Assembly (NCBI GenBank): GCA_017618075.1
Contig: JAFZUY010000028.1
Span: forward strand, 1 to 64,000
Source of the DNA: Lachnospiraceae bacterium
GTDB taxonomy: Bacteria > Bacillota > Clostridia > Lachnospirales > Lachnospiraceae
Direction of reading: 5' to 3'
Length of the DNA: 64,000 nucleotides
Part shown: positions 1-64,000 of the stretch, in pieces
Position numbering within the stretch: the stretch's first letter is position 1
Layout of the letters: every line of letters starts with the position of its first letter
Notes under the pieces: generated by a model
What the model saw: only the letters and a program-made list of their open reading frames with translations
What the model was told of the DNA's origin: nothing
Database searches by the model: none
Program-made: the position numbers and the translations under genes

Positions 1-63
1 AAGGTTAACAATGGTACGTTTGAATTCTTCATCGTACCGACAACCACGGTTACTTGTGGACAT
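1..63 (-). CDS. IS3-family transposase OrfA, 5' end only
   Basis: On the minus strand an ATG at 61-63 follows a strong AAAGGAGG ribosome binding site. The first 21 codons read MSTSNRGCRYDEEFKRTIV and then NL before the window edge. The YDEEFKRTIV stretch is typical of the helix-turn-helix start of IS3/IS150-group OrfA proteins, which bind the element's ends. The rest of the transposase lies outside the window, so whether the element is intact cannot be seen. Confidence 0.7.
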   Translation of the reverse strand, partial: MSTSNRGCRYDEEFKRTIVNL

Positions 64-127
64 GTTAGATACCTCCTTTTGGTGTCTACTTTATTGTAGT
101 GAATAGTTACTATTCGTGTCCACTTTT
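1..127 (-). mobile_element. Left part of an IS3-like insertion sequence
   Basis: The transposase start at 61-63 is followed outward by a short non-coding end. It holds a 15-base palindrome (GAATAGT-T-ACTATTC reading across 101-115) and two direct copies of GTGTCYACT at 82-90 and 116-124. Read inward from the outer side, the end has the AAGTGGACAC sequence common at IS3-family termini. The exact terminal base cannot be fixed without the other end, but it lies within a few bases of the stop codon of the next gene. Confidence 0.55.
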
Positions 128-901
128 TTAGTATAGATCCAATCCTTCTTCGTCTTCTTTTATGAGAAGTTTTGCCAAATCAAGGAAGCTCTGACTTACC
201 GAAAGAGCAGGGTCTCCTTCGATGACGGTTTTGCCTTCGTCTTCAAAACGAATGATGTCATCGCTTCTTGGAATATCAGCGATAATCTCAAGATTGTGGC
301 CGGTCGCAAATTCGCGTACTTTTTCTTCTTCGTTTAAAACATTTCTTCTGTTTAAAACGATTCCGCGTACATTTGCATAACTTCTTTCCTTAAAGTTTTC
401 TACAGCACTGTTAATATTGTTGGCTGCATATAAAGCCATCTTTTCGCCTGATGTTACAATGATGATTTTGCTTGCAAGACCTTCTCTGATGGGTGCTGCA
501 AAACCTCCGCAGACAACGTCGCCAAGTACGTCATATAAAACTGCATCGGGCTTGAAGGTTTCGAAGAGTTTTAATTCTTCAAGCAGTGAAAATGTGGTAA
601 TGATTCCGCGTCCGGCACATCCGAGTCCCGGAGTGGGTCCGCCTGTTTCTATACATAAAACTCCGCCGTAACCGACCTTTGAAATTTCATCGAGTGATTC
701 GGGCTCTTTGTCATAATCACGCATATAATTCATAACGGGGAATACCGGATTTCCCGATAAAAGATTTGCGGTCGAATCTGCCTTCGGATCGCAGCCGATC
801 TGTATGACTCTTTTTCCAAGGTACGCAAGCGCGGCGCTTAAGTTACTTGTTACGGTTGATTTGCCTATGCCGCCTTTACCGTAGATAGCTATTTTAATCA
901 T
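128..901 (-). CDS. NifH-like ATP-dependent iron protein (second copy)
   Basis: A 257-residue NifH/BchL/CfbC-family reductase component. It is expected to form a dimer that bridges one [4Fe-4S] cluster and passes electrons to a nitrogenase-like partner upon ATP hydrolysis. The P-loop GKGGIGKST lies at residues 8-16, the GCDPKADST segment at about 36-44, and the two cluster cysteines are C95 (GLGCAGRGI) and C131 (DVVCGGF). It is the last gene of a four-gene minus-strand operon and is clearly paralogous to the first gene at 3605-4357. Its ribosome binding site AAAGGAG is good and sits just below a palindromic repeat at 918-947. The stop codon lies at the very edge of an IS element, so the original C-terminus may have been changed. 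Substrate unknown. Confidence 0.85.
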
Positions 902-917
902 GTGTGTACTCCTTTTA

Positions 918-947
918 GGTGCCTGACTCGTGAAACATGTCCGGCTC
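918..947. repeat. GTGCC palindromic repeat, copy 1
   Basis: An imperfect palindrome, GGTGCCTGAC ... GTCCGGCTCC, with 8 of 10 arm positions paired. It lies between the NifK-like and second NifH-like genes. It is nearly identical in layout to the copy at 8762-8794 read on the other strand. Confidence 0.75.
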
Positions 948-952
948 CTAAA

Positions 953-2218
953 TTAAATAAATTTATCGATTGACGTGTAGATAAGATTCGGTGCGTTTTT
1001 GGTAAAACACCTTCCGGAAAATGCTTCATGAGGAAGTTCTATAAATTTCTTATCCGCGCATATCGGCTTAAACAAAGGATCGCCGATTACAACATCATAT
1101 TTCTTTAATTCGTTTTCCAAAATCTTTTCATCATCGCATGAAATATCGAATGGTTTTAAGATTTCGAAATCGCCGTCGCCTACGGTTTCAAGAACGTTGG
1201 CTTTGATTCCTTTGTCTAAAAGAAGCGCACTTGCAAGAGAAGCGCTCATAATGCTTTCGCCTAAAATTGCAACATTTCCTGCTTCTCTGAAACCTTCGGT
1301 TGCGTCGATGTTTTCTTTTGATTCACAGGCCTTGATAAGAGCTTCTTTTATTTTGTCTGAAAATCCTAATCCGTAAGGAACGCCTTTAACGAACGGGATT
1401 TTATATTCACTGAAAAGGTAATCAGCCAGAGGCTTTCCGCATGATGATAAAAGAAGATTAACTTCTCCTTTTTTGATATTTTTAAATTCGTATAAATTCG
1501 TATCTACGCCAACGCACGCATTTAATTCAAAGCCTGATTCTTTTATGAATTTTAAGAGGCTGTCCATGCTTTCTTTTGTCGGATAATCAAGAGGAGCAAC
1601 TCCTAAAAGATTGACTTTTATCTTCTTAAAAGTATCTTCCTGAGGTTTCGGAAAATCATTATCCGTATTGGCCGAAACTGCGGTAGGCAGCTTGGTACCA
1701 AACATCAGTTTCAGAGCTTGTGCATTAAATACATAAGGGTTGGAAGTTGGTTGACATAACTCATTTTCATCGGAGTTGGCAAATTTTTTTGCAAGTTCAA
1801 GAAATGCGTTACCGGCTCCCGTAATATAAGACTGCATACCGTTTGTTTTTACGGCAAATGAAGGAATACCGGTTTCGGTTTCTACCGCATAAGCAATGGC
1901 TTCCAAATCTGTTCCGATCATAGCGGGAAGAGGAGAAGCGCAGAGCGCGATAAATGCAGGTTTAAGTTCATTTGCAGCGACAATCAGATCTTCCATAAAT
2001 CTGTCATCGTTGCCCATTACCGCATCCTTTTCGGTAAGACCGGAAATAAACATCATGCTTTTCTTGTCGTACCATCTGGGCTCGTCGTGAGTCGTATATG
2101 TCGAATTGCAGCCTGACGCATCATGAATAACGGTCATCCCTCCGTACTCATATAAAGCGGAGCAGACGCCCGATGTATCGGCAGCGTAGATTGAAATTAT
2201 TCGTGCGGTTTGATTCAT
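953..2218 (-). CDS. Nitrogenase component 1-type protein, NifK-like
   Basis: A 421-residue member of the nitrogenase component 1 (oxidoreductase/nitrogenase) family, shorter than a true NifK. Three cysteines in the first quarter, C19 (SGVCSAL), C37 (ASGCNST) and C93 (ALCASPLP), match the spacing of the cysteines that hold the P-cluster or an equivalent [4Fe-4S] cluster. Later it has the family's Rossmann-like segments, including SSCGKPLADYL followed by YKIPFVKGVPYG. It would pair with the 448-residue protein encoded just upstream as an alpha2beta2-type core. The start has a modest AAAAGG ribosome binding site. No nifB, nifE or nifN is present nearby. The reaction catalysed is unknown. Confidence 0.8.
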   Translation of the reverse strand: MNQTARIISIYAADTSGVCSALYEYGGMTVIHDASGCNSTYTTHDEPRWYDKKSMMFISGLTEKDAVMGNDDRFMEDLIVAANELKPAFIALCASPLPAMIGTDLEAIAYAVETETGIPSFAVKTNGMQSYITGAGNAFLELAKKFANSDENELCQPTSNPYVFNAQALKLMFGTKLPTAVSANTDNDFPKPQEDTFKKIKVNLLGVAPLDYPTKESMDSLLKFIKESGFELNACVGVDTNLYEFKNIKKGEVNLLLSSCGKPLADYLFSEYKIPFVKGVPYGLGFSDKIKEALIKACESKENIDATEGFREAGNVAILGESIMSASLASALLLDKGIKANVLETVGDGDFEILKPFDISCDDEKILENELKKYDVVIGDPLFKPICADKKFIELPHEAFSGRCFTKNAPNLIYTSIDKFI

Positions 2219-2264
2219 CTTTTTTACCTTTTGACACTGGGGGACGAGGGTTGTGTGTCATTTT

Positions 2265-3611
2265 TTACAAACAGCTCTCACAGGCGATTCCCTTATGAGA
2301 GATAGTGAGTTTTAAATCCTTTGGATTATTGTATGCGTCCTCAATTAGTTTACATAAGTTTACAATACCGTCGAATCCGTACATTCCTCCGCCTTCGACT
2401 ATATTGACGAAATGCTTCGTCTGACAGAAGTACGCACAATTCTGTCCTATACTTAAGTATTCGCTGCTTGAGATATCTTCTTCGTTTGATGCATAAAGCA
2501 TTGTCGGATCCATTAAAGGGAAGATTTCTATACTGCCATCAAGTTTACATAATTCATCAAAAGCGATTCTTTCTTTTGGCGAAAATGCATCTGTATAGAT
2601 TCTTCTTACGTTAAATCCGTATTTTTTTAGGAGCAAAGCCAGGCCGACAGGGCGGGGCGTTGCAGTTGCATCTATTGCAATGGGTGTATCTTTTAGGAGC
2701 TCTTTTGTTTTAATAAGAGCTTCCTTGGCTTTCTTTTTATTAGTGTCTATTAAAGCATCAAAGAATTCGCCATCAACGTTCAGAGCATCTGCGAGTGATT
2801 TAAGATTTTCCTCAATCTCGTTCGAATCATAGCTTAAATCGATTGCCAGATGTTTGACACCAAGCTTGTTCGTTAAATCCTTTGCGGCGTAACCTACGAC
2901 CGGAAGATACGAGATAAGAAATGATGCGGCACCTAACGCGAGATAATCCTCGTATGTTTTGCATTCTGTGATATCCCACATTTTCGTATTTGCTTTTTCT
3001 AAAAGAGAATAAATCTCACAGGATTTATCAGTTGCGCGGTCACATCCTATGAGGCCAATCATTTTTTTATCAACGTCAAGTTTTTTAATCGGAGAGTAGA
3101 GACTTTTTTTCATCATTACCATGGGCTCGAATGTTTTTCGCATGGTAGGAGTCATATAGCAGTCAACCCAGTCGATTTCGGGGTAGCGTGTCTCGAGTTC
3201 CTTGGCGATTACTTTAAAATCGCAGCCTTCAAACAAATGCATGCAGCTTAAATAAACGAGTATGCATTTGGGATGTTCTTTCATTTCATCGACGATATGA
3301 GAACAGCCTTCAATAACTCTCGATTCCATTTCGCCGTTCCACATATCCTGCTCGCGAAGCGCAACCCAGGACATATTTTCCATACGGTTCATTTCCGCAG
3401 CGGTAAGAATAACACCGCGAAGACACCCCTGTGCGCAGACATATATCTGATGCGCCTCGGGAATAAGCATGCCTGTATGGACTATATTCCAAACACCTCT
3501 TGCTGGAGCGTTGTAATGCAGTCCGTCGAAAAAAGGATTGTCAAAATCGATTTCGGATATCCTGACACCTTCGGGTATTCTGTTTTCATTTAGAGAAATC
3601 TGTTTTAACAT
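2265..3611 (-). CDS. Nitrogenase component 1-type protein, NifD-like
   Basis: A 448-residue nitrogenase component 1 family protein. Candidate cluster ligands are C59 and C63 (CAQGCLRG) and C123 ([11 protein letters not shown]). Near the C-terminus it has GGGMYGFDG (about 407-415), which lines up by eye with the YHGYDG segment of NifD; the histidine that binds molybdenum in NifD would be tyrosine here. The usual FeMo-cofactor cysteine region also seems to lack cysteine ([10 protein letters not shown]). It ends in a CESC pair (444, 447). The start overlaps the stop of the upstream NifH-like gene by 7 bases, which suggests translational coupling. It is inferred to be the catalytic subunit of a nitrogenase-like reductase that does not carry FeMo-co. 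Confidence 0.8.
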
Positions 3612-4357
3612 TCAAAATCCTTTATAATTCTGTCAGCGAGTCCAAGCAGTGCTTCGCAAACATCGCTATCAGGGAAAAGATCCACGATTGTTTTTCCCTG
3701 TTTTTCAGCCTTTGCAAAAAGAGGACTTCTGGGAATGATTGCGGAAATATTTGTATCAAAATCTTTTACGAGAGTTTCGACATTTTCAAGCTCGTTTTCA
3801 ACGCCTCTGCAGTTTAGAATAATGCCGCCGAGTTTTGCGTAATCTCTCTTCTTAAAATTTTCAATGGCCATTGCGATATTGGCGGCCGCATAAACTGACA
3901 TTTTCTCGCCTGACGTAACTATATACACCTTTTCGGCGAAGCCTTTTCTCATGGGCATGGTAAAACCGCCGCATACCACATCTCCGAGAACATCATAAAT
4001 GACTACATCGGGTTTGTAATATTCGTAAGCGCCTTTGTTTTCCAGTGATTCAAGTGCGTTTATGATGCCTCGTCCCGCACAGCCGAGACCCGGCACGGGA
4101 CCGCCTGCTTCGACGCAGTAAACTCCGGATTCCGATTCTTTTACCATGTCTTCGAGCGTAAAAGATTCGTTGCTTCTGACAAGATCCAATACCGAAGTAA
4201 CCTTTTCTTTCGGACATAAAAGAGAAGTGGAGTCTGCTTTCGGATCGCAGCCGATTTGCATTACTTTTAAGCCTCTTTTTACAAAAGCGGCACTTAAATT
4301 TGATGACAATGTGGATTTACCTATTCCGCCTTTTCCGTAAATAGCAAATTTTATCAT
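3605..4357 (-). CDS. NifH-like ATP-dependent iron protein (first copy)
   Basis: A 250-residue NifH-family reductase and the first gene of the operon. The P-loop GKGGIGKST is at 8-16, and the cluster cysteines are C93 (GLGCAGRG) and C129 (DVVCGGF). The N-terminal 45 residues are close to those of the copy at 128-901, but the two differ throughout the C-terminal third, so they are old paralogues rather than a recent duplication. Two different NifH-like proteins flanking one NifDK-like pair is unusual. Either they form separate reductases or a heterodimer. Expression probably depends on the structured leader at 4376-4490. Confidence 0.85.
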
Positions 4358-4375
4358 AATTCTCTCTTTCTAAAA

Positions 4376-4409
4376 CTAAAAAGCACCCTTTCCGACATAG
4401 AAAGAGTGC
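4376..4409 (-). terminator. Intrinsic terminator upstream of the nitrogenase-like operon
   Basis: On the minus strand GCACTCTTTC, loop TATGTCG and GAAAGGGTGC form a 10-pair stem with one G-T pair, followed by TTTTTAGTTTT. It stands about 20 bases before the first NifH-like start codon, so it either ends the upstream TM1266-like transcript or acts as an attenuator. Confidence 0.7.
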
Positions 4410-4490
4410 ATAAAGACATAGTAATTCTTTTATGATGCACGACTTTCATCTCAAGCTCGATTGAGGTTTTGATGTCAGAAAGCAAATTTT
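4376..4490 (-). promoter_or_regulatory. Structured leader, possible riboswitch or attenuator
   Basis: The 134-base gap between the TM1266-like gene and the first NifH-like gene carries ordered RNA structure on the minus strand. A proximal part (4441-4476) can fold with CTCAA/TTGAG around a 6-base loop, and with GAC-ATC against GAT-GAAA-GTC. Next, GTGCATCATAAAAG (4427-4440) can pair with CTTTATGCAC (4406-4415). That second strand contains the GCAC that starts the terminator stem, so this pairing and the terminator exclude each other. I do not recognise the fold as a named riboswitch class. Confidence 0.5.
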
Positions 4491-4491
4491 A

Positions 4492-4737
4492 TTATTTGGG
4501 AGAGTAAACGGTTTTAGCTGTAACGCCGTTTATTCTGCCTATTTTGCCGGCAAGGGAACTGATTGTATCCTGAGGGGCATCAATTGCAACACTTATGATA
4601 CAAATTCCTTTTTCGCGGTAAGGAATTCCCATTCGCCCGATAATTGAACCGCGATATTCATGTAAGAGAGAATTAATCTCGTTGGCGGAATCATCGTTTT
4701 CCACGATAATTGCAATAACTGCAGCACGTGTTTCCAT
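4492..4737 (-). CDS. TM1266-type iron-only hydrogenase system regulator
   Basis: An 81-residue protein resembling the TM1266 family, small ACT-like ferredoxin-fold proteins usually encoded beside [FeFe]-hydrogenase maturation genes and annotated as putative hydrogenase-system regulators. The N-terminal METRAAVIAIIVEN strand, the RMGIPYREKGICIISV segment and the C-terminal INGVTAKTVYSPK are typical. The start has GAGGAAA ahead of ATG. No hydE, hydF or hydG lies in this window; instead it sits directly upstream of the nitrogenase-like operon, separated by the leader. The biochemical role of the family is not settled. Confidence 0.75.
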   Translation of the reverse strand: METRAAVIAIIVENDDSANEINSLLHEYRGSIIGRMGIPYREKGICIISVAIDAPQDTISSLAGKIGRINGVTAKTVYSPK

Positions 4738-4853
4738 ATGATTTCCTCACTATGATTAATTTCTGTTGTGATTATAACATAGTATCTGTGAAAAAGATAC
4801 CTATAAATATTTATATGCTCTTAAGCGAAAAAGTAGCCTTATTGTTTTATTGT

Positions 4854-4862
4854 GATATAATT
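4854..4862 (+). promoter_or_regulatory. Extended -10 promoter for the YwlG-type gene
   Basis: TGATATAAT is a full extended -10 element about 50 bases before the start codon at 4912. No good -35 box is seen, which fits an extended -10 promoter. Confidence 0.4.
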
Positions 4863-4911
4863 ATGAAAGTAAAATCAATTTCTAAACGAAATACATTGAA
4901 AGGATTCTATT

Positions 4912-5475
4912 ATGGATTTAAAAGAAATTACCGCTCAGAGCAAACAGGCTGTCACAGAGATTTTAGAGGGAGCAAGACTTAATCCCGGGGATATATTCGT
5001 AATCGGCTGTTCATCAAGCGAAATTCTCGGTTCGCAGATCGGAACCGCGACAAATCTTGATTCCGCAAATGCAGTATATGACGGTATTATTCCCATCCTA
5101 AAAGAAAAGGGTATTTTTGCTGCCGCACAGTGTTGCGAGCATTTAAACAGAGCACTGGTAGTTGAAAGAGAAACCATGATAAAATACGGCTTCGAACAGG
5201 TAAATGCAATTCCTCAGCCCAATCATGCAGGCGGAGCTTTTGCTACCGTATGTTTCGAAAGGTTCGAAGATCCCGTACTTGTTGAAAGCCTTAACCAAAA
5301 GGCTGATGCAGGCATAGATATCGGCGGTACAATGATTGGAATGCATATGCATAACGTAGTAGTACCTATGAGAATTTCCTTAAGAAAAATAGGCGAAGCA
5401 CCCATCATCTGCGCGAGACACCGCCCTAAATATGTAGGCGGCCAGAGAGCGATTTACGACGAGAAACTGATGTAG
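4912..5475 (+). CDS. ywlG: YwlG / TIGR01440 (UPF0340) family protein
   Basis: A 187-residue protein of the UPF0340 family, usual length about 185. It is recognised from IGCSSSEILGSQIGTATN near residue 40, the CEHLNRALVVE stretch near 75-85, and IGGTMIGMHMHNVVVPMR towards the end. The family is widespread in Firmicutes; no reaction is established, although the conserved Cys-Glu-His and His-x-His residues suggest a catalytic or metal-binding site. The start follows AAAGGATTC. It stands alone, with its own promoter-like -10 element and a terminator at 5499-5534. Confidence 0.85.
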   Translation: MDLKEITAQSKQAVTEILEGARLNPGDIFVIGCSSSEILGSQIGTATNLDSANAVYDGIIPILKEKGIFAAAQCCEHLNRALVVERETMIKYGFEQVNAIPQPNHAGGAFATVCFERFEDPVLVESLNQKADAGIDIGGTMIGMHMHNVVVPMRISLRKIGEAPIICARHRPKYVGGQRAIYDEKLM

Positions 5476-5498
5476 GCTGTTTAGAAAATGTCTAATAT

Positions 5499-5534
5499 AA
5501 AGGCTTTGGAATTAAACTTTCAAAGTCTTTTTTA
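5499..5534 (+). terminator. Terminator after ywlG
   Basis: AAGGCTTTG and CAAAGTCTT form a 9-pair stem (one G-T pair) around a 12-base loop, followed by TTTTTTAT. Confidence 0.7.
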
Positions 5535-5623
5535 TATATTTTTTTATGGTCACTTTGTCCATAATGATGTATAATAGAAAAAGATTTAGTCATGACCAAT
5601 TTGCTGACTGCAGGGAGGCTCGC

Positions 5624-5833
5624 ATGATTACTTTAACATTTATTCTTTTAAGTGCTTTGGCACCTTTCATACTGGTTTTCATATTAGGCAGGTTGATTAT
5701 TCATTTCACTGAAAAACTGCTTGATTTTGCTATAGAAAATGTCTTTTCACTTCCCGAGAAAATCCTCGATTCAATTAAAGAGAAATTTGCGAACAAAGGC
5801 AAATTGCCTGAAGCTGTAGAAATCAAAGAGTGA
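5624..5833 (+). CDS. Small single-pass membrane protein
   Basis: A 69-residue protein starting at the ATG that follows AGGGAGG by a few bases; an upstream in-frame start lacks such a site. Residues 1-25 are a hydrophobic helix (ITLTFILLSALAPFILVFIL), followed by an amphipathic stretch and a charged tail rich in Lys and Glu. I do not recognise a family. It lies between ywlG and the aquaporin gene with no clear promoter of its own. Confidence 0.55.
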   Translation: MITLTFILLSALAPFILVFILGRLIIHFTEKLLDFAIENVFSLPEKILDSIKEKFANKGKLPEAVEIKE

Positions 5834-5887
5834 TAGTGTAAATAATGTCGCAATGACTTATTTTATAGATAACAAAGGAGGAATTGT

Positions 5888-6586
5888 ATGAAAAAATTTA
5901 TTGCAGAATTAATCGGTACTTGCGTTCTTGTAGTATTCGGCTGCGGAACGGCTATGATTACAGGCTGTGAACATTGGGGCGGATATCTTCTTACAGCTCT
6001 TGCTTTTGGTTTGGTAATCGTTGGAATGGCATATTGTATCGGAAATATCTCCGGATGTCACATCAATCCCGCTGTATCTCTTGCAGTATTTATGAGCAAA
6101 GGAATGAGTGCTGCAGATTTCGGTCTTTATGTTCTTGCTCAGTGCATTGGTGCATGGCTTGGCGGCGGAATCCTTGCTTTGATTTTTGGTGTTGCAGAAA
6201 TCGAAGACAAAACAGGCGGATTCGGATCAAACGGCATCGCAGGCGTTAACGGAAGCATTCCCGCAGCTTTAATCGTTGAATTCATCCTTACATTTGTATT
6301 TGTTCTTATTATCCTTGGTGTTACAAGCAAGAAAGCTAATCACGGTTCATTCGGCGGACTTATCATCGGTCTTTCACTTGTATTAATCCACATTTTCGGT
6401 ATCGCTCTTACAGGAACATCAGTTAACCCTGCAAGAAGCTTCGGACCTGCTCTTTGCGCATTAATTTCAGGTAATGCGGGCCCTATCAAAGATCTCTGGA
6501 TCTTTATCGTAGGACCTTTGGCAGGCGGTGCTTTTGCTTCGGTTATTTATAACTTCCTTGAAAAAGAAGACAAGGCTAAGAAATAA
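5888..6586 (+). CDS. aqpZ: Aquaporin (AqpZ-type MIP channel)
   Basis: A 232-residue major intrinsic protein with six membrane helices. Both half-helix motifs are present, HINPAVS in the first repeat and SVNPARS in the second. The histidine in LVLIHIFGIALTG preceding the second motif, and the arginine after NPA, match the narrow selectivity filter of water-specific AqpZ rather than the glycerol facilitator GlpF. The start is preceded by AAAGGAGG. It is a single-gene unit; a perfect inverted repeat follows at 6618-6655. Confidence 0.9.
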   Translation: MKKFIAELIGTCVLVVFGCGTAMITGCEHWGGYLLTALAFGLVIVGMAYCIGNISGCHINPAVSLAVFMSKGMSAADFGLYVLAQCIGAWLGGGILALIFGVAEIEDKTGGFGSNGIAGVNGSIPAALIVEFILTFVFVLIILGVTSKKANHGSFGGLIIGLSLVLIHIFGIALTGTSVNPARSFGPALCALISGNAGPIKDLWIFIVGPLAGGAFASVIYNFLEKEDKAKK

Positions 6587-6617
6587 AATAGATTTTCGTT
6601 AAAAGTTAATTGATTGA

Positions 6618-6655
6618 AAAGGACCTTGGAATATGATATTATTTCAAGGTCCTTT
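6618..6655 (+). terminator. Hairpin after the aquaporin gene
   Basis: AAAGGACCTTG and CAAGGTCCTTT are perfect 11-base arms. The 3' side is GACAT rather than a T run, so termination efficiency is uncertain, but the pure dyad 32 bases past the stop codon makes a terminator likely. Confidence 0.55.
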
Positions 6656-6685
6656 GACATTAGAACTTAGCGAAATGAGGCATTA

Positions 6686-7939
6686 ATGATTAAAATAATT
6701 CTATTAATTTCATACATACTTGAAAATGTTTTTGATTTTGTTCTCGTAAAACTAAACGATTCATACGTTAAGAAACCTCTTCCGGAGAACGTAAAAGACG
6801 TATACGACGAAGATAAATATAACAAGTGGATTAATTACAGAAACGATTCCAAGAAGTTCAGTGCTATTCAGACTCTTGTCAGCGCTTTAATTACTTTGCT
6901 TCTTTTGATTTTCAATATTCATGCGAGAGTATTTTATCTGATTGATTTCGATTCTTTTATCCCGGTAGCGGGCGGTAAATTTGGAAATATTTACAATTAC
7001 ATCTTTTTAATACTTGTATTTACGTTAGTTTCCACGTTAATCTCGATACCGTTTGATTATTATCAGAATTTTGTGATAGAAGAGAAGTATGGTTTTAACA
7101 AAACAACAATTAAGACTTTTATACTTGATATTTTAAAATCTTTTTTAATAGGTTTGATTCTGTCTGTAATACTTTTCTTTGCTATAATGTTTTTCTTTGA
7201 GACCATCGGAAACTGGGGTATTTTTGCGACCGTTGCGGCGATAATTCTTTTTAATGTATTTATTGCTTTTATGTCGCTTCCGATAATGAGAATTTTCAAC
7301 AAATTCACTCCGCTTGAAGAAGGCGAGCTTCGTGACAAACTCACTGAACTCTGCCGCAAATACAATGTCAAAATCAAACAGATATATGTAATGGATGCTT
7401 CTAAAAGAACTACAAGATCGAATGCATTCTGTACGGGAATCGGCAAGAAAACAATATCTCTTGATGATAATCTTGTGAACAATTATTCAACTGATAAAAT
7501 TGTTGCTGTATTTGCACATGAATTCGGACATGCAAAATATAAGCATGTATTTAAAACAATCTGGTTTTCGTTTTTCAGAATTATTATTCTGATTCTTGCG
7601 TTGGGAGTAATACTGAATATTCCGGCTATTTGTGAAGCGTTCGGATTCAAAGAGGTTAATTACTATTTTGCATTTACAATTCTTACGATGATAAGCTGGC
7701 CGTTAAGCAGAGTATTTGATTTTATATCCAATAAGATTTCAAGAACATTCGAATATCAGGCTGATGCATTTGCTGCAGGCGAGGGATACGGAGATTCGCT
7801 TATAGGAGCGCTTAAACAGTTAAGCAGGGATGCACTTACCAATTTAAATCCTCATCCTGTTGTTGTTGCTCTCGAACATTCACATCCGACACTTTCACAG
7901 AGAATTGATTCTATAGAAAAAAACAGTAAAAAAGATTAG
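6686..7939 (+). CDS. M48 family (Ste24/CAAX prenyl protease-type) metalloprotease
   Basis: A 417-residue integral membrane zinc protease. The N-terminal half holds several membrane helices in the Ste24 arrangement. The catalytic HEFGH lies near residue 280 (FAHEFGHAKYKH), and the third ligand is the glutamate of FEYQADAFAA. In bacteria such proteins degrade or clip membrane and envelope substrates; CAAX processing itself is not expected. The length matches Ste24 homologues. Convergent with the SDR gene that follows, with a shared terminator between them. Confidence 0.88.
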   Translation: MIKIILLISYILENVFDFVLVKLNDSYVKKPLPENVKDVYDEDKYNKWINYRNDSKKFSAIQTLVSALITLLLLIFNIHARVFYLIDFDSFIPVAGGKFGNIYNYIFLILVFTLVSTLISIPFDYYQNFVIEEKYGFNKTTIKTFILDILKSFLIGLILSVILFFAIMFFFETIGNWGIFATVAAIILFNVFIAFMSLPIMRIFNKFTPLEEGELRDKLTELCRKYNVKIKQIYVMDASKRTTRSNAFCTGIGKKTISLDDNLVNNYSTDKIVAVFAHEFGHAKYKHVFKTIWFSFFRIIILILALGVILNIPAICEAFGFKEVNYYFAFTILTMISWPLSRVFDFISNKISRTFEYQADAFAAGEGYGDSLIGALKQLSRDALTNLNPHPVVVALEHSHPTLSQRIDSIEKNSKKD

Positions 7940-7955
7940 CTTTGGTTTACATAAC

Positions 7956-7990
7956 AAAAATACGCCCGGAAACCCGAGCGTATTTTTTTA
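7956..7990. terminator. Bidirectional terminator between M48 protease and SDR genes
   Basis: AAAAATACGC and GCGTATTTTT flank a 12-base loop, with T-rich sequence on the plus side and A-rich (T-rich on minus) on the other, so it can serve both convergent genes. Confidence 0.75.
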
Positions 7991-8008
7991 TTTTTGATTC
8001 TTTTATGA

Positions 8009-8737
8009 TTATGTCCAGCCTCCGTCGGCCGTTATAATCTGTCCTGTCACATAAGCGGGCATTTGGGATAGTTTTAAAATGCATTGTGCGATTTCCTTTG
8101 GAGTAGCGGCTCTGCCCATCGGGATCTGCTCGAACAAATCGTTTAATTCTTCATCGGATAAATGCGAATTCATCGGAGTATCTACCAGTCCGGGTGATAT
8201 TGCATTTACGCTGATGCCCGATATTGCAAGTTCCTTTGCAAGCGCTTTTGTAAATGCATTGATTCCGCCTTTGGTTGCAGAGTATGCAACCTCACATGAT
8301 GCACCGACATTTCCCCATACCGAAGAAACATTAATAATCTTTCCCGACTGATTTCTTACCATTCCGGGAATTACCACGGAACAGGTTGAATATACACTGT
8401 TTAAGTTTATATTCACTATGTTGTTCCATGATGAAGCGGTCATATCCTGGAAGATTCCGACATATGATATTCCTGCATTGTTTACCAGAATATCGATATT
8501 GGTTTCTCCTAAAAAATCGTCCAAATCGTCCTTTGATTTTTCGGTATTGCTAAAATCAATGGAAGCTGTGAAGACTTCGATTCCGTAGCTTAATGAAAGC
8601 TTTTCGGCCAATTCGTCCAGTTCATTTATTCTTGAGTTGCAGACCAAAAAGAGATTGCAGTCTTCCTTGGCAAATTCCAAAGCAGTTGCACTTCCTATGG
8701 CTCCGCTTGCTCCGGTTATCAGTACGTTTTTTCTCAT
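8009..8737 (-). CDS. SDR family oxidoreductase (FabG-like)
   Basis: A 242-residue classical short-chain dehydrogenase/reductase. It has the NAD(P)-binding TGASGAIG near the N-terminus, NNAG near residue 80, the catalytic serine in NVSSVWG and the YSATKGG Tyr-Lys pair, and the ISPGLVDTPM loop. I place the start at the ATG encoding MRKNVLIT because it follows AAGGATAT. An in-frame start 12 codons upstream would translate part of a dispersed palindromic repeat and is unlikely. Substrate is not predictable; FabG-type reduction of a 3-oxoacyl group is one possibility. Confidence 0.85.
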   Translation of the reverse strand: MRKNVLITGASGAIGSATALEFAKEDCNLFLVCNSRINELDELAEKLSLSYGIEVFTASIDFSNTEKSKDDLDDFLGETNIDILVNNAGISYVGIFQDMTASSWNNIVNINLNSVYSTCSVVIPGMVRNQSGKIINVSSVWGNVGASCEVAYSATKGGINAFTKALAKELAISGISVNAISPGLVDTPMNSHLSDEELNDLFEQIPMGRAATPKEIAQCILKLSQMPAYVTGQIITADGGWT

Positions 8738-8761
8738 TGTTATATCCTTTTTAGACTGTTC

Positions 8762-8794
8762 GGAGCCGGACACGCCTTTGGCGAGTCAGGCACC
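8762..8794. repeat. GTGCC palindromic repeat, copy 2
   Basis: GGAGCCGGACAC ... GAGTCAGGCACC is the reverse complement of the copy at 918-947 except for the central loop. It lies between the PHP gene and the SDR gene. Confidence 0.75.
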
Positions 8795-8799
8795 TTCTT

Positions 8800-9519
8800 T
8801 TATGTTCTTCTAATTAGTGCCGCGAGTACATCATCTATCGAATTTGACTCGGCATAAAGTGTATTTACAGCCTCGCTTATATGCTCGATATAATGTGCAT
8901 CGGAATCTTTTATAACGTTACATTTTCTTAAATACGGGTTTGCGTCCTGCATCTTATGCAAATTGCTCATATGCTGAAGTTCGAAGCAGTGGAAGATTGC
9001 ATCGGGCGGTACGAAACCGAGGTTAGACGTTAATGAAAATGAGTTTGCGTCAACATGCGCGGGAACCATTACTCCGTTAAAAGGTTTTATAACATCATCG
9101 ACCCTGTCAAAAGAAATATCCGTAGCCGAGATTAAAAGAGTCGGAAAAATACCTTTTACTTCATCGTTTTCATCACAAATAAACTGATCCCCGAATACTT
9201 TCGGATCGTTTGGAATCTGAAGTATGCGGGGTTCTACATATGCGTCAAAGCCCATTGCGTCTTCTAGAGTGTGGAAGAGGCAGAGGACATGAACTTCTTC
9301 ACTTGTTGTAAGTTCCATACCCGGAATAACGGTAATTCCGTATTCCCTGCCGATAGCCATTGCGGCCGCACAGTTTTTACATGTGTTGTGATCGGTGAGC
9401 GCAATAACATCAAGGCCCTTTACAACGGCCATACCGACAATGTTTCCGGGTGTCGATTCGTTATCGCCGCACGGAGACAGGCAGGAATGTATATGTAAAT
9501 CGTAATGAAGCGGAATCAT
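8800..9519 (-). CDS. PHP domain metal-dependent phosphoesterase
   Basis: A 239-residue PHP-domain protein. The metal-binding motifs DLHIHSCLSPCG near the N-terminus, ALTDHNT near residue 40, and later HVDANS and DSDAHY are all present. It is the last gene of the sensory-hydrogenase operon; its start overlaps the stop of the DRTGG gene by 4 bases (ATGA). PHP proteins beside DRTGG and hydrogenase genes occur in other Clostridia, but their substrate there is not known. A nucleotide or phosphorylated signal would fit the context; that is inference. Confidence 0.8.
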   Translation of the reverse strand: MIPLHYDLHIHSCLSPCGDNESTPGNIVGMAVVKGLDVIALTDHNTCKNCAAAMAIGREYGITVIPGMELTTSEEVHVLCLFHTLEDAMGFDAYVEPRILQIPNDPKVFGDQFICDENDEVKGIFPTLLISATDISFDRVDDVIKPFNGVMVPAHVDANSFSLTSNLGFVPPDAIFHCFELQHMSNLHKMQDANPYLRKCNVIKDSDAHYIEHISEAVNTLYAESNSIDDVLAALIRRT

Positions 9520-9839
9520 AAAAGATTATTGATAAGAAGAGCGGCTTCGAATATCGGAAGGTCCGTTTTTAAAACCGCAATTCCTTCCTCCTTCGCTTTT
9601 TCGATTAAAGTGTTGTCGAAAGTAACGCCTTCGGCGAGGATAATGCATGCTACATCTGTAAGAGATGCGACAGCCAAAGTATTAACGTTTGCCATAACCG
9701 TAACCCAGGCACTGCCTGAGGGTGCTTTACCCATTGCTATGGATAAAAGATCACAGCAGAATACTCCGGTGATATCGGAGTCCTTTGAAAGTGAGAGTGA
9801 TGTAAATTGTTCGAGCTTGCTTAATTCAAAAACTTTCAT
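9516..9839 (-). CDS. DRTGG domain protein
   Basis: A 107-residue protein matching the DRTGG domain, a small domain also found in CBS-containing pyrophosphatases and in phosphotransacetylase fusions. Visible family features are DITGVFCCDLLS and the C-terminal LTDVACIILAEG ... AKEEGIAVLKTDLPIFEAA. It is the second DRTGG gene in this operon, two bases after the hydrogenase-like gene and overlapping the PHP gene. A ligand-binding, regulatory role is likely but unproven. Confidence 0.75.
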   Translation of the reverse strand: MKVFELSKLEQFTSLSLSKDSDITGVFCCDLLSIAMGKAPSGSAWVTVMANVNTLAVASLTDVACIILAEGVTFDNTLIEKAKEEGIAVLKTDLPIFEAALLINNLL

Positions 9840-9841
9840 AC

Positions 9842-11128
9842 TTAAATTCCTTCGCTTAATTCGGCAATATCTTCAGATAATTTATGAATATATTCACGAA
9901 GCACGTGAATGCAGTCCTGTTTTCTGGCGATACCTTTTACGATATCTTCTGCATGTGCCTTGCAGGTAGGAGCACCGCAGCATCCGCAGTCGAGTCCGGG
10001 AAGTTCTTTAGTAAGTTCTTCGATACGGTTCATCTTTTCCATGGATTCTTTCAGATTGTCTGCAAGTTCGAATACGGGCTGGTATTCAACTTCAGAAGTC
10101 CAGTTAACGTTATATTCGCCGTATTTATCGCTTCTTGCGGCAGCAACAGGCAAGTACTTTCTTAAATGCTGCATCTTTGCCTTGGCCGCAAACGGGTTCT
10201 CCACGTTCATAACTCCGCCCACACAACCGCCGTTGCAGGCATTGAGTTCGATGAATTCAAGGTTCTGTGAGAACTTGTCGTCTTCGAGATCTTCGAGAAC
10301 GTGAATAACGTTTTCGATACCGTCGGCAGCTACGCATGCATCTGATAAAAGACCGCCTACTTCACCTCCTGTAATACCCCAGCTTAAACCTATCTTTCCG
10401 GAGCGTGATAAATCTTCGGGCTGCTCAACGAACTTGGGCAGTTCGGCAAGAAGGATGGGGTATATATCTTTTATGGCGAGTACTTCATCGATATTGCTCT
10501 TTTCCATACCGATGGGGTTCTTTACGCTTGTAACTTTGCTCGCACAGGGAGAGAGGAAGAAAATACCGATTTCTTCCGGCTTCAAGCCTGTCTTTTCTAC
10601 GGCCTGCTTTCTTGCAAGTTCACCTGCAAGCTCTGCGGGAGTAATAAGTGGTAAAAGATTGTCACAAAGGTTCGGGAAACGAACCTGTACAAGACGAACA
10701 ACCGTAGGGCATGCGGTGGAAATTAAAGGCCACTGTTCCTTATGCGAAGCAATATATTTTCTGGATTCTTCGGATACAATTTCCGCAGCCGCACTTACTT
10801 CAAATACATCGTCAAAACCGATGCTCTTTATAGCGGATAAAAGAATATTGATATCTTCGAGATTGTTAAACTGCGCACAGAGACTCGGAGCGGGCAGAGC
10901 AACGGTATATTTGTACTTATCGGTAGCATCGATGAAATCACGTTTTGCTTTTTTAGCATGGTGAGGACATATTCTGATACATTCTCCGCAGTCTACACAG
11001 CGGCCGGGAGTAATGACAGCTTTGTTGTTACGCACACGAATAGCCTGGGTCGGACATCTGTTGATACAGTTTGTACAGCCCTTGCAGAGATTTTCAATTA
11101 AGTATACCGAGTTGCCGTAGTGGTCCAT
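9842..11128 (-). CDS. Sensory-type [FeFe]-hydrogenase (HydS-like)
   Basis: A 428-residue protein. Two [4Fe-4S] motifs come first (C15-C25 and C44-C54), then the H-cluster domain with C140 in STACP, C195 in SPCASK, and C298 and C302 in NACNGGC. A C-terminal Fes-type four-cysteine motif, GLDCGCCGAPTC, follows. In the first H-cluster motif the position of the proton-relay cysteine of catalytic enzymes is alanine (A139). That change, together with the C-terminal motif and absence of NADH or 2Fe-2S domains, matches the putative sensory groups such as HydS of Thermoanaerobacter. It likely senses H2 or redox state and signals through the HATPase and DRTGG proteins of the same operon. Confidence 0.82.
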   Translation of the reverse strand: MDHYGNSVYLIENLCKGCTNCINRCPTQAIRVRNNKAVITPGRCVDCGECIRICPHHAKKAKRDFIDATDKYKYTVALPAPSLCAQFNNLEDINILLSAIKSIGFDDVFEVSAAAEIVSEESRKYIASHKEQWPLISTACPTVVRLVQVRFPNLCDNLLPLITPAELAGELARKQAVEKTGLKPEEIGIFFLSPCASKVTSVKNPIGMEKSNIDEVLAIKDIYPILLAELPKFVEQPEDLSRSGKIGLSWGITGGEVGGLLSDACVAADGIENVIHVLEDLEDDKFSQNLEFIELNACNGGCVGGVMNVENPFAAKAKMQHLRKYLPVAAARSDKYGEYNVNWTSEVEYQPVFELADNLKESMEKMNRIEELTKELPGLDCGCCGAPTCKAHAEDIVKGIARKQDCIHVLREYIHKLSEDIAELSEGI

Positions 11129-11147
11129 TCTGGTCTCCGTTTTAAAG

Positions 11148-11573
11148 TTATAAATTAATCACCATAGTTACCGTAGTTCCGACACCGAGTTCTGTCTGGA
11201 TATCCATCCTGTCGGAATTCTTTTTCATATTGGGAAGTCCCATGCCTGCACCGAATCCGAGAGAACGTACCTTGTCGGGAGCGGTGGAATATCCTGCCTG
11301 CATAGCCTTTTCGACATCTGCGATACCGGGTCCTTTGTCGGCGAGTATGAGAGTGATGGCATCTTCGGAGATGGTCACTTTGATTTTGCCGCCGTATGCA
11401 TGGATTATCATATTTATTTCGCCTTCATAAAGAGCTATCGCTACTTTTCTGATGGCTTCAGGTGAAACACCGAGTTGTTTCAATTTCTTTTTTACGTCGC
11501 TTGAAGCTTCTCCCGCTCTGGTAAAATCTTCGTTGGAAACTACGTAGTTGAGCTCCATTAAATCAGCCATCAA
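11148..11573 (-). CDS. Anti-sigma-factor-type ATP-binding protein (RsbT/RsbW-like HATPase)
   Basis: A 141-residue GHKL ATPase domain alone. The N box is YEGEINMIIHAYGG, the G1 box ADKGPGI and the G2 box GFGAGMGLPNM. This is the layout of serine-kinase anti-sigma factors of the RsbW/RsbT/SpoIIAB class, which phosphorylate a partner on serine or sequester a sigma factor. It lies between a DRTGG gene and the sensory hydrogenase, with an 11-base overlap at its start. Its target is not apparent; no anti-anti-sigma (STAS) gene lies in the operon. Confidence 0.8.
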   Translation of the reverse strand: MMADLMELNYVVSNEDFTRAGEASSDVKKKLKQLGVSPEAIRKVAIALYEGEINMIIHAYGGKIKVTISEDAITLILADKGPGIADVEKAMQAGYSTAPDKVRSLGFGAGMGLPNMKKNSDRMDIQTELGVGTTVTMVINL

Positions 11574-11916
11574 TGATACCTCCTGTCAATCCGTGTTCGT
11601 AAAGTAATCCGCATGAGGAAAACATTCTGTGGTTTGTTGTGATAATAGGGAGACCCATTTCGTCAGCCATCTGAATCATGGTTTCGTCTGGAGTCTTGCC
11701 TCTTACAAAGATGATTGCCACGATGTCCATCATTTCGGCAGTTCTTATTACCTGAGGGTTGCAGAGTCCTGTTAAAAGAACGCATTGATGTTTTGCGAAT
11801 GCAAGCACGTCACTCATCATATCGGATCCGCAAGCCGTTAATACCTCTTTATCAAGTTCATCCTTTCCGGCCAAAGCGGTACCGTCAAGGAGCGTGATTA
11901 TATCGTTTACTGTCAT
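11563..11916 (-). CDS. DRTGG domain protein, operon leader gene
   Basis: A 117-residue DRTGG-domain protein (MTVNDIITLLDGTAL, DMMSDVLAFAKHQCVLLTG, DEMGLPIITTNHRMFSSCGLL). It differs from the second copy at 9516-9839, with about the same fold length. It starts the five-gene minus-strand operon after a strong GGAGG site. A promoter TTGAAA-17-TATAAT lies at 12015-12043 on the minus strand. Confidence 0.75.
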   Translation of the reverse strand: MTVNDIITLLDGTALAGKDELDKEVLTACGSDMMSDVLAFAKHQCVLLTGLCNPQVIRTAEMMDIVAIIFVRGKTPDETMIQMADEMGLPIITTNHRMFSSCGLLYEHGLTGGIIDG

Positions 11917-12014
11917 AATAAACCTCCGTATTATGTTAAAAATGGGGATAAAAATATCAAAGAAAAAAATAATAGAAAAACAGTATGATATGTAACCCCA
12001 AAAAATACATCAAT

Positions 12015-12043
12015 ATTATAACAACCGAAATCATTTTTTTCAA
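12015..12043 (-). promoter_or_regulatory. Promoter of the DRTGG-HydS operon
   Basis: On the minus strand TTGAAA (12038-12043), a 17-base spacer and TATAAT (12015-12020) give a near-consensus sigma-A promoter about 100 bases before the start codon at 11916. Confidence 0.6.
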
Positions 12044-12145
12044 GCAAATAGGACAGTGGCGCCAAAAGAGTTAAAACCTATCGAAATCATAGGTAAATAG
12101 GCATTTTCCGCGCAAAAATTTTTTGTGAAAAAATGAAAAAATCAA

Positions 12146-12174
12146 TAGAAATACAGACTGTCTTGTGCTACAAT
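12146..12174 (+). promoter_or_regulatory. Candidate promoter of the hydCBA operon
   Basis: TAGAAA (12146-12151), 17 bases, then TACAAT (12169-12174), about 60 bases before the hydC start. The -35 match is only moderate. Confidence 0.45.
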
Positions 12175-12236
12175 ATATGTTACGTTCGGCTATTGAAAAA
12201 TAGTATTGTTAAAAATTTATCAAGGAGGTTTTTAGG

Positions 12237-12731
12237 ATGAGTTCCAAGAAAACAACTGTACCTTTTGCCGGAACAAAAGAGCAAGAGGAAGCACTGAAGA
12301 AAATCATCGCTGAAAACAAAGACCAGAAGGGTGCCTTGATGCCTGTTATGCAGAAAGCACAGGATATCTATGGTTACCTTCCCATCGAAGTTCAGACGAT
12401 GATCGCGGACGGAATGGGTATTCCCCTCGAAAAGGTTTACGGAGTATCAACATTCTATTCACAGTTCGCACTTAATCCCAAGGGTAAATACCAGATTTCG
12501 GTATGCCTTGGTACTGCATGTTATGTTAAAGGATCCGGAGATGTTTATGCCAAGATTGAAGAGATCTTAGGCATTAAGGGTGGCGAATGCACACCTGACG
12601 GAAAATTCTCTCTTGATGCCTGCAGATGTGTAGGTGCCTGCGGACTCGCACCGGTTATGATGATCAATGACGAAGTTTACGGACGTCTTAAACCGGACGA
12701 TGTTAAAGGCATTTTAGATCAGTTTAACTAA
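12237..12731 (+). CDS. hydC: NAD-linked [FeFe]-hydrogenase subunit HydC (NuoE-like)
   Basis: A 164-residue thioredoxin-fold [2Fe-2S] subunit homologous to NuoE. The four cluster cysteines are in VCLGTACYVKG and ACRCVGACG. It is the first gene of the hydrogenase operon, with a strong AAGGAGG site before the ATG. In the trimeric HydABC enzyme this subunit carries electrons between the NADH-binding subunit and the H-cluster subunit. The electron-bifurcating mode (NADH plus reduced ferredoxin) is inferred from subunit composition. Confidence 0.88.
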   Translation: MSSKKTTVPFAGTKEQEEALKKIIAENKDQKGALMPVMQKAQDIYGYLPIEVQTMIADGMGIPLEKVYGVSTFYSQFALNPKGKYQISVCLGTACYVKGSGDVYAKIEEILGIKGGECTPDGKFSLDACRCVGACGLAPVMMINDEVYGRLKPDDVKGILDQFN

Positions 12732-12761
12732 AAATCTCTTATTTATAGGGAGATATTGCCC

Positions 12762-13319
12762 ATGATGACAGAAATATCCCTAAACATACTTGACGTTACC
12801 GAGAACTCCACAAGGGCGGGCGCGAGCATTGTTCACATTACCGTTGAAGTTGACGAAGAAAAAGATCTTCTCAGAGTCTTGATAGAAGACAACGGGTGCG
12901 GAATGAGTAAGGAACAGCTTGCTTCGGTTAAAGATCCTTTTTTCACAACCAGGACCACAAGAAAGGTAGGACTCGGTGTTCCGTTTTTCAGGGAAGCGGC
13001 GCTTCAGGCAGGCGGAAGTTTTGATATAGAGTCCGAGCCGGGAGTAGGTACCAAGGTAACCGCAGAATTTCAACTAAGTAATATAGACAGAATGCCCCTG
13101 GGAGATATTACAGGTACGATTCATCAGCTGGTGATTTATCATCAGGACACTGATTTTGTTTATAAGTATGTATTCAACGGAAATTCTTTCACGATGGACA
13201 CGAGAGAGTTCAGAGAAATATTAGGAGACGTTCCTTTTGATACAAAGGAAGTTTCGGATTACATCAAAGAATATCTTTCAGAAAACAAATACAATACAGA
13301 TAATGGTAAAAATATCTAG
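12762..13319 (+). CDS. HATPase-domain protein of the hyd operon
   Basis: A 185-residue protein whose first 110 residues form a GHKL ATPase domain. The N-box region is ISLNILDVTENSTRAGAS, the G1 box VLIEDNGCGM, the F-box region KDPFFTTRTT and the G2-like segment RKVGLGVPFF. The C-terminal 75 residues (GTIHQLVIYHQDTDFVYKY and following) are not recognised. There is no dimerisation or histidine phospho-acceptor domain, so it is not a full sensor kinase. Homologues sit between hydC and hydB in other clostridial operons. I use the ATG after GGGAG rather than an upstream TTG. Confidence 0.8.
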   Translation: MMTEISLNILDVTENSTRAGASIVHITVEVDEEKDLLRVLIEDNGCGMSKEQLASVKDPFFTTRTTRKVGLGVPFFREAALQAGGSFDIESEPGVGTKVTAEFQLSNIDRMPLGDITGTIHQLVIYHQDTDFVYKYVFNGNSFTMDTREFREILGDVPFDTKEVSDYIKEYLSENKYNTDNGKNI

Positions 13320-13334
13320 TTTAGGAGGAAAGCT

Positions 13335-13706
13335 ATGAAATCTCTTGAAGAATTAAAAGCAATAAGAGACAAAATGCAGGGCCAGGTTGGTCTTCGTGCA
13401 GAATCCGAAGCAAGCACCAGAGTTGTTGTAGGTATGGCTACATGCGGTATCGCATCAGGTGCAAGACCTGTACTTACAGCTTTGGCTGACGCAGTTGCAG
13501 AGAAGAAGATTCCCGATTGCTCAGTTACACAGACAGGTTGTATCGGACTTTGCCAGTATGAACCCATTGTTGAGGTTATTCAGCCCGGTAAGGAAAAAGT
13601 TACATATACAAAGATGACTCCCGAGAAGGCTCTTGAAATCGTTGAGAAGCATCTTATCGGCGGTCATGTAGTTACCGAGTACACAATCGGCAACCAGTTA
13701 AAATAA
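13335..13706 (+). CDS. [2Fe-2S] thioredoxin-like ferredoxin protein of the hyd operon
   Basis: A 123-residue protein. The cluster cysteines lie in GMATCGIASG and QTGCIGLCQYEP, the thioredoxin-like [2Fe-2S] pattern also found at the N-terminus of HydB. It starts after AGGAGGAAAG and is followed 17 bases on by hydB. It probably relays electrons within or to the hydrogenase complex; some related operons fuse or omit it. Confidence 0.82.
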   Translation: MKSLEELKAIRDKMQGQVGLRAESEASTRVVVGMATCGIASGARPVLTALADAVAEKKIPDCSVTQTGCIGLCQYEPIVEVIQPGKEKVTYTKMTPEKALEIVEKHLIGGHVVTEYTIGNQLK

Positions 13707-13722
13707 TAAGGAGGAAATTTAA

Positions 13723-15537
13723 ATGTATCGTTCACACGTATTAGTTTGCGGTGGTACAGGATGTACTTCCTCCGGAAGCCAGGCAATCATCGACACATTC
13801 GAAGCCGAGATTGAAAAGAATGGCTTAAAAGACGAAGTAGCTGTTGTACGTACCGGTTGTCACGGTCTTTGTGCATTAGGACCTATCGTACTTATTTATC
13901 CCGAAGGTTCTTTCTACTCAATGGTTAAAGTAGAAGATGTTCCCGAGATCGTTTCCGAGCATTTGCTCAAAGGTAGAGTTGTTACCAGACTTCTCTATCA
14001 AGAGACTGTTAAGGAAGAGGAAGTAATTCCCCTTGTTGAAACAGGTTTCTACAAAAAGCAGAAGAGAGTTGCTCTTCGTAACTGTGGTGTAATCAATCCC
14101 GAAAACATTGATGAATATATCGCTGTAGACGGTTATCAGGCTCTTGCAAAGGTTCTTACAGAAATGACACCCGAGCAGGTTATCGATACACTTCTTGCAG
14201 CAGGCTTAAGAGGACGTGGTGGTGCAGGCTTCCCTACAGGTCAGAAGTGGAAACTCGCAAGAACCCTCGTTCCCGATGCAGATCAGAAATATGTATGTTG
14301 TAACGCCGATGAAGGTGACCCCGGTGCTTTCATGGATCGTTCCGTTCTTGAAGGCGATCCCCATGTAGTACTCGAAGCTATGGCTATCGCAGGTTACACA
14401 ATCGGTGCTAATCAGGGTTATATCTACGTTCGTGCAGAATATCCCATCGCTATCCAGAGACTTCAGATTGCCATTGATCAGGCAAGAGCATACGGATTAC
14501 TTGGTAAAGACATTTTCGGAACAGGTTTCGATTTTGATATCGACCTTCGTTTCGGTGCAGGTGCTTTCGTTTGTGGTGAAGAGACAGCTCTTATGACTTC
14601 CATCGAAGGAAACCGTGGTGAGCCTCGTCCTCGTCCTCCTTTCCCTGCAGTTAAAGGTCTTTTCGCAAAGCCCACTGTACTTAACAACGTTGAAACATAC
14701 GCTAACATTCCCCGTATCATCTTAAACGGTGCTGAATGGTTTGCTTCAATGGGTACAGAGAAGAGCAAGGGTACCAAGGTATTCGCACTTGGTGGTAAGA
14801 TCAACAACACAGGTCTTGTTGAAGTTCCTATGGGAACCACACTTCGTGAAGTTATCGAAGACATCGGTGGCGGCATTCCTAACGGAAAGAAGTTCAAAGC
14901 TGCTCAGACCGGTGGCCCTTCAGGCGGATGTATCCCTGCTGAACATTTTGATATTCCTATCGATTACGATAACCTTATTTCTATCGGTTCCATGATGGGT
15001 TCCGGCGGACTTATCGTAATGGATGAAGATAACTGTATGGTTGACATCGCTAAATTCTTCCTTGAGTTCACAGTTGATGAATCCTGCGGTAAATGTACAC
15101 CTTGTCGTATCGGTACAAAGAGACTGTACGAAACACTCGACAAGATTACAAAGGGTCAGGGAACACTTGAAGACCTCGACAAACTTGAGGAACTTTGCTA
15201 TTACATCAAAGCTAACTCACTTTGCGGTCTTGGACAGACAGCTCCTAACCCCGTTCTTTCAACTCTTCGTTATTTCAAAGACGAATATGTTGCTCATGTT
15301 GTTGAGAAGAGATGTCCTGCAGGCGTATGTAAATCACTCCTTAACTTCTCTATCGACAAAGAAAAATGTATCGGATGCGGAATGTGTGCTAAGCAGTGTC
15401 CTGCAGGTGCTATTTCCAAGACTGATTACATTGCACCCGGTAAGAAATTACCTGCAATGGCAATTGATTCCAGTAAATGCGTTAAGTGCGGTGCTTGTAT
15501 GGCTACATGTAAGTTCAGCGCTATTTCTAAGAAATAA
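13723..15537 (+). CDS. hydB: NAD-linked [FeFe]-hydrogenase subunit HydB (NuoF-like)
   Basis: A 604-residue flavoprotein subunit. Domains in order: N-terminal [2Fe-2S] thioredoxin-like domain (CGGTGCTSSG, GCHGLCALGP), the NuoF core with the NADH/FMN site GRGGAGFPTGQKW near 162 and CNADEGDPGAFMDRS near 193, an SLBB region, the [4Fe-4S] motif SCGKCTPCRIGT, and two C-terminal ferredoxin motifs (CIGCGMCAKQCP, CVKCGACMATC). It oxidises or reduces NAD(H) and exchanges electrons with HydC and HydA. The ribosome binding site AAGGAGG is strong. Confidence 0.93.
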   Translation: MYRSHVLVCGGTGCTSSGSQAIIDTFEAEIEKNGLKDEVAVVRTGCHGLCALGPIVLIYPEGSFYSMVKVEDVPEIVSEHLLKGRVVTRLLYQETVKEEEVIPLVETGFYKKQKRVALRNCGVINPENIDEYIAVDGYQALAKVLTEMTPEQVIDTLLAAGLRGRGGAGFPTGQKWKLARTLVPDADQKYVCCNADEGDPGAFMDRSVLEGDPHVVLEAMAIAGYTIGANQGYIYVRAEYPIAIQRLQIAIDQARAYGLLGKDIFGTGFDFDIDLRFGAGAFVCGEETALMTSIEGNRGEPRPRPPFPAVKGLFAKPTVLNNVETYANIPRIILNGAEWFASMGTEKSKGTKVFALGGKINNTGLVEVPMGTTLREVIEDIGGGIPNGKKFKAAQTGGPSGGCIPAEHFDIPIDYDNLISIGSMMGSGGLIVMDEDNCMVDIAKFFLEFTVDESCGKCTPCRIGTKRLYETLDKITKGQGTLEDLDKLEELCYYIKANSLCGLGQTAPNPVLSTLRYFKDEYVAHVVEKRCPAGVCKSLLNFSIDKEKCIGCGMCAKQCPAGAISKTDYIAPGKKLPAMAIDSSKCVKCGACMATCKFSAISKK

Positions 15538-15551
15538 TAGGAGGGAAGATA

Positions 15552-17309
15552 ATGGAAACCATTAATATTACAATAAATGGTATGGCAGTTGAAGCTCCCA
15601 AAGGATCCACTATTCTTCAGGCTGCTAAGAGCGCAGGCATCGACATTCCTACTCTTTGCTACTTAAAAGAGATTAACGAGATCGGTGCATGTCGTATCTG
15701 TATGGTAGAAGCAGACGAAGGAAGAGGAGCAAGACTTGTTGCTTCTTGCGTATACCCTATCACAGAGGGAATGAAGGTTTATACCAACACTCCCAAGGTT
15801 ATTGATTACAGAAAGAAAACATTACAACTCATTCTGTCAGACCATGATAAGAAGTGTCTTTCATGTGTTCGTTCAGGCAAATGTGAACTTCAGAAATTAT
15901 GCCATGACTTCGGCGTAGATGATGAGAACAAGTATGCAGGTGTTGCTAACGAGTTCGAAATCGACTGCAGCGCAGCTCACATGGTAAGAGATAACAACAA
16001 GTGTATTAACTGCCGTCGTTGTATCGCAGCATGTGAAAAGACTCAGGGAATCGGCGTTATCGGTGCTAACAACAGAGGTTTCATCACAGAGATTTCTTCA
16101 CCTTTCGGTATGGGTCTCGGAGAAACAGCTTGTGTATGCTGTGGCCAGTGTATCGCTGTATGTCCTACAGGTGCTATTTACGAGAAGTCAGATGTTGACA
16201 AGATTATGGCAGCTATCGCTGATCCTACAAAGCATGTTGTTGTTCAGACAGCTCCCGCTGTTAGAGCAGCACTCGGCGAGCCTTTCGGAATTCCTATGGG
16301 AACCGGTGTTGAAGGCAAGATGGCAGCTGCTTTAAGAAGAATCGGATTTGAGAAAGTATTTGATACAGATTTCGCAGCAGACGTTACAATCATGGAAGAA
16401 GCTACAGAGCTTCTCGGCAGAGTAACAAACGGCGGTGTACTTCCTATGATTACATCATGTTCACCCGGATGGATTAAGTTCTGCGAGCATTACTATCCCG
16501 ATCAGTTAGCTCATCTTTCATCATGTAAGTCTCCTCAGCAGATGTTCGGCGGAATTCTTAAGACATACTACGCAGAGAAGATGGGATGGGATTCTAAGGA
16601 TATCGTTTCCGTATCAGTAATGCCTTGTACAGCTAAGAAGTTCGAAATCGGCAGAGACGACATGTCAGCTGCAGGTGTTCCCGATCTTGATTACACAATG
16701 ACAACAAGAGAACTTGCAAGATTAATCGAGAGATGCGGTATTGACTTTAAGAATCTTCCCGATGAAGCATTTGACGATCCTATGGGTGAGTCAACAGGTG
16801 CTGCAGTTATCTTCGGTGCTACCGGTGGTGTTATGGAAGCAGCTCTTCGTACAGCAGTTTGGAAACTCACAGGCGAAACAAACGATTCTCCTCTCGAGTT
16901 CAAGGAAGTACGTGGCGTAGAAGGTATCAAGGAAGCTACATACGAAGTTGCAGGTCTTAAGGTTAAGGTTGCTGTTGCTTCAGGTCTTTCAAATGCAAGA
17001 ATTATCATGGATAAGATCCGTGCAGGCGAAGCAGATTACACATTCGTTGAAATCATGGCTTGTCCCGGCGGTTGCGTAAACGGTGGTGGTCAGCCTCAGG
17101 TTCCCGCTTCTGTTCGTAACTTCACAGATATCAGAGCTGAGAGAGCTAAAGCTCTTTACAACTATGATGAGAATATGCCAAGAAGAAAATCTCATGAAAA
17201 CGAATCTGTTAAGAAGCTTTATGCTGAATACTTTGGTGAGCCTAACAGCCACAGAGCACATGAAGTTCTTCATACAACATATGTTGAGAGAAAGATTCAT
17301 GAAATCTAA
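15552..17309 (+). CDS. hydA: [FeFe]-hydrogenase catalytic subunit HydA
   Basis: A 585-residue H2-producing or H2-oxidising subunit. Domains in order: plant-type [2Fe-2S] ferredoxin (C36, C47, C50, C66), His-Cys cluster segment (CLSCVRSGKCELQKLC), two [4Fe-4S] motifs (C151-C161, C195-C204), the H-cluster domain and a C-terminal small-subunit-like region ending in HEVLHTTYV. H-cluster motifs are TSCSPGW (C303), MPCTAKKFE (C359) and MACPGGCVNGG (C504, C508). The first motif has serine where the canonical TSCCPxW has a second cysteine. It is the last gene of the operon. The maturases HydE, HydF and HydG are not in the window. Confidence 0.93.
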   Translation: METINITINGMAVEAPKGSTILQAAKSAGIDIPTLCYLKEINEIGACRICMVEADEGRGARLVASCVYPITEGMKVYTNTPKVIDYRKKTLQLILSDHDKKCLSCVRSGKCELQKLCHDFGVDDENKYAGVANEFEIDCSAAHMVRDNNKCINCRRCIAACEKTQGIGVIGANNRGFITEISSPFGMGLGETACVCCGQCIAVCPTGAIYEKSDVDKIMAAIADPTKHVVVQTAPAVRAALGEPFGIPMGTGVEGKMAAALRRIGFEKVFDTDFAADVTIMEEATELLGRVTNGGVLPMITSCSPGWIKFCEHYYPDQLAHLSSCKSPQQMFGGILKTYYAEKMGWDSKDIVSVSVMPCTAKKFEIGRDDMSAAGVPDLDYTMTTRELARLIERCGIDFKNLPDEAFDDPMGESTGAAVIFGATGGVMEAALRTAVWKLTGETNDSPLEFKEVRGVEGIKEATYEVAGLKVKVAVASGLSNARIIMDKIRAGEADYTFVEIMACPGGCVNGGGQPQVPASVRNFTDIRAERAKALYNYDENMPRRKSHENESVKKLYAEYFGEPNSHRAHEVLHTTYVERKIHEI

Positions 17310-17366
17310 TTAAAATCAGAATGTGGAATATCTTTATATTAAAGGTTTTTCAGGCATTCTTTGTAT

Positions 17367-17405
17367 GCACTCGAGGTCCCTTTTTGGGGCCCCGGGTGCC
17401 GCTTT
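17367..17405 (+). terminator. Strong hairpin after the hydrogenase operon
   Basis: GCACTCGAGGTCCC and GGGGCCCCGGGTGC pair at 13 of 14 positions around a TTTTT loop, 57 bases after the hydA stop. The following CGCTTTATTATT is only weakly T-rich. Confidence 0.6.
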
Positions 17406-17432
17406 ATTATTGAGAAGACAGCATTATTTATC

Positions 17433-17483
17433 AGTGCCCGGCTCGCACTAGGGAACTTCGTTCCCGTCGGCGTGCCTGGCTCT
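17433..17483. repeat. GTGCC palindromic repeat, copy 3
   Basis: AGTGCCCGGCTCGC ... GCGTGCCTGGCTCTG encloses an inner hairpin GGGAAC-TTC-GTTCCC (17451-17465). The outer unit matches the copy at 49589-49619. Confidence 0.7.
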
Positions 17484-17545
17484 GTCTAAAAAAATTCGAA
17501 ATATAATTAGGCTTGAATTTGATTTTTCATTTGCGGGGGCGTTAC

Positions 17546-18502
17546 ATGAAAAAAAGAATTTTTTGTACGGCGCTGGTTTTACTTTTAACAGCAGCGGTTG
17601 CCTGTACAGAAGCTGATATTCAAAACATAAAAAACGGAACAAATGAAGTTATTGTACTTGATACTGACAATCTTCCCGCTCCGGATATAAAGAAAACAAA
17701 TACCGATAATGACAATAACACCGATAACGGTGATAAAAATACAAATTCCGAAACATCTGCAGAAACTTCAGGTACCGATAATACTGATGTTTTGCCTGAT
17801 GAAACCGAAGTTGTAAAGCCCGGTCTTGATGATTATGTGATAGAAGAAGCAGGTGGCGAATATGTGCTTATTAAATCTGCTGTGGTTCGTAGCGGACCGT
17901 CAACGGATTTTGACAAGTTAGGCACAATTCAGGCAGATTCTGTAATTGAAATAACCGGAGCATCCGAGAACGGATGGTTTCGCTTTGAATTTGAATCAAA
18001 CGACGGATTCATCAATCAAAAGTTCTTCGTTGAGAAAGAAAAATATGATGAAGAGCTTGCGGTAAATACCGAAGATAACAATCAAAACGATAATAATGAG
18101 ACTGTAAATAATAACGATAACAACAATAACAGTAACAGTCTTTCCGCACAGATAGTTGCGATTTGCAATGATTACAGAGCAGCAGAAGGACTTGACCCTC
18201 TTTTAGAAGATCCCGAGCTTGATGCTCTAGCGCAGATTAGAGCGGATGAAATTATTATTTACTTTGAGCACGAAAGACCGGACGGCAGTGACTGCTTTAC
18301 GGTTATGAAAGATTATAAATGTACTTTGTGCGGTGAGAATATTGCCGCAGGTCAGGGCAATCCGAAGGACGTGGTTGAAGCATGGATGAATTCGCCCGGA
18401 CACAGAGCCAATATTATGAATAAGGATTTCAAAAAGATTGGAATCGGTTATTCTAAAGGCGGAGAATACGGCGCATATTGGGCCCAGCTTTTTGCCGATT
18501 AA
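17546..18502 (+). CDS. Secreted CAP (SCP/PR-1) domain lipoprotein with SH3 domain
   Basis: A 318-residue exported protein. The N-terminus MKKRIFCTALVLLLTAAVAC is a lipoprotein-type signal with the cysteine as probable lipid anchor. A low-complexity Asn/Asp/Thr linker follows, then a bacterial SH3 domain (IKSAVVRSGPSTDFDKLG ... FINQKFF), a second Asn-rich linker and a C-terminal CAP domain (VAICNDYRAAEGL, HERPDGSDC, GENIAAGQ, WMNSPGHRANIMN, AYWAQLF). It probably binds the cell wall through SH3 and acts at the surface; CAP domains in spore-formers and other Firmicutes have no settled activity. An upstream TTG start is unlikely since GCGGGGGC precedes this ATG. Confidence 0.85.
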   Translation: MKKRIFCTALVLLLTAAVACTEADIQNIKNGTNEVIVLDTDNLPAPDIKKTNTDNDNNTDNGDKNTNSETSAETSGTDNTDVLPDETEVVKPGLDDYVIEEAGGEYVLIKSAVVRSGPSTDFDKLGTIQADSVIEITGASENGWFRFEFESNDGFINQKFFVEKEKYDEELAVNTEDNNQNDNNETVNNNDNNNNSNSLSAQIVAICNDYRAAEGLDPLLEDPELDALAQIRADEIIIYFEHERPDGSDCFTVMKDYKCTLCGENIAAGQGNPKDVVEAWMNSPGHRANIMNKDFKKIGIGYSKGGEYGAYWAQLFAD

Positions 18503-18553
18503 AGATATTAATATGTGTTTAGCACATAATGCAATAAAGGAGACACTAATTTA

Positions 18554-21244
18554 ATGAGACAGTTTACTTCAGACGAACTAAGAAACACATGGAAACAGTT
18601 TTATGTTGAACGCGGACATGTAGACGTAGGTGCGGTTTCACTCGTATCTGACGGTTCTACAGGCGTTATGTTTAATGTCGCCGGCATGCAGCCTCTGATG
18701 CCTTATCTTTTAGGACAGAAGCATCCTCTCGGAACCAGACTCTGCAATGTACAGGGCTGTGTTCGTACAAACGATATAGATTCCGTAGGAGATAAGAGCC
18801 ACGTTACTTTCTTTGAAATGATGGGTAGCTGGAGCCTTGGCGATTATTTTAAGGAAGACAGATGTAAATGGAGTTTTGAACTTCTTACACAGGTTTTCGG
18901 ATTTGATGCAGATCATCTTGCAGCAACTGTATTTGCAGGTGATGAGAATGCTCCCAGAGACGAAGAGGGCGCAGGTTTCAGAATTGCATCAGGCTTTAAG
19001 AAAGAGAATATTTATTATCTTCCTGCTGAGGATAACTGGTGGGGCCTTGAATACGGACCCTGCGGACCTGACAGTGAAATGTTTTATATTGCAGATGTTC
19101 CCGATTGCGGACCTGACTGCGGACCCGGATGTTCATGCGGCAAATATACCGAGCTTGGTAACGACGTATTTATGCAGTATGAAAAGCATCATGACGGTTC
19201 TTTAACGCCCTTAAAGCAGAAGAATGTAGATACAGGCTGGGGACTTGAAAGAAACCTTGCATTCTTAAACGGTACAAAGGATGTTTACAAGACAGACCTT
19301 TTCGCACCCGTTATTGCATATATTGAGAAGGCTTCAGGCAAGGAATACGATGCTGACGAGAAGCTTACAAAATCAATGAGAATTCTTGCAGATCACACCA
19401 GAACAAGCGTTATGCTTATCGGCGATCCCGCAAAGCTTCTTCCTTCAAATGCAGGTGCAGGCTATGTTCTTCGTAGACTTATTCGTCGTGCTGTAAGACA
19501 TGCAAGAGCACTCGGACTTAAGAAAGCAGATATCTTAAAGATTGCAACAATCTTTATTGATGATATATATCCAAACAGTTTTCCTCTTCTTGTTAAGAAC
19601 AAGGAATTCATTTTGGACGAACTTGGAAAAGAAATCGAGCGTTTCGAGAATACACTTGAAAACGGTATGAAAGAGTTCAAAAAGATTCTCGATAACAAGA
19701 ATGCTGAGGGTGCTAAGGAAATCGACGGTAAATCCGCATTTTATCTTTATGATACATTTGGATTCCCTATTGAGCTTACTGTAGAGCTTGCTGAAGAAGA
19801 AGGTCTTACGGTAGATGAAGAAGGCTTTAAGGCAGCTATGGAAGAGCAGAAGCAGACCGCAAGAGATAATCAGAACTTCTCCGCTAAATTAAATGTATCT
19901 GCAGGCGTATTTGATTCTCTTGATGAAAGTATTAAGACCGAATTTGTAGGATACGATGTGCTTGAGTGTGGTGCTAAGGCTGTTGCAATGGCTAACGAAA
20001 GAGGCATAAGCGATAAATTAAGTGAAAAAGAAAACGGAACAATTGTTACCGATGTTACGAGTATGTATGGTACCATGGGTGGCCAGGTTGGCGACCAGGG
20101 TATTATTTCTTCCAAAGACGGCGAATTCGTTGTAACCGAAGCGATTCATCTTCCTAACGGACGTATAGGCCATACAGGATATGTTTCACGCGGATTTATA
20201 AATGCAGGCGATGAAGTATATGTAAAGGTTGATTACGAAAACAGAATGAATACCTGTAAGAATCACTCTGCAACACATCTTCTTCAGAAAGCATTAAAGA
20301 CAGTGCTTGGTGATAATGTAGAGCAGAAGGGTTCACTTGTTACACCCGACAGACTTCGTTTCGACTTCTCACATTCACAGGCAATAAGTGCTGAGGATCT
20401 TGCAAAGGTTGAGAAAATCGTAAATAAAGAAATCGCTGCATCTCTTGATGTTATTACAGATGAAATGAGTATTGAAGATGCAAATAAGACCGGAGCTATG
20501 GCTCTCTTTGGGGAGAAGTACGGCGCTACCGTAAGAGTTGTCAGCATGGGCAAGGGTGATTCAGGCGATGACGAAGCAGATTTCAAAGAAGCATTCTCTG
20601 TAGAACTCTGTGGTGGTACACATGTTTCCAATACATCAGACATACAGCAGATTAAGATTCTTTCAGAATCAGGTGTTGCTGCAGGTGTAAGAAGAATTGA
20701 AGCATTAACAGGCAGCGGAGTAATCAATTACTACAAGAACCTTGAAAGTATGCTTCTTGAAGCTGCAAATGCTCTTAAGACACAGCCTAATGAAGTAGTT
20801 AATAAGATTAAACATCTTCAGAGCGAATTAAAGACTGCAAATTCTGAGATTGAATCACTTAAATCAAAGGCTGCAAAAGAAGCACTCGGCGATGTTATGG
20901 GCGGCGTAGAAGAAGTAAAGGGAATTAAAGTTCTTGCCAACAAGGTTGACGGTGTTGATATGAACGGATTAAGAGACCTTGGTGATTCACTTAAAGAAAA
21001 ACTGGGTGAAGGCGTTGTAGCCCTTATGTCAGCAGCAGACGGTAAAGTTAATATAGTTATTATGGCTACTGATGGTGCTGTAAAGGCAGGCGCTCACGCA
21101 GGAAACATTATCAAAGCGGTTGCTCCTATCGTAGGAGGCGGCGGTGGCGGACGTCCCAATATGGCTCAGGCCGGCGGTAAGAATCCTGCAGGCATCGATG
21201 ATGCATTAAAGGCTGTTAAGACTGAACTTGAAAAGATGTTATAA
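18554..21244 (+). CDS. alaS: Alanyl-tRNA synthetase
   Basis: An 896-residue AlaRS that charges tRNA-Ala. Order: class II catalytic domain (WKQFYVERGH, VTFFEMMGSWSLGDYFK, WGLEYGPCGPDSEMFY, DTGWGLERNLA), tRNA-recognition region, editing domain with HSATHLL and the zinc-type CGGTHVSNTSDI motif, coiled segment, and C-terminal DHHA1/C-Ala domain with GGGGGGRPNMAQAGG. A cysteine-rich insert (PDCGPDCGPGCSCGKY) lies in the catalytic domain near residue 185, which I believe is shared by a divergent AlaRS type in Clostridia. No T-box leader is visible in the 50-base gap upstream. Start follows AAAGGAGACAC. Confidence 0.93.
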   Translation: MRQFTSDELRNTWKQFYVERGHVDVGAVSLVSDGSTGVMFNVAGMQPLMPYLLGQKHPLGTRLCNVQGCVRTNDIDSVGDKSHVTFFEMMGSWSLGDYFKEDRCKWSFELLTQVFGFDADHLAATVFAGDENAPRDEEGAGFRIASGFKKENIYYLPAEDNWWGLEYGPCGPDSEMFYIADVPDCGPDCGPGCSCGKYTELGNDVFMQYEKHHDGSLTPLKQKNVDTGWGLERNLAFLNGTKDVYKTDLFAPVIAYIEKASGKEYDADEKLTKSMRILADHTRTSVMLIGDPAKLLPSNAGAGYVLRRLIRRAVRHARALGLKKADILKIATIFIDDIYPNSFPLLVKNKEFILDELGKEIERFENTLENGMKEFKKILDNKNAEGAKEIDGKSAFYLYDTFGFPIELTVELAEEEGLTVDEEGFKAAMEEQKQTARDNQNFSAKLNVSAGVFDSLDESIKTEFVGYDVLECGAKAVAMANERGISDKLSEKENGTIVTDVTSMYGTMGGQVGDQGIISSKDGEFVVTEAIHLPNGRIGHTGYVSRGFINAGDEVYVKVDYENRMNTCKNHSATHLLQKALKTVLGDNVEQKGSLVTPDRLRFDFSHSQAISAEDLAKVEKIVNKEIAASLDVITDEMSIEDANKTGAMALFGEKYGATVRVVSMGKGDSGDDEADFKEAFSVELCGGTHVSNTSDIQQIKILSESGVAAGVRRIEALTGSGVINYYKNLESMLLEAANALKTQPNEVVNKIKHLQSELKTANSEIESLKSKAAKEALGDVMGGVEEVKGIKVLANKVDGVDMNGLRDLGDSLKEKLGEGVVALMSAADGKVNIVIMATDGAVKAGAHAGNIIKAVAPIVGGGGGGRPNMAQAGGKNPAGIDDALKAVKTELEKML

Positions 21245-21249
21245 AATAT

Positions 21250-21280
21250 GAATTCCGGTTAAATGCCGGAATTCTTTAAT
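21250..21280 (+). terminator. Terminator after alaS
   Basis: GAATTCCGG and CCGGAATTC are perfect 9-base arms around TTAAATG, followed by TTTAATT, five bases after the stop codon. Confidence 0.75.
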
Positions 21281-21354
21281 TAATGCCTTTTAATTTTTCA
21301 GATGGGTAAGTAAAAAAGAAACTGAAAACAGAAATATTAGAAAAGTGTGATTAT

Positions 21355-21981
21355 ATGAAATCTGAAAAGATAAGAATAATACTTGCTTCGAAGTCTCCAA
21401 GACGTAAAGAACTGCTTGAAAATGCGGGTTTTGAAATCGTCATAATTCCTTCTGAAGCAGAAGAAAATATTGATGTCAAAGAACCTGATGAAATGGTAAA
21501 AACGCTATCTTATATTAAAGCCGTGTCTGTATATGAAGACATTAAAGATAAAAAAGTCAGTGTTGGTGATACTGAAGAGAATGCCAATACAGACTTAAGT
21601 GAAAACGATATAGTATTAGGTGCAGATACCGTAGTATATGCAGGCGGAATGATTCTCGGAAAACCGAAAAACAAAGAAGACGCACGTGATATGATTAAAA
21701 TGCTTTCGGGAAATGTTCATTCTGTATTTACAGGATTTACGATTGTTCAAGCCGATGGGAAATCAGTTACGAATTATTCGGAAACCAAGGTTTATGTATA
21801 TCCGATGACTGATGAAGAGATAGAAGATTATATATCTACCAATGAACCTTATGATAAGGCCGGTGCATACGGAATTCAGGGCTTATTTGGTAAGTATGTT
21901 GAAAAGATAGACGGTGATTATAACAATGTTGTAGGCCTTCCGGTATCAAAGATTATATATACAATAAATAATATTATGTAA
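21355..21981 (+). CDS. maf: Maf-family nucleotide pyrophosphatase
   Basis: A 208-residue Maf/YhdE-type house-cleaning nucleoside triphosphate pyrophosphatase. It has the N-terminal ILASKSPRRKELLENAGF signature, LGADTVVYAGGMILGKPKN in the centre and PYDKAGAYGIQGLFG with IDGDYNNVVGLPVS near the end. It probably hydrolyses dTTP/UTP or modified nucleotides. It carries an insert of about 20 acidic and polar residues (DTEENANTDLSEND) before the GADT motif, compared with the usual 190 residues. Convergent with the PHP-HAD gene, only 7 bases apart. Confidence 0.88.
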   Translation: MKSEKIRIILASKSPRRKELLENAGFEIVIIPSEAEENIDVKEPDEMVKTLSYIKAVSVYEDIKDKKVSVGDTEENANTDLSENDIVLGADTVVYAGGMILGKPKNKEDARDMIKMLSGNVHSVFTGFTIVQADGKSVTNYSETKVYVYPMTDEEIEDYISTNEPYDKAGAYGIQGLFGKYVEKIDGDYNNVVGLPVSKIIYTINNIM

Positions 21982-21988
21982 ACTAAAT

Positions 21989-23656
21989 TCATGAGAACAA
22001 TTCAAGGAAATCAGCCAATCCGTCGCTATTATTGTCACGGAAAGTTATGTAATCCGAAACTGCCTTTAGCTTGGGATTTCCGTTCATCATACATACGCTG
22101 TTTGAAGCTGCCTGAAGAAGAGTTATATCATTTTCTTCATCAGCGAAAGCGTATGAGTGTGATTCCTTGATGCCTGATGTTTTCATAATATATTTTAAAG
22201 CATTGCCTTTTCCTGATTCTTTGGGAATTACTTCCAAGAACTTATCACATGAAAAGATGCAGAATACTTTATTGCCAAGTTCTTTTTCGATTACAGCCTG
22301 CACTTTTTTAAGCTTTTCGGGCTTGTCAAAATTCATTATTAAAAACTTGTATGGAGTCGGTTCTTCTTTGATTACGTTTCTGACCTGTCTGTAGGGGAGT
22401 GATACGTAATTTGAATAGTAATCAAGTTCCTTGGTTTTCTTTTCGCTTAATATCTCATAATCCGAATAGGTATGGAAATGACAGCCGTATTTCTTGGCTG
22501 TTTTTTTGACGATTTCGGAATATTCTTTTTTAAGAGTTACTTTCTCAAGGATTTCACCTTTTTTACAATCGTAAATAACACCGCCGTTAAAAGCAGCGAT
22601 ATAGTCTGTGATATCTCCGATTGAAAGTCTGTCGACTATCTTTAATGCGGATGCGAGAGGGCGGCCTGTATTGATGATGAATTTATGACCGTTTTCGCAT
22701 GCTTTTATGAGCAGAGCTTTTGTAATTGGTGTAATGATTTTCTCATCATTTAAAAGCGTTCCGTCAAGATCAAAGAAAAGCGCTGAGTGAATGGCTTTGT
22801 TTGGGACAAAACCTTTTAGGTAGGCCTTCTTTAAAGGCGGAAGAAGCTTGGCGGGAATATACAGATCTCCGTGACCGCAGCCAAGCGAAAGATTGGGCTT
22901 GTTGCTTCCATGAAAATCAGAACCTCCTGTAATCATCAGGCGGTACTTGCTTGCCAGTTTTCTAATTAGTTTTTCGTCTTTGCTTGAATAGGTGGAATAG
23001 ATTGTTTCAATGCCTTTTAAGCCGACACGTGTTAATTCTGCGACGAGTGTCTCGAGATCTCTGTCAGAGAATTTATAAAGAATCGGATGGGCAAGAACAG
23101 GAATTCCTCCGCATGAAAGAATCAGCGCAACCGCTTTTGCGGGAGATATTTTTTCTCTCGGAACAAAGCCGGGGCAGTCATCACCGATATATGTATCAAA
23201 GGCTTCATCAATGCTTTTGACAACTCCTTTTGAAATCATATATTTCGCATAATGCGCTCTGGTAATAACGCTGTCGGGAAACTGTGCAATAAAAGAATCG
23301 TAATCGATATCGATTCCGAGTTCCTGTAATTTTTTGCACATTTTCTGATTGCGGATTTCTCTTGAATTTCTGAATTCTACAACTTTCTTGGAGAATTTTT
23401 CGTTGTACGGATTTATATAATATCCGAGAATATGAATATCCTTTTTCTTGTATTCAGTGGAAAATTCAATTCCCGGAATTACTTCTATATCCTTTCCGAC
23501 AGAGGCAATATAAGCCTCGTCGATACCGTCTGTCGTGTCGTGATCTGTGAGGGCGAAAGCTTCGAGATTGGATTTAATTGCAAGATCAACGAGCTCACTC
23601 GGAGTTAAAGTACCGTCGGAGAAAGTTGAATGTACATGTAAATCAATTGCCTGCAT
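21989..23656 (-). CDS. PHP phosphoesterase fused to a Cof-type HAD hydrolase
   Basis: A 555-residue two-domain protein. Residues 1-280 are a TrpH/YciV-type PHP domain (DLHVHSTFSDGTLTPSEL, ALTDHDTTDG, GIEFS, PVLAHPILY, GGSDFHG). In E. coli this family is a 5'-3' exonuclease on short RNA and DNA oligonucleotides and on 3',5'-nucleotide bisphosphates. Residues from about 290 are a complete HAD-IIB hydrolase (ALFFDLDGTLLND, NTGRP, NGGVIYD, GNALKYIM, FADEENDITLL). The junction is continuous and in frame. The start codon follows the stop of the ABC-F gene directly (TAAATG), so the two are translationally coupled. Confidence 0.85.
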   Translation of the reverse strand: MQAIDLHVHSTFSDGTLTPSELVDLAIKSNLEAFALTDHDTTDGIDEAYIASVGKDIEVIPGIEFSTEYKKKDIHILGYYINPYNEKFSKKVVEFRNSREIRNQKMCKKLQELGIDIDYDSFIAQFPDSVITRAHYAKYMISKGVVKSIDEAFDTYIGDDCPGFVPREKISPAKAVALILSCGGIPVLAHPILYKFSDRDLETLVAELTRVGLKGIETIYSTYSSKDEKLIRKLASKYRLMITGGSDFHGSNKPNLSLGCGHGDLYIPAKLLPPLKKAYLKGFVPNKAIHSALFFDLDGTLLNDEKIITPITKALLIKACENGHKFIINTGRPLASALKIVDRLSIGDITDYIAAFNGGVIYDCKKGEILEKVTLKKEYSEIVKKTAKKYGCHFHTYSDYEILSEKKTKELDYYSNYVSLPYRQVRNVIKEEPTPYKFLIMNFDKPEKLKKVQAVIEKELGNKVFCIFSCDKFLEVIPKESGKGNALKYIMKTSGIKESHSYAFADEENDITLLQAASNSVCMMNGNPKLKAVSDYITFRDNNSDGLADFLELFS

Positions 23657-25294
23657 TTAGTTTTCGTCATCCTCTTTCTTTGCAATGTAAATAGTACGTT
23701 TTCTGGCCATTTCATCGCTTGCAAGATAATCGTCGTAAGTAGTAATTTTATCGATGAGTTTACCGCCGGGCATAATTTCCATGATACGGTTGGCTGTTGT
23801 TTCGATAAACTGATGGTCATGGCAGGAGAAGAGTTCTACACCTGAAAATCTGATAAGACCATTGTTTAAAGCCTGAATTGATTCCATGTCGAGGTGATTT
23901 GTAGGCTCATCAAGAATAAGGCAGTTAGCACCTGAAATCATCATCTTTGAAAGCATACATCTAACCTTTTCACCACCGGATAAAACCTTAACTTTTTTAA
24001 GAGCATCGTCCTGTGAGAAGAGCATTCTTCCGAGGAAGCCTCTGACGTAGGTAATATCTTTTACGGGCGAATAACCCATGAGCCAGTCTGTGATGATATC
24101 ATCGGTCTGGAACTCGTCTGTATTATCCTTGGGGAAGTATGCCTGTGATGTAGTAACGCCCCATTTGTAAGTACCTTCGTCGGGCTCCATTTCACCTGCG
24201 AGTATCTGGAAAAGCGTAGTGGTTGCGATTTCGTTACTTCCAACGAAAGCAACCTTGTCTTCGCGTCTTAATATAAAAGAAATATTATCGAGTACCTTTT
24301 CACCATTGATTGTCTTTGAAATTCCTTCAACCTGAAGTACTTCGTTACCGATTTCACGATCGGGTCTGAAGTCTATGTAAGGATATTTTCTGCTTGAAGG
24401 CTTAATCTCTTCAAGTTCGATTTTTTCGAGTGCTCGTTTTCTGGATGTAGCCTGCTTTGATTTTGAAGCGTTAGCGGAGAAACGATTAATGAATTCCTGG
24501 AGTTCTTTAATTTTTTCTTCTTTCTTTTTATTTGCTTCCTTCATCTGTTTTACAAGCAGCTGGCTGGATTCAAACCAGAAATCGTAGTTACCTGCATAAA
24601 GCTGAATTTTGCCGTAGTCAATATCAGCGGTCTGAGTGCAGACTTTATTTAAGAAATGTCTGTCGTGGGATACGACGATGACAGTATTTTCAAAGTTGAT
24701 TAAGAACTCTTCAAGCCATGCTATAGCATCAAGATCGAGGTGGTTTGTAGGCTCGTCGAGAAGAAGGATGTCGGGGTTACCGAATAATGCTTTTGCAAGG
24801 AGTACCTTAACCTTTTCGTTACCGCCGAGTTCCGACATTTGTGTGTAGTGAAGTTCTGTTTCAATACCGAGACCGTTTAAAAGGTTTGCTGCGTTTGACT
24901 CTGCTTCCCAGCCGTCAAGCTCCGCAAATTCGGCTTCAAGCTCACTTGCTCTGATACCGTCTTCATCGGAAAAATCTTCTTTTGCGTAGATGGCGTCCTT
25001 TTCCTTCATGATCTCATAAAGTCTGGGGTTGCCTAAAATTACGGTATCCATTACAGAGTACTGGTCATATTTGAAGTGGTCCTGTTCAAGCACGCTTAAA
25101 CGCTGACCGGGAGTGATTACGATATCGCCTGTAGTGGTTTCAAGTTCTCCTGATAAAATCTTAAGAAATGTGGATTTTCCCGCACCGTTTGCACCGATGA
25201 TTCCATAGCAGTTGCCTTCGGTGAACTTTATGTTTACATCCTCAAAGAGGGCTTTCTTTCCAAATCTTAAGGATACATTGTTTGCACTTATCAT
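23657..25294 (-). CDS. ABC-F family ATPase (YkpA/YbiT-like)
   Basis: A 545-residue soluble protein with two ABC nucleotide-binding domains joined by a charged linker (VKQMKEANKKKEEKIKEL), and no membrane part. The first domain is complete: GANGAGKST, SELGGNEKVKVLLAKALF signature, LLLDEPTNHLD. The second has KVLSGGEKVRCMLSKMM and LILDEPTNHLD, but its Walker A reads GSNEIATTT with no lysine. ABC-F proteins act on the ribosome as translation factors or antibiotic-protection proteins. The GGNEKVKVLLA form suggests the YkpA/YbiT housekeeping branch. Confidence 0.88.
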   Translation of the reverse strand: MISANNVSLRFGKKALFEDVNIKFTEGNCYGIIGANGAGKSTFLKILSGELETTTGDIVITPGQRLSVLEQDHFKYDQYSVMDTVILGNPRLYEIMKEKDAIYAKEDFSDEDGIRASELEAEFAELDGWEAESNAANLLNGLGIETELHYTQMSELGGNEKVKVLLAKALFGNPDILLLDEPTNHLDLDAIAWLEEFLINFENTVIVVSHDRHFLNKVCTQTADIDYGKIQLYAGNYDFWFESSQLLVKQMKEANKKKEEKIKELQEFINRFSANASKSKQATSRKRALEKIELEEIKPSSRKYPYIDFRPDREIGNEVLQVEGISKTINGEKVLDNISFILRREDKVAFVGSNEIATTTLFQILAGEMEPDEGTYKWGVTTSQAYFPKDNTDEFQTDDIITDWLMGYSPVKDITYVRGFLGRMLFSQDDALKKVKVLSGGEKVRCMLSKMMISGANCLILDEPTNHLDMESIQALNNGLIRFSGVELFSCHDHQFIETTANRIMEIMPGGKLIDKITTYDDYLASDEMARKRTIYIAKKEDDEN

Positions 25295-25384
25295 TTTTTA
25301 TAATTCCTTTCTGAAATGAACCGCAAAATAAATTACGGGTTTGATGTAACAATCCCGCAATTACAGAATATCCGGTTCAATTTA

Positions 25385-26512
25385 TTAATAATTGACGCTG
25401 TTGGGGATCTCGGCGACAACCTGACATTTGCCGTGAGTTTTTCCGTAATACAGTCTGTTGTCAGCCTGCTGAATAAAGTCCTCGATTCTGAAACTTTCGT
25501 TAGCCTGAGCCACACCGAAAGTCATCGTGACTTTAACCGAATTGCCTTCGTGATTAACTTCACTAGAGCAGATTTTATTTAAGATACGCTCACCAAGTGA
25601 TTTGGCAGCATCGATGTTACCGTTTACAAGGATAAGAATTTCCTCGCCGCCCCATCTGCATACGAAATCGCCTTCACGCATTTGTGAAGAGATGGTATCG
25701 GCAACCATTACAAGAACTTTATCGCCGCAGTCATGACCATAGGTATCGTTGACTTTTTTAAAATCATCGATATCGCCAAGGATAAGACTGAAGACCTTTT
25801 TATCTTTTCTTAAAAGATGCATGGAAATATTAAGCTTTTCCATCATGCTTCTTCTGTTTGCAAGTTTGGTAAGCGGATCTATACTGGATAACTGCTTAAG
25901 TTGTCTTGTTCTGTTTTCAAGAGTATTCGTACTGTTACGCATTTCGATTGTAAACATAAAGCAGAAGAGACCGAGCAAAACAGTGGTTACTGTAATATTC
26001 AGAATAATGGTAACGATTAACAGAACATGATAACGTTCAACAAGCATCTGGTAACTGTTGGCCTCGTGAAATACCGAGAAAATATAATTTGCCATTGTGA
26101 TAATCGTTACAATCATCGATGCCAGGAAAGGATGCTTAAAAGCCTTGGCAGAATTGGAAATGTAAAATACCGCAGGAATCAAAAGGAAGCAGAAGAGATT
26201 GAAATACAATCCCTTGCCGTATGCAAGAGTCGAAAGCAGAACAAATACATTTACTTCCGCGGTAATAGCGAGAGTGATTAATTTGAACTGTTTGTTCTTG
26301 GTTAAGGTTACCAGTGATTCGTATACAAGGAATGAAAGGAGATTGTAGAGCATCATAAGGATATTGCCAAATCCAAGGAAAAGACCGGCAAAAATCAGGT
26401 GTGAAAAAGCGCAAAGATGAAGAATAAGTGTAAACTTATCCCTGTCCGAAAGATACTCTTCACCATTGATGATGTCCTTTATGTAATTAAGATAAATCTT
26501 AATCTGGTCCAT
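25385..26512 (-). CDS. Membrane-anchored GGDEF diguanylate cyclase
   Basis: A 375-residue protein. The N-terminal 200 residues contain about six membrane helices of no recognised sensor family. The C-terminal GGDEF domain begins with DPLTKLANRRSMMEKL and has the active-site loop CRWGGEEILILV, a permitted variant of GGDEF, then the FGVAQ and ADNRLYYGK segments. It should make cyclic di-GMP. I see no upstream RxxD inhibitory site next to the loop. It stands alone and divergent from clpB. Confidence 0.88.
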   Translation of the reverse strand: MDQIKIYLNYIKDIINGEEYLSDRDKFTLILHLCAFSHLIFAGLFLGFGNILMMLYNLLSFLVYESLVTLTKNKQFKLITLAITAEVNVFVLLSTLAYGKGLYFNLFCFLLIPAVFYISNSAKAFKHPFLASMIVTIITMANYIFSVFHEANSYQMLVERYHVLLIVTIILNITVTTVLLGLFCFMFTIEMRNSTNTLENRTRQLKQLSSIDPLTKLANRRSMMEKLNISMHLLRKDKKVFSLILGDIDDFKKVNDTYGHDCGDKVLVMVADTISSQMREGDFVCRWGGEEILILVNGNIDAAKSLGERILNKICSSEVNHEGNSVKVTMTFGVAQANESFRIEDFIQQADNRLYYGKTHGKCQVVAEIPNSVNY

Positions 26513-26663
26513 TCTATCTCCAATTTAAGCATATATATAAAAGATTTTACCATCAAATTATGTTAATCTCAATAAATATTTTATTTTTATTTTATATTTA
26601 TAATATATATAGGCGGACAAAAATAAAATTTTTTTAATAAAATGCAATAAAAAATGATAATTG

Positions 26664-26690
26664 TTAGCACTCTCACTTGACGAGTGCTAA
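26664..26690 (+). promoter_or_regulatory. CIRCE operator (HrcA binding site)
   Basis: TTAGCACTC, nine bases, GAGTGCTAA is a perfect CIRCE inverted repeat. It overlaps the -35 box of the clpB promoter, so HrcA binding should block RNA polymerase until heat stress. Confidence 0.95.
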
Positions 26691-26705
26691 AAGTAGTGAT
26701 ATTAT
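26677..26705 (+). promoter_or_regulatory. clpB promoter
   Basis: TTGACG (26677-26682), 17-base spacer, TATTAT (26700-26705). The -35 box lies inside the CIRCE spacer and the first base of its right arm. Confidence 0.7.
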
Positions 26706-26787
26706 ATTTTTGGTTGAAAAAATGATACTCAAATTATCATAAAAGAAACAGAAAAGAAGGATTATTGGTCAGAAAGAAGGTGAGTTT

Positions 26788-29364
26788 ATGAACATTACGA
26801 AATTTACACAAAATTCTCAAAATTCTGTCAATATGGCGCAACAGTATGCAATAGAGTTCGGCAATCAGGAGATTGAGGAAGAGCATCTTCTTTATGCGCT
26901 CATAAATATTGACGACAGTCTGATATTAAAGCTTATTGAAAAAATGGAGATTAACACCGAGCATTTTAAAGCAAGGGTTAAGGAAGCCGTTGAAAAAAGA
27001 GTTAAGGTAAGCGGCGGAGACCTGCGTATCGGTCAGAAATTAAACGAAGTTTTAATCACAGCAGAAAATCAGGCTAAAAAAATGGGTGACGAATATGTAT
27101 CGGTAGAGCATTTGTTCCTGTCGATGCTTGATCATCCAAACAAAGAAATCGGAGAGATATTCAGAGAATACGGTATCACAAAGGAGAGATTTTTAACCGC
27201 ACTTTCATCTGTCAGAGGAAATGTGAAGGTTACAAGCGATAATCCCGAGGGTACGTATGATGCACTTAACAAATACGGTCAGGATCTTGTCCAGAAAGCC
27301 AAATCAAGAAAGATGGATCCCATTATAGGCAGAGATTCTGAGATTCGAAACGTTATAAGAATCCTAAGCCGTAAAACAAAAAACAATCCCGTGCTTATCG
27401 GTGAACCCGGTGTAGGTAAAACCGCGGTTGCTGAAGGTCTGGCTCAGAGAATCGTAAACGGAGACGTTCCGGATGATTTAAAGAACAAGACTATTTTCGC
27501 ACTGGATATGGGTTCTCTTATCGCAGGTGCAAAATACCGTGGTGAGTTTGAGGAAAGACTTAAAGCCGTACTAGATGAAGTTAAATCATCAAACGGAGAG
27601 ATTATTCTTTTCATCGATGAGCTTCATACAATCGTCGGCGCAGGTAAAACTGACGGTGCTCTTGATGCCGGTAATATGTTAAAGCCCATGCTTGCAAGAG
27701 GCGAACTTCACTGTATAGGCGCGACAACACTTGACGAATACAGAATGTATATCGAAAAGGATGCGGCACTTGAGAGAAGATTCCAGCCTGTAATGGTAAA
27801 TGAACCTACAGTCGAAGATACGATATCAATTCTTCGTGGTATAAAAGACAGATACGAAGTATATCATGGCGTAAAAATCATGGATAATGCACTTGTCGCT
27901 GCAGCAGTTTTATCAGACAGATACATCTCTGACAGATTTTTGCCGGACAAAGCTATCGATCTTGTGGATGAAGCATGTGCCATGATTAAGACAGAACTTA
28001 ACAGTCTGCCTACCGAACTTGATGAAAAACAGCGTAAGATACTTCAGATGGAAATTGAGGTTCAGGCCTTAAAGAAAGAGGATGACTCACAGAGTGAACA
28101 GCGTTTAGCTGATCTTTTAGCAGATTTGGCAGTTGAAAAAGAAGATTTTGCCAACGCAAAGGCTAAATGGGAAAACGAAAAGAGTGCTGTAGACAAACTC
28201 TCCAAGATGAGAGAGGAAATTGATGCCCTCAATTCCAAGATTGACATAGCAAAACGTGAAGGAGATCTTGCCAAAGCAGCAGAGCTTACATACGGCGAAC
28301 TGCCGAGATTAAAAGCAAGTCTTGAGGAAGCCGAAAAAGCAGCCGAAAAGAAAGACGATTCACTGGTACATGAAAAGGTTACCGATACCGAAATCGCGAG
28401 AATCGTTTCAAGATGGACCGGTATTCCCGTAGCAAAACTCAATGAGTCTGAGAGAAACAAAGTGCTGCATCTGGCAGATGAACTTCATAAAAGAGTTATC
28501 GGTCAGGATGACGGTGTAACAAAGGTTACAGAATCGATCATCAGATCAAAAGCAGGCATAAAAGATCCTACAAAGCCCATCGGTTCATTCCTTTTCTTAG
28601 GACCTACGGGTGTAGGTAAAACGGAACTTGCGAAAGCACTTGCACAGTCACTCTTTGATGATGAAAACAATATCGTTAGAATCGATATGAGTGAATATAT
28701 GGAGCAGTACAGCGTTTCAAGATTAATAGGAGCGCCTCCCGGATATGTAGGATATGATGAAGGCGGTCAGTTAACCGAAGCTGTAAGACGTAAACCTTAT
28801 TCGGTAGTTCTGTTTGATGAAGTTGAAAAGGCTCATCCCGATGTATTCAATGTACTTCTTCAGGTACTGGATGACGGCCGAATCACAGATTCACACGGCA
28901 AGACAGTAGACTTTAAGAATACAATCATCATTATGACTTCAAATATAGGTGCAGATGTACTCCTTGAAGGTATTGATGAAAACGGCGAGTTTAAAGAAGG
29001 CGTGGAAGAGGCTGTAACAGGTATGCTTCATAAGTTCTTCAGACCGGAGTTTCTTAACAGAATCGATGAAACTATACTGTTTAAACCACTCGGCAGGAAT
29101 GAAATTGCAGGTATCTTAGATCTCATCGTGGCCGATCTTAACAAACGTCTTGAAGACAGAGAATACAAAGTTATGTTAACCGATGCAGCTAAGGACAAAG
29201 TCATAGCAGAAGGTTACAATCCTAACTACGGTGCAAGACCTCTTAAAAGATACGTTCAGAAAACAGTTGAAACACTTGCCGCAAAACTGATTCTTTCAGG
29301 AAATGTTTCCGAAGGAGACACAATAACCATTGATGTCGAGGACGGAAAGTTTACTGCAAGATAA
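26788..29364 (+). CDS. clpB: ATP-dependent disaggregase ClpB
   Basis: An 858-residue Hsp100 chaperone. It has the N-terminal Clp repeat domain ([19 protein letters not shown]), a first AAA+ module ([23 protein letters not shown]), a middle coiled-coil domain of about 120 residues (410-530), a second AAA+ module ([38 protein letters not shown]) and the C-terminal D2-small domain. The middle domain separates it from ClpC and ClpA. It works with DnaK to dissolve protein aggregates. Control by HrcA through CIRCE is visible directly upstream. Confidence 0.96.
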
Positions 29365-29390
29365 TAAAAGAAAGTTTACATAATTTTAAA

Positions 29391-29427
29391 GGTGCCAGGC
29401 ACGGTATACGAGTCGGGCACCTTTTTA
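29391..29427 (+). repeat. GTGCC palindromic repeat, copy 4, acting as clpB terminator
   Basis: GGTGCCAGGC and GTCGGGCACC pair at 8 of 10 positions, followed by TTTTTATTTT 26 bases past the clpB stop, so this copy also has the form of an intrinsic terminator. Confidence 0.7.
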
Positions 29428-29515
29428 TTTTGCTCTTTTATGATAAGTTAGTTTACATAACATTTATTTCTTTTATGAGTACCAAAAGAATATTTGAAAA
29501 TTTGTATAATATGTG

Positions 29516-29544
29516 TTGACAAATAATATTATACGTCGTATAGT
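29516..29544 (+). promoter_or_regulatory. Promoter and palindromic operator of the PadR operon
   Basis: TTGACA (29516-29521), 17 bases, TATAGT (29539-29544). A perfect palindrome TATACG-T-CGTATA (29530-29542) spans the spacer and -10 box, with a further TATACG half-site at 29547-29552. This suits autoregulation by the PadR repressor encoded next. Confidence 0.7.
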
Positions 29545-29602
29545 ATTATACGAAAACAAAAATAGCTATGAATTTTCAAATATAAATCAGGAGGGATTAA
29601 GG

Positions 29603-29920
29603 ATGACATATCAACTTACGGCACCGCTTTTGGACGCATGTGTGCTCGGTATAGTTGCAGAGAGTGATGCTTACGGCTATACATTAACGCAAAAGGTCCA
29701 GGAAGTCGTAGACATTTCCGAATCAACACTCTATCCGGTATTACGAAGACTTCAGAAAAGCGAATACCTTACTACATACGATCAGCCTTTCGAGGGCAGA
29801 AATCGCAGATATTATTCCATCACGGAAAAAGGAAACGAGCTGCTTGGTTTTTACAGAACGGAATGGATTGATTACAAAACCAAGATTGACAGGCTGATAG
29901 GAGGAAATGTAGATGAATAA
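29603..29920 (+). CDS. PadR family transcriptional regulator
   Basis: A 105-residue winged-helix protein of the short PadR subfamily. Features are LLDACVLGIVAESDAYGYTL at the N-terminus, SESTLYPVLRRLQKSEYLTTY as the recognition helix region, GRNRRYYSITEKGNELL as the wing, and a short C-terminal dimerisation helix. I use the ATG after AGGAGGG; an upstream in-frame start would begin inside the promoter. It overlaps the DUF1700 gene by 8 bases. It likely represses its own operon. Confidence 0.88.
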   Translation: MTYQLTAPLLDACVLGIVAESDAYGYTLTQKVQEVVDISESTLYPVLRRLQKSEYLTTYDQPFEGRNRRYYSITEKGNELLGFYRTEWIDYKTKIDRLIGGNVDE

Positions 29921-30500
29921 GAGTGAATTTTTAAAAGCCCTTTCCAAACAACTTAAACTTTTGCCCCAGGAAGACAGAGAGGATGCTTTAACATTTTATA
30001 CAGAATATCTTGAGGACTACGGATTTGCAGAGGACGAAGATGTTACCGCGAAGCTCGGAACGCCCAAGGAAGTAGCCAAGAATATATTTGCGGATATCAC
30101 AATGAAGCACATTGATTCTAACGAAGAGAAGAAATCCGCCAAGAAAACGGCCACAATAGTATGGATTGCGATTATTTCCATCTTTTCGCTTCCGATATCT
30201 TTGCCGATTGCTATTTGTCTGTTAGTAATTGTATTAACCCTATTTATTGTTCTGCTTATACTATTCGTTGCATTCTTTGGTGCGGGACTCTCCATAATGG
30301 CTGCAGGCACTGCGGTATTTGCTTCTGCATTTATTGCACCGGGTATCGGACAAAAACTTGTATGTATAGGTGCCGGTATGATGGTAATCGCCATAGGTCT
30401 TGCAATCTGCTTTGTAACAGTACTTCTTTTCATACTTATCGTAAGACTTATTGTCAAAATTATTAAAAAGTCTACCGAGAAAAGAGTTAAAAAAGCATAA
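29913..30500 (+). CDS. DUF1700 (HAAS) membrane protein
   Basis: A 195-residue protein with the N-terminal HAAS helical domain (MNKSEFLKALSKQLKLLPQE, EYLEDYGFAEDEDVTAKLG) followed by about four membrane helices from residue 75. It is commonly encoded between a PadR regulator and a DUF4097 protein. The HAAS domain is thought to mediate protein contacts, perhaps with the PadR regulator. Function in detail is unknown. It is coupled to padR by an overlap and to the DUF4097 gene by a 15-base gap. Confidence 0.82.
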   Translation: MNKSEFLKALSKQLKLLPQEDREDALTFYTEYLEDYGFAEDEDVTAKLGTPKEVAKNIFADITMKHIDSNEEKKSAKKTATIVWIAIISIFSLPISLPIAICLLVIVLTLFIVLLILFVAFFGAGLSIMAAGTAVFASAFIAPGIGQKLVCIGAGMMVIAIGLAICFVTVLLFILIVRLIVKIIKKSTEKRVKKA

Positions 30501-30515
30501 AAGAAAGGATTTATT

Positions 30516-31571
30516 ATGAAAAAATTTATACTGGTTATGGTAATTATAAATACATCATTGCTTCTTTTAGGAGGAGTAATATTTGGACTTGGATTATTGC
30601 TCGGAGGAAAAAATAATTTCGGATTTGATATCAAAAATAAGGTATTTGTAGAGCCTATTTATATCAATGAATATTATGATCTCGATGATTTTTCTTCAAT
30701 GAAGATCGACATAGAGTTGGGGAAATTATACATAGAAGAGAGTGATAAGTGCCGCATTGAATACCGCTTACTTGAAGAGGCAATTCCTGATATAAAAGTT
30801 GAGGATGAAACTCTCATTATTACTCATAAAGATAATAAAGTGATTCCTATAAACATAATGAATATTGATTCAGAAGAGCAGTACATAAAATTATATGTCA
30901 CGAAAGATCAGTATGCAGAAATAAAGACATCAAGCGGCGGAATGGAAATTAAAAACGTAAATATTGACGGTGTGATTGAGAGTTCCTCAGGCGGCGTAAG
31001 TATTACCGGATCCGAAGCAGACAATCTTGATATTAAGGTTTCAAGCGGAAGAACCACTCTTGATAATGTTAAGTATGAAGACTTAAAAGCAAACCAGTCT
31101 TCGGGAAAGTTTGTAATAAATAATGCTGAGGTCGGAAATTTATATGCCAGAAGTTTAAGCGGCGGAATTGAATTTGAAAATGTAACCGCAGAAACAATTG
31201 AAGGTAATTCGACCAGTGGCGGAATTGATTTTACAAAGGTTTCAGCCAAGAGTGCAAATCTTGATGCGAACTCAGGCTCAATAAAAATGGATGGCTGTGA
31301 AATCGAGAATTTAACCGCAGATTCAACCTCGGGTGGTGTTAAGGCAGAAGATACCAAAATTGATAACGCCGACCTTGATGTATCAAGCGGCGGAGTTAAA
31401 TTAAACTTAATCGGAGATGTAAACGATTACGATTTTGATCTTGATGTATCTTCAGGCTCGATTAATGTAAACGACGAGAAGAAGGATTCCAAGTTTATTA
31501 CAAATGACGGAAAAGGCAAAAAAATCAAGGCTGAAACAAGCTCCGGAAGTATAAATATCAATATTAACTAA
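30516..31571 (+). CDS. DUF4097 family beta-helix repeat protein, membrane anchored
   Basis: A 351-residue protein. One N-terminal membrane helix (LLLLGGVIFGLGLLLGG) is followed by a soluble part made of short repeats of the type SSGG(V/I) x n, for example IKTSSGGMEI, IESSSGGVSI, NSTSGGIDF, ADSTSGGVKA and DVSSGGVKL, which build a right-handed beta-helix or stacked beta fold. It is the third gene of the PadR-DUF1700-DUF4097 module. It may be a surface sensor or scaffold for envelope stress; that is inference from the module. Confidence 0.85.
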   Translation: MKKFILVMVIINTSLLLLGGVIFGLGLLLGGKNNFGFDIKNKVFVEPIYINEYYDLDDFSSMKIDIELGKLYIEESDKCRIEYRLLEEAIPDIKVEDETLIITHKDNKVIPINIMNIDSEEQYIKLYVTKDQYAEIKTSSGGMEIKNVNIDGVIESSSGGVSITGSEADNLDIKVSSGRTTLDNVKYEDLKANQSSGKFVINNAEVGNLYARSLSGGIEFENVTAETIEGNSTSGGIDFTKVSAKSANLDANSGSIKMDGCEIENLTADSTSGGVKAEDTKIDNADLDVSSGGVKLNLIGDVNDYDFDLDVSSGSINVNDEKKDSKFITNDGKGKKIKAETSSGSINININ

Positions 31572-31588
31572 TCCGTTTCAAAAAGTTG

Positions 31589-31617
31589 TTGACTTTTTAA
31601 AATCAATCGGTTAATAT
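31589..31617 (+). promoter_or_regulatory. tRNA-Gly promoter
   Basis: TTGACT (31589-31594), 17 bases, TAATAT (31612-31617), about 30 bases before the tRNA. A TGTCCG-CAAAA-CGGACA hairpin at 31624-31640 lies in the 5' leader. Confidence 0.65.
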
Positions 31618-31647
31618 ATTACTTGTCCGCAAAACGGACAGGTAAAT

Positions 31648-31720
31648 GCGATAGTGGTGCAGTTGGTAGCACACGACCTTGCCAAGGTTGAGCTCGCGGG
31701 TTCGAGTCCCGTCTATCGCT
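31648..31720 (+). tRNA. tRNA-Gly (GCC)
   Basis: A 73-base cloverleaf. The acceptor stem is GCGATAG/CTATCGC, the anticodon stem CGACC/GGTTG with loop TTGCCAA (anticodon GCC), and the T arm GCGGG-TTCGAGT-CCCGT. CCA is not encoded; the discriminator base is T. Confidence 0.95.
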
Positions 31721-31729
31721 CGGTTAAAG

Positions 31730-31757
31730 GGCATCGATTCATATCGATGTCTTTTTT
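31730..31757 (+). terminator. tRNA-Gly terminator
   Basis: GGCATCGAT-TCAT-ATCGATGTC followed by TTTTTT. Confidence 0.85.
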
Positions 31758-31833
31758 GTTTTTATATGATATAATACTCAACGGTACGGACATCCGTCTG
31801 CTTATAATATTTTACTTGAAAAGGAGAAACAAA

Positions 31834-32616
31834 ATGCTGGAAGTAAATCATGTAACTAAGAAGTATGGCAAGAATCTTGCCTGTAATGATGTTTCTTTTA
31901 CACTCGACTCGGGTAGTCTGACTGTACTTTTGGGACCTAACGGTGCAGGAAAAAGTACGATAATGAAGTCCATTATCGGTTTCCTTAAATATCAGGGAAC
32001 TATTACCGTTAACGGAATCCCCAACAAGACTTCGGAGGCGAGAAAAGTTCTCGGTTTTATTCCGGAGATGCCTTCGTTATATTCCACGCTTACCGTAGCG
32101 GAACATATGGAGTTTATCGCAAGAGCTTATAAACTGACGAATTACAAGGAGCGAATCGATATGCTCCTTAAAAGATTCGAACTTGATGATAAAAGAAAAA
32201 AATTCGGTGACGAGCTTTCAAAAGGTATGCAGCAGAAGCTGAATCTCTGCCTTGGTCTGTTACCCGATCCCGATATTATTTTACTCGACGAGCCTCTTCT
32301 CGGACTCGATCCTCACGCCATAAAAGAATTAAAACTGATGATAGAAGAAATGCGTCAGGCAGGCAAAACCATGCTTATTTCCACGCATATTATCGACAGT
32401 GTGGACATGCTCTGGGACAGAACCGTCATTATGCAGAACGGTCAGGTAAAGGCAAACGTTACCAAAGCCGAAATCGACGGAATGGGCAAATCTCTCGAAG
32501 ATTTATTTTTTGAGGTTACAGAGGGCATTAATAAAGATGCTGTCTCTGAAGAAAAGACTGAAGAAGAGAATACGGAAGAAGAAAATACAGAAGAGGAAAA
32601 TACTGAGGAGGCATAA
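31834..32616 (+). CDS. ABC transporter ATP-binding protein
   Basis: A 260-residue ABC ATPase. Walker A is GPNGAGKST, the signature LSKGMQQKLNL and Walker B IILLDEPLLGLD. The start is the ATG after AAAAGGAG; a longer reading would begin inside tRNA-Gly and is rejected. The C-terminus carries an acidic tail made of the repeated unit NTEEE. It pairs with the 555-residue permease that begins 2 bases later. Substrate unknown; an exporter is likely because no binding protein is encoded. Confidence 0.88.
   Translation: MLEVNHVTKKYGKNLACNDVSFTLDSGSLTVLLGPNGAGKSTIMKSIIGFLKYQGTITVNGIPNKTSEARKVLGFIPEMPSLYSTLTVAEHMEFIARAYKLTNYKERIDMLLKRFELDDKRKKFGDELSKGMQQKLNLCLGLLPDPDIILLDEPLLGLDPHAIKELKLMIEEMRQAGKTMLISTHIIDSVDMLWDRTVIMQNGQVKANVTKAEIDGMGKSLEDLFFEVTEGINKDAVSEEKTEEENTEEENTEEENTEEA
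32569..32613 (+). repeat. 15-base tandem repeat in the ABC ATPase tail
   Basis: Three copies of a GAAGAAGAGAATACG-type unit, differing only at third codon positions, encode EEENT three times before EEA. This is a short in-frame tandem repeat that can change in length without shifting the frame. Confidence 0.7.
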
Positions 32617-32618
32617 GA

Positions 32619-34286
32619 ATGAGACTTTTTGTTTATTATGCCTTCCATACTATTGTTAATACCTTAAAAAAGCTTTTAAAAACATGGGTGGCATTTTTTA
32701 TAGTAATTACACTTGTTGCCAGTCTTCTCGGATTGTTAATCGGAAGGCTGGTTCCTCTTATCGAAAAGAGTTTTCAGAGCGAAGAAACCGCTATTGAACA
32801 GACAATTGATGAAGAAGAAATAGAAGAACATGTATCTAAACTGTCTGAGTTTCTTACGGAAAGAAATCTTACCAAATATGATATGGTTGATATGGTCGTG
32901 GTTGTAGCGTTTCTTTTCTTTGTGACATTAACCATAGCTACTGTTAATAAGGGCGGTGAACTGTTTAAACCTGCGGATGTTCCGCTTTTGTTTGCGTCTC
33001 CGATGAAGCCGCAGTCGGTACTTATGTTCAGACTTATGAACAGTCTCGGAATGAATATTGTTGTCGGTTTTTATATGATATTTCAGATTCCGAACCTTGT
33101 TAATAATCTTCATATAAGCGTATGGAGCGCATTTATTATTCTACTTGCTTATATTCTGACAATGCTGTTTTCGACACTCGTTCAGATTGCCTTTTATACA
33201 CTGTCACGCAATTCGAAAAAGGGAACTGTCAACATCGGTTCCGTTCTGATTGGATTTTACGCAGTTCTTTTAGTGGCATTCATCGCTTATACCACGATAA
33301 CAAAGCAGGATGTCGGACTTGCTGCGTTTAAATTCTTTGGAAGCAAGCATACTTTCTTCATTCCTTTCCTCGGATGGATAAGAGGTATGGTTTATTATTC
33401 GATGATGGGCGATGTATTAAGAACTGTGATTTTCACAGCGCTCTTTGTCGTTGCATGCATCGTTACGGTGGTTGTTATCTGGAATGTGAAAGCGGACTTT
33501 TATGAAGATGCAATGTTTGCTACCGAAAGAGTTGCCGCTAAGCTTGAAAATGCACAGAAAGCTCAAAAAGGCGGTACCGTAACCAGAAATAAAGATCGCA
33601 GTGCCAAAATCGAAAGAGACGGTTTTCATTACGGAAACGGAGCCGGTGTTTTCTTTTATAAGGCTGTTTATAACCGTTTAAGATTTGCGACATTAAAAAT
33701 ATTTTCAAAGACATTTATCATAAACCTGCTCATAGCAATCGGCGGAAGCTGGCTCTCTTCAAAGATTAACAATCCTATGCTTGATCCTTTATTAATTCCT
33801 GTGGCTGCAATTGCTTTATTTGCTTTTTACAGGACTATGGGAAATCCGCTTGATGAAGACACTTCAAGAGAGTTTTTTATACTGATACCCGATGCGCCTC
33901 TTAAAAAAATCTGGGCTTCGTTACTTGGTGCAGTTACCGTCTGTGCAATTGATATTAGCATACCAATGATAGTCGCAGCTGTAATCACAAAGTCAAATCC
34001 GTTAACGCTAATCGGATGGTTTATATTCATCCTTTCGATTTCACTTTTCGGAACAACTGTCGGTGCTTTTGTAAGTATATCTATTCCGGGAGATCATGCT
34101 CAGTATGTTAAGATGATGGTTCAGATAATATTCGTTTATTTCGGAGCTATGCCTTCGATGGGATTTGTCGTTGCGGGACTTATACTTAAGAACATGTTAA
34201 TAATGCTTTTGATAGGAGCTGTTTTCAATCTTTTGGCAGGTACGTTCTTTACTTTATTAACTCCGCATTTTCTTACCAACAAATAA
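32619..34286 (+). CDS. ABC transporter permease (exporter type)
   Basis: A 555-residue membrane protein with about 12 to 13 hydrophobic helices in two halves, separated by a charged cytoplasmic loop (AKLENAQKAQKGG, residues 305-330). It resembles the putative ABC exporter family of Firmicutes that pairs with a separate ATPase. The N-terminal helix is followed by a soluble acidic segment (TAIEQTIDEEEIEEH). The cargo is unknown. It is followed by a terminator at 34295-34324. Confidence 0.8.
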   Translation: MRLFVYYAFHTIVNTLKKLLKTWVAFFIVITLVASLLGLLIGRLVPLIEKSFQSEETAIEQTIDEEEIEEHVSKLSEFLTERNLTKYDMVDMVVVVAFLFFVTLTIATVNKGGELFKPADVPLLFASPMKPQSVLMFRLMNSLGMNIVVGFYMIFQIPNLVNNLHISVWSAFIILLAYILTMLFSTLVQIAFYTLSRNSKKGTVNIGSVLIGFYAVLLVAFIAYTTITKQDVGLAAFKFFGSKHTFFIPFLGWIRGMVYYSMMGDVLRTVIFTALFVVACIVTVVVIWNVKADFYEDAMFATERVAAKLENAQKAQKGGTVTRNKDRSAKIERDGFHYGNGAGVFFYKAVYNRLRFATLKIFSKTFIINLLIAIGGSWLSSKINNPMLDPLLIPVAAIALFAFYRTMGNPLDEDTSREFFILIPDAPLKKIWASLLGAVTVCAIDISIPMIVAAVITKSNPLTLIGWFIFILSISLFGTTVGAFVSISIPGDHAQYVKMMVQIIFVYFGAMPSMGFVVAGLILKNMLIMLLIGAVFNLLAGTFFTLLTPHFLTNK

Positions 34287-34294
34287 GTCTTTTT

Positions 34295-34324
34295 AGTGGT
34301 GGGGCTTTTGCTCCGCCGCTTTTT
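34295..34324 (+). terminator. Terminator after the ABC exporter operon
   Basis: AGTGGTGGGGC and GCTCCGCCGCT form an 11-pair stem with three G-T pairs around TTTT, followed by TTTT. Confidence 0.75.
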
Positions 34325-34340
34325 ATGATAAAAGATAATT

Positions 34341-35240
34341 ATGGCACTTTCTAAGAAAACAATTAATTGGTTAAACGAATTTAATATTTCTCTTAAGGGT
34401 AAAAACGTTTTAGTTACAGGGTCGAACAGCGGAGTCGGTTTAAAAACTATTGAGACTTCATTGTATCTTGGCGCTCATGTAATTATGTCGTGTCGTAATT
34501 ATGAAAAGGCATTAAATGCAAAGACTAATCTTTTACAGGATTATCCTGATGCGAAGATTGATATTATGCAGATTGATCTGTCGGATTTTTCTTCAATTGA
34601 TGAGTTTGCGAATAATATAATCGACAATAAAATCGATATCGACATCTTTGTAAATAATGCAGGTACTTTTCATAAAAGATGCGTAACAAAAGACGGATTT
34701 GAAAATGTAATCGGAACGAATTATTTCGGTGTATACAGACTGTCGGAAAAGATAATTCCGTATCTTAAAACTTTGCCGCATAAAGTTTATTATTTTAATA
34801 CAATTTCTGTTGTGCATAAGCTTGTGAAAATTGATTACAAAGACTTTTATTGTAATAAACATTATGAGCATTTTAATGTTTATGCGAAGTCAAAACTATG
34901 CCTTGCAAAGTATTCATATGATTTGGCGAAGAAACTTGAAGATACAAATGTATGTGTATATATGATTCATCCGGGAATAAGTGTTACTCCGCTTGGAGCG
35001 AATGCGTTTGGAAGTGTGATAAGCAAACTTGCGAATGCTTTACGAGGTGTATTCAATTCTCCGGAAAAATCATCGTTGGCAATGGTTTATTCTTTATCAA
35101 AAGATTTGCCCGCAGGTTCAATTGCAGGACCTTCGTTTTTAGAGGTGTGGGGTTATCCGAAATCGGGTAAAATCAGAAGATGTGTTAAAGAAGGGGCAGA
35201 AGAACTGATTGCTTTCACGGAATCGGAATTGAGACGCTGA
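34341..35240 (+). CDS. SDR family oxidoreductase (retinol dehydrogenase-like)
   Basis: A 299-residue short-chain dehydrogenase. It has TGSNSGVGLKTIE as the cofactor-binding loop, NNAGTFHKR, the catalytic Tyr-Lys in YAKSKLCLAKY and HPGISVTPLG. Its length and the RNYEKA segment after the second strand place it with the extended, NADP-preferring eukaryotic-type SDRs often seen in Clostridia. The ribosome binding site is weak (AAAAGA). A monocistronic gene with no context clue to its substrate. Confidence 0.82.
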   Translation: MALSKKTINWLNEFNISLKGKNVLVTGSNSGVGLKTIETSLYLGAHVIMSCRNYEKALNAKTNLLQDYPDAKIDIMQIDLSDFSSIDEFANNIIDNKIDIDIFVNNAGTFHKRCVTKDGFENVIGTNYFGVYRLSEKIIPYLKTLPHKVYYFNTISVVHKLVKIDYKDFYCNKHYEHFNVYAKSKLCLAKYSYDLAKKLEDTNVCVYMIHPGISVTPLGANAFGSVISKLANALRGVFNSPEKSSLAMVYSLSKDLPAGSIAGPSFLEVWGYPKSGKIRRCVKEGAEELIAFTESELRR

Positions 35241-35401
35241 TTCTTTTATGGTTTATAAAATTTTTATAAAAGCCCTTTTATTTTACACGAAAAACAAACA
35301 TAATGTTATAGACGAATATTCATTTTTCCCCTTTAACTATAGTATTATTGAAACGTAGAGGGATTAATATAGATTTAGGGATTTGTTAAAAGGGGAATAA
35401 T

Positions 35402-35920
35402 ATGAAGAACAAGGGGTTTTCACTTGTAGAGTTGATTATTGTAATTGCCATAATGGCAATTCTCGTAGGAGTTATGGCTCCTATGCTTATCAGGTATATT
35501 GAGAAGACTAATGTTTCTTCCGATGTGCAATTATGCGACACCATTAAGGAAGCTGTAAATATAGCACGAAGTGATCCGGATATTTTGGATGATGATGACA
35601 GTGCTGCGCAGATTGCTTTTTTGGAAGATGGTAGTTTATACAGTATTGCATATTTCACTCAGCAGACAGATTTTACTGATGCTGCATGTGATATACTTGG
35701 TGCGGACATTATCGGTGTTTCGGCTTCCGAAAATGTACTTAATTCCAGAAGTTTAATGAAATCCAGAGTTGCAAGACAAAGCGGCGTCATTATGATGCAG
35801 ATGCAGGGTAACAGTCTTTATGTATGGATTGACCACAGCGACAAAGAAGGCGGCAGCGATGACAATACTTGCAACAGTTATGCCAACCTGGAAACTTCCG
35901 GAGTTATATTTGTAAACTGA
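35402..35920 (+). CDS. Type IV prepilin-like protein
   Basis: A 172-residue protein with a class III prepilin signal. MKNKG is followed by FSLVELIIVIAIMAILVGVM, with cleavage expected after Gly5 and the conserved glutamate at position 5 of the mature protein. The remaining 130 residues are a variable globular domain (YIEKTNVSSDVQLCDTIKEA and onward) with two cysteines at the C-terminal region. No prepilin peptidase, PilB, PilC or further pilins are in the window. It starts after AAAGGGG and has its own terminator. Confidence 0.85.
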   Translation: MKNKGFSLVELIIVIAIMAILVGVMAPMLIRYIEKTNVSSDVQLCDTIKEAVNIARSDPDILDDDDSAAQIAFLEDGSLYSIAYFTQQTDFTDAACDILGADIIGVSASENVLNSRSLMKSRVARQSGVIMMQMQGNSLYVWIDHSDKEGGSDDNTCNSYANLETSGVIFVN

Positions 35921-35973
35921 TAAAAATTTTTCTTTAAAATTTTTATACAAAACAACCCTTTCAATGATATGAA

Positions 35974-36014
35974 AAAAGGCTTCAAATTGTTATAATAACG
36001 TTGAAGTCTTTTTT
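35974..36014 (+). terminator. Terminator after the prepilin gene
   Basis: AAAAGGCTTCAA and TTGAAGTCTTTT pair (one G-T) around a 15-base loop, followed by TTTTT. Confidence 0.7.
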
Positions 36015-36035
36015 CGTTTTAAAGGAGATATTAAT

Positions 36036-36707
36036 ATGAGCGTATACGAAGAACTTTGCAAATATAAGGATGATAAATATAGGGATTTTCAAAGCAATCT
36101 GGTTCCGAATATTTCTAAGGATGTAATCCTTGGTGTAAGAACTCCCGATATGCGTAAAATCGCAAAAGAAATGTTTAATACCGACGAAGGAAAGAAGTTT
36201 TTAAAAAAGATCCCGCATAAATACTACGAAGAAAATCTGGTTCATTTTTTTATGATTGCAATGATAAAAGATTTTGACGAATGCGTAAAAGAAACAGAAC
36301 GATTCTTACCATATATTGACTGCTGGCCCGTATGCGATCAGTCTTCCCCGAAAGCCTTTAAAAAGAAACACGATGAACTGCTTCCGCTCATAAAAAAATG
36401 GATTGCTTCCGACCATGTTTATACTTCGAGATTTGGTATGAGAATGCTGATGAATGAGTTTTTGGGAGAAGATTTTAAGCCCGAATATTTAAAGTGGGTT
36501 GCTTCAAAAAAAGGCGAAGATTATTACCTGAAAATGATGATTGCCTGGTATTTTGCAACTGCTTTGGCTAAACAGTATGATGCCACGATTCCTTACTTTG
36601 AAAAGCATGTGCTTGATGACTGGTGTCATAAAAAAGCAATTCAGAAAGCGGTTGAAAGTTTCCGCGTGACTGATGAGCATAAAGAGTATTTAAAATCTTT
36701 AAGATAA
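36036..36707 (+). CDS. DNA alkylation repair protein (AlkD-like)
   Basis: A 223-residue all-helical HEAT-like repeat protein of the AlkC/AlkD DNA glycosylase superfamily. Family segments are ILGVRTPDMRKIAKEM near residue 31, YYEENLVHFFMIA near 65, and FLPYIDCWPVCDQ near 95, where the tryptophan and aspartate are catalytic in AlkD. Then RFGMRMLMNEFL and YYLKMMIAWYFATA follow. It should excise N3- and N7-alkylated purines. It stands alone between the prepilin gene and the polysaccharide export genes. Confidence 0.88.
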   Translation: MSVYEELCKYKDDKYRDFQSNLVPNISKDVILGVRTPDMRKIAKEMFNTDEGKKFLKKIPHKYYEENLVHFFMIAMIKDFDECVKETERFLPYIDCWPVCDQSSPKAFKKKHDELLPLIKKWIASDHVYTSRFGMRMLMNEFLGEDFKPEYLKWVASKKGEDYYLKMMIAWYFATALAKQYDATIPYFEKHVLDDWCHKKAIQKAVESFRVTDEHKEYLKSLR

Positions 36708-36723
36708 CGTTTAATGTATTTCT

Positions 36724-36752
36724 TTGAAAAATAGCGATTTTTATGGTAAAAT
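36724..36752 (+). promoter_or_regulatory. Promoter of the polysaccharide export block
   Basis: TTGAAA (36724-36729), 17 bases, TAAAAT (36747-36752), 37 bases before the permease start at 36789. Confidence 0.6.
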
Positions 36753-36788
36753 AACTATGTATGTGCTAAGGAAAGAGATACATAATAA

Positions 36789-37583
36789 ATGAGCGATTTT
36801 AAAAAGAACAGAAATTTAATCTGGGAACTTTCAAAGAACGACTTTAAGAAAAGGTATGCAGGCAGCTCACTCGGAAGAGTATGGGCTTTTGTTCAGCCTA
36901 TTGTTACAGTTGTTCTTTATTATTTTGTTTTTGGAGTTGTTTTACCCGGCAGAGCTCCTTATGACAGTGAAGTGCCTTACGTTATATGGCTTACAGCAGG
37001 ACTTGTTCCGTGGTTCTTCTTTAACGAAGCTGTTACAACAGGCGCCAACGTAATGAACGAATACAATTATCTCGTAAAAAAGGTTGTATTTAAGGTTGGC
37101 ATCTTACCGTTTATTAAAACAATTTCCGCAACATTTATCCATATATTCTTTATTTTTGTTCTGCTTGTAATGTATTTCTTTTATGGTTTTAAACCGAGCC
37201 TGCAGATAATAGAGCTTTTATATTATTCGTTCTGCCTCTTTATGATGGCGCTTGCGATTACATATATAACCAGTGCCGTAACAGTATTCTTCAAGGATCT
37301 CATTCAGATAATCAATATCCTTCTGATGGTAGGAATGTGGGGGACACCGATACTCTGGCACATAAGTATGGTTGAGGAAAAAGCACCTGCGCTTGTACCT
37401 TTCTTCAGATTCAATCCTATCAACTACATCGTTGAAGGCTACAGAAGCGCTTTGTTTGAAGGCATATGGGTGCATGAGAGATGGCTTGATACACTTGTTT
37501 TCTGGGGTATTGTAGCAATACTTTTTGCGCTTGGTGCATATGTATTTAAGAAATTAAGACCGTTGTTTGCGGATGTTTTATAA
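36789..37583 (+). CDS. Polysaccharide/teichoic acid ABC exporter permease (Wzm/TagG-like)
   Basis: A 264-residue ABC-2 type permease with six membrane helices. The N-terminal LIWELSKNDFKKRYAGSSLG and VWAFVQPIVTVVLYYFVFG, the middle WGTPILWHISMV and the C-terminal FNPINYIVEGYRSALF are hallmarks of Wzm, RfbA and TagG proteins that export lipid-linked O-antigen, capsule or wall teichoic acid. It pairs with the ATPase 18 bases downstream. Location: cytoplasmic membrane. Confidence 0.9.
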   Translation: MSDFKKNRNLIWELSKNDFKKRYAGSSLGRVWAFVQPIVTVVLYYFVFGVVLPGRAPYDSEVPYVIWLTAGLVPWFFFNEAVTTGANVMNEYNYLVKKVVFKVGILPFIKTISATFIHIFFIFVLLVMYFFYGFKPSLQIIELLYYSFCLFMMALAITYITSAVTVFFKDLIQIINILLMVGMWGTPILWHISMVEEKAPALVPFFRFNPINYIVEGYRSALFEGIWVHERWLDTLVFWGIVAILFALGAYVFKKLRPLFADVL

Positions 37584-37601
37584 AGTTTGGATTAAACGAT
37601 T

Positions 37602-38855
37602 ATGAGTGAAAACGAAATCATAAAAGAGAATAAAGAAGTTGCAATCGAAGTTAAGAATGTAACCAAGATTTACAGCCTTTACAAGCGCCCTTCGGACAGA
37701 CTGATTGATACCTTTCACTTGATGCCATGGAAGAAATATCCTAAGAACAAAGCACTTAAGGATGTATCTTTTACGGTCGAAAAGGGTGAGACTGTAGGTA
37801 TTATCGGAACGAACGGTTCAGGTAAATCGACTGTTCTTAAAATAATCACAGGCGTTCTGACTCCCACCAAAGGTAAGGCTAAGGTTAAAGGCCGTATTTC
37901 TGCGCTGCTTGAACTCGGTGCAGGTTTTAATGCAGAATATACCGGAGTTGAAAATGTTTATTTAAACGGCACTATGATGGGCCTTACCAGGGAAGAGATT
38001 GATAAAAAACTCCCTGAGATTCTTGATTTCGCAGATATCGGAGAATATGTTTATTCACCCGTTAAGACTTATTCGTCAGGTATGTTTGTGCGTCTTGCAT
38101 TTGCAGTTGCGATAAATATCGATCCTGAGATATTGATTGTAGACGAAGCGCTGTCTGTAGGTGATGTATTTTTCCAGGCAAAATGCTACCGCAAATTCGA
38201 AGAATTTAAAAAACAGGGCAAGACAATTCTTTTTGTATCGCATGATTTATCAAGTATTGCAAAGTACTGCGACAGAGTAATTCTTTTAAACAAGGGCGAC
38301 AAGCTTGGAGAAGGTTCACCTAAGGAAATGATAGACCTTTACAAGCAGGTTTTAGTCGGTCAGTACAAGGATGAAAATAACAGCGAAGTAAAAGAAGGCC
38401 TTAATACCGATACACTTGAATACGGCTCTAAAAAGGCTAAATATACAGACTGTAAAATAATCGACAGTAACGGTAAAAACAACAATGTTATCCTAAAAGG
38501 TTCTTCTTTTAAGATTGTAATGGATGCCGAAATATACGAAGACCTTGAAGCTCCTATATTTGCATTTACATTTAAAAACGTGCAGGGTACAGAGATTACA
38601 GGCACCAATACAATGATTGAAAAGTCGATAACCGAAGGATTAAAGGGCGGGACGAAACTTACGATTGAGTTTACGCAGGACATGAATCTTCAGGGCGGTG
38701 AGTATCTTTTATCACTCGGACTTACGGGATTTGAAAAAGGCGAATTCACCGTATATCACAGACTGTACGACTGCATAAATGTTACTGTTGTATCTGACAA
38801 GGATTCGGTCGGATATTACGATATGAACTCGAAGGTTAACATAACATATCGTTAA
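37602..38855 (+). CDS. Polysaccharide ABC exporter ATPase with Wzt-type C-terminal domain
   Basis: A 417-residue protein. Residues 15-245 are the ABC ATPase (GTNGSGKST, YSSGMFVRLAFAVA, LIVDEALSVGD, which is the Wzt/TagH form of Walker B). Residues from about 265 to the end are a beta-rich domain (LEYGSKKAKYTDCKI ... EDLEAPIFAFTFKN ... GGEYLLSLGLTGFEKG) like the Wzt C-terminal domain, which in E. coli O8/O9a recognises the chemically capped end of the polymer. Its presence predicts that export here requires a terminal modification, consistent with the methyltransferase-kinase next door. Confidence 0.9.
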   Translation: MSENEIIKENKEVAIEVKNVTKIYSLYKRPSDRLIDTFHLMPWKKYPKNKALKDVSFTVEKGETVGIIGTNGSGKSTVLKIITGVLTPTKGKAKVKGRISALLELGAGFNAEYTGVENVYLNGTMMGLTREEIDKKLPEILDFADIGEYVYSPVKTYSSGMFVRLAFAVAINIDPEILIVDEALSVGDVFFQAKCYRKFEEFKKQGKTILFVSHDLSSIAKYCDRVILLNKGDKLGEGSPKEMIDLYKQVLVGQYKDENNSEVKEGLNTDTLEYGSKKAKYTDCKIIDSNGKNNNVILKGSSFKIVMDAEIYEDLEAPIFAFTFKNVQGTEITGTNTMIEKSITEGLKGGTKLTIEFTQDMNLQGGEYLLSLGLTGFEKGEFTVYHRLYDCINVTVVSDKDSVGYYDMNSKVNITYR

Positions 38856-38934
38856 TATAGATAACATAATTAGTTTACATAAATTTTGAACACACATTTT
38901 ACTTGAATAATTCACAAAAAAAGGTTTACATAAA

Positions 38935-40920
38935 ATGAGCAATATTAAAATCGGAAAAGTAAATATAGACTTAATGCATTATTCCGGAAAAGATATTTAT
39001 TCCGAAGGTGAGATAGAAGACAAGCTCTTAAAAGTTGCGGAAGAAAAGACTTCAAAGGACTTCAGAAAAGTTATTGAAGAGAGCGAGAGCTGGTCTTATC
39101 TTTATCATCTTTCCAAAGAAAGAGAGAATATTGTTTCATGGCTGCCGATTTCAAAAAGCGATAAAGTGCTTGATGTCGGTGCGGGTCCCGGTGCAATTGC
39201 CGGAGAGTTATGTAAACTTGCTGCAAGCGTAGACTGTATTGATTTATCTTTGAAGAGAAGTAAAATCAACGCCAACAGAAATAAAGAGTGCGATAATCTT
39301 TCGATTAAAGTCGGAAACTTTACGGATATTGAGCCCGATCTTGATAATGATTATGACTGGATAATGTTAATCGGTGTTTTTGAATATGCGATTTCATATA
39401 TCGGCTCCGAAACGCCTTTTGAAGATTTCTTAAAGATTTTAAAGAAACATTTAAAGAAAGACGGCCGTATTGTTATTGCTATCGAAAACAGACTCGGACT
39501 TAAATACTTTGCAGGATGCAAAGAAGATCATACCTGTGAGTTTTTCGATGGAATAGAGAATTATAAAACAGACAGCCATGTCAGAACTTTTACGAAGAAA
39601 GGCCTTGAGAATATTTTCAAAAAGGTCAACATAACTAATTATCATTTTTATTATCCTTTTCCTGATTACAAGCTTCCAAATGCGATTTATTCCGACAAGA
39701 GGCTTCCTTTATGCGGAGAATTAAAAGACAATATCCGAAACTTCGATCAGGACAGACTCCTTCTTTTTGATGAAACCAAAGCATATGACGGTCTGATAGA
39801 AGACGGCATGTTTGAAGAGTTTTCTAATTCCTTTGAAGTAATATTAGGTCCCGATGTAAATGTCTCCTATGCGAAATATTCCATGGACCGTGATGACAAA
39901 TACTGTATTAAAACTAAGATTTTTGAAGAAAACGGTATCAAAAAAGTCGAGAAATCCTGCGTTTACGAAGCAGGAAAGGAACATATTGCCGATATAAAGA
40001 GGGCAATGGAAGAATTAAGAAAAAGGTATTTCGGAAGCGATTTGGATATTAACGAAATCCTTCAATATGATGAAAAAGAAGGCCGTCTGGTATTTGAATT
40101 CATCGAAGGCAAAACACTCGATGTTCTGATTGACGAATGCATTCAAAATAACGACAAGGAAGGCTTTGATAGGCTGTTTGAAAACTATAAGTTTTTCATT
40201 TCCTTTAACGAAGAATATCCTGTATTCAACAATGATTTTATCTTTTCGAATATTATCGTAAATGATGCCGGCTGGCATTTAATCGATTATGAATGGGTAA
40301 CCTTTGAAAAAGGTAATTCAAAGGATGCGTTAAACAGAGCTTTAAACAATTATCTTTTGGCAGGTGATTTCAGAAAGAAGATAAAAGAGTGGGTTGATTT
40401 TGACAGCGATTTTAATGATGACAAGTTCATAAAAGAAAAGGTACTAAGCAAAAACAAAGCTCTTTCGACCATAAGACATGATATCGGCAAAGGAGTGTAC
40501 GATCTTAAATACCTTACTGACAGAATTGCTGCGTTTGATATTAAGTTCCAGATTTATGAAGATTACGGTGAAGGATTCAGAGAAGAAAATTCTTATTTCT
40601 TAGGTGAATTTAAAAAGCATGGCCCCAATATGCTTTTAGACATTTTGATTAAAGACGGACTCAAAAACTTAAGAGTTGATCCGGGAGATAAGCCCTTAAG
40701 ATTTTATGTAAACCATATTTATTTAAACGATGAAGAAGTGACCGACAAATTAATCGGTATCAACAAAAACGGATGTATGGATATTCGCTCCTGTGTTCAG
40801 GTGAACAATACATTTACTTTTAAGAAAGCGGATCCTCATTTCAAGCTTCCTTTAAAGGGTCTTGATGCTAAAGAGGGAGATGTTTTAAAGATTGACTGCA
40901 GGGCAGAATATATTTATTAA
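38935..40920 (+). CDS. SAM methyltransferase fused to a kinase-like domain (WbdD-like architecture)
   Basis: A 661-residue protein. Residues 75-230 are a class I SAM methyltransferase (motif I KVLDVGAGPGAIAGEL, then VDCIDLSLKRSKIN, DWIMLIGVFEYAIS, GRIVIAIENRLGLKYFAG). Residues of about 330-470 look like an aminoglycoside-phosphotransferase or RIO-type kinase: LVFEFIEGKTLDVL is the hinge, NNDFIFSNIIV the D-x4-N catalytic loop and WHLIDYEW the metal-binding aspartate. The C-terminus holds further alpha and beta segments. E. coli WbdD joins a methyltransferase and a kinase to cap O-antigen chains; this protein sits next to a Wzm/Wzt pair with the matching recognition domain. Chain capping is inferred. 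Confidence 0.75.
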   Translation: MSNIKIGKVNIDLMHYSGKDIYSEGEIEDKLLKVAEEKTSKDFRKVIEESESWSYLYHLSKERENIVSWLPISKSDKVLDVGAGPGAIAGELCKLAASVDCIDLSLKRSKINANRNKECDNLSIKVGNFTDIEPDLDNDYDWIMLIGVFEYAISYIGSETPFEDFLKILKKHLKKDGRIVIAIENRLGLKYFAGCKEDHTCEFFDGIENYKTDSHVRTFTKKGLENIFKKVNITNYHFYYPFPDYKLPNAIYSDKRLPLCGELKDNIRNFDQDRLLLFDETKAYDGLIEDGMFEEFSNSFEVILGPDVNVSYAKYSMDRDDKYCIKTKIFEENGIKKVEKSCVYEAGKEHIADIKRAMEELRKRYFGSDLDINEILQYDEKEGRLVFEFIEGKTLDVLIDECIQNNDKEGFDRLFENYKFFISFNEEYPVFNNDFIFSNIIVNDAGWHLIDYEWVTFEKGNSKDALNRALNNYLLAGDFRKKIKEWVDFDSDFNDDKFIKEKVLSKNKALSTIRHDIGKGVYDLKYLTDRIAAFDIKFQIYEDYGEGFREENSYFLGEFKKHGPNMLLDILIKDGLKNLRVDPGDKPLRFYVNHIYLNDEEVTDKLIGINKNGCMDIRSCVQVNNTFTFKKADPHFKLPLKGLDAKEGDVLKIDCRAEYIY

Positions 40921-40932
40921 GAGATTGAAATC

Positions 40933-41970
40933 ATGATTATTTTAAGTATTCTTCAGTGCATCCTGTACTTGCTGATAATTCCTTTCAGTCTGGGAACTAT
41001 ATTTTCAAGTCAGTTTGATGAAAAATACAATACTGTAGGAAATACTCTGGTATTCGGCTTTATTAGTGAACTTGCCGTATTTCAGGTTCTTTTTCTTTTG
41101 TTTTACAAACTCGACAGGACGCTTACAGAGCTTACATGGGTTTCGTCCGTTATTCTTGTTTTAACATCCCTGTTTTTCTTAATTTTATTCATTGTTCGTA
41201 AAGGATACAAAAAAATCAAACTTCCCAAATTTGATTTGGGGTTTGGTGTTTTTGCTTTGTTTACTGTTTATATGATTGTGATGAGAAATCTACAGGGCGT
41301 AAATGACGGCGACGATGCTTTTGTAATCGGTAATGCGCTTACAACATATACAAACGATGTTTTTTACAAAGTTGATTATTACACAGGCTTTACGATTGCA
41401 AGCAACTCTTTTAAAAGACATCTTTTGGCATCTAATCCTTTGTTTATAGCATATCTGGCAAAGGTAACTTTTATACATCCGGCTATTCTTGCGCACAGGA
41501 TACTCGGAAGCTTTTATCTTTTGCTTCACAATGCTGTGATTTACAATATTTCGATGCTTCTTTTTGACAAGGAAAAGATTAAATACAGAAGCCTTTTTGC
41601 TTCATTTGTATCGCTTTTGACAATATGGGACTTTCATTCGTATCTTACAGATTCGACATTTATTCTGTCACGTACATGGCAGGGCAAAGCAATGTTCTGT
41701 GCGCTTGGAATTCCTCTTGCGATTCTTCTTTTGCTAATGATAGGAGAGTGCAAGGGAAAGAACAATATGCTGTTTGCAGCAGCTGTTGTACTTGCAGTTT
41801 CTTGTATAGCGATGACTCCTGCGAGCATATATCTTTTGACACTTTTCTTTGTGGCAGGATGCATATGCGTTGCCTTTGCAGTTAAAAAGGTTTTAGTGGT
41901 TATAAAAGCTTTGCCGATGGCGCTTTCGATGGCGATTATTGCAGGGTTGTATATACTTTACCTAAAGTGA
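40933..41970 (+). CDS. Multi-spanning membrane protein, N-terminal half (DUF6077-like, possibly split)
   Basis: A 345-residue protein with about nine hydrophobic helices and a conserved-looking loop (GVNDGDDAFVIGNALTTYTND, HLLASNPLFIAYLAK) typical of GT-C-like or DUF6077 membrane proteins of Lachnospiraceae polysaccharide loci. It stops at a TGA inside a hydrophobic stretch (LYILYLK). The next 58 bases and the gene at 42029 appear to hold the missing C-terminal half. It is therefore either one half of a broken gene or one of two cooperating subunits. Confidence 0.6.
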   Translation: MIILSILQCILYLLIIPFSLGTIFSSQFDEKYNTVGNTLVFGFISELAVFQVLFLLFYKLDRTLTELTWVSSVILVLTSLFFLILFIVRKGYKKIKLPKFDLGFGVFALFTVYMIVMRNLQGVNDGDDAFVIGNALTTYTNDVFYKVDYYTGFTIASNSFKRHLLASNPLFIAYLAKVTFIHPAILAHRILGSFYLLLHNAVIYNISMLLFDKEKIKYRSLFASFVSLLTIWDFHSYLTDSTFILSRTWQGKAMFCALGIPLAILLLLMIGECKGKNNMLFAAAVVLAVSCIAMTPASIYLLTLFFVAGCICVAFAVKKVLVVIKALPMALSMAIIAGLYILYLK

Positions 41971-42028
41971 TTTGGCAAAGTTTTGCTGCTTGGGTACGGG
42001 GTTTTAGTGTCATTTTTGGTAGGTGAAA

Positions 42029-42847
42029 ATGTTAGAGAGCGGACTTAATCCTTTGGAAATAATTAAATTATATTCCGGCAATACGACGTTCATGCTGATG
42101 TTCGCGCTTTCTTTGATGTACCTCTGGGTATTTGAAAAAGACAAGGTAAAGAAAGCCGTGCTTGTTATTTTGTCAGTTACAATGCTCGTGCTTTTTGTGT
42201 TCCCTCTTTTCTCACATTTCTTCATGGATAAAATGGATGAGGCGGGAACTTATTACAGATTCTTATGGCTTCTTCCGACTTCCATAGTTTCAGGTTATGC
42301 CGTATTTCATATTTTAGACAGATTTAAAAACAGGTTCGTTCGAACCGGAGCCTTTGCGGTAGTTGTAATCTGCGTTCTGATCGGTGGTGTATTTATGTAT
42401 GAATCGCCTGCCTTTTATGATTCGACGAATGCTTATCAGATACCTCAGTGTGTAGTGGATATGTGCGATGATATGATTATCACCGAGAGAGAGTATGAGG
42501 CGGTTTTCCCCGACGAGATTTTGCAGTACCCAAGACAATACACTACGTATATTACGATGCCTTATGGATTTGAAATGCTGCAGTTTGGTCAGGGCCAAAA
42601 CGACGATATTCATTCTGAGATGGTAAAAGACACGTTAAACGTCAAACAGCTTGCGCTTTTATGCGAAGGAAAGCATATTCATTATATCGTTATAAACAAC
42701 AACAAAACACTTGACGGCAGATTCGAAGATTACAATTACGAATTTGTGGGTGTTTACGGCGATTACAGTATGTACAAGAGTACCACGATGTTCTTTGATT
42801 CGTGGGATAAATTTGAAGAGTGGAAGGAAAAAAATGGGCAGTCCTAA
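42029..42847 (+). CDS. Multi-spanning membrane protein, C-terminal half (DUF6077-like, possibly split)
   Basis: A 272-residue product from the ATG after GGTAGGTGAAA. It has three or four membrane helices (TTFMLMFALSLMYLWVF, VILSVTMLVLFVFPLF), then an RFLWLLPTSIVSGYAVFHIL segment, a last helix and an extracellular C-terminal domain of about 130 residues. It is in a different frame from the gene before it, with two in-frame stops just upstream. Together the two products give about 617 residues, the size of a single DUF6077-type protein. Overlaps the next gene by 14 bases. Confidence 0.55.
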   Translation: MLESGLNPLEIIKLYSGNTTFMLMFALSLMYLWVFEKDKVKKAVLVILSVTMLVLFVFPLFSHFFMDKMDEAGTYYRFLWLLPTSIVSGYAVFHILDRFKNRFVRTGAFAVVVICVLIGGVFMYESPAFYDSTNAYQIPQCVVDMCDDMIITEREYEAVFPDEILQYPRQYTTYITMPYGFEMLQFGQGQNDDIHSEMVKDTLNVKQLALLCEGKHIHYIVINNNKTLDGRFEDYNYEFVGVYGDYSMYKSTTMFFDSWDKFEEWKEKNGQS

Positions 42848-43571
42848 GTTTAATACAAAAATATTAACCGGCTCTCTTTGCGTGAATTCACTCGAACTTC
42901 TTTCGAAACTGACGCATGTTTCAAAAAAGACTGCGGATTCGCATCTTGAAGAAAACGAGAAAAACTGGAAAGAGTATAAGGAGCGACTAGGTTCGCGTTA
43001 TATCGAAAGACAGCACGATCTCGATATGCTAAAATACGGCTCGTACAGAAAGACTCTTCAGAAAATGTTTATGGGTGAAAAGCCTTTTGTTGCCGCACGT
43101 AACAGCTGCGAGGTTATTTCCGTATACAACGCTTTGGAAAATATGGGTGTAAAAAACGAAGACACCACTTTTCCGAGGCTTTTAAATTATTTTGAAAAAA
43201 ATGCGAGTATTTTAAAAGGGTATTTCGGTACTTCTTTTTCGGGCATCATCAGATATTTTAAAAAGAACGGTTACGATTATATTTCTTTTATGGGAAAGAA
43301 AATCACCCGAGAAAATATCGATTTTATGGAAAAGAATTTCGAGACATATATTTTTATGTCTTACAACAATACCGAAAATATCGCGGATATGATACATACC
43401 ATGAGCATCACAAAAGAGGAACAGGGCTTTTTTATACACAATTCGTTCTGCAAACCGATTTACTATGATACTCTTTATGATGCTGTGGTTAAATACAATT
43501 CCGACAACGGTTTTACTTCAAGACCGATTATTGTAATGGGCATAAAAAAGCCTGAAAAGACTGAAGATTGA
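42834..43571 (+). CDS. Putative C39-like cysteine peptidase-fold protein
   Basis: A 245-residue protein whose start codon follows GGAAGGAAAAA and overlaps the previous gene by 14 bases. I do not recognise a named family with certainty. The pattern AARNSCEVISVYNALENMG (cysteine at the start of a helix), FSGIIRYFKKNGYD and later IHTMSITKEEQGFFIHNSF resembles the Cys-His-Asn layout of papain-like C39 peptidases. No signal peptide is seen, and the N-terminal 70 residues are helical and charged. It is followed directly by the barnase-like lipoprotein. It could be an active peptidase or a peptide-binding pseudo-enzyme. Confidence 0.5.
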   Translation: MGSPKFNTKILTGSLCVNSLELLSKLTHVSKKTADSHLEENEKNWKEYKERLGSRYIERQHDLDMLKYGSYRKTLQKMFMGEKPFVAARNSCEVISVYNALENMGVKNEDTTFPRLLNYFEKNASILKGYFGTSFSGIIRYFKKNGYDYISFMGKKITRENIDFMEKNFETYIFMSYNNTENIADMIHTMSITKEEQGFFIHNSFCKPIYYDTLYDAVVKYNSDNGFTSRPIIVMGIKKPEKTED

Positions 43572-43588
43572 ATTTTGAGAGATTAAAT

Positions 43589-44254
43589 ATGAAAAAAAGA
43601 CGTTTTCCGATTTTATTAATATTTCTTTTTGTCCTGACATTACTCTTTGGCGGATGTAATGTCGATAACTATACTATTATTTATTCCGACGGGACGAAAT
43701 TAGATGTTGACTTAAATTCGGGCAAGGTATCTCTGGGCGAAAGTGATTTAAGCGATCCCGCATATCATGTACCGGTCGAAGATTATATCAATATGACCAA
43801 TCAGCAAAATTCTGCTGTTAATAATGGTGGAGCTGTAACGGATGAGGATAATGCTGAAGATGTTTCCGATGATACTGATCTGCAGGAAGATGCCGGTCTG
43901 ACTGTAAGCGAAGACGGTGAATATACTTCCAAAGAAGAAGTAGCGCTTTATATACATCTGTACAACCATCTGCCGGGTAATTACATTACTAAAAAAGAAG
44001 CTCAGGATTTGGGCTGGGATTCGAGTAAAGGTAATCTGAATACGGTTGCTCCGGGCAAAAGTATCGGCGGAGACAAATTCGGCAACAGGGAAGAACTGCT
44101 TCCGAAGAAAGAGGGAAGAGTATATTACGAGTGCGACATAGATTATAAAAAAGGCTCAAGGAATGCCAAGAGAATTGTATTTTCCAATGACGGCCTTATT
44201 TACTATACCGAAGATCATTATGAAACATATGAGTTACTGTATGGTACCGAATAA
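43589..44254 (+). CDS. Barnase-family ribonuclease, lipoprotein
   Basis: A 221-residue exported protein. The signal peptide ends in LLFGGC, a lipobox-like site with the cysteine at about residue 24. A linker of some 85 acidic residues leads to a complete barnase-type RNase domain (about 110-221). Matches to barnase include HLPGNYITKKEAQDLGWD, SKGNLNTVAPGKSIGGDKFG, NREELLPKKEGR, the catalytic glutamate in YYECDIDY, the two arginines in SRNAKRIVFS and the catalytic histidine in TEDHYETYELL. It should cleave RNA outside the cell or at the cell surface. No barstar-like inhibitor gene is seen nearby. A TTG start 7 codons upstream is less likely. Confidence 0.85.
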   Translation: MKKRRFPILLIFLFVLTLLFGGCNVDNYTIIYSDGTKLDVDLNSGKVSLGESDLSDPAYHVPVEDYINMTNQQNSAVNNGGAVTDEDNAEDVSDDTDLQEDAGLTVSEDGEYTSKEEVALYIHLYNHLPGNYITKKEAQDLGWDSSKGNLNTVAPGKSIGGDKFGNREELLPKKEGRVYYECDIDYKKGSRNAKRIVFSNDGLIYYTEDHYETYELLYGTE

Positions 44255-44289
44255 ATATTTATTTACCTGAGAATAAACTGCTGAAAATC

Positions 44290-45744
44290 ATGAAACTTAC
44301 AGAGAAACTTAAATCATTCGTCCGGGATGAGAAAAAACAGAATATAATCCTTTATGTTTGCGTTGCAGTCATAATGCTTTTATGGCTTCCTTTGGCATTG
44401 ACCAAAAACCTTGCGTATGATCAGGGTTATACCCTGGCTATGGTACGTCATTCTTTCGGAGATATCATTAAGCTTTGCTCCAACGACGTGCATTCGCCGC
44501 TCTATTACTTCATAACGAAGATTTTTTACCATGCTTTCTTTAATCATATTATTGGTACCAAAATCTGTTCTCTCGTTTTTATGGGTATTTATTTCTGGAT
44601 GTTAGCAGTTCCTTTCAAAAAGGAATTCGGTTTCAGAATGTCTTTGACCATGATTATTTTATCAGGACTTCTTCCTACGTTTCTTACGCATAATACTGAG
44701 CCGAGAATGTATGCTATGGCCATCACATCGTTCTCAATCGTTTGCTTCCTCGGATACAAGCTTGCGAAAGAGTTCAAAGTGTCTTTGGCAATTTGGTTTT
44801 TCATTGCATCGGTTTTCTCGACCTACATTCATACCTATACGATGCTTTGCACGGTATTTATCTATCTTTTCCTTGCTATTGCAATAATCATGAACAAAGA
44901 AGACCGTAAAAGAAAAATTACATGGTTTCTTGTAAATGCCTTGGTTGTTTCTCTTTGCTATCTTCCCTGGCTTTTCAGTCTTGTGTCACAGTTTGGCAAA
45001 AAGGCGGAAGGTGTTAATACCGAATTTGATTCGATGTATTTCGTAAAAGATATCCTTTATGAATTCTTTTCATCAATCACATACCCCAAGGACTGGCAGG
45101 TGTGGTTGTGGCTTGCAATTATTTTTATTTCGCTTGTTTTCCTGATTGTTTACAAGAGCAAATACAGAAAATACGTATCACTCACATTTATCATGTTTTT
45201 TGCCGTCAGCTTCATCGGAATCTTTTTGTCGGTTAAAAACCTGCCATGTTTCCTGGGAAGATACGTATCATGTATTGCTCCGCTTATTCTTTTTGCAATC
45301 GCTGCGGGATTAAATGAAATGAAGATGAAAATTCTTTATGTGGTTTTTTTCCTGATGGCTTTTGTACCGGGAGCACTTGTTTACAGAGACAGGGTAAGGT
45401 ACGAATACGAAAAAGGAATTGATGATTATCTTGCTTATGCAGAAAGCAATTTCACAGAAGATGATGCGATAGTATATGCGGATCTTCACAATGATTATCT
45501 GACTGTTTATTATAACGAGAATTATTCATATATATTCGGATTTAAGGATGAATTCAATCCATTTGACAATGATGAAACTCTGACCCAAAAAGAACAGCTG
45601 GATAAAGTAAAAGGAAATGTCTATTTGATTTGCTTTGATAACAAAAATCCCGATTGGTTCCTAAAATGCGAATACGAGAAGAAATACGGATTCCATTTCT
45701 TATACTACGATTTCTCAATTTACAGAATTTATAATGTTCAATAG
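44290..45744 (+). CDS. GT-C family glycosyltransferase (GT39/ArnT-like)
   Basis: A 484-residue membrane glycosyltransferase with about eleven helices. The first extracytoplasmic loop has YDQGYTLAMVRHSFGD and NDVHSPLYYF, the place of the acidic catalytic residues in PMT/ArnT enzymes. THNTEPRMYAMAITSFS follows, typical of the family. It would transfer a sugar from a polyprenyl-phosphate donor to a surface polymer, lipid or protein on the outer face. It ends the polysaccharide block and is followed by a bidirectional terminator shared with tRNA-Trp. Confidence 0.82.
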   Translation: MKLTEKLKSFVRDEKKQNIILYVCVAVIMLLWLPLALTKNLAYDQGYTLAMVRHSFGDIIKLCSNDVHSPLYYFITKIFYHAFFNHIIGTKICSLVFMGIYFWMLAVPFKKEFGFRMSLTMIILSGLLPTFLTHNTEPRMYAMAITSFSIVCFLGYKLAKEFKVSLAIWFFIASVFSTYIHTYTMLCTVFIYLFLAIAIIMNKEDRKRKITWFLVNALVVSLCYLPWLFSLVSQFGKKAEGVNTEFDSMYFVKDILYEFFSSITYPKDWQVWLWLAIIFISLVFLIVYKSKYRKYVSLTFIMFFAVSFIGIFLSVKNLPCFLGRYVSCIAPLILFAIAAGLNEMKMKILYVVFFLMAFVPGALVYRDRVRYEYEKGIDDYLAYAESNFTEDDAIVYADLHNDYLTVYYNENYSYIFGFKDEFNPFDNDETLTQKEQLDKVKGNVYLICFDNKNPDWFLKCEYEKKYGFHFLYYDFSIYRIYNVQ

Positions 45745-45752
45745 AAATAAAA

Positions 45753-45785
45753 AAATCTCAAAGAATATATCTTTGAGATTTATTT
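45753..45785. terminator. Bidirectional terminator between GT39 gene and tRNA-Trp
   Basis: AATCTCAAAG (45754-45763) and CTTTGAGATT (45771-45780) are perfect arms with A runs on one side and T-rich sequence on the other. Confidence 0.8.
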
Positions 45786-45788
45786 TAA

Positions 45789-45859
45789 CAGGGGAAGAGA
45801 GATTCGAACTCCCGTGAACGGTTTTGGAGACCGTGATACTGCCACTGTATGATTCCCCT
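45789..45859 (-). tRNA. tRNA-Trp (CCA)
   Basis: A minus-strand cloverleaf. The acceptor stem is AGGGGAA/TTCCCCT with G as discriminator base, and the anticodon stem ACGGT/ACCGT encloses loop CTCCAAA (anticodon CCA). The T arm is CGGGAG-TTCGAAT-CTCTC. CCA is not encoded. Confidence 0.93.
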
Positions 45860-45933
45860 AAGCGGTCAACGAAGTGTATTATATCAAAACAATCAAAAGT
45901 ATGCAAGTGTTTTATAAAACTTAGCTTTATACC

Positions 45934-45964
45934 ACAATTTTTAAAATTGTTAAAAAAATAACAA
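45934..45964 (+). promoter_or_regulatory. Rex-type operator upstream of adhE
   Basis: TTGTTAA-AAAA-ATAACAA (45947-45964) matches the clostridial Rex consensus TTGTTAA-N4-TTAACAA except for one base. It overlaps a second perfect dyad, ACAATTTT-T-AAAATTGT (45934-45950). Rex represses fermentation genes when NAD+ is high. Confidence 0.7.
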
Positions 45965-45971
45965 TTTCCTA

Positions 45972-45999
45972 TTGCAATAAAAAAATCATGTGTTATACT
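45972..45999 (+). promoter_or_regulatory. adhE promoter
   Basis: TTGCAA (45972-45977), 16 bases, TATACT (45994-45999), just downstream of the Rex-type operator. Confidence 0.65.
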
Positions 46000-46010
46000 T
46001 AAACTACAGA

Positions 46011-46036
46011 GATTGATAAAAAAATATCAATCTTTT
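46011..46036 (+). promoter_or_regulatory. Hairpin in the adhE leader
   Basis: GATTGATA-AAAAAA-TATCAATC followed by TTTTAT, only a few bases after the expected transcription start. It resembles a weak intrinsic terminator or a 5' stabilising hairpin. Confidence 0.5.
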
Positions 46037-46075
46037 ATAAGAAAATAAAATCTACATACGGAAAGGAGAAACACC

Positions 46076-48691
46076 ATGGCTAACAAATACGGAATTATCG
46101 ACAGTGTTGAGAAGCTTCAAAAAGCACTTGAAGAATTAAGAGAAGCTCAGAAAGAGTTTGCTCTTTACTCTCAGGAACAGGTCGATAAGATTTTTAAAGA
46201 AGCTGCTATGGCCGCAAATGCAGCCAGAATTCCTTTGGCTAAGATGGCAGTAGAGGAGACGGGCATGGGCATCGTCGAAGACAAGGTCATCAAAAACCAT
46301 TATGCAGCAGAGTACATTTACAATAAATATAAGGATACCAAGACCTGCGGAGTGATTGAAAAGGATGAAGCTTTCGGTATTGAAAAGATAGCTGAGCCAA
46401 TCGGTGTAATCGCAGCGGTTATTCCTACCACAAACCCTACATCTACGGCTATATTCAAAGCATTGCTTGCTCTTAAAACAAGAAATGCAATTATCTTCAG
46501 TCCTCATCCCAGAGCAAAAGCTTCAACGATTGAGGCTGCAAAGGTTGTACTTGAAGCTGCTGTAAAAGCAGGCGCACCTGAAGGCATTATCAGATGGATT
46601 GATGTTCCCTCACTTGATATGACCAATGTTGTAATGAAGGAATCGGACATCATTCTTGCAACAGGCGGTCCCGGAATGGTTAAGGCTGCTTATTCAAGCG
46701 GAAAGCCCGCACTCGGCGTAGGTGCAGGCAATACTCCCGCAATAATAGATGAAAGCGCAGATATTATTTTAGCCGTTAACTCTGTTATTCATTCGAAGAC
46801 ATTTGATAACGGTATGATTTGCGCATCAGAACAATCCGTAATCGTAGATAATAAAATATATACAAAGGTTAAAAAAGAATTTAAGGACAGGGGCTGCTAC
46901 TTCCTTAAAGCAGATGAAATCGACAAAGTAAGAAAGACCATACTTATTAACGGCGCATTAAACGCAAAGATAGTAGGCCAGACTGCATATAGGATTGCAG
47001 AGCTTGCAGGTGTTACGGTTCCCGAAAAGACCAAGATCTTAATCGGAGAAGTTGAAAGCGTTGAGCTTTCCGAAGAATTTGCTCACGAAAAACTTTCGCC
47101 CGTACTTGCAATGTATAAGTCCAAGAACTTTGAAGATGCTTTAAATAAAGCAGAAAGACTTATTGCAGACGGCGGATACGGACATACTTCTTCGATATAT
47201 TTAAATACACTTACCGAGCAGGAAAAAATAGCAGAATTCGGCGAGAGAATGAAGACCTGCCGTATTCTTATCAATACACCTTCTTCACACGGCGGTATCG
47301 GAGATATTTACAACTTCAAACTTGCTCCTTCGCTCACTTTAGGCTGCGGCTCATGGGGCGGCAACTCTGTCAGCGAAAATGTCGGAGTTAAACATCTTTT
47401 AAATATCAAGACCGTTGCGGAAAGGAGAGAGAATATGCTCTGGTTCAGAACACCTCAGAAGGTATATATCAAGAAGGGCTGCCTTCCCGTAGCTCTTGAC
47501 GAACTTAAAAACTACTATGGAAAGAAGAGAGCCTTCATCGTTACGGATACATTCCTCTTCGAAAACGGCTTCACAAAACCCATTACCGACAAGCTCGATG
47601 AAATGGGTATTATCCATCAGACATTCTCTAATGTTGCACCTGACCCCACACTTGCTTCTGCTAAAGAAGGTGCAATGTTAATGAATGAATTTAAACCCGA
47701 CACAATCATCGCTTTAGGCGGCGGTTCTGCAATGGATGCTGCCAAGATTATGTGGGTTTTATATGAACATCCCGAAGCAGATTTCCTTGATATGGCAATG
47801 CGTTTCATGGATATCAGAAAGAGAATATACGAATTCCCGAAGATGGGTGAAAAGGCATTCTTCATTGCCATCCCCACATCTGCAGGTACAGGTTCGGAAG
47901 TTACACCTTTTGCGGTAATTACAGACGAAACCACAGGTGTTAAATATCCTCTGGCAGATTACGAACTCCTTCCCAACATGGCAATCGTTGACGCAGACCT
48001 TCATATGAGTGCTCCCAAGGGCCTTACAAGCGCATCGGGCATTGATGCCGTATCTCATAACCTCGAGGCAATTGCTTCGATTATGGCTACGGATTATACG
48101 GATGGTATAGCATTACAGTCACTTAAGATGATATTTGAGTATCTGCCGAGAGCATATGACAACGGACCTAATGATCCCGAGGCAAGAGAGAAGATGGCCA
48201 ATGCCGCAACAATGGCAGGTATGGCTTTTGCAAACGCATTCCTCGGAGTATGCCATTCGATGGCTCATAAGCTCGGTGCTTTTTATCATATTCCTCACGG
48301 TGTAGCAAATGCTCTTATGCTTGATGAAGTACTTATGTTTAACGCAAGCGAAACACCTGTTAAAATGGGTACCTTCTCGCAGTATGATCATCCGCACACA
48401 CTCGAGAGATACGCTATGGTTGCAGATTACCTCGGCCTCGGCGGCAAAGATGACGAAGCAAAACTTAAAAATCTCATAAAAGCATTAGATGAGCTTAAGG
48501 AAAAGATTGGTATTAAGAAAACCATCGCCGATTACGGTGTAGACGAAAAAGAATTCCTTGATAAGCTTGATGAAATGGCTACACTTGCATTTGACGATCA
48601 GTGCACCGGTGCCAATCCGAGATATCCGCTCATAAAAGAGATTAAACAGATGTATCTTAACGCTTACTACGGAAAGCATGAAGAAGTATAG
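46076..48691 (+). CDS. adhE: Bifunctional acetaldehyde-CoA/alcohol dehydrogenase
   Basis: An 871-residue AdhE. The N-terminal aldehyde dehydrogenase domain reduces acetyl-CoA to acetaldehyde (VIPTTNPTSTAIFKALLAL, GGPGMVKAAYSSGKPALGVG, FDNGMICASEQSVIV with the catalytic cysteine near 246). The C-terminal iron-dependent alcohol dehydrogenase makes ethanol (GGGSAMDAAK, PTSAGTGSEVTPFAVI, GVCHSMAHKLGAFYHIPHG with the iron-binding histidines). The linker contains the GCGSWGGNSVSENV segment typical of the fusion. The enzyme forms long helical spirosomes in other bacteria. Each turn uses two NADH, which fits control by Rex. Start follows AAAGGAG. Confidence 0.96.
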   Translation: MANKYGIIDSVEKLQKALEELREAQKEFALYSQEQVDKIFKEAAMAANAARIPLAKMAVEETGMGIVEDKVIKNHYAAEYIYNKYKDTKTCGVIEKDEAFGIEKIAEPIGVIAAVIPTTNPTSTAIFKALLALKTRNAIIFSPHPRAKASTIEAAKVVLEAAVKAGAPEGIIRWIDVPSLDMTNVVMKESDIILATGGPGMVKAAYSSGKPALGVGAGNTPAIIDESADIILAVNSVIHSKTFDNGMICASEQSVIVDNKIYTKVKKEFKDRGCYFLKADEIDKVRKTILINGALNAKIVGQTAYRIAELAGVTVPEKTKILIGEVESVELSEEFAHEKLSPVLAMYKSKNFEDALNKAERLIADGGYGHTSSIYLNTLTEQEKIAEFGERMKTCRILINTPSSHGGIGDIYNFKLAPSLTLGCGSWGGNSVSENVGVKHLLNIKTVAERRENMLWFRTPQKVYIKKGCLPVALDELKNYYGKKRAFIVTDTFLFENGFTKPITDKLDEMGIIHQTFSNVAPDPTLASAKEGAMLMNEFKPDTIIALGGGSAMDAAKIMWVLYEHPEADFLDMAMRFMDIRKRIYEFPKMGEKAFFIAIPTSAGTGSEVTPFAVITDETTGVKYPLADYELLPNMAIVDADLHMSAPKGLTSASGIDAVSHNLEAIASIMATDYTDGIALQSLKMIFEYLPRAYDNGPNDPEAREKMANAATMAGMAFANAFLGVCHSMAHKLGAFYHIPHGVANALMLDEVLMFNASETPVKMGTFSQYDHPHTLERYAMVADYLGLGGKDDEAKLKNLIKALDELKEKIGIKKTIADYGVDEKEFLDKLDEMATLAFDDQCTGANPRYPLIKEIKQMYLNAYYGKHEEV

Positions 48692-48694
48692 AGG

Positions 48695-48727
48695 GCGCAC
48701 GACATCCGGTGGATGTCGGTTTTGCGC
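48695..48727 (+). terminator. Hairpin after adhE
   Basis: CGACATCC-GGT-GGATGTCG inside outer GCGC/GCGC arms, three bases after the adhE stop codon. A GGTTTTGCGCG tail interrupts the T run, so it may be a stabilising rather than terminating hairpin. Confidence 0.5.
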
Positions 48728-48772
48728 GAATAAAGCAAAGCTGACTGAAGAAGTGTCAGAAAGGAGACATAT

Positions 48773-49522
48773 ATGAAGTTAGATAAAGTTATTGCCGAAA
48801 GAAAAAACAAAACGGTTTACCGTGACGGTAATCTTGCGATAAAAGTATTTTCAAATGATTATTCAAAGGCTGATATTCTAAACGAAGCCTGCAATCAGGC
48901 GAGAGTCGAAGACTGCGGCCTTAATATTCCCAGAGTCCGCGAAGTATGTAAAATCGACGGTAAATGGGCCATTGCCACAGAGTTTGTCGAAGGAGTGACC
49001 CTTCAAAAAATGATGGATGATCATCCTGAAAAGATGGATGAGTATTTAAACCGCTTTGTTGAATTGCAGATGGAAATCCATTCCAAGAAGGTTGCAAATT
49101 TAAACAGGTTAAAAGAAAAGATGCAAAGAAAGATAAGTGCCACAACACTTGATGCGACTACAAGATACGAATTACATACTAGACTTGCATCTTTGCCGGA
49201 GCATGATAAGGTTTGTCACGGAGATTTTGTTCCTTCAAACGTTATCATCACGCCCGATGATAAGGCATATATTATTGACTGGGCTCATGTTACAAGCGGA
49301 AACGCATCAGCCGATGTTGCAAGAACGTATTTGACTTTCTGCCTTAAGGGCAAGCAGGATATCGCTGACAAGTACTTAAATCTTTTCTGCAAGAAGAGCG
49401 ATACGGCCAAACAGTATGTTCAGAAATGGCTTCCTATTGTGGCTGCCAGCCAGTCCGTAAAAGGAAACGAAGAAGAAAGAGAATTTCTTTTATCATGGAC
49501 CAATGTCGTTGATTACGAATAA
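48773..49522 (+). CDS. APH-fold small-molecule kinase (TIGR02172-like)
   Basis: A 249-residue protein of the aminoglycoside phosphotransferase/choline kinase superfamily. The ATP-binding lysine lies in GNLAIKVFSND, the hinge is ATEFVEGVTLQKM, the catalytic loop VCHGDFVPSNVII and the metal-binding segment AYIIDWAHVTSG. The size and loop sequence fit the TIGR02172 family of putative kinases. The substrate is unknown; no resistance role is implied. It may be transcribed with adhE, since the gap is 81 bases. Confidence 0.8.
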   Translation: MKLDKVIAERKNKTVYRDGNLAIKVFSNDYSKADILNEACNQARVEDCGLNIPRVREVCKIDGKWAIATEFVEGVTLQKMMDDHPEKMDEYLNRFVELQMEIHSKKVANLNRLKEKMQRKISATTLDATTRYELHTRLASLPEHDKVCHGDFVPSNVIITPDDKAYIIDWAHVTSGNASADVARTYLTFCLKGKQDIADKYLNLFCKKSDTAKQYVQKWLPIVAASQSVKGNEEEREFLLSWTNVVDYE

Positions 49523-49554
49523 TTGTATTACATATCTTAAAGTGATATCATTAA

Positions 49555-49581
49555 AGCAAGGATTTATTCCTTGCTTTTTTG
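49555..49581 (+). terminator. Terminator after the APH-fold gene
   Basis: AGCAAGGA-TTTAT-TCCTTGCT followed by TTTTT. Confidence 0.85.
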
Positions 49582-49588
49582 GTTTAAC

Positions 49589-49619
49589 AGTGCCCGGCTC
49601 GCGCAGCGTGCCTGGCTCT
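49589..49619. repeat. GTGCC palindromic repeat, copy 5
   Basis: AGTGCCCGGCTCGCG ... GCGTGCCTGGCTCT, the same arms as the copy at 17433-17483 with a shorter centre. Confidence 0.75.
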
Positions 49620-49644
49620 GAATAATTTTAAGGAGATTATAATA

Positions 49645-50463
49645 ATGGATTTTATTTATCCTAACGGAAAGAAACAGGCTTTGACATTCAGCTTTGACGA
49701 CAATCAGGATTTTGACAAAAAACTGATTGAAATCTTTGATAAAAACGGAATGAAATGTACATTTAACGTAAATTCCGGAACTTTAGGCGGAACTGCAGAA
49801 GAGAATCCTGACGGAAACGTTTATATAAAACCTGAAGAGGTTAAGGAAGTATATAAGAATCATGAAGTTGCCGTTCATGGTGTGGAGCATAAGTATATTG
49901 CAACTCTTACCGATCCCATGATAGTTAATGAATTCTTTGAAGACAGAAAGGCTCTTGAAGCATTGACCGGCAAACTGGTTCAGGGTGCAGCTTATGCCTT
50001 CGGCAGACATGATGAGCGCATAATGAATATTTTAAGAACCGTGGGTATAAAATACGCAAGAGGAGTTGCTTCAACCTATGATTTCTTCCCTCCCATGGAT
50101 TTTCTTGACTGGTGTCCGACATGTCATCAGGCAGATCCTAATATAATTGAAATCGGAGAGCGTTTTCTTAACTGTCCGGGCTATATTGAGCTTCCTTTGA
50201 TGTATGTCTGGGGTCACAGCTATGAATTCGGCAGATCAAAAGACTGGAGCGGTATAGAGAAGTTTTGTGAGATGATGAGTGGAAAAGATTACATTTGGTA
50301 TGCAACCAATATGGAAATCTACGAATATATTAACGCAACACGTTCGCTTGAATTCTCTGCAGACGGTAAGAAAGTATTCAATCCGACTTTAATCGAAGTA
50401 TTTTATAAAACCGCAGACGGGTTCTCGAGTATAAAGAGCGGAGAAACTAAAATCATAAAATAA
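49645..50463 (+). CDS. Polysaccharide deacetylase family (NodB-type) protein
   Basis: A 272-residue cytoplasmic-looking protein without a signal peptide. The NodB motifs are LTFSFDDNQDFDKKL (acidic base and metal aspartate) and EVAVHGVEHKYI (H-x3-H metal ligands). Later ARGVASTYDFFPP, YVWGHSYEFGR and a C-terminal beta domain are seen. It likely deacetylates a small amino sugar or related amide rather than wall peptidoglycan, given its intracellular location; that is inference. Start follows AAGGAGA. Confidence 0.82.
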   Translation: MDFIYPNGKKQALTFSFDDNQDFDKKLIEIFDKNGMKCTFNVNSGTLGGTAEENPDGNVYIKPEEVKEVYKNHEVAVHGVEHKYIATLTDPMIVNEFFEDRKALEALTGKLVQGAAYAFGRHDERIMNILRTVGIKYARGVASTYDFFPPMDFLDWCPTCHQADPNIIEIGERFLNCPGYIELPLMYVWGHSYEFGRSKDWSGIEKFCEMMSGKDYIWYATNMEIYEYINATRSLEFSADGKKVFNPTLIEVFYKTADGFSSIKSGETKIIK

Positions 50464-50558
50464 GAAAAAGAGAATTATAAAATTATTTTGATGGAAAATT
50501 ATGAAAAAACAGAAAAAGGGCATTTGATGGTCAATAAAATGACAACAAAACGTCACAC

Positions 50559-50588
50559 AAAAAACCTCCCGGGAAAAGGAGGTTTTTT
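50559..50588 (+). terminator. Terminator in the gap after the deacetylase gene
   Basis: AAAAAACCTCC and GGAGGTTTTTT are perfect arms around CGGGAAAA; usable in both directions. Confidence 0.85.
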
Positions 50589-50728
50589 GCTGTGTAAAAG
50601 GGGAATTCTTTCGGAATGATCTGTTTGTAAAATCAATTCGAATTACAATTAAGATTATATTGCCCGTGAAACATATTAGATATAAATATTTTGCTTAAAA
50701 CTAACAATATATTGCTCACATCCACTTT

Positions 50729-50757
50729 TTGACACTTTTTGGTCATCGTATTATAAT
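50729..50757 (+). promoter_or_regulatory. Consensus sigma-A promoter of the hybrid kinase gene
   Basis: TTGACA (50729-50734), 17 bases, TATAAT (50752-50757), matching both hexamers perfectly, 21 bases before the ATG. Confidence 0.8.
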
Positions 50758-50778
50758 TATTTCAGGCGGGGTGAAAAT

Positions 50779-53601
50779 ATGTTTAGTCTCTTAAATATTT
50801 TTAATATTGTCCAGGTTATCGGCACTTTAGGCACGGCAATTCTTTGTATCATTATTATTCGTGAAAAATCATCCAGAAACGAAAAACTATTAGGACTCTT
50901 GGGTATTAGTATACTATTCGATATGATTGCATATTATCTTGAAATGAATGCAACCAATGTCGATGCTGCTATTATATGCTCAAAAATGGAACTGTTTTCA
51001 CTTCTTTTGATGAACACGTTCTGTTTTATCTTCGTTTTAAGGCTTTGCGATATTCCTTTTGCGACTCCCATATTAATTATTCTTATGATAATTGATATTG
51101 TTTTCGGCTTTTATTTTGTCGGATTCGGATTTGAAAAGGTTTATTCATCCTATTCTTTTGTAAGTACAGGAGCATTCCCTCATCTTGTAATTAAAGAGGG
51201 AATTGTCTTTCTGATAAACTGTGGATTTAATATTCTTTTATATATTATCGAGTTTGTTCTTATCATAAGAAGAGCAAGAAACAACGGATCCAAAATGGCA
51301 AAGGAATATTTGCTTCTTATTGCACCCGGTATTTTTCCCGTTCTTGCACTGGTTTACAGATTTACTCCTTTTTATCAGGCTTATACATATGTACCTCTTC
51401 ATATAGCAAATGCACTCACCTTTGCGTTCGGATCCTTGATAATTTTCCGTTTCCGTATGTTTGATACGATTCAGGCCGCAAAAGAAGATATCGTTAACAG
51501 TATCGAGGACGGTTTCATAGTAATCGATATCAGAAAGAATCTTTTATATGCAAACGAGGTGGCATATAAACTGATTCCCGAACTGAAAATGCCCAACATG
51601 GCAGCCAATATGATTAACAGAGTTTATAGAAACAATAAGAAAACTCTTTCAATCGGCGCCAAAGAATTCCTTGTTTCCGTAAAACCCTTTTATGATAAAA
51701 AGCTTCTAAAAGGTTATCACCTCTGGCTTTATGACAAGACAGAAGAGAACAGATACAACAAAAACCTAATTGAAGTTAAGGAACAGGCTGAAAAGGCCAA
51801 CCAGGCCAAGACAATGTTCCTTGCAAATATGTCGCATGAAATCAGAACTCCGGTTAATGCCATCATGGGCTCGACGGAAATGATTCTTCGTGAAAAAGAC
51901 AAGAGTGAAAAGATCGAAGAGCTTGCTTACAGTATCAAGAATGCATCGCTAATCCTTATTTCAATCATCACCGAAATTCTTGATTTTTCCAAGATTGAAG
52001 CAGGCAAGATGAACGCTGCGGAAAACGAATATGAGCCCGGCGTCCTCATAAAAGATATAACGGATCCTATCAGAACCAAATTAAAAGAAAAAAATATCAA
52101 CTTCTACTTGAATGTAAATGAAACACTGCCTAAGGTTTTACGAGGCGATGAGGTTCATGTAAGACAGATATTCACAAATATTTTAAACAACGCCGTAAAA
52201 TATACCAATGCGGGTTCGGTCACCTTAAATGTCGATTGGAAGCTTCAAAGCGGTATGGCTCTTATCAGAGCATCAGTCGAAGATACCGGTGTAGGTATAT
52301 CCGAAGAAGCACTTCCTACGATTTTTGATTCATTTGAACGTGCGGATATGATTAAAAACAGAACCATAGAAGGTACGGGTCTCGGACTTGCGATTACAAA
52401 GAGACTTGTCGAAAGTATGGGTGGCTCCATTAATGTAAAAAGTACATACGGTGTCGGTTCCACGTTTTCTTTTACGATATTCCAGAATGTCGTGAATTTT
52501 GCGCATACCGGAAAGATTTCCGAAATCGTTGTGCCTACAAAGGGCGATGCAGAGAACGAATCATTTATCGCACCCATGGCCAAGGTACTTGCTGTCGATG
52601 ACAATGCAACCAACATAAAGGTTATTCAGGGCATCCTTGCAATGTATCAGATTAAAGTCGATACTGCGATGAGCGGTCAGGAGTGTCTCGAAAAGGTAAT
52701 GAAGAATCATTACCATCTGATTCTTATGGACCAGATGATGCCTATTATGGACGGTATCGAAACAGCAGCCAGAATAAGAAACCTTCCTCAAAAGGATAAG
52801 AAAAACGTTCCTATCATTGCACTTACAGCCAACGCAATCAGAGGTGCGAGAGAGATGTTCCTTGAAAAAGGCTTCCAGGATTATCTTTCCAAGCCGATGA
52901 ACATCAATCTTTTGGAAAATCTTCTCATAAAATATCTGCCCGATGAATTCATTCATTTCGTGGATAAGGAAGATCCGAGCCTTAAGGTTAGTAAAAACAT
53001 TACGATTGCGGGCGTTGATACCCAGGCCGGCATTAAGAATTACAACAACAGTGTTTCAAGATACGTTCAGGTGCTTAAATACATCTATGATGACGGCGGC
53101 TCACAGATTGAACGTATGGAGAATATGATTGCAAACGAAGAGTATGAGCAGTACACATTCGAAACCCATGCACTAAAAGGTCTTGCTCTCGGCGTAGGAG
53201 CCACATCGCTAGCGGAAAAAGCTAAGGAATTGGAATTTGCCGTCAGAGAAGGCAATTACGAAAAAGTAAAATCCGAAGCGCCTGTTCTTACCGACGAATA
53301 CAGAAGAATATTGGCTAATATTAAATTCGTGCTCGTGGATAACGGAATTGAAATCGGCAAAGATATCGAGGTCACAAGAGGTCAGATTTCCTCGGATGAA
53401 GAAAGAAACGAACTTATATCCTTACGTGAAAGTCTTGAAATGCTCGATATGACCGAATCCGACAAAAAGATTTCCGAACTTCTTAAAACCCAGAGCTCGG
53501 AAGAAAAGAGAGAAAAGTATAAGAAGATTAGAGCAGCAGTCAGAGAGTTTGATTATGACGAAGCGATTATTATCGTCGATGAGATCCTAAAAGAGAGTTA
53601 A
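50779..53601 (+). CDS. Hybrid sensor histidine kinase with receiver and HPt domains
   Basis: A 940-residue membrane sensor. Residues 1-230 form about seven helices (7TM-type sensor region), then a PAS-like segment (AKEDIVNSIEDGFIVIDIRKN). The HisKA box is NMSHEIRTPVNAIMGSTEMI near residue 353, and the HATPase has NILNNAVKYTNAG, EDTGVGISEEAL and GTGLGLAITKRLVE. A receiver domain follows (LAVDDNATNIKVIQG, phospho-acceptor aspartate in LILMDQMMPIMDG, SKPMN), then an HPt-like C-terminus with ETHALKGLALGVGA. A full intramolecular phosphorelay is encoded. No dedicated output regulator lies next to it. Confidence 0.92.
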   Translation: MFSLLNIFNIVQVIGTLGTAILCIIIIREKSSRNEKLLGLLGISILFDMIAYYLEMNATNVDAAIICSKMELFSLLLMNTFCFIFVLRLCDIPFATPILIILMIIDIVFGFYFVGFGFEKVYSSYSFVSTGAFPHLVIKEGIVFLINCGFNILLYIIEFVLIIRRARNNGSKMAKEYLLLIAPGIFPVLALVYRFTPFYQAYTYVPLHIANALTFAFGSLIIFRFRMFDTIQAAKEDIVNSIEDGFIVIDIRKNLLYANEVAYKLIPELKMPNMAANMINRVYRNNKKTLSIGAKEFLVSVKPFYDKKLLKGYHLWLYDKTEENRYNKNLIEVKEQAEKANQAKTMFLANMSHEIRTPVNAIMGSTEMILREKDKSEKIEELAYSIKNASLILISIITEILDFSKIEAGKMNAAENEYEPGVLIKDITDPIRTKLKEKNINFYLNVNETLPKVLRGDEVHVRQIFTNILNNAVKYTNAGSVTLNVDWKLQSGMALIRASVEDTGVGISEEALPTIFDSFERADMIKNRTIEGTGLGLAITKRLVESMGGSINVKSTYGVGSTFSFTIFQNVVNFAHTGKISEIVVPTKGDAENESFIAPMAKVLAVDDNATNIKVIQGILAMYQIKVDTAMSGQECLEKVMKNHYHLILMDQMMPIMDGIETAARIRNLPQKDKKNVPIIALTANAIRGAREMFLEKGFQDYLSKPMNINLLENLLIKYLPDEFIHFVDKEDPSLKVSKNITIAGVDTQAGIKNYNNSVSRYVQVLKYIYDDGGSQIERMENMIANEEYEQYTFETHALKGLALGVGATSLAEKAKELEFAVREGNYEKVKSEAPVLTDEYRRILANIKFVLVDNGIEIGKDIEVTRGQISSDEERNELISLRESLEMLDMTESDKKISELLKTQSSEEKREKYKKIRAAVREFDYDEAIIIVDEILKES

Positions 53602-53606
53602 AGAAA

Positions 53607-53641
53607 AAAGTGCCAGACACCTTACGGAGTCAGGCACTTTT
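53607..53641 (+). repeat. GTGCC palindromic repeat, copy 6, acting as terminator
   Basis: AAAAGTGCCAGACAC and GAGTCAGGCACTTTT form a hairpin directly after the hybrid kinase stop codon, with a T-rich 3' side. Confidence 0.75.
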
Positions 53642-53646
53642 AATTT

Positions 53647-53676
53647 GGTGCCAGGCTCACGCAGTGTGCCTGGCTC
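53647..53676. repeat. GTGCC palindromic repeat, copy 7
   Basis: GGTGCCAGGCTCAC ... GTGTGCCTGGCTC, five bases from copy 6, so this locus holds a tandem pair. Confidence 0.75.
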
Positions 53677-53684
53677 TTATTTTT

Positions 53685-54686
53685 TTACTGCTTTTTTGTT
53701 GTAGTAGTTTTTTTAGCCTTCGTAGCACTTGCTTTTGTTGCTTTTACAAATTCAGGATTAAGTGTAACCACACGGCCGAGGCTTGTAACCTTTACGCTGT
53801 CCAAATCACTTAAGAGTTTTGAAAATCTGTTATATCCGTAGTTTTCAAATGAGAACGTTGGATGAAGTGCAATGAGCTTCTGATTTAACTGGCCTGTATT
53901 GCAGGAATTCTTTTCGCATTCGTTAAGGAGAGAAATAATGTCATTCTCAATTGCCTTTAGGGAAATTTCGGAATCCTTCAATATGGCTGTAACAGTATTT
54001 TCTGTAAATTTCAAATCGATGTTCTTAAAGTTCTCGAGGAATTTTGAAAACTTGGTATATCCGTAGTTTCTGATATCAAACGCGGGATCGTATTTTGTAA
54101 TACGGCTTCCGAGTTCGCCGATATCCATTGCAGTTCCGTTAATACCGTTTTCCATAATGATTTTGCTGATAAGCAATTCGAGTGCGGAAATGGGAGTTAC
54201 GGCATCTGCAGCTTCACTCTCTGCTTTGCTTTCGTCTATATCCGTATCTTCTTCATCGGATAAAAGATCGATAAAGAAGAATCTCTCGCAGGATACTCTG
54301 AAGGGTTCTGGAGTTTTCTGCTCGCCCATACCGATTACTGTCATTCCGGATTCACGAAGTCTCATTGCAAGACGTGTGAAATCCGAATCGCTTGTGGCCA
54401 GACAAAAGCCGTTTACGCTGCCTGAATAAAGAATATCCATGGCATCGATTATCATGGCTGAGTCTGTCGAATTCTTGCCTGTTGTGTAATTAAACTGCTG
54501 AAAAGGAACAATAGAATGGGAGAGCATGGCATTCTTCCAGCTTCTGTTATTTGGCCTGGTCAGATCGCCATACAATCTTTTATAAGTAATTGTTCCGTAT
54601 TTTGATAATTCTTCGATTATTATTTTGATATATTTTGACGATATATTATCTGCATCGATTAATAATGCGAATTTTTTCTCTTCCAT
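53685..54686 (-). CDS. NYN-domain RNase-like protein with two LOTUS/OST-HTH domains
   Basis: A 333-residue protein. The N-terminal 145 residues are a NYN/LabA-type PIN-like nuclease domain (FALLIDADNISSKY, STDSAMIIDAMDILY, FCLATSDSDFTRLAMRLRE, with the expected acidic cluster). Two OST-HTH/LOTUS winged-helix domains follow, with near-repeated tails FDIRNYGYTKFSKFLENF and FSFENYGYNRFSKLLSDL. The C-terminus is a Lys/Thr/Ala tail (KATKASATKAKKTTTTKK) likely to bind nucleic acid. It is probably an RNA-binding and RNA-cleaving protein. Confidence 0.85.
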   Translation of the reverse strand: MEEKKFALLIDADNISSKYIKIIIEELSKYGTITYKRLYGDLTRPNNRSWKNAMLSHSIVPFQQFNYTTGKNSTDSAMIIDAMDILYSGSVNGFCLATSDSDFTRLAMRLRESGMTVIGMGEQKTPEPFRVSCERFFFIDLLSDEEDTDIDESKAESEAADAVTPISALELLISKIIMENGINGTAMDIGELGSRITKYDPAFDIRNYGYTKFSKFLENFKNIDLKFTENTVTAILKDSEISLKAIENDIISLLNECEKNSCNTGQLNQKLIALHPTFSFENYGYNRFSKLLSDLDSVKVTSLGRVVTLNPEFVKATKASATKAKKTTTTKKQ

Positions 54687-54721
54687 GTATAAACCTCTCG
54701 TAAATTATTGATGTGTTTATT

Positions 54722-54766
54722 ATAACAAAAATAAAACAGATTTTCACGCATTCACATGAAAATCTG
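54722..54766 (-). terminator. Terminator after tRNA-Leu (CAG)
   Basis: CAGATTTTCA and TGAAAATCTG are perfect 10-base arms (54737-54766). On the minus strand they are followed by TTTTATTTTTG. Confidence 0.8.
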
Positions 54767-54775
54767 TCGTACGTA

Positions 54776-54858
54776 TGCAGGAAAAGGGATTTGAACCCTC
54801 ACGATGTTTCCATCACACGGACCTGAACCGTGCGCGTCTGCCGTTCCGCCACTCCTGC
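54776..54858 (-). tRNA. tRNA-Leu (CAG)
   Basis: An 83-base class II tRNA. The acceptor stem is GCAGGAG/TTCCTGC (last pair G-T), the anticodon stem CACGG/CCGTG with loop TTCAGGT (anticodon CAG). It has a long variable arm and T arm GAGGG-TTCAAAT-CCCTT. Confidence 0.93.
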
Positions 54859-54879
54859 AAAAGCAAATAAGTTTTAAAA

Positions 54880-54905
54880 AACCCTTGAAAGATTCTTCAA
54901 GGGTT
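54880..54905 (-). terminator. Terminator between the two tRNA-Leu genes
   Basis: AACCCTTGAA-N6-TTCAAGGGTT, perfect arms. On the minus strand the stem is followed by TTTTAAAAC, so the upstream tRNA-Leu (AAG) may end here. Confidence 0.75.
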
Positions 54906-54910
54906 CCTAA

Positions 54911-54994
54911 TGCGGGAAATGGGACTTGAACCCACACGTCGTTGCCAACACTAGATCCTTAGTCTAGCCTGTCTGCCAATTCCAGCATCCCCGC
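54911..54994 (-). tRNA. tRNA-Leu (AAG)
   Basis: An 84-base class II tRNA. The acceptor stem is GCGGGGA/TTCCCGC (one G-T pair), the anticodon stem CTAGA/TCTAG with loop CTAAGGA (anticodon AAG). The variable arm is long and the T arm is GTGGG-TTCAAGT-CCCAT. Confidence 0.93.
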
Positions 54995-55133
54995 ATGTCT
55001 TTAGCGACTTAAATATATTAGCAAAGACCGAAACAATTGTCAATAAATAAAATTAGAAAAAATAAAAATAAAAAAAGGATTTTAAAAGGTTTTTCAGAAT
55101 AATATTTTTGGATGGGCTTTTTCGGAGACTTTT

Positions 55134-56138
55134 ATGACAATCAGAGAACGAATTGAAAATGAAGAAAAAGATATTTTAAGCCCCTACGCATGTCTCAGTG
55201 TTAATTCAAAAGGCAGAGAGCGTGAAGAGGAGCAGTGCGACATCAGACCTGTTTTTCAGAGAGACAGAGACAGAATTATCCACAGCAAATCTTTTAGGAG
55301 GCTAAAAGACAAGACACAGGTTTTCCTTCTTCCCGAAGGCGATCATTACAGGACGAGACTTACACATACTCTGGAAGTATCTCAGAATGCAAGAACAATC
55401 GGCAAAGCACTTAGAATGAATGAAGACCTTGTGGAGGCTATTGCGCTCGGACATGACCTCGGACATACACCGTTCGGTCATTCCGGTGAAAGAGTATTAA
55501 ATGAAATCTGCCCTTACGGGTTTAAACATAATGAACAAAGCTTACGTACCGTTGAAGTGCTTGAAAAGGACGGACAGGGCTTAAATCTTACGTTTGAAGT
55601 AAGAGACGGTATCTTAAATCATCAGACTTCATGCATGCCCTGCACGCTAGAAGGCAAGATTGTAAGACTTTCCGATAAAATTGCGTATTTCCATCACGAT
55701 ATGGATGATGCCATAAGAGCAGGCATTCTTACCGAAGATGATGTTCCAAAGGACATCAGGGAAGTGCTCGGCAATACAACGGGCGAGAGACTTGATAAAT
55801 TTATCCACGACATAGTAACCAATTCGCTCGGCAAAGACGATATTATAATGTCTCCTCCCGTAGCTGAAGCAATGGTTAAGATGAAGACATTTATGTATGA
55901 CCGTGTATATAAAAATTCCGTTGCCAAAAAAGAAGAGGGAAGAGCAAAACTTTTGATAAACAATCTTTATGATTATTATCTGATTCATACGGAAGAGCTT
56001 CCCGATGAACTCATAAAATTAATGGAAAAAGGCGAAACTGCCGAGAGAGTGGTTTGTGACCATATCGCAGCCATGACCGACAGATATGCTATAGCCAAAT
56101 TTGAAGAAATCTACATACCCAGGGTTTGGTACGGCTGA
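55134..56138 (+). CDS. dgt: Deoxyguanosinetriphosphate triphosphohydrolase-like protein
   Basis: A 334-residue HD-domain dNTPase. The N-terminal segment FRRLKDKTQVF and RTRLTHTLEVSQNART precede ALGHDLGHTPFGHSGE, the HD metal site, and KIVRLSDKIAYFHHDMDDA completes the metal ligands. It hydrolyses dNTPs to nucleosides and triphosphate and helps balance nucleotide pools. It lies directly upstream of dnaG and rpoD, a common order in Clostridia. Length matches the short Dgt-like subfamily. Start preceded by CGGAGAC. Confidence 0.9.
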   Translation: MTIRERIENEEKDILSPYACLSVNSKGREREEEQCDIRPVFQRDRDRIIHSKSFRRLKDKTQVFLLPEGDHYRTRLTHTLEVSQNARTIGKALRMNEDLVEAIALGHDLGHTPFGHSGERVLNEICPYGFKHNEQSLRTVEVLEKDGQGLNLTFEVRDGILNHQTSCMPCTLEGKIVRLSDKIAYFHHDMDDAIRAGILTEDDVPKDIREVLGNTTGERLDKFIHDIVTNSLGKDDIIMSPPVAEAMVKMKTFMYDRVYKNSVAKKEEGRAKLLINNLYDYYLIHTEELPDELIKLMEKGETAERVVCDHIAAMTDRYAIAKFEEIYIPRVWYG

Positions 56139-56146
56139 GGTTAAAA

Positions 56147-57907
56147 ATGTATTATCCGCAGGAATTAATAGATGAAGTTCAACAGAATAACGATATTGTG
56201 GATGTCATTAACGAATACATACCTCTGACGAAAAAAGGATCAAACTACGTTTGCATCTGTCCGTTCCATGCCGATACAAATCCTTCGCTGATGGTAAGCA
56301 GGCAGAAACAGCTTTTCAAATGTTTTGCATGCGGCGAAGGCGGAAATGTTTTTACCTTTTTACAGAAATACGATTCCAAAACTTTTGTTGAAGCCGTTCA
56401 GACTCTCGCACAGAGAAGCGGGATCAAACTTCCCGAAACTTACACCGGTGAGTTCTCAAAGGAAAAACAGGATAAAAAGCTAAGAATGATAGAGTGCAAT
56501 ACCGAGGCTGCAAGGTACTTTTATGCGTTTCTTAGAAGCGACGCCGGCAAGGTTGGTCTTGATTATTTTAAGAAGAGAGAACTTTCCGATGAGACGATGA
56601 AAAAGTTCGGGCTCGGATTTGCAGATATAAACGGTTCGGTTGTTAAATATCTTAAAAATCAGGGATTTACGGATAAAGAAATTCTTGATTCGGGTCTCGG
56701 TACTTTTGACGAGAGAAACGGCTTAAGGTCTAAATTCTGGAACAGAGTAATGTTTCCGATTAAGAATCAGGCCGGCAAAGTAATAGGCTTCGGCGGAAGA
56801 GTTTTAGGAGACGGAGAACCAAAATATTTAAACTCTCCCGAAACTCCGATATTTAACAAGAGCACGAATCTTTATGCATTTGACATAGCCAGGGCTTCCA
56901 GAAGCAAATATTTCATTCTTTGCGAAGGCTACATGGATGTAATAGCGCTTCACCAGGCCGGATTTAATATGGCAGTTGCATCGCTTGGCACGGCATTTAC
57001 GCCGGGTCAGGCCAATATCATAAAAAGATACGCTAATGATGTTTATCTTTCCTACGATTCGGATGGTCCCGGAGTTACAGCTGCGATAAGAGCCGCTAAG
57101 ATTTGCAGGGAATTCGGATTATCATGCAAGGTTATCAATATGAAGCCTTACAAGGATCCCGATGAGTTCATTAAGAATTTAGGCAAAGAAGAATTTCAAA
57201 AGAGAATAGACGAAGCTAAGAATGCTTTTATATTTGAAATAGGAACATTGAGGGAAAAGTACGACCCTTCGGATCCCGATGCCAATACGAGATATGATAA
57301 CGAAGTGGCTGCTCTTTTAGCCGAGATGAAAGACGAGGTTGTAAGAACCAATTATATAAAAGCATGTGCCAAAGAGATGGGCATCAGCGTCGATACGCTT
57401 ACCAATATGGTTGCAAAGGAAGCCGGCAGATTAAGGAATTTCAACAGGCCGGTAAGAGAACAGTCCGGAATTCATGAGAAAAAAGATGATTCCAAAGCAA
57501 GGCTTCAGCAACTTATGTTAACCTATCTGGCTGAATATCCATCGATATATCCTCAGATAAAAGACTATGTTTCGCCCGATGATTTTTGGGAAGAGCCTTA
57601 CAAAGAGGTTGCGACTAAGTTTTTCGAGGATTTAAAGAACGGCAATGCTTCGCCGGCAAGAATGGTAAATATGTTCGAGGACGAGGAAGTTCAGAATACA
57701 GTTTCGAATATGTTTACATCAACCTTAAGCGGAGTTGAAGATAAAGAAGAAATAGCAGGCGCTTTGGTTGACATAATATTCAGACTTAAGTCTAATTCGC
57801 TTGATGAAAAGAGAAAGAGCGAAGCAGGACTTGATCCAAAAGAATATATGGAAAAGAAAAAAGAACTGATGGAAATCAGAAAAATCAAAATAACAATACC
57901 TGAATAA
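56147..57907 (+). CDS. dnaG: DNA primase
   Basis: A 586-residue primase. The N-terminal zinc-binding domain has CPFHADTNPS and FKCFACGEGGNVFTF (CHC2 type). The primase core has FGLGFAD, GFGGRVLGDGEPKYLNSPETPIFNKS and the TOPRIM acid motif FILCEGYMDVIALHQAG, with YDSDGPG. The C-terminal 140 residues form the helicase-interaction domain. The start is the ATG after GCTGAGGTT; an upstream GTG-type start overlaps dgt. It makes RNA primers at the replication fork together with DnaB. Confidence 0.95.
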   Translation: MYYPQELIDEVQQNNDIVDVINEYIPLTKKGSNYVCICPFHADTNPSLMVSRQKQLFKCFACGEGGNVFTFLQKYDSKTFVEAVQTLAQRSGIKLPETYTGEFSKEKQDKKLRMIECNTEAARYFYAFLRSDAGKVGLDYFKKRELSDETMKKFGLGFADINGSVVKYLKNQGFTDKEILDSGLGTFDERNGLRSKFWNRVMFPIKNQAGKVIGFGGRVLGDGEPKYLNSPETPIFNKSTNLYAFDIARASRSKYFILCEGYMDVIALHQAGFNMAVASLGTAFTPGQANIIKRYANDVYLSYDSDGPGVTAAIRAAKICREFGLSCKVINMKPYKDPDEFIKNLGKEEFQKRIDEAKNAFIFEIGTLREKYDPSDPDANTRYDNEVAALLAEMKDEVVRTNYIKACAKEMGISVDTLTNMVAKEAGRLRNFNRPVREQSGIHEKKDDSKARLQQLMLTYLAEYPSIYPQIKDYVSPDDFWEEPYKEVATKFFEDLKNGNASPARMVNMFEDEEVQNTVSNMFTSTLSGVEDKEEIAGALVDIIFRLKSNSLDEKRKSEAGLDPKEYMEKKKELMEIRKIKITIPE

Positions 57908-57923
57908 GGAGTAGAAAAAGAAA

Positions 57924-59240
57924 ATGGGAAGAAGAAAAAAGACTGAAGAAGTAATCGAAGAAGTCGAAGTAATTGAAGATGAAGAGTTCATCGAAGAGGC
58001 AAGCGAATCCGTAGAAGAGCCTAAAGTAAATGAACTCTTTGAAGAAAGACTTAAATCATTACTTAAACTGGCTAAAAAGAAGAAGAATATTCTCGATCCT
58101 TCGGACATCGAAAAGCATTTTGAAGGTGTTCAGATGGGTGAAGAAGAATATGACCGCCTTCAGGAATTCGAAGATGCCAACGGTATCGATGTTTTCCGTC
58201 CTATGGAAGACGATGATTTAATCACCGATGACGAACTCGGACTCATGATGGATGAAGCGAGTGTCGTTGAAGCCGAAATCGACATGGATATCGACAAAAT
58301 TGATTTATCCGGCGAACTCGGTATCGATACAGATGACCCTGTCAGAATGTATCTTAAGGAAATCGGTAAAGTTCCTCTTTTATCGGCAGACGAGGAAATC
58401 GAATTTGCCAAGAAGATGGAAATCGGCGAAGAAGCAAAGAGAAAGCTCCTTGAAAAAGGCGACAATATTTCCGACAGAGAAAGAAAAAGCCTTGAGAAGA
58501 AGATTCTCGAAGGTGAGAACTCCAAGAAAAAACTTTCCGAAGCAAACCTTCGTCTTGTAGTTTCAATCGCAAAGAGATATGTCGGCAGAGGACTTTTATT
58601 CCTTGATCTTATTCAGGAAGGTAACCTCGGACTTATCAAGGCTGTAGAAAAATTCGACTACAGTAAGGGATATAAATTCTCCACATATGCTACATGGTGG
58701 ATAAGACAGGCAATCACACGTGCCATAGCCGATCAGGCAAGAACCATCAGAATTCCTGTACATATGGTAGAAACCATCAACAAACTCATTAGAGTATCAC
58801 GTCAGTTACTTCAGGAATACGGTCGTGAACCGACGCCCGAAGAAATCGCTGATTACATGAAGATGGATGTAGCAAGAGTTAGAGAAATCCTTAAGATTTC
58901 ACAGGAGCCCGTATCACTCGAAACTCCTATCGGTGAAGAGGAAGATTCACATCTCGGTGATTTCATCCCCGATGAAAACGTACCTATCCCCGTTGAAGCT
59001 GCAACTCAGACACTTCTAAAGGAACAGCTCGATGAGGTACTCGGAACTCTTACCGAAAGAGAAGAAAGAGTCCTTAGATTAAGATTTGGTTTCGATGACG
59101 GCAAGGCAAGAACTCTTGAAGAAGTCGGCAAAGAATTCAATGTAACCAGAGAGCGTATCCGTCAGATTGAAGCAAAGGCTTTAAGAAAGCTTCGTCAGCG
59201 TTCACGTTCAGGCAAACTTCGTGATTATATCGAAGACTAA
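57924..59240 (+). CDS. rpoD: RNA polymerase primary sigma factor
   Basis: A 438-residue sigma-70 (SigA). The acidic N-terminal region 1.1 ([15 protein letters not shown]) is followed by region 1.2 ([22 protein letters not shown]), region 2 ([35 protein letters not shown]), region 3 and region 4 ([33 protein letters not shown]). It recognises the TTGACA/TATAAT promoters seen in this window. It follows dnaG by 16 bases after AAGGAG. Confidence 0.97.
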
Positions 59241-59255
59241 TGATTAAAATTACTC

Positions 59256-59285
59256 GGTGCCTGACACCTTCAGGTGTCTGGCTCC
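59256..59285. repeat. GTGCC palindromic repeat, copy 8
   Basis: CGGTGCCTGACACC-TTCA-GGTGTCTGGCTCC, the most symmetrical copy, 15 bases after the rpoD stop and just before the trmK ribosome binding site. Confidence 0.75.
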
Positions 59286-59304
59286 GAAAAGAAAGGCAGT
59301 CGGA

Positions 59305-60081
59305 ATGAACAGGTACAATTTGTCTAAAAGACTTTTAAAAGTTGCCTCCCAGGTTGAGCCGGCTGCTTTTTTAGCGGATATCGGCTGCGATCACGGCTTT
59401 CTTGCAATATCTTTAGTTAAATCAGGAAAAATCAAAAAAGCCTTTTGCAGTGATATAAATGAAGGCCCTTTAAAAAGAGCAAGCGAGCACATAAAAGAAT
59501 TCTGTCTGGAAGATAAAATCTCCACATGCCTTTCCGACGGCCTTTTAAGCATAAAAGACAAATACGACGATTATCCTTTTGATACTGCAGTAATCTGCGG
59601 TATGGGCGGCCTGATGGGCGTTAAGATAATCCATGAGGCTGATGAGTTTTTCAGGAGAATGAATGTCTTTTATATTCAGATTCAGTCGGATATCGAGCTT
59701 GTAAGGATTTATCTTAAAAGAAGCGGATATCAAATTCTTTTTGAAGATATGGTGCTTGAAGACGGTAAGTACTATACCGTGATGAAGGTAAAGAATGTCT
59801 CGGGTGAAGGGGATATCACCAAAATAAGTTTCGATGAAGTCCCTGCTATCCTAAAAGAAAGTTACGAAAAAACAGATGTCAAAGACTGCCTTGATTTAAA
59901 ATATCCTTTCTATGAAGGTATGGATAAAAAGACATACGAGAGCTTTCTTTTATTCTTGATTAACAAGTACGAAACCATAAAATCATATTTGCCCGATGAT
60001 TCGGACAGACTGCCTGTTATAAACAAGGAACTCGAAATAATGAATGAAGCTTATAACAGGTTTAAGAATTTAAACAAATAA
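59305..60081 (+). CDS. trmK: tRNA (adenine(22)-N(1))-methyltransferase
   Basis: A 258-residue TrmK-family enzyme that methylates A22 of tRNA. Motif I is LADIGCDHGFLAISLV and the family segments AFCSDINEGPLKRASEHI, DTAVICGMGGLMGVKII and RSGYQILFEDMVLEDGKYYTV are present, followed by the helical C-terminal domain. The start is the ATG encoding MNRYNLSKRLL; an upstream in-frame start would translate the palindromic repeat. Its place after rpoD and before a Nif3-family gene is conserved in Firmicutes. Confidence 0.92.
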   Translation: MNRYNLSKRLLKVASQVEPAAFLADIGCDHGFLAISLVKSGKIKKAFCSDINEGPLKRASEHIKEFCLEDKISTCLSDGLLSIKDKYDDYPFDTAVICGMGGLMGVKIIHEADEFFRRMNVFYIQIQSDIELVRIYLKRSGYQILFEDMVLEDGKYYTVMKVKNVSGEGDITKISFDEVPAILKESYEKTDVKDCLDLKYPFYEGMDKKTYESFLLFLINKYETIKSYLPDDSDRLPVINKELEIMNEAYNRFKNLNK

Positions 60082-60146
60082 AAATTTTTCTTGTAATTCC
60101 CTTTTTTAAGTGGTAGTGTATTACGGGTATAAAAAAGGAGATTTAC

Positions 60147-60524
60147 ATGAAACTCGGCGGTTCGCGTGTTCAGATAGCGGGACCGACAGCCGCATTCGCC
60201 ACGATAGTCGCAGGAATCATCGCCAAGAAAGGTATGGACGGACTGGTTATAGCTACCGTAATAGCCGGTATCATACTTATTCTCATGGGCGTATTCAGAC
60301 TCGGCGGACTCATAAAATATATGCATTCTATGGAAGAACTTCATAAAAGATGTGAGGAGAAGGGTGTTAAGCTCGTGTTCTCGCATGTAAACGAACAGCC
60401 TTATAAAACAATGGAAAAGAGCGGATTCATTGAAAAGGTAGGAAAGGATAATTTCAGACCGCATATCGACGATGCTCTTGAATGGGCAAGCAAATTAAGT
60501 GAGTCAGTTAAAAGCGAAGTTTAA
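60147..60524 (+). pseudogene. SulP anion transporter remnant, in-frame internal deletion
   Basis: A 125-residue ORF made of two separate pieces of a SulP-type transporter. Residues 4-58 (GGSRVQIAGPTAAFATIV, VIATVIAGIILILMGVFRLG) match the early membrane helices. Residues from about 60 onward (ELHKRCEEKGVKLVFSHV, MEKSGFIEKVG, PHIDDALEWA) match the C-terminal STAS domain. About 400 intervening residues and the normal N-terminus are missing, yet the frame is open and AAAAAGGAG precedes the ATG. It has its own terminator. It cannot transport alone; it may be a decaying gene or a small regulatory protein. Confidence 0.7.
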
Positions 60525-60540
60525 TACTTCGCTTTTTTTA
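60513..60540 (+). terminator. Terminator after the SulP remnant
   Basis: AGCGAAGT-TTAAT-ACTTCGCT followed by TTTTTT; the stem includes the stop codon. Confidence 0.85.
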
Positions 60541-60603
60541 TATTTTTTGTTAAAATAATAAGGTCGAAACAGTGAATTTGAAAATCACATATAAGGAGCA
60601 AAT

Positions 60604-61404
60604 ATGCTTTTAAAAGAAATCTACGAAAATCTTAATAAAATCGCACCCTTTGAATTACAGGAAGAGTGGGATAACTCAGGCCTTTTAATAGGAGATATGA
60701 ATGCGGAAGTTAATCGTATCCTCGTAACGCTTGATGTTACTGATGAAGTTGTTGAGCAGGCAATAGCAGCAAAGGCGGATTTAATTATTTCTCATCATCC
60801 TTTGATTTTCGCGCCTGTAATGAAGATAAATTCAGAAGACTTTATTACTTCCAGAATTCTTAAGCTTGCAAACAATAAGATTAACTATATTGCAATGCAT
60901 ACTAACATGGATGCCACAGGACTTTCTGAAGTGGCTGATGAAGTTCTCGGAATTAAAAGAGAACGTGCAATAGAGGTTAACATAAATCAAGATAATGAAA
61001 AAATAGGAATGGGAAGTATCGGCAAATTCCTTAATAACAACAAAGAAGCGGTTGACATAATGTTACGAGAAGCTGTAATCAGAACCAAGAAAGGCTTCGG
61101 CTTAAATGTTGTTAAAGTATATGGCGATTTAGACAGTATTATAAGTCGCGTAGCCGTTTGCACGGGCGCCGGCAAATCCATGATAGATGAGTGCATAAAA
61201 GAAAACTGCGATCTTTTAATCACAGGCGATATGACATATCATGCAGCTTTGGATGCCGTATCAAGGGGACTTAACATCATAGATGCCGGACATTACGGCA
61301 CAGAAATCATTTTTGTAGATTTGGTCAGAGCATTCTTCGAAATGAACTTCCCTGACAGTATAATCATTCCTTCAATCCAGAAAGAAGTCGGAGAGTATAT
61401 GTAA
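60604..61404 (+). CDS. Nif3-like dinuclear metal center protein
   Basis: A 266-residue Nif3/YqfO-family protein (Pfam NIF3). Metal-binding motifs are LIISHHPLIF near residue 60, AMHTNMDATG near 100 and the C-terminal DAGHYGTEIIF. It is the version without the central PII-like insertion, so shorter than YqfO of Bacillus. The family is annotated as GTP cyclohydrolase I type 2 homologue, but the true reaction is not established. The trmK-nif3 pair is conserved; here the SulP remnant has come between. Confidence 0.9.
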   Translation: MLLKEIYENLNKIAPFELQEEWDNSGLLIGDMNAEVNRILVTLDVTDEVVEQAIAAKADLIISHHPLIFAPVMKINSEDFITSRILKLANNKINYIAMHTNMDATGLSEVADEVLGIKRERAIEVNINQDNEKIGMGSIGKFLNNNKEAVDIMLREAVIRTKKGFGLNVVKVYGDLDSIISRVAVCTGAGKSMIDECIKENCDLLITGDMTYHAALDAVSRGLNIIDAGHYGTEIIFVDLVRAFFEMNFPDSIIIPSIQKEVGEYM

Positions 61405-61420
61405 GGAATCTTGAGAAATT

Positions 61421-61459
61421 ACGGGTGTAATGTAATAAACTACAATACACCCGTAGTTT
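61421..61459. terminator. Bidirectional terminator between nif3 and the small membrane protein gene
   Basis: ACGGGTGTA ... TACACCCGT, extended inward by TGTA/TACA, with TTTTAT on the plus side. Confidence 0.75.
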
Positions 61460-61463
61460 TATC

Positions 61464-61769
61464 TTATTTATTTTCTTCGCTATCTTTTGCTGCTTCATTA
61501 ACAGCTTCCTCTACATCGTCAGCTGCTTTTGAAAGTGTTTCTTCATCGTCTTTCTTAACTTCGAATGTAGCGATGTTTTTCTTTCCTGTAACTACGCTTA
61601 TCATCCATAAAAGAAGCCATAGCAGAATAGGAAGTATTACGCATCCTGCTGCGAATATGGGAAATAAAACCGTTTTCATGGGGATGGGGAAAACTGCCAG
61701 AGCAAGAGTGGCGATTATCCATCCGAGGATTACTATTAAACCGATGACAGCAAAAATTCTTTTAAGCAT
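61464..61769 (-). CDS. Small membrane protein with acidic tail
   Basis: A 101-residue protein with two hydrophobic helices (IFAVIGLIVILGWIIATLAL, ILPILLWLLLWMISVV), then a cytoplasmic tail rich in Glu, Asp and Ala (DDEETLSKAADDVEEAVNEA). I do not recognise the family. The ribosome binding site AGGAG precedes the ATG on the minus strand. It is transcribed against its neighbours and stands alone. Confidence 0.65.
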   Translation of the reverse strand: MLKRIFAVIGLIVILGWIIATLALAVFPIPMKTVLFPIFAAGCVILPILLWLLLWMISVVTGKKNIATFEVKKDDEETLSKAADDVEEAVNEAAKDSEENK

Positions 61770-61940
61770 ATTTTCTCCTAATTTCTAAATCATTATTCTT
61801 TTATAATATACATTGTTTCTACGGCGATTACCATATTTTTTATACGTTTGCTTATTAAAACTTTCATTTTTGGCCATTTTGTTTTATACTAGTTAACGGC
61901 TTGAAAAATAAAAATAATACATATAAAGGATGGATTGAAT

Positions 61941-62444
61941 ATGAAATTATTAGACACATGGCGCGCAAAAGCATATGACGAAACAGCTGATAAGTCAACT
62001 TTGCAGCCTATCTGGAACAAATATTTTGCTCTTGAGAAGGAATTCTATAAGAAACTTCTCCCTGAAAAAGAGCCCGTAAAAGGCACCGTAAAAGAACTTT
62101 GCGAGAAGTACGGTGTTGATACCTTTTATATGACAGGTATTCTTGACGGTATCAATGATTCACTTGTAACTCCCAACCCTATCGAAGATATGGATGAGGA
62201 TACAATGATTTCACTTGAATACGACAAGGAACTTCTCTACAAAAACATGGTAGCTGCAGGTGCTGACTGGCTTTACAACCTTGAAGAGTGGAACGAGTAT
62301 TTCACAGAGGATGAAAAGAAGGCACTTTACAAAGAGCAGAAGGCTTCAACAACCATCGTAAAAGATGCGAAGGTTTATCCCAACGATCCCTGTCCTTGCG
62401 GATCAGGCAAGAAATATAAGAAGTGCTGTGGCAAGAACGCTTAA
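61941..62444 (+). CDS. SEC-C motif protein
   Basis: A 167-residue protein. The first 145 residues are helical and of no recognised family ([40 protein letters not shown]). The C-terminus is a full zinc-binding SEC-C motif ([17 protein letters not shown]) like that at the end of SecA. Such motifs bind zinc and ribosome- or SecB-type partners. The start is the ATG after AAAGGATGG; an in-frame TTG two codons earlier is less likely. Confidence 0.85.
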
Positions 62445-62495
62445 GTTACAGACGAACATTACTAAATGTTAAGCATAAATTGCAAAGGGGAAATA

Positions 62496-63740
62496 ATGGA
62501 CAACACTAATGCACAAATCATTTATGATGAAGCCGCAATTAAGAAACAGAAGAAGAGTTATTATGCTTCTTTTCTTTGGAAACTGACACTCGCTATTGTT
62601 ATTATTCTTTTTATGCAGCTGATACTGATTATGCCGCACTCTATTTTTACAGGGTTTATGTCGACATACAGTCAGTATACGCATAATGGTTTTACAGACT
62701 GGTACCGGGGACTTGTCGACAGCGGATTTGTAAATACTGTAGTTTCGATTCTTCAATATATCGAGCTTATGGTTTCCGTATCCATCGGAGCTTTAATTCT
62801 TTATTTTATGACAAAGAAAAATGCTCAAAAGCCTGAACCCGGCAAATTAAGCTTTGGATGGTGGCTTCTGATTTTCCTTTGCTGCTTCGGTATCGGCGGA
62901 ATCGGCCAGTTAATAGGTTCAATCGTAAATGTGGTTGTTCTGTCACCGGCTTTGCTTATTAAAGCTGTTGTTTCGAGTGTGCTTACCGGCAGCAATGTTG
63001 TTGCTGATCTTTTGTACGCAGACGATTCCTGGGCATATCTTATCTTAGGAATTATAACCGTTGGTATCATCGTTCCCATCCTTGAGGAATTTATTTTCAG
63101 AAAAATAGTAATTGATTCCACCAATAAATACGGTTACGGTGCCGCTATTATGATTTCCGCATTTACATTCGCGGTATATCATGGTAACTTTACACAGTTC
63201 TTCTATGCATTCGGCCTCGGACTTTTATTCGCATATATTTATTCGAAGACAGGGAAATTAAGATATACCATATTCCTTCATATGGGATATAACCTTTATG
63301 CTGCGGCTATTATGCCTCTTGCAAGAAAAACAATTCCTGCGGGTGTTATAGAAAGTATTCAGAATTCCCTTACAAAATTCCAGGAAACAATTCAGACTCG
63401 TCCCGAATTGCTTGAAAAGGCATTTAATATGTATTCCTATGAAGTTGAAAGAGTACTCCAGAATCATCCCGGTGCGATATTCGGAATCATACTTACCGCA
63501 TTGGTGAATCTTTTCTACTTCTTCCTTATTTTTGTCGGAATAGTGCTGATACTCGTATTTTTGAAAAAGGCACTTAAAACAAGAAAGACTTTAATGCTCG
63601 GACAGAAGGGTACGAAGAGATGTGCGGCATTTAACTATGGCGCTATTATCTTTTATGTTTTCACCGCGATTGTATTCGGTTTATATTACGGATTGATGTA
63701 TCTGGCGACAATCTTTTCATCATTTGCCGGAAAGATATAA
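62496..63740 (+). CDS. CPBP family intramembrane glutamic protease
   Basis: A 414-residue membrane protein of the CAAX protease/bacteriocin-processing (ABI, Rce1-like) family. The catalytic motif EEFIFRK lies in VPILEEFIFRKIVID, and the histidine motifs are FAVYHGNFTQFFYAFGLG and FLHMGYN. About nine helices are present. The C-terminal extension of two helices beyond the ABI domain is long for the family. Function may be peptide processing or self-immunity; there is no bacteriocin gene nearby. Start follows AAAGGGG. Confidence 0.85.
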   Translation: MDNTNAQIIYDEAAIKKQKKSYYASFLWKLTLAIVIILFMQLILIMPHSIFTGFMSTYSQYTHNGFTDWYRGLVDSGFVNTVVSILQYIELMVSVSIGALILYFMTKKNAQKPEPGKLSFGWWLLIFLCCFGIGGIGQLIGSIVNVVVLSPALLIKAVVSSVLTGSNVVADLLYADDSWAYLILGIITVGIIVPILEEFIFRKIVIDSTNKYGYGAAIMISAFTFAVYHGNFTQFFYAFGLGLLFAYIYSKTGKLRYTIFLHMGYNLYAAAIMPLARKTIPAGVIESIQNSLTKFQETIQTRPELLEKAFNMYSYEVERVLQNHPGAIFGIILTALVNLFYFFLIFVGIVLILVFLKKALKTRKTLMLGQKGTKRCAAFNYGAIIFYVFTAIVFGLYYGLMYLATIFSSFAGKI

Positions 63741-63748
63741 AATTTTTC

Positions 63749-63777
63749 TTGACTTATAAGAATTAACAGTATAAAAT
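63749..63777 (+). promoter_or_regulatory. Promoter of the infC operon
   Basis: TTGACT (63749-63754), 17 bases, TAAAAT (63772-63777). Confidence 0.6.
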
Positions 63778-63910
63778 ATCAATGTTGCAAAACAAAGCAG
63801 AGTATCCGCTCTCACCCGACGACAATTGCGTTTTCGGCGTTAATATTTGAAAGTTAGCAAAGAGCTTTTTTATATTATTGAGTGGATATTGTGTCCACTC
63901 AATTTTTTTT
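63778..63910 (+). promoter_or_regulatory. infC leader (L20-type autoregulatory leader)
   Basis: A 133-base untranslated leader before infC. It contains structured G/C-richer segments (GCAGAGTATCCGCTCTC, CGACGACAATTGCGTTTTCGGCG) and ends in an intrinsic terminator before the gene. In Firmicutes the infC-rpmI-rplT leader binds ribosomal protein L20 and causes premature termination. The downstream genes lie outside the window. Confidence 0.65.
63878..63910 (+). terminator. Premature terminator in the infC leader
   Basis: TTGAGTGGA-TATTGTG-TCCACTCAA followed by eight T residues, 22 bases before the infC start codon, so it must act as an attenuator. Confidence 0.85.
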
Positions 63911-63932
63911 CGAATCTTATGTACGGAGGAAT

Positions 63933-64000
63933 ATGAAGAACAACGACTATATTATTAACGATCAGATCAGAGACAGTGAAGTGAGAGTTATTTCAGAGGA
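63933..64000 (+). CDS. infC: Translation initiation factor IF-3, 5' end
   Basis: The ATG after ACGGAGGA begins MKNNDYIINDQIRDSEVRV and then ISE at the window edge. IND/EQIR-x-x-EVR is the conserved IF-3 N-terminus. The 68 visible bases give 22 complete codons; the rest is outside the window. Confidence 0.85.
   Translation, partial: MKNNDYIINDQIRDSEVRVISE

Follow-up and report, generated by a model that had tools for sequence, protein, structure and literature searches.

Nitrogenase-like and Hyp proteins encoded together: a probable replacement of HydG in [FeFe]-hydrogenase maturation

A ten-gene cluster, H1-D1-K1-H2-D2-K2-hypF-hypC-hypD-hypE, probably replaces HydG in the maturation of [FeFe]-hydrogenases. 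HydE, HydF and HydG are regarded as the set of proteins dedicated to this maturation, within which HydG makes a synthon of the Fe(CN)(CO)2 type from tyrosine. HypC, HypD, HypE and HypF normally build the Fe(CN)2CO unit of [NiFe]-hydrogenases. In the best reading of the data, the cluster would provide a HydG-independent route to the Fe-CO-CN unit of the H-cluster. Replacement of HydG is strongly supported by genome comparison, on the basis of the gene set, the conserved residues, the absence of HydG where HydE and HydF are kept, and the fact that 60 of 65 carriers lack a [NiFe] large subunit over cut-off; how labour would be divided among the proteins is inferred. A literature search found no report of this cluster as a HydG-independent route.

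Organization of the gene cluster

The window, that is, the whole stretch of 64,000 nucleotides analysed, corresponds to a contig (C46) from its base 1. Four open reading frames of its minus strand follow each other in the order H1-D1-K1-H2. H1 (3605..4357, 250 aa) is a NifH-like ATP-dependent [4Fe-4S] reductase and H2 (128..901, 257 aa) a second NifH-like reductase (Pfam PF00142, 285 and 289 bits, respectively). D1 (2265..3611, 448 aa) is a NifD/NifE-like subunit matching Oxidored_nitro (65 bits) and K1 (953..2218, 421 aa) a NifK/NifN-like subunit (PF00148, 100 bits). All four scores are far over the gathering scores, in agreement with the two NifH-like, one NifD-like and one NifK-like genes described in a sequence-only reading of this DNA.

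That reading had also supposed that cofactor-assembly genes are lacking, but this apparent absence was created by the edge of the contig. The contig begins within an IS element, the end of which (start of orfA; IS3/IS150 type, the family being judged by eye) occupies positions 1..140 of the minus strand and splits H2 from D2. By eye, GATT flanks both sides, the element ends are alike and the site is uninterrupted in a close relative, G004. The insertion has changed the last residues of H2, the H2 of G004 being three residues shorter. The rest of the host operon (D2, K2, hypF, hypC, hypD and hypE) is found at the end of another contig, C13, and the ten-gene operon is unbroken in G004, where it continues to hypFCDE. 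H1, D1, K1 and H2 make up the front half of the ten genes, the remainder being a second D/K pair and intact HypCDEF. An Rfam search of window positions 1-20000 gave nothing above the gathering scores.

Other hydrogenase genes are located nearby. Just upstream of H1, a gene on the minus strand (4492..4737) encodes an 81 aa putative regulator of iron-only hydrogenase systems of the TM1266 family (NCBIfam TIGR03959, 112 bits for a cut-off of 60.8). On the plus strand are found a HydC/NuoE-like subunit (12237..12731), a HydB/NuoF-like subunit (13723..15537; TIGR01959, 499 bits, under the cut-off of 559) and HydA, an NADH-dependent [FeFe] hydrogenase (15552..17309; NF040763, 884 bits for a cut-off of 765). 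The HydA translation contains the motifs TSCSPGW, MPCTAKK and EIMACPGGCVNGGGQP, which we take to support its identity. HydA would presumably be the final recipient of the cofactor.

Among 80 related loci, all nine core genes are present within the fetched stretch in 52. In 19 of these 52, a single NifH-like gene occurs, so the second NifH is not essential. The full set is missing in 28 loci; among the 15 of them that were inspected, 11 stop at most 150 bases past the last core gene, and in L127, L162, L168 and L177, 1.2-3.9 kb remain without D1/K1, L177 having H1. The tables of gene order and conservation were built with profiles made from the cluster proteins themselves and with score filters, so that they may overlook copies that are broken or divergent. 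Downstream, hypF was found in 71 of 80 loci, in all of which it comes after K2 or a fused D2-K2. In 22 of 80 loci, HydF is encoded within the cluster or close to it, and a TM1266-like gene lies within the fetched stretch in 54 of 80. Carriers, many of them from the gut, include Blautia, Roseburia, Coprococcus, Megasphaera and others.

When D2 was compared with plasmids, 59 records matched. The best match, a single HDK set of Treponema saccharophilum, was set aside as not being this cluster. The other matches among those listed are mostly nifE or unannotated.

Absence of HydG in cluster carriers

The main argument for a replacement comes from 36 related genomes, 15 of which carry the cluster. 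HydG over cut-off was found in none of these 15 carriers, nor in 50 further carriers (0/65), whereas 16 of the 21 non-carriers gave a HydG of 516-937 bits in the same search. Both HydE and HydF are present in 15/15 carriers. A match to the HydA family (PF02906) is also found in all 15, strong in 13 of them; G007 and G026, 83-84% complete, have only a weak match, which counts against the proposal. These genome-wide searches for HydE, HydF and HydA cover the 15 carriers, HydF being seen in the further 50 only near the cluster. The latter were chosen by hand out of the 80 loci for the HydG and [NiFe] tests, mostly as isolates and longer loci; L126 and L169, whose contigs have the same lengths as those of G055 and G022, were excluded as duplicates of these.

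Within one genus, 14 genomes have the cluster, 15 have HydG, none has both and two have neither. On the HydE gene tree, the cluster or HydG label was gained or lost at least three times; this is a gene tree rather than a species tree, made of 32 sequences after exclusion of the broken G024 copy and of a second copy from G001. A signature distinguishing the HydE of carriers was sought and rejected, a single N-terminal column being specific to them. Such a near-absence of carrier-specific sites is as expected if the substrate of HydE is the same in carriers. An exception to the general pattern is G078 (93% complete), in which HydE adjoins HydF and which yielded no HydG, no HypD and no D1/D2 pair.

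Could HydG simply have escaped detection, or could another radical SAM enzyme have taken its place, the association with the cluster being a coincidence or a matter of shared ancestry? Most genomes are draft assemblies, many of them incomplete, and weak matches to the HydG model occur in 22 of the 50 further carriers. In G028, HydF begins at base 146 of its contig and, since HydG lies directly upstream of HydF in G003, a HydG of G028 may be hidden by the contig break. However, the three weak matches that were tested are ThiH proteins over cut-off, and the high scores obtained in related non-carriers contrast with 0/65 in carriers. Overall, such an explanation appears very improbable.

Physiological data are available for two carriers. 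According to the accessible text of PMC12773636, Blautia luti and B. schinkii both have H2:methyl viologen activity, and the former also forms H2. The genomes of the two species, matched to that study by species name and possibly from other strains, contain the cluster and neither HydG nor a [NiFe] large subunit over cut-off.

Hyp proteins without a [NiFe]-hydrogenase

The HypF, HypC, HypD and HypE proteins of G004 exceed the cut-offs of the same curated families as those of the [NiFe] maturation system HypABCDEF, and their catalytic residues are conserved. In sequences filtered by length and score, the C-terminus of HypE is PRIC in 56/56 and the HypC motif MC(V/I/L/M)G occurs in 67/67. In contrast with that system, HypA over cut-off is found in 0/15 carriers tested (matches of 20-21 bits, under the 28.9 cut-off, in five), and the hyp genes are joined to nitrogenase-like genes, and to HydF in loci where it is near. 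The [NiFe] large subunit (PF00374) was over cut-off in 0/15 carriers and in 5/50 further carriers. A role of the Hyp proteins for a [NiFe]-hydrogenase was rejected for the 60 of 65 carriers in which no large subunit exceeds the cut-off; in the other five, the large subunit is a possible client of HypCDEF, which counts against the replacement.

A HypC with no large subunit to serve might instead suggest a new free-standing enzyme, either a hydrogenase or a CO2 or cyanide reductase, whose D/K proteins would carry an Fe(CN)(CO) cofactor, HydG having been lost for another cause. The C-terminal CxxC of D1, found in 41 of 51 sequences (C444 and C447 being kept in 92% and 82%), may be invoked in its favour, as it loosely recalls what we take to be the cysteine pairs of hydrogenase large subunits. 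Yet the proximity of HydF and of the TM1266-like regulator, the lack of HydG over cut-off in all 65 carriers alongside the retention of HydE and HydF in the 15 tested, and the repeated changes of label along the HydE tree all argue against such an enzyme, which we regard as quite improbable.

Alternatively, HypCDEF alone could supply the Fe-CN/CO unit, and the nitrogenase-like proteins would do another reductive job in the pathway, such as activating HydF or HydA or helping to form the bridging dithiolate. HypCDEF is indeed complete, with conserved key residues, and Fe(CN)2CO already has both kinds of ligand, as described in the accessible text of PMC12134894. But the protein that carriers miss while keeping HydE and HydF is HydG, the maker of the ligands and synthon; HydE is almost free of carrier-specific sites; and hypF follows the second D/K pair, split or fused, in the gene order wherever it was found. 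This alternative is unlikely, less so than a free-standing enzyme.

Relationship to nitrogenases and their relatives

The cluster proteins share with NifHDK and NifEN the fold, the H/D/K architecture and the P-loop and [4Fe-4S] cysteines of the Fe protein, and the presence of two D/K pairs is reminiscent of NifDK plus NifEN. They differ from them by the lack of FeMo-co ligands, by their separate clades in the tree and by the scarcity of NifB, which was tested on the 50 and 15 carriers and is over cut-off in one of 65 only (M. cerevisiae); six of the 65 have matches of 267-316 bits, under the 344 cut-off, and G000 has no match. Every NCBIfam equivalog scores under its own cut-off with the four open reading frames. 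For nitrogenase, the best scores are 299-301 bits versus 394 (nifH) and 56 (K1) and 26 (D1) versus 505 (nifE). For DPOR (BchLNB), they are 196 and 182 versus 345 (bchL), 44 versus 509 (bchB) and 16 versus 324 (bchN), and for CfbCD, 286 and 298 versus 402 (CfbC) and 20 versus 268 (CfbD). CfbCD moreover has no K subunit, unlike the cluster. A stand-alone tetrapyrrole reductase was rejected on these cut-offs, the gene context and the replacement of HydG. Thus, of the uncharacterised ATP-driven reductase proposed initially, the distinction from BchLNB, CfbCD and nitrogenase stands, on cut-offs and ligands, whereas its stand-alone character without assembly genes does not.

Mar, Isr, Nfa and Cfb of group IV are likewise distant nitrogenase-like HDK sets (HD for Cfb). 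The accessible text of PMC11423573 includes a radical SAM B protein in the Mar, Isr and Nfa sets; the open reading frames of G004 from H1 to hypE include no radical SAM B gene. Against the MarD chain 9FMG, D1 reaches 34 bits, which is not higher than its score against NifE. No family stood out in structure searches, NifEN, Vnf/Anf, DPOR and Mar chains being tied; the model of the fused D2-K2 was middling (pLDDT 73, pTM 0.60) and served for the fold only.

At the residue level, the reductase motifs are intact, as first noticed: the P-loop lysines and the two cysteines that bind the [4Fe-4S] cluster show 100% conservation among H1 (n=34) and H2 (n=75) sequences. Three early cysteines had been proposed for each large subunit. 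They hold for D1, where C59, C63 and C123 are invariant (n=51), and fail for K1, where C37 alone is invariant (n=44), C19 and C93 reaching 64% and 7%. C37 of K1 aligns with a NifK cysteine, presumably one of those of the P-cluster. Profile alignment found no conserved FeMo-co Cys/His ligands in D1 and bears out their replacement: the cofactor cysteine of NifD (in HCYRS) faces a tyrosine and the cofactor histidine faces the Y of GGGMYGFDG. At the latter position, 51 D1 sequences have Y (24), W (17), H (4) or other residues (6).

A possible mechanism

The accessible text of PMC12752695 gives the known product of HydG as an Fe-CO-CN synthon and describes its transfer to HydE as [Fe(cys)(CN)(CO)2]-. 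Genome comparison places the cluster at the same point of the HydE-HydF-HydG pathway, together with HydE and HydF. The chemistry would nevertheless differ, HydG being a radical SAM tyrosine lyase and the cluster consisting of ten genes of other families, with cyanide presumably derived from carbamoyl phosphate.

According to known Hyp chemistry, HypF and HypE would use carbamoyl phosphate to form a thiocyanate on the C-terminal cysteine of HypE, and HypC-HypD would put cyanide and CO onto iron. The accessible text of PMC12134894 derives the Hyp cyanide from carbamoyl phosphate and leaves the anaerobic source of CO unresolved. From the fold and this missing CO source, it may be proposed that D1K1 and D2K2 receive ATP-gated electrons of low potential from H1 and H2. 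The cysteine-lined sites of the two D/K pairs would probably hold clusters of the [4Fe-4S] type rather than FeMo-co. The D/K pairs would then make or add CO, serve as a scaffold, or both, leading to an Fe(CN)(CO)2-type synthon. Finally, as in the known Hyd pathway, HydE would dimerise the synthon, HydF would finish the cofactor and HydA would receive it. A change of ligands must be assumed, because HypCD yields Fe(CN)2CO and HydG Fe(CN)(CO)2, which counts against the scheme.

More tentatively, the H, D and K proteins might be ATP-driven CO makers. A one-carbon precursor, CO2 or a formyl group, would be reduced to CO, which would join the cyanide from HypEF on iron brought by HypCD. The Fe(CN)(CO)2 synthon would in this way arise on a nitrogenase-like scaffold, and neither tyrosine nor radical chemistry would be involved. 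This version is conceivable, though doubtful.

Concluding remarks

If HydG is indeed replaced by the cluster, common gut bacteria, Blautia, Roseburia, Coprococcus and Megasphaera among others, would dispense with HydG and assemble the same cofactor by means of a nitrogenase-like machine and cyanide obtained from carbamoyl phosphate. Acetogenic Clostridium species with HydE and HydF and no typical HydG are reported in the accessible text of PMC9431212, and the cluster would offer a possible explanation for them. A function would be given to a clade of nitrogenase-like proteins, and some of the 'nitrogenase' genes of gut surveys may be hydrogenase maturases. The cluster would also be a tractable system for studying where the CO ligand comes from in anaerobes. 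Should the H, D and K proteins make CO, a source of CO would be named for the anaerobic Hyp-type route, and the cofactor chemistries of nitrogenase, [NiFe]- and [FeFe]-hydrogenases would be joined in one pathway.

Completion of the operon across the contig edge

The window begins at base 1 of its contig, and the H1-D1-K1-H2 operon (H, D and K standing for NifH-, NifD/NifE- and NifK/NifN-like proteins) is truncated there by the contig edge. The first bases correspond to the end of an IS3/IS150-type element, as judged by eye, and to the start of its orfA. In a same-genus reference genome (G004), whose D1 is 96% identical to that of the window, the operon has no IS and reads H1, D1, K1, H2, D2 (426 aa), K2 (342 aa), HypF, HypC (70 aa), HypD and HypE. 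In the window's own genome, D2-K2-hypFCDE is borne by the end of another contig (C13); the apparent other end of the IS element lies beside D2, with a GATT matching the GATT after H2. Thus, the lack of cofactor-assembly genes put forward in the sequence-only reading was an artefact of the contig edge, the operon continuing to hypFCDE. An inverted repeat at about 4386-4440 of the window, seen by eye between H1 and the gene of the putative regulator TM1266 and without match in Rfam, might be a transcription attenuator.

Hyp proteins and HydG in carriers of the cluster

HypC, HypD, HypE and HypF of G004 all exceed curated cut-offs. The C-terminal PRIC of HypE occurs in 56/56 sequences, the MC(V/I/L/M)G motif of HypC in 67/67, and nine HypD cysteines are invariant (62 sequences). 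The genomes compared, mostly draft assemblies, were 31 of the same genus and five others with a D1-like match; 15 of these 36 carry the cluster and 21 do not. HypD was found in 15, namely 14 of the carriers and the non-carrier G034; in the remaining carrier (G015), D2 sits 1.4 kb from a contig end. The NiFe large subunit was detected in G034 only, hence in none of the 15 carriers. HypA was over cut-off in one of 16 genomes tested, again G034 and no carrier, with HypA-model matches of 20-21 bits, below cut-off, in five of the 15 carriers. Among 50 further carriers, five have the NiFe large subunit. Therefore, in 60 of the 65 carriers searched, no such subunit was found for the cluster's Hyp proteins to serve.

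In G055, HydF directly follows K1 (574 bits; cut-off, 326). The maturases of the [FeFe]-hydrogenase H-cluster were therefore tested across the 36 genomes, the search for HydE, HydF and the hydrogenase HydA being genome-wide in this set. HydE and HydF are each over cut-off in 33 genomes, including all carriers, and PF02906 matches in 34, again including all carriers (strongly in 13 of the 15). HydG is over cut-off in 16/36 genomes: none of the 15 carriers and 16 of the 21 non-carriers. Within the genus, 14 genomes have the cluster only, 15 HydG only, none both and two neither (Fisher p = 5e-7, kinship ignored). Mapping presence of the cluster onto the gene tree of HydE takes four gains or losses, at least three of them forced by well-supported branches; thus, the cluster state has changed more than once. 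Carrier-specific HydE sites were sought and none was found beyond one N-terminal column, as would be expected if the HydE substrate were unchanged.

Five non-carriers have no HydG over cut-off. HydF is likewise not over cut-off in G012, G034 and G089, and in G028 it stands at a contig start. The exception is G078 (93% complete), where HydE adjoins HydF (L203:7780-10016, G078:C160) and where HydG, HypD and a D1/D2 pair were all sought and not found; a contig lost from the assembly would account for it, and so would a third route. In the 50 further carriers, which were picked for having D2 and so show the company of the cluster rather than the frequency of HydG absence without it, HydG is never over cut-off. 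Weaker HydG-model matches (173-206 bits) occur in 22 of them; the three that were typed are all ThiH.

Distribution and relatives of the cluster

The same gene set occurs in other orders in G055, G011 and G022, at a D1 identity of no more than 36-38%; H1 was not found in the examined stretches of G011 and G022. A scan with a D2 alignment, one genome per species, gave 130 relatives, of which 80 were kept. They include Blautia, Roseburia faecis, Coprococcus comes, Eubacterium ramulus, Megasphaera, Saccharofermentans and Atopobiaceae/Coriobacteriaceae assemblies. Within the fetched stretches, all nine core genes (H2, D2, K2, hypF, hypC, hypD, hypE, D1 and K1) are present in 52/80 loci, TM1266 in 54, H1 in 35 and HydF in 22. 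Since 19 of the 52 full loci have a single NifH-like gene, the two-reductase arrangement is common, not essential. In 13/80 loci (L143, L144, L149, L151, L158, L163, L165, L168, L173, L177, L178, L187 and L189), a single fusion protein of about 805-957 aa combines D2 with K2. At L137:18344-20455, the K1 open frame (703 aa) extends into what by eye appears to be a multi-span membrane transporter, through either a fusion or a sequencing error.

In trees, D1, D2, K1, K2 and H1 each form one clade, and H2 is not cleanly a single one. D1 and K2 each group, on long branches, with single H-D-K sets adjoining an ABC transporter. These groupings stand apart from NifDK, NifEN and BchNB, in a tree built without Mar and Cfb. 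When compared with solved structures, the D1 profile gives the same score, 34 bits, for NifE as for MarD; 9FMG is MarDK2H2 (PMC12552129). The single H-D-K sets that join D1 and K2 are those at L040-L045 (G114, G018, G078, G030, G089 and G034) and at L209:12001-18297 on plasmid pTS1 of Treponema saccharophilum. The three genes that follow them are annotated as an iron-type ABC transporter in T. saccharophilum and have the same sizes elsewhere.

Metal sites and possible mechanism

Invariant cysteines are C59, C63 and C123 in D1 (51 sequences), C37 in K1 (44 sequences) and C69, C70, C127 and C130 in D2 (67 sequences); C37 and C42 of K2 are conserved at 98% (59 sequences). Profile alignment sets D1 C123 and D2 C130 opposite NifD Cys154, and K1 C37 opposite a P-cluster cysteine of NifK. 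These sites would suit [4Fe-4S]-type clusters. NifB is over cut-off in only one of the 65 carriers, Megasphaera cerevisiae, which makes it unlikely that a NifB-derived cofactor is general among them. Six others (L202 (G007:C283), G008, G009, G187, G191 and G192) have NifB-model matches of 267-316 bits, under the cut-off of 344, which may represent NifB-like radical SAM proteins of another kind.

HydG uses tyrosine to make [Fe(cys)(CN)(CO)2]-, which HydE dimerises and HydF finishes (PMC12752695). In the Hyp route, HypEF convert carbamoyl phosphate to cyanide and HypCD carry Fe(CN)2CO, the anaerobic CO source being described as unresolved (PMC12134894). In carriers, where the cluster probably stands in for HydG, HypCDEF would provide cyanide-bearing iron, and the H, D and K proteins, as ATP-driven reductants, may supply CO or alter the ligand set and so complete the synthon.

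Hydrogenase activity and wider meaning

In the window, the presumed target is HydA at 15552-17309 (884 bits for a curated cut-off of 765; H-cluster motifs recognised by eye), with NuoF- and NuoE-like subunits upstream. Beside the hydrogenase operon, genes at 8800-11916 encode, by eye, PHP-type, DRTGG-like and anti-sigma-type ATPase proteins, and 9842-11128 a [FeFe]-hydrogenase-like protein below family cut-offs; the group resembles a hydrogen-sensing set.

In the open-access literature, at the level of titles and opening lines of abstracts and with subscription papers and bioRxiv mostly outside, no paper was found that connects the loss of HydG with both Hyp and nitrogenase-like proteins. In five of eight acetogenic Clostridium species, HydE and HydF are reported to occur with no typical HydG; the same source lists atypical radical SAM candidates and does not settle the question (PMC9431212). 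H2 is an end product of Blautia luti, with an H2:methyl viologen activity of about 14-644 mU/mg, compared with about 23,000 mU/mg in B. schinkii; the word 'maturation' is absent from the text of that report (PMC12773636). Genomes of the two species (MSK.16.34 and MSK.6.26, which may differ from the published strains) contain the full cluster, and neither HydG nor the NiFe large subunit is over cut-off in them. Thus, an active hydrogenase without HydG is probably already in the published record, unremarked. A survey of gut hydrogenases, whose main text contains neither 'HydG' nor 'maturation', describes gut nitrogenase genes as widely encoded and little transcribed (PMC12578642). Part of these 'nitrogenase' genes may be the maturase-like proteins described here.
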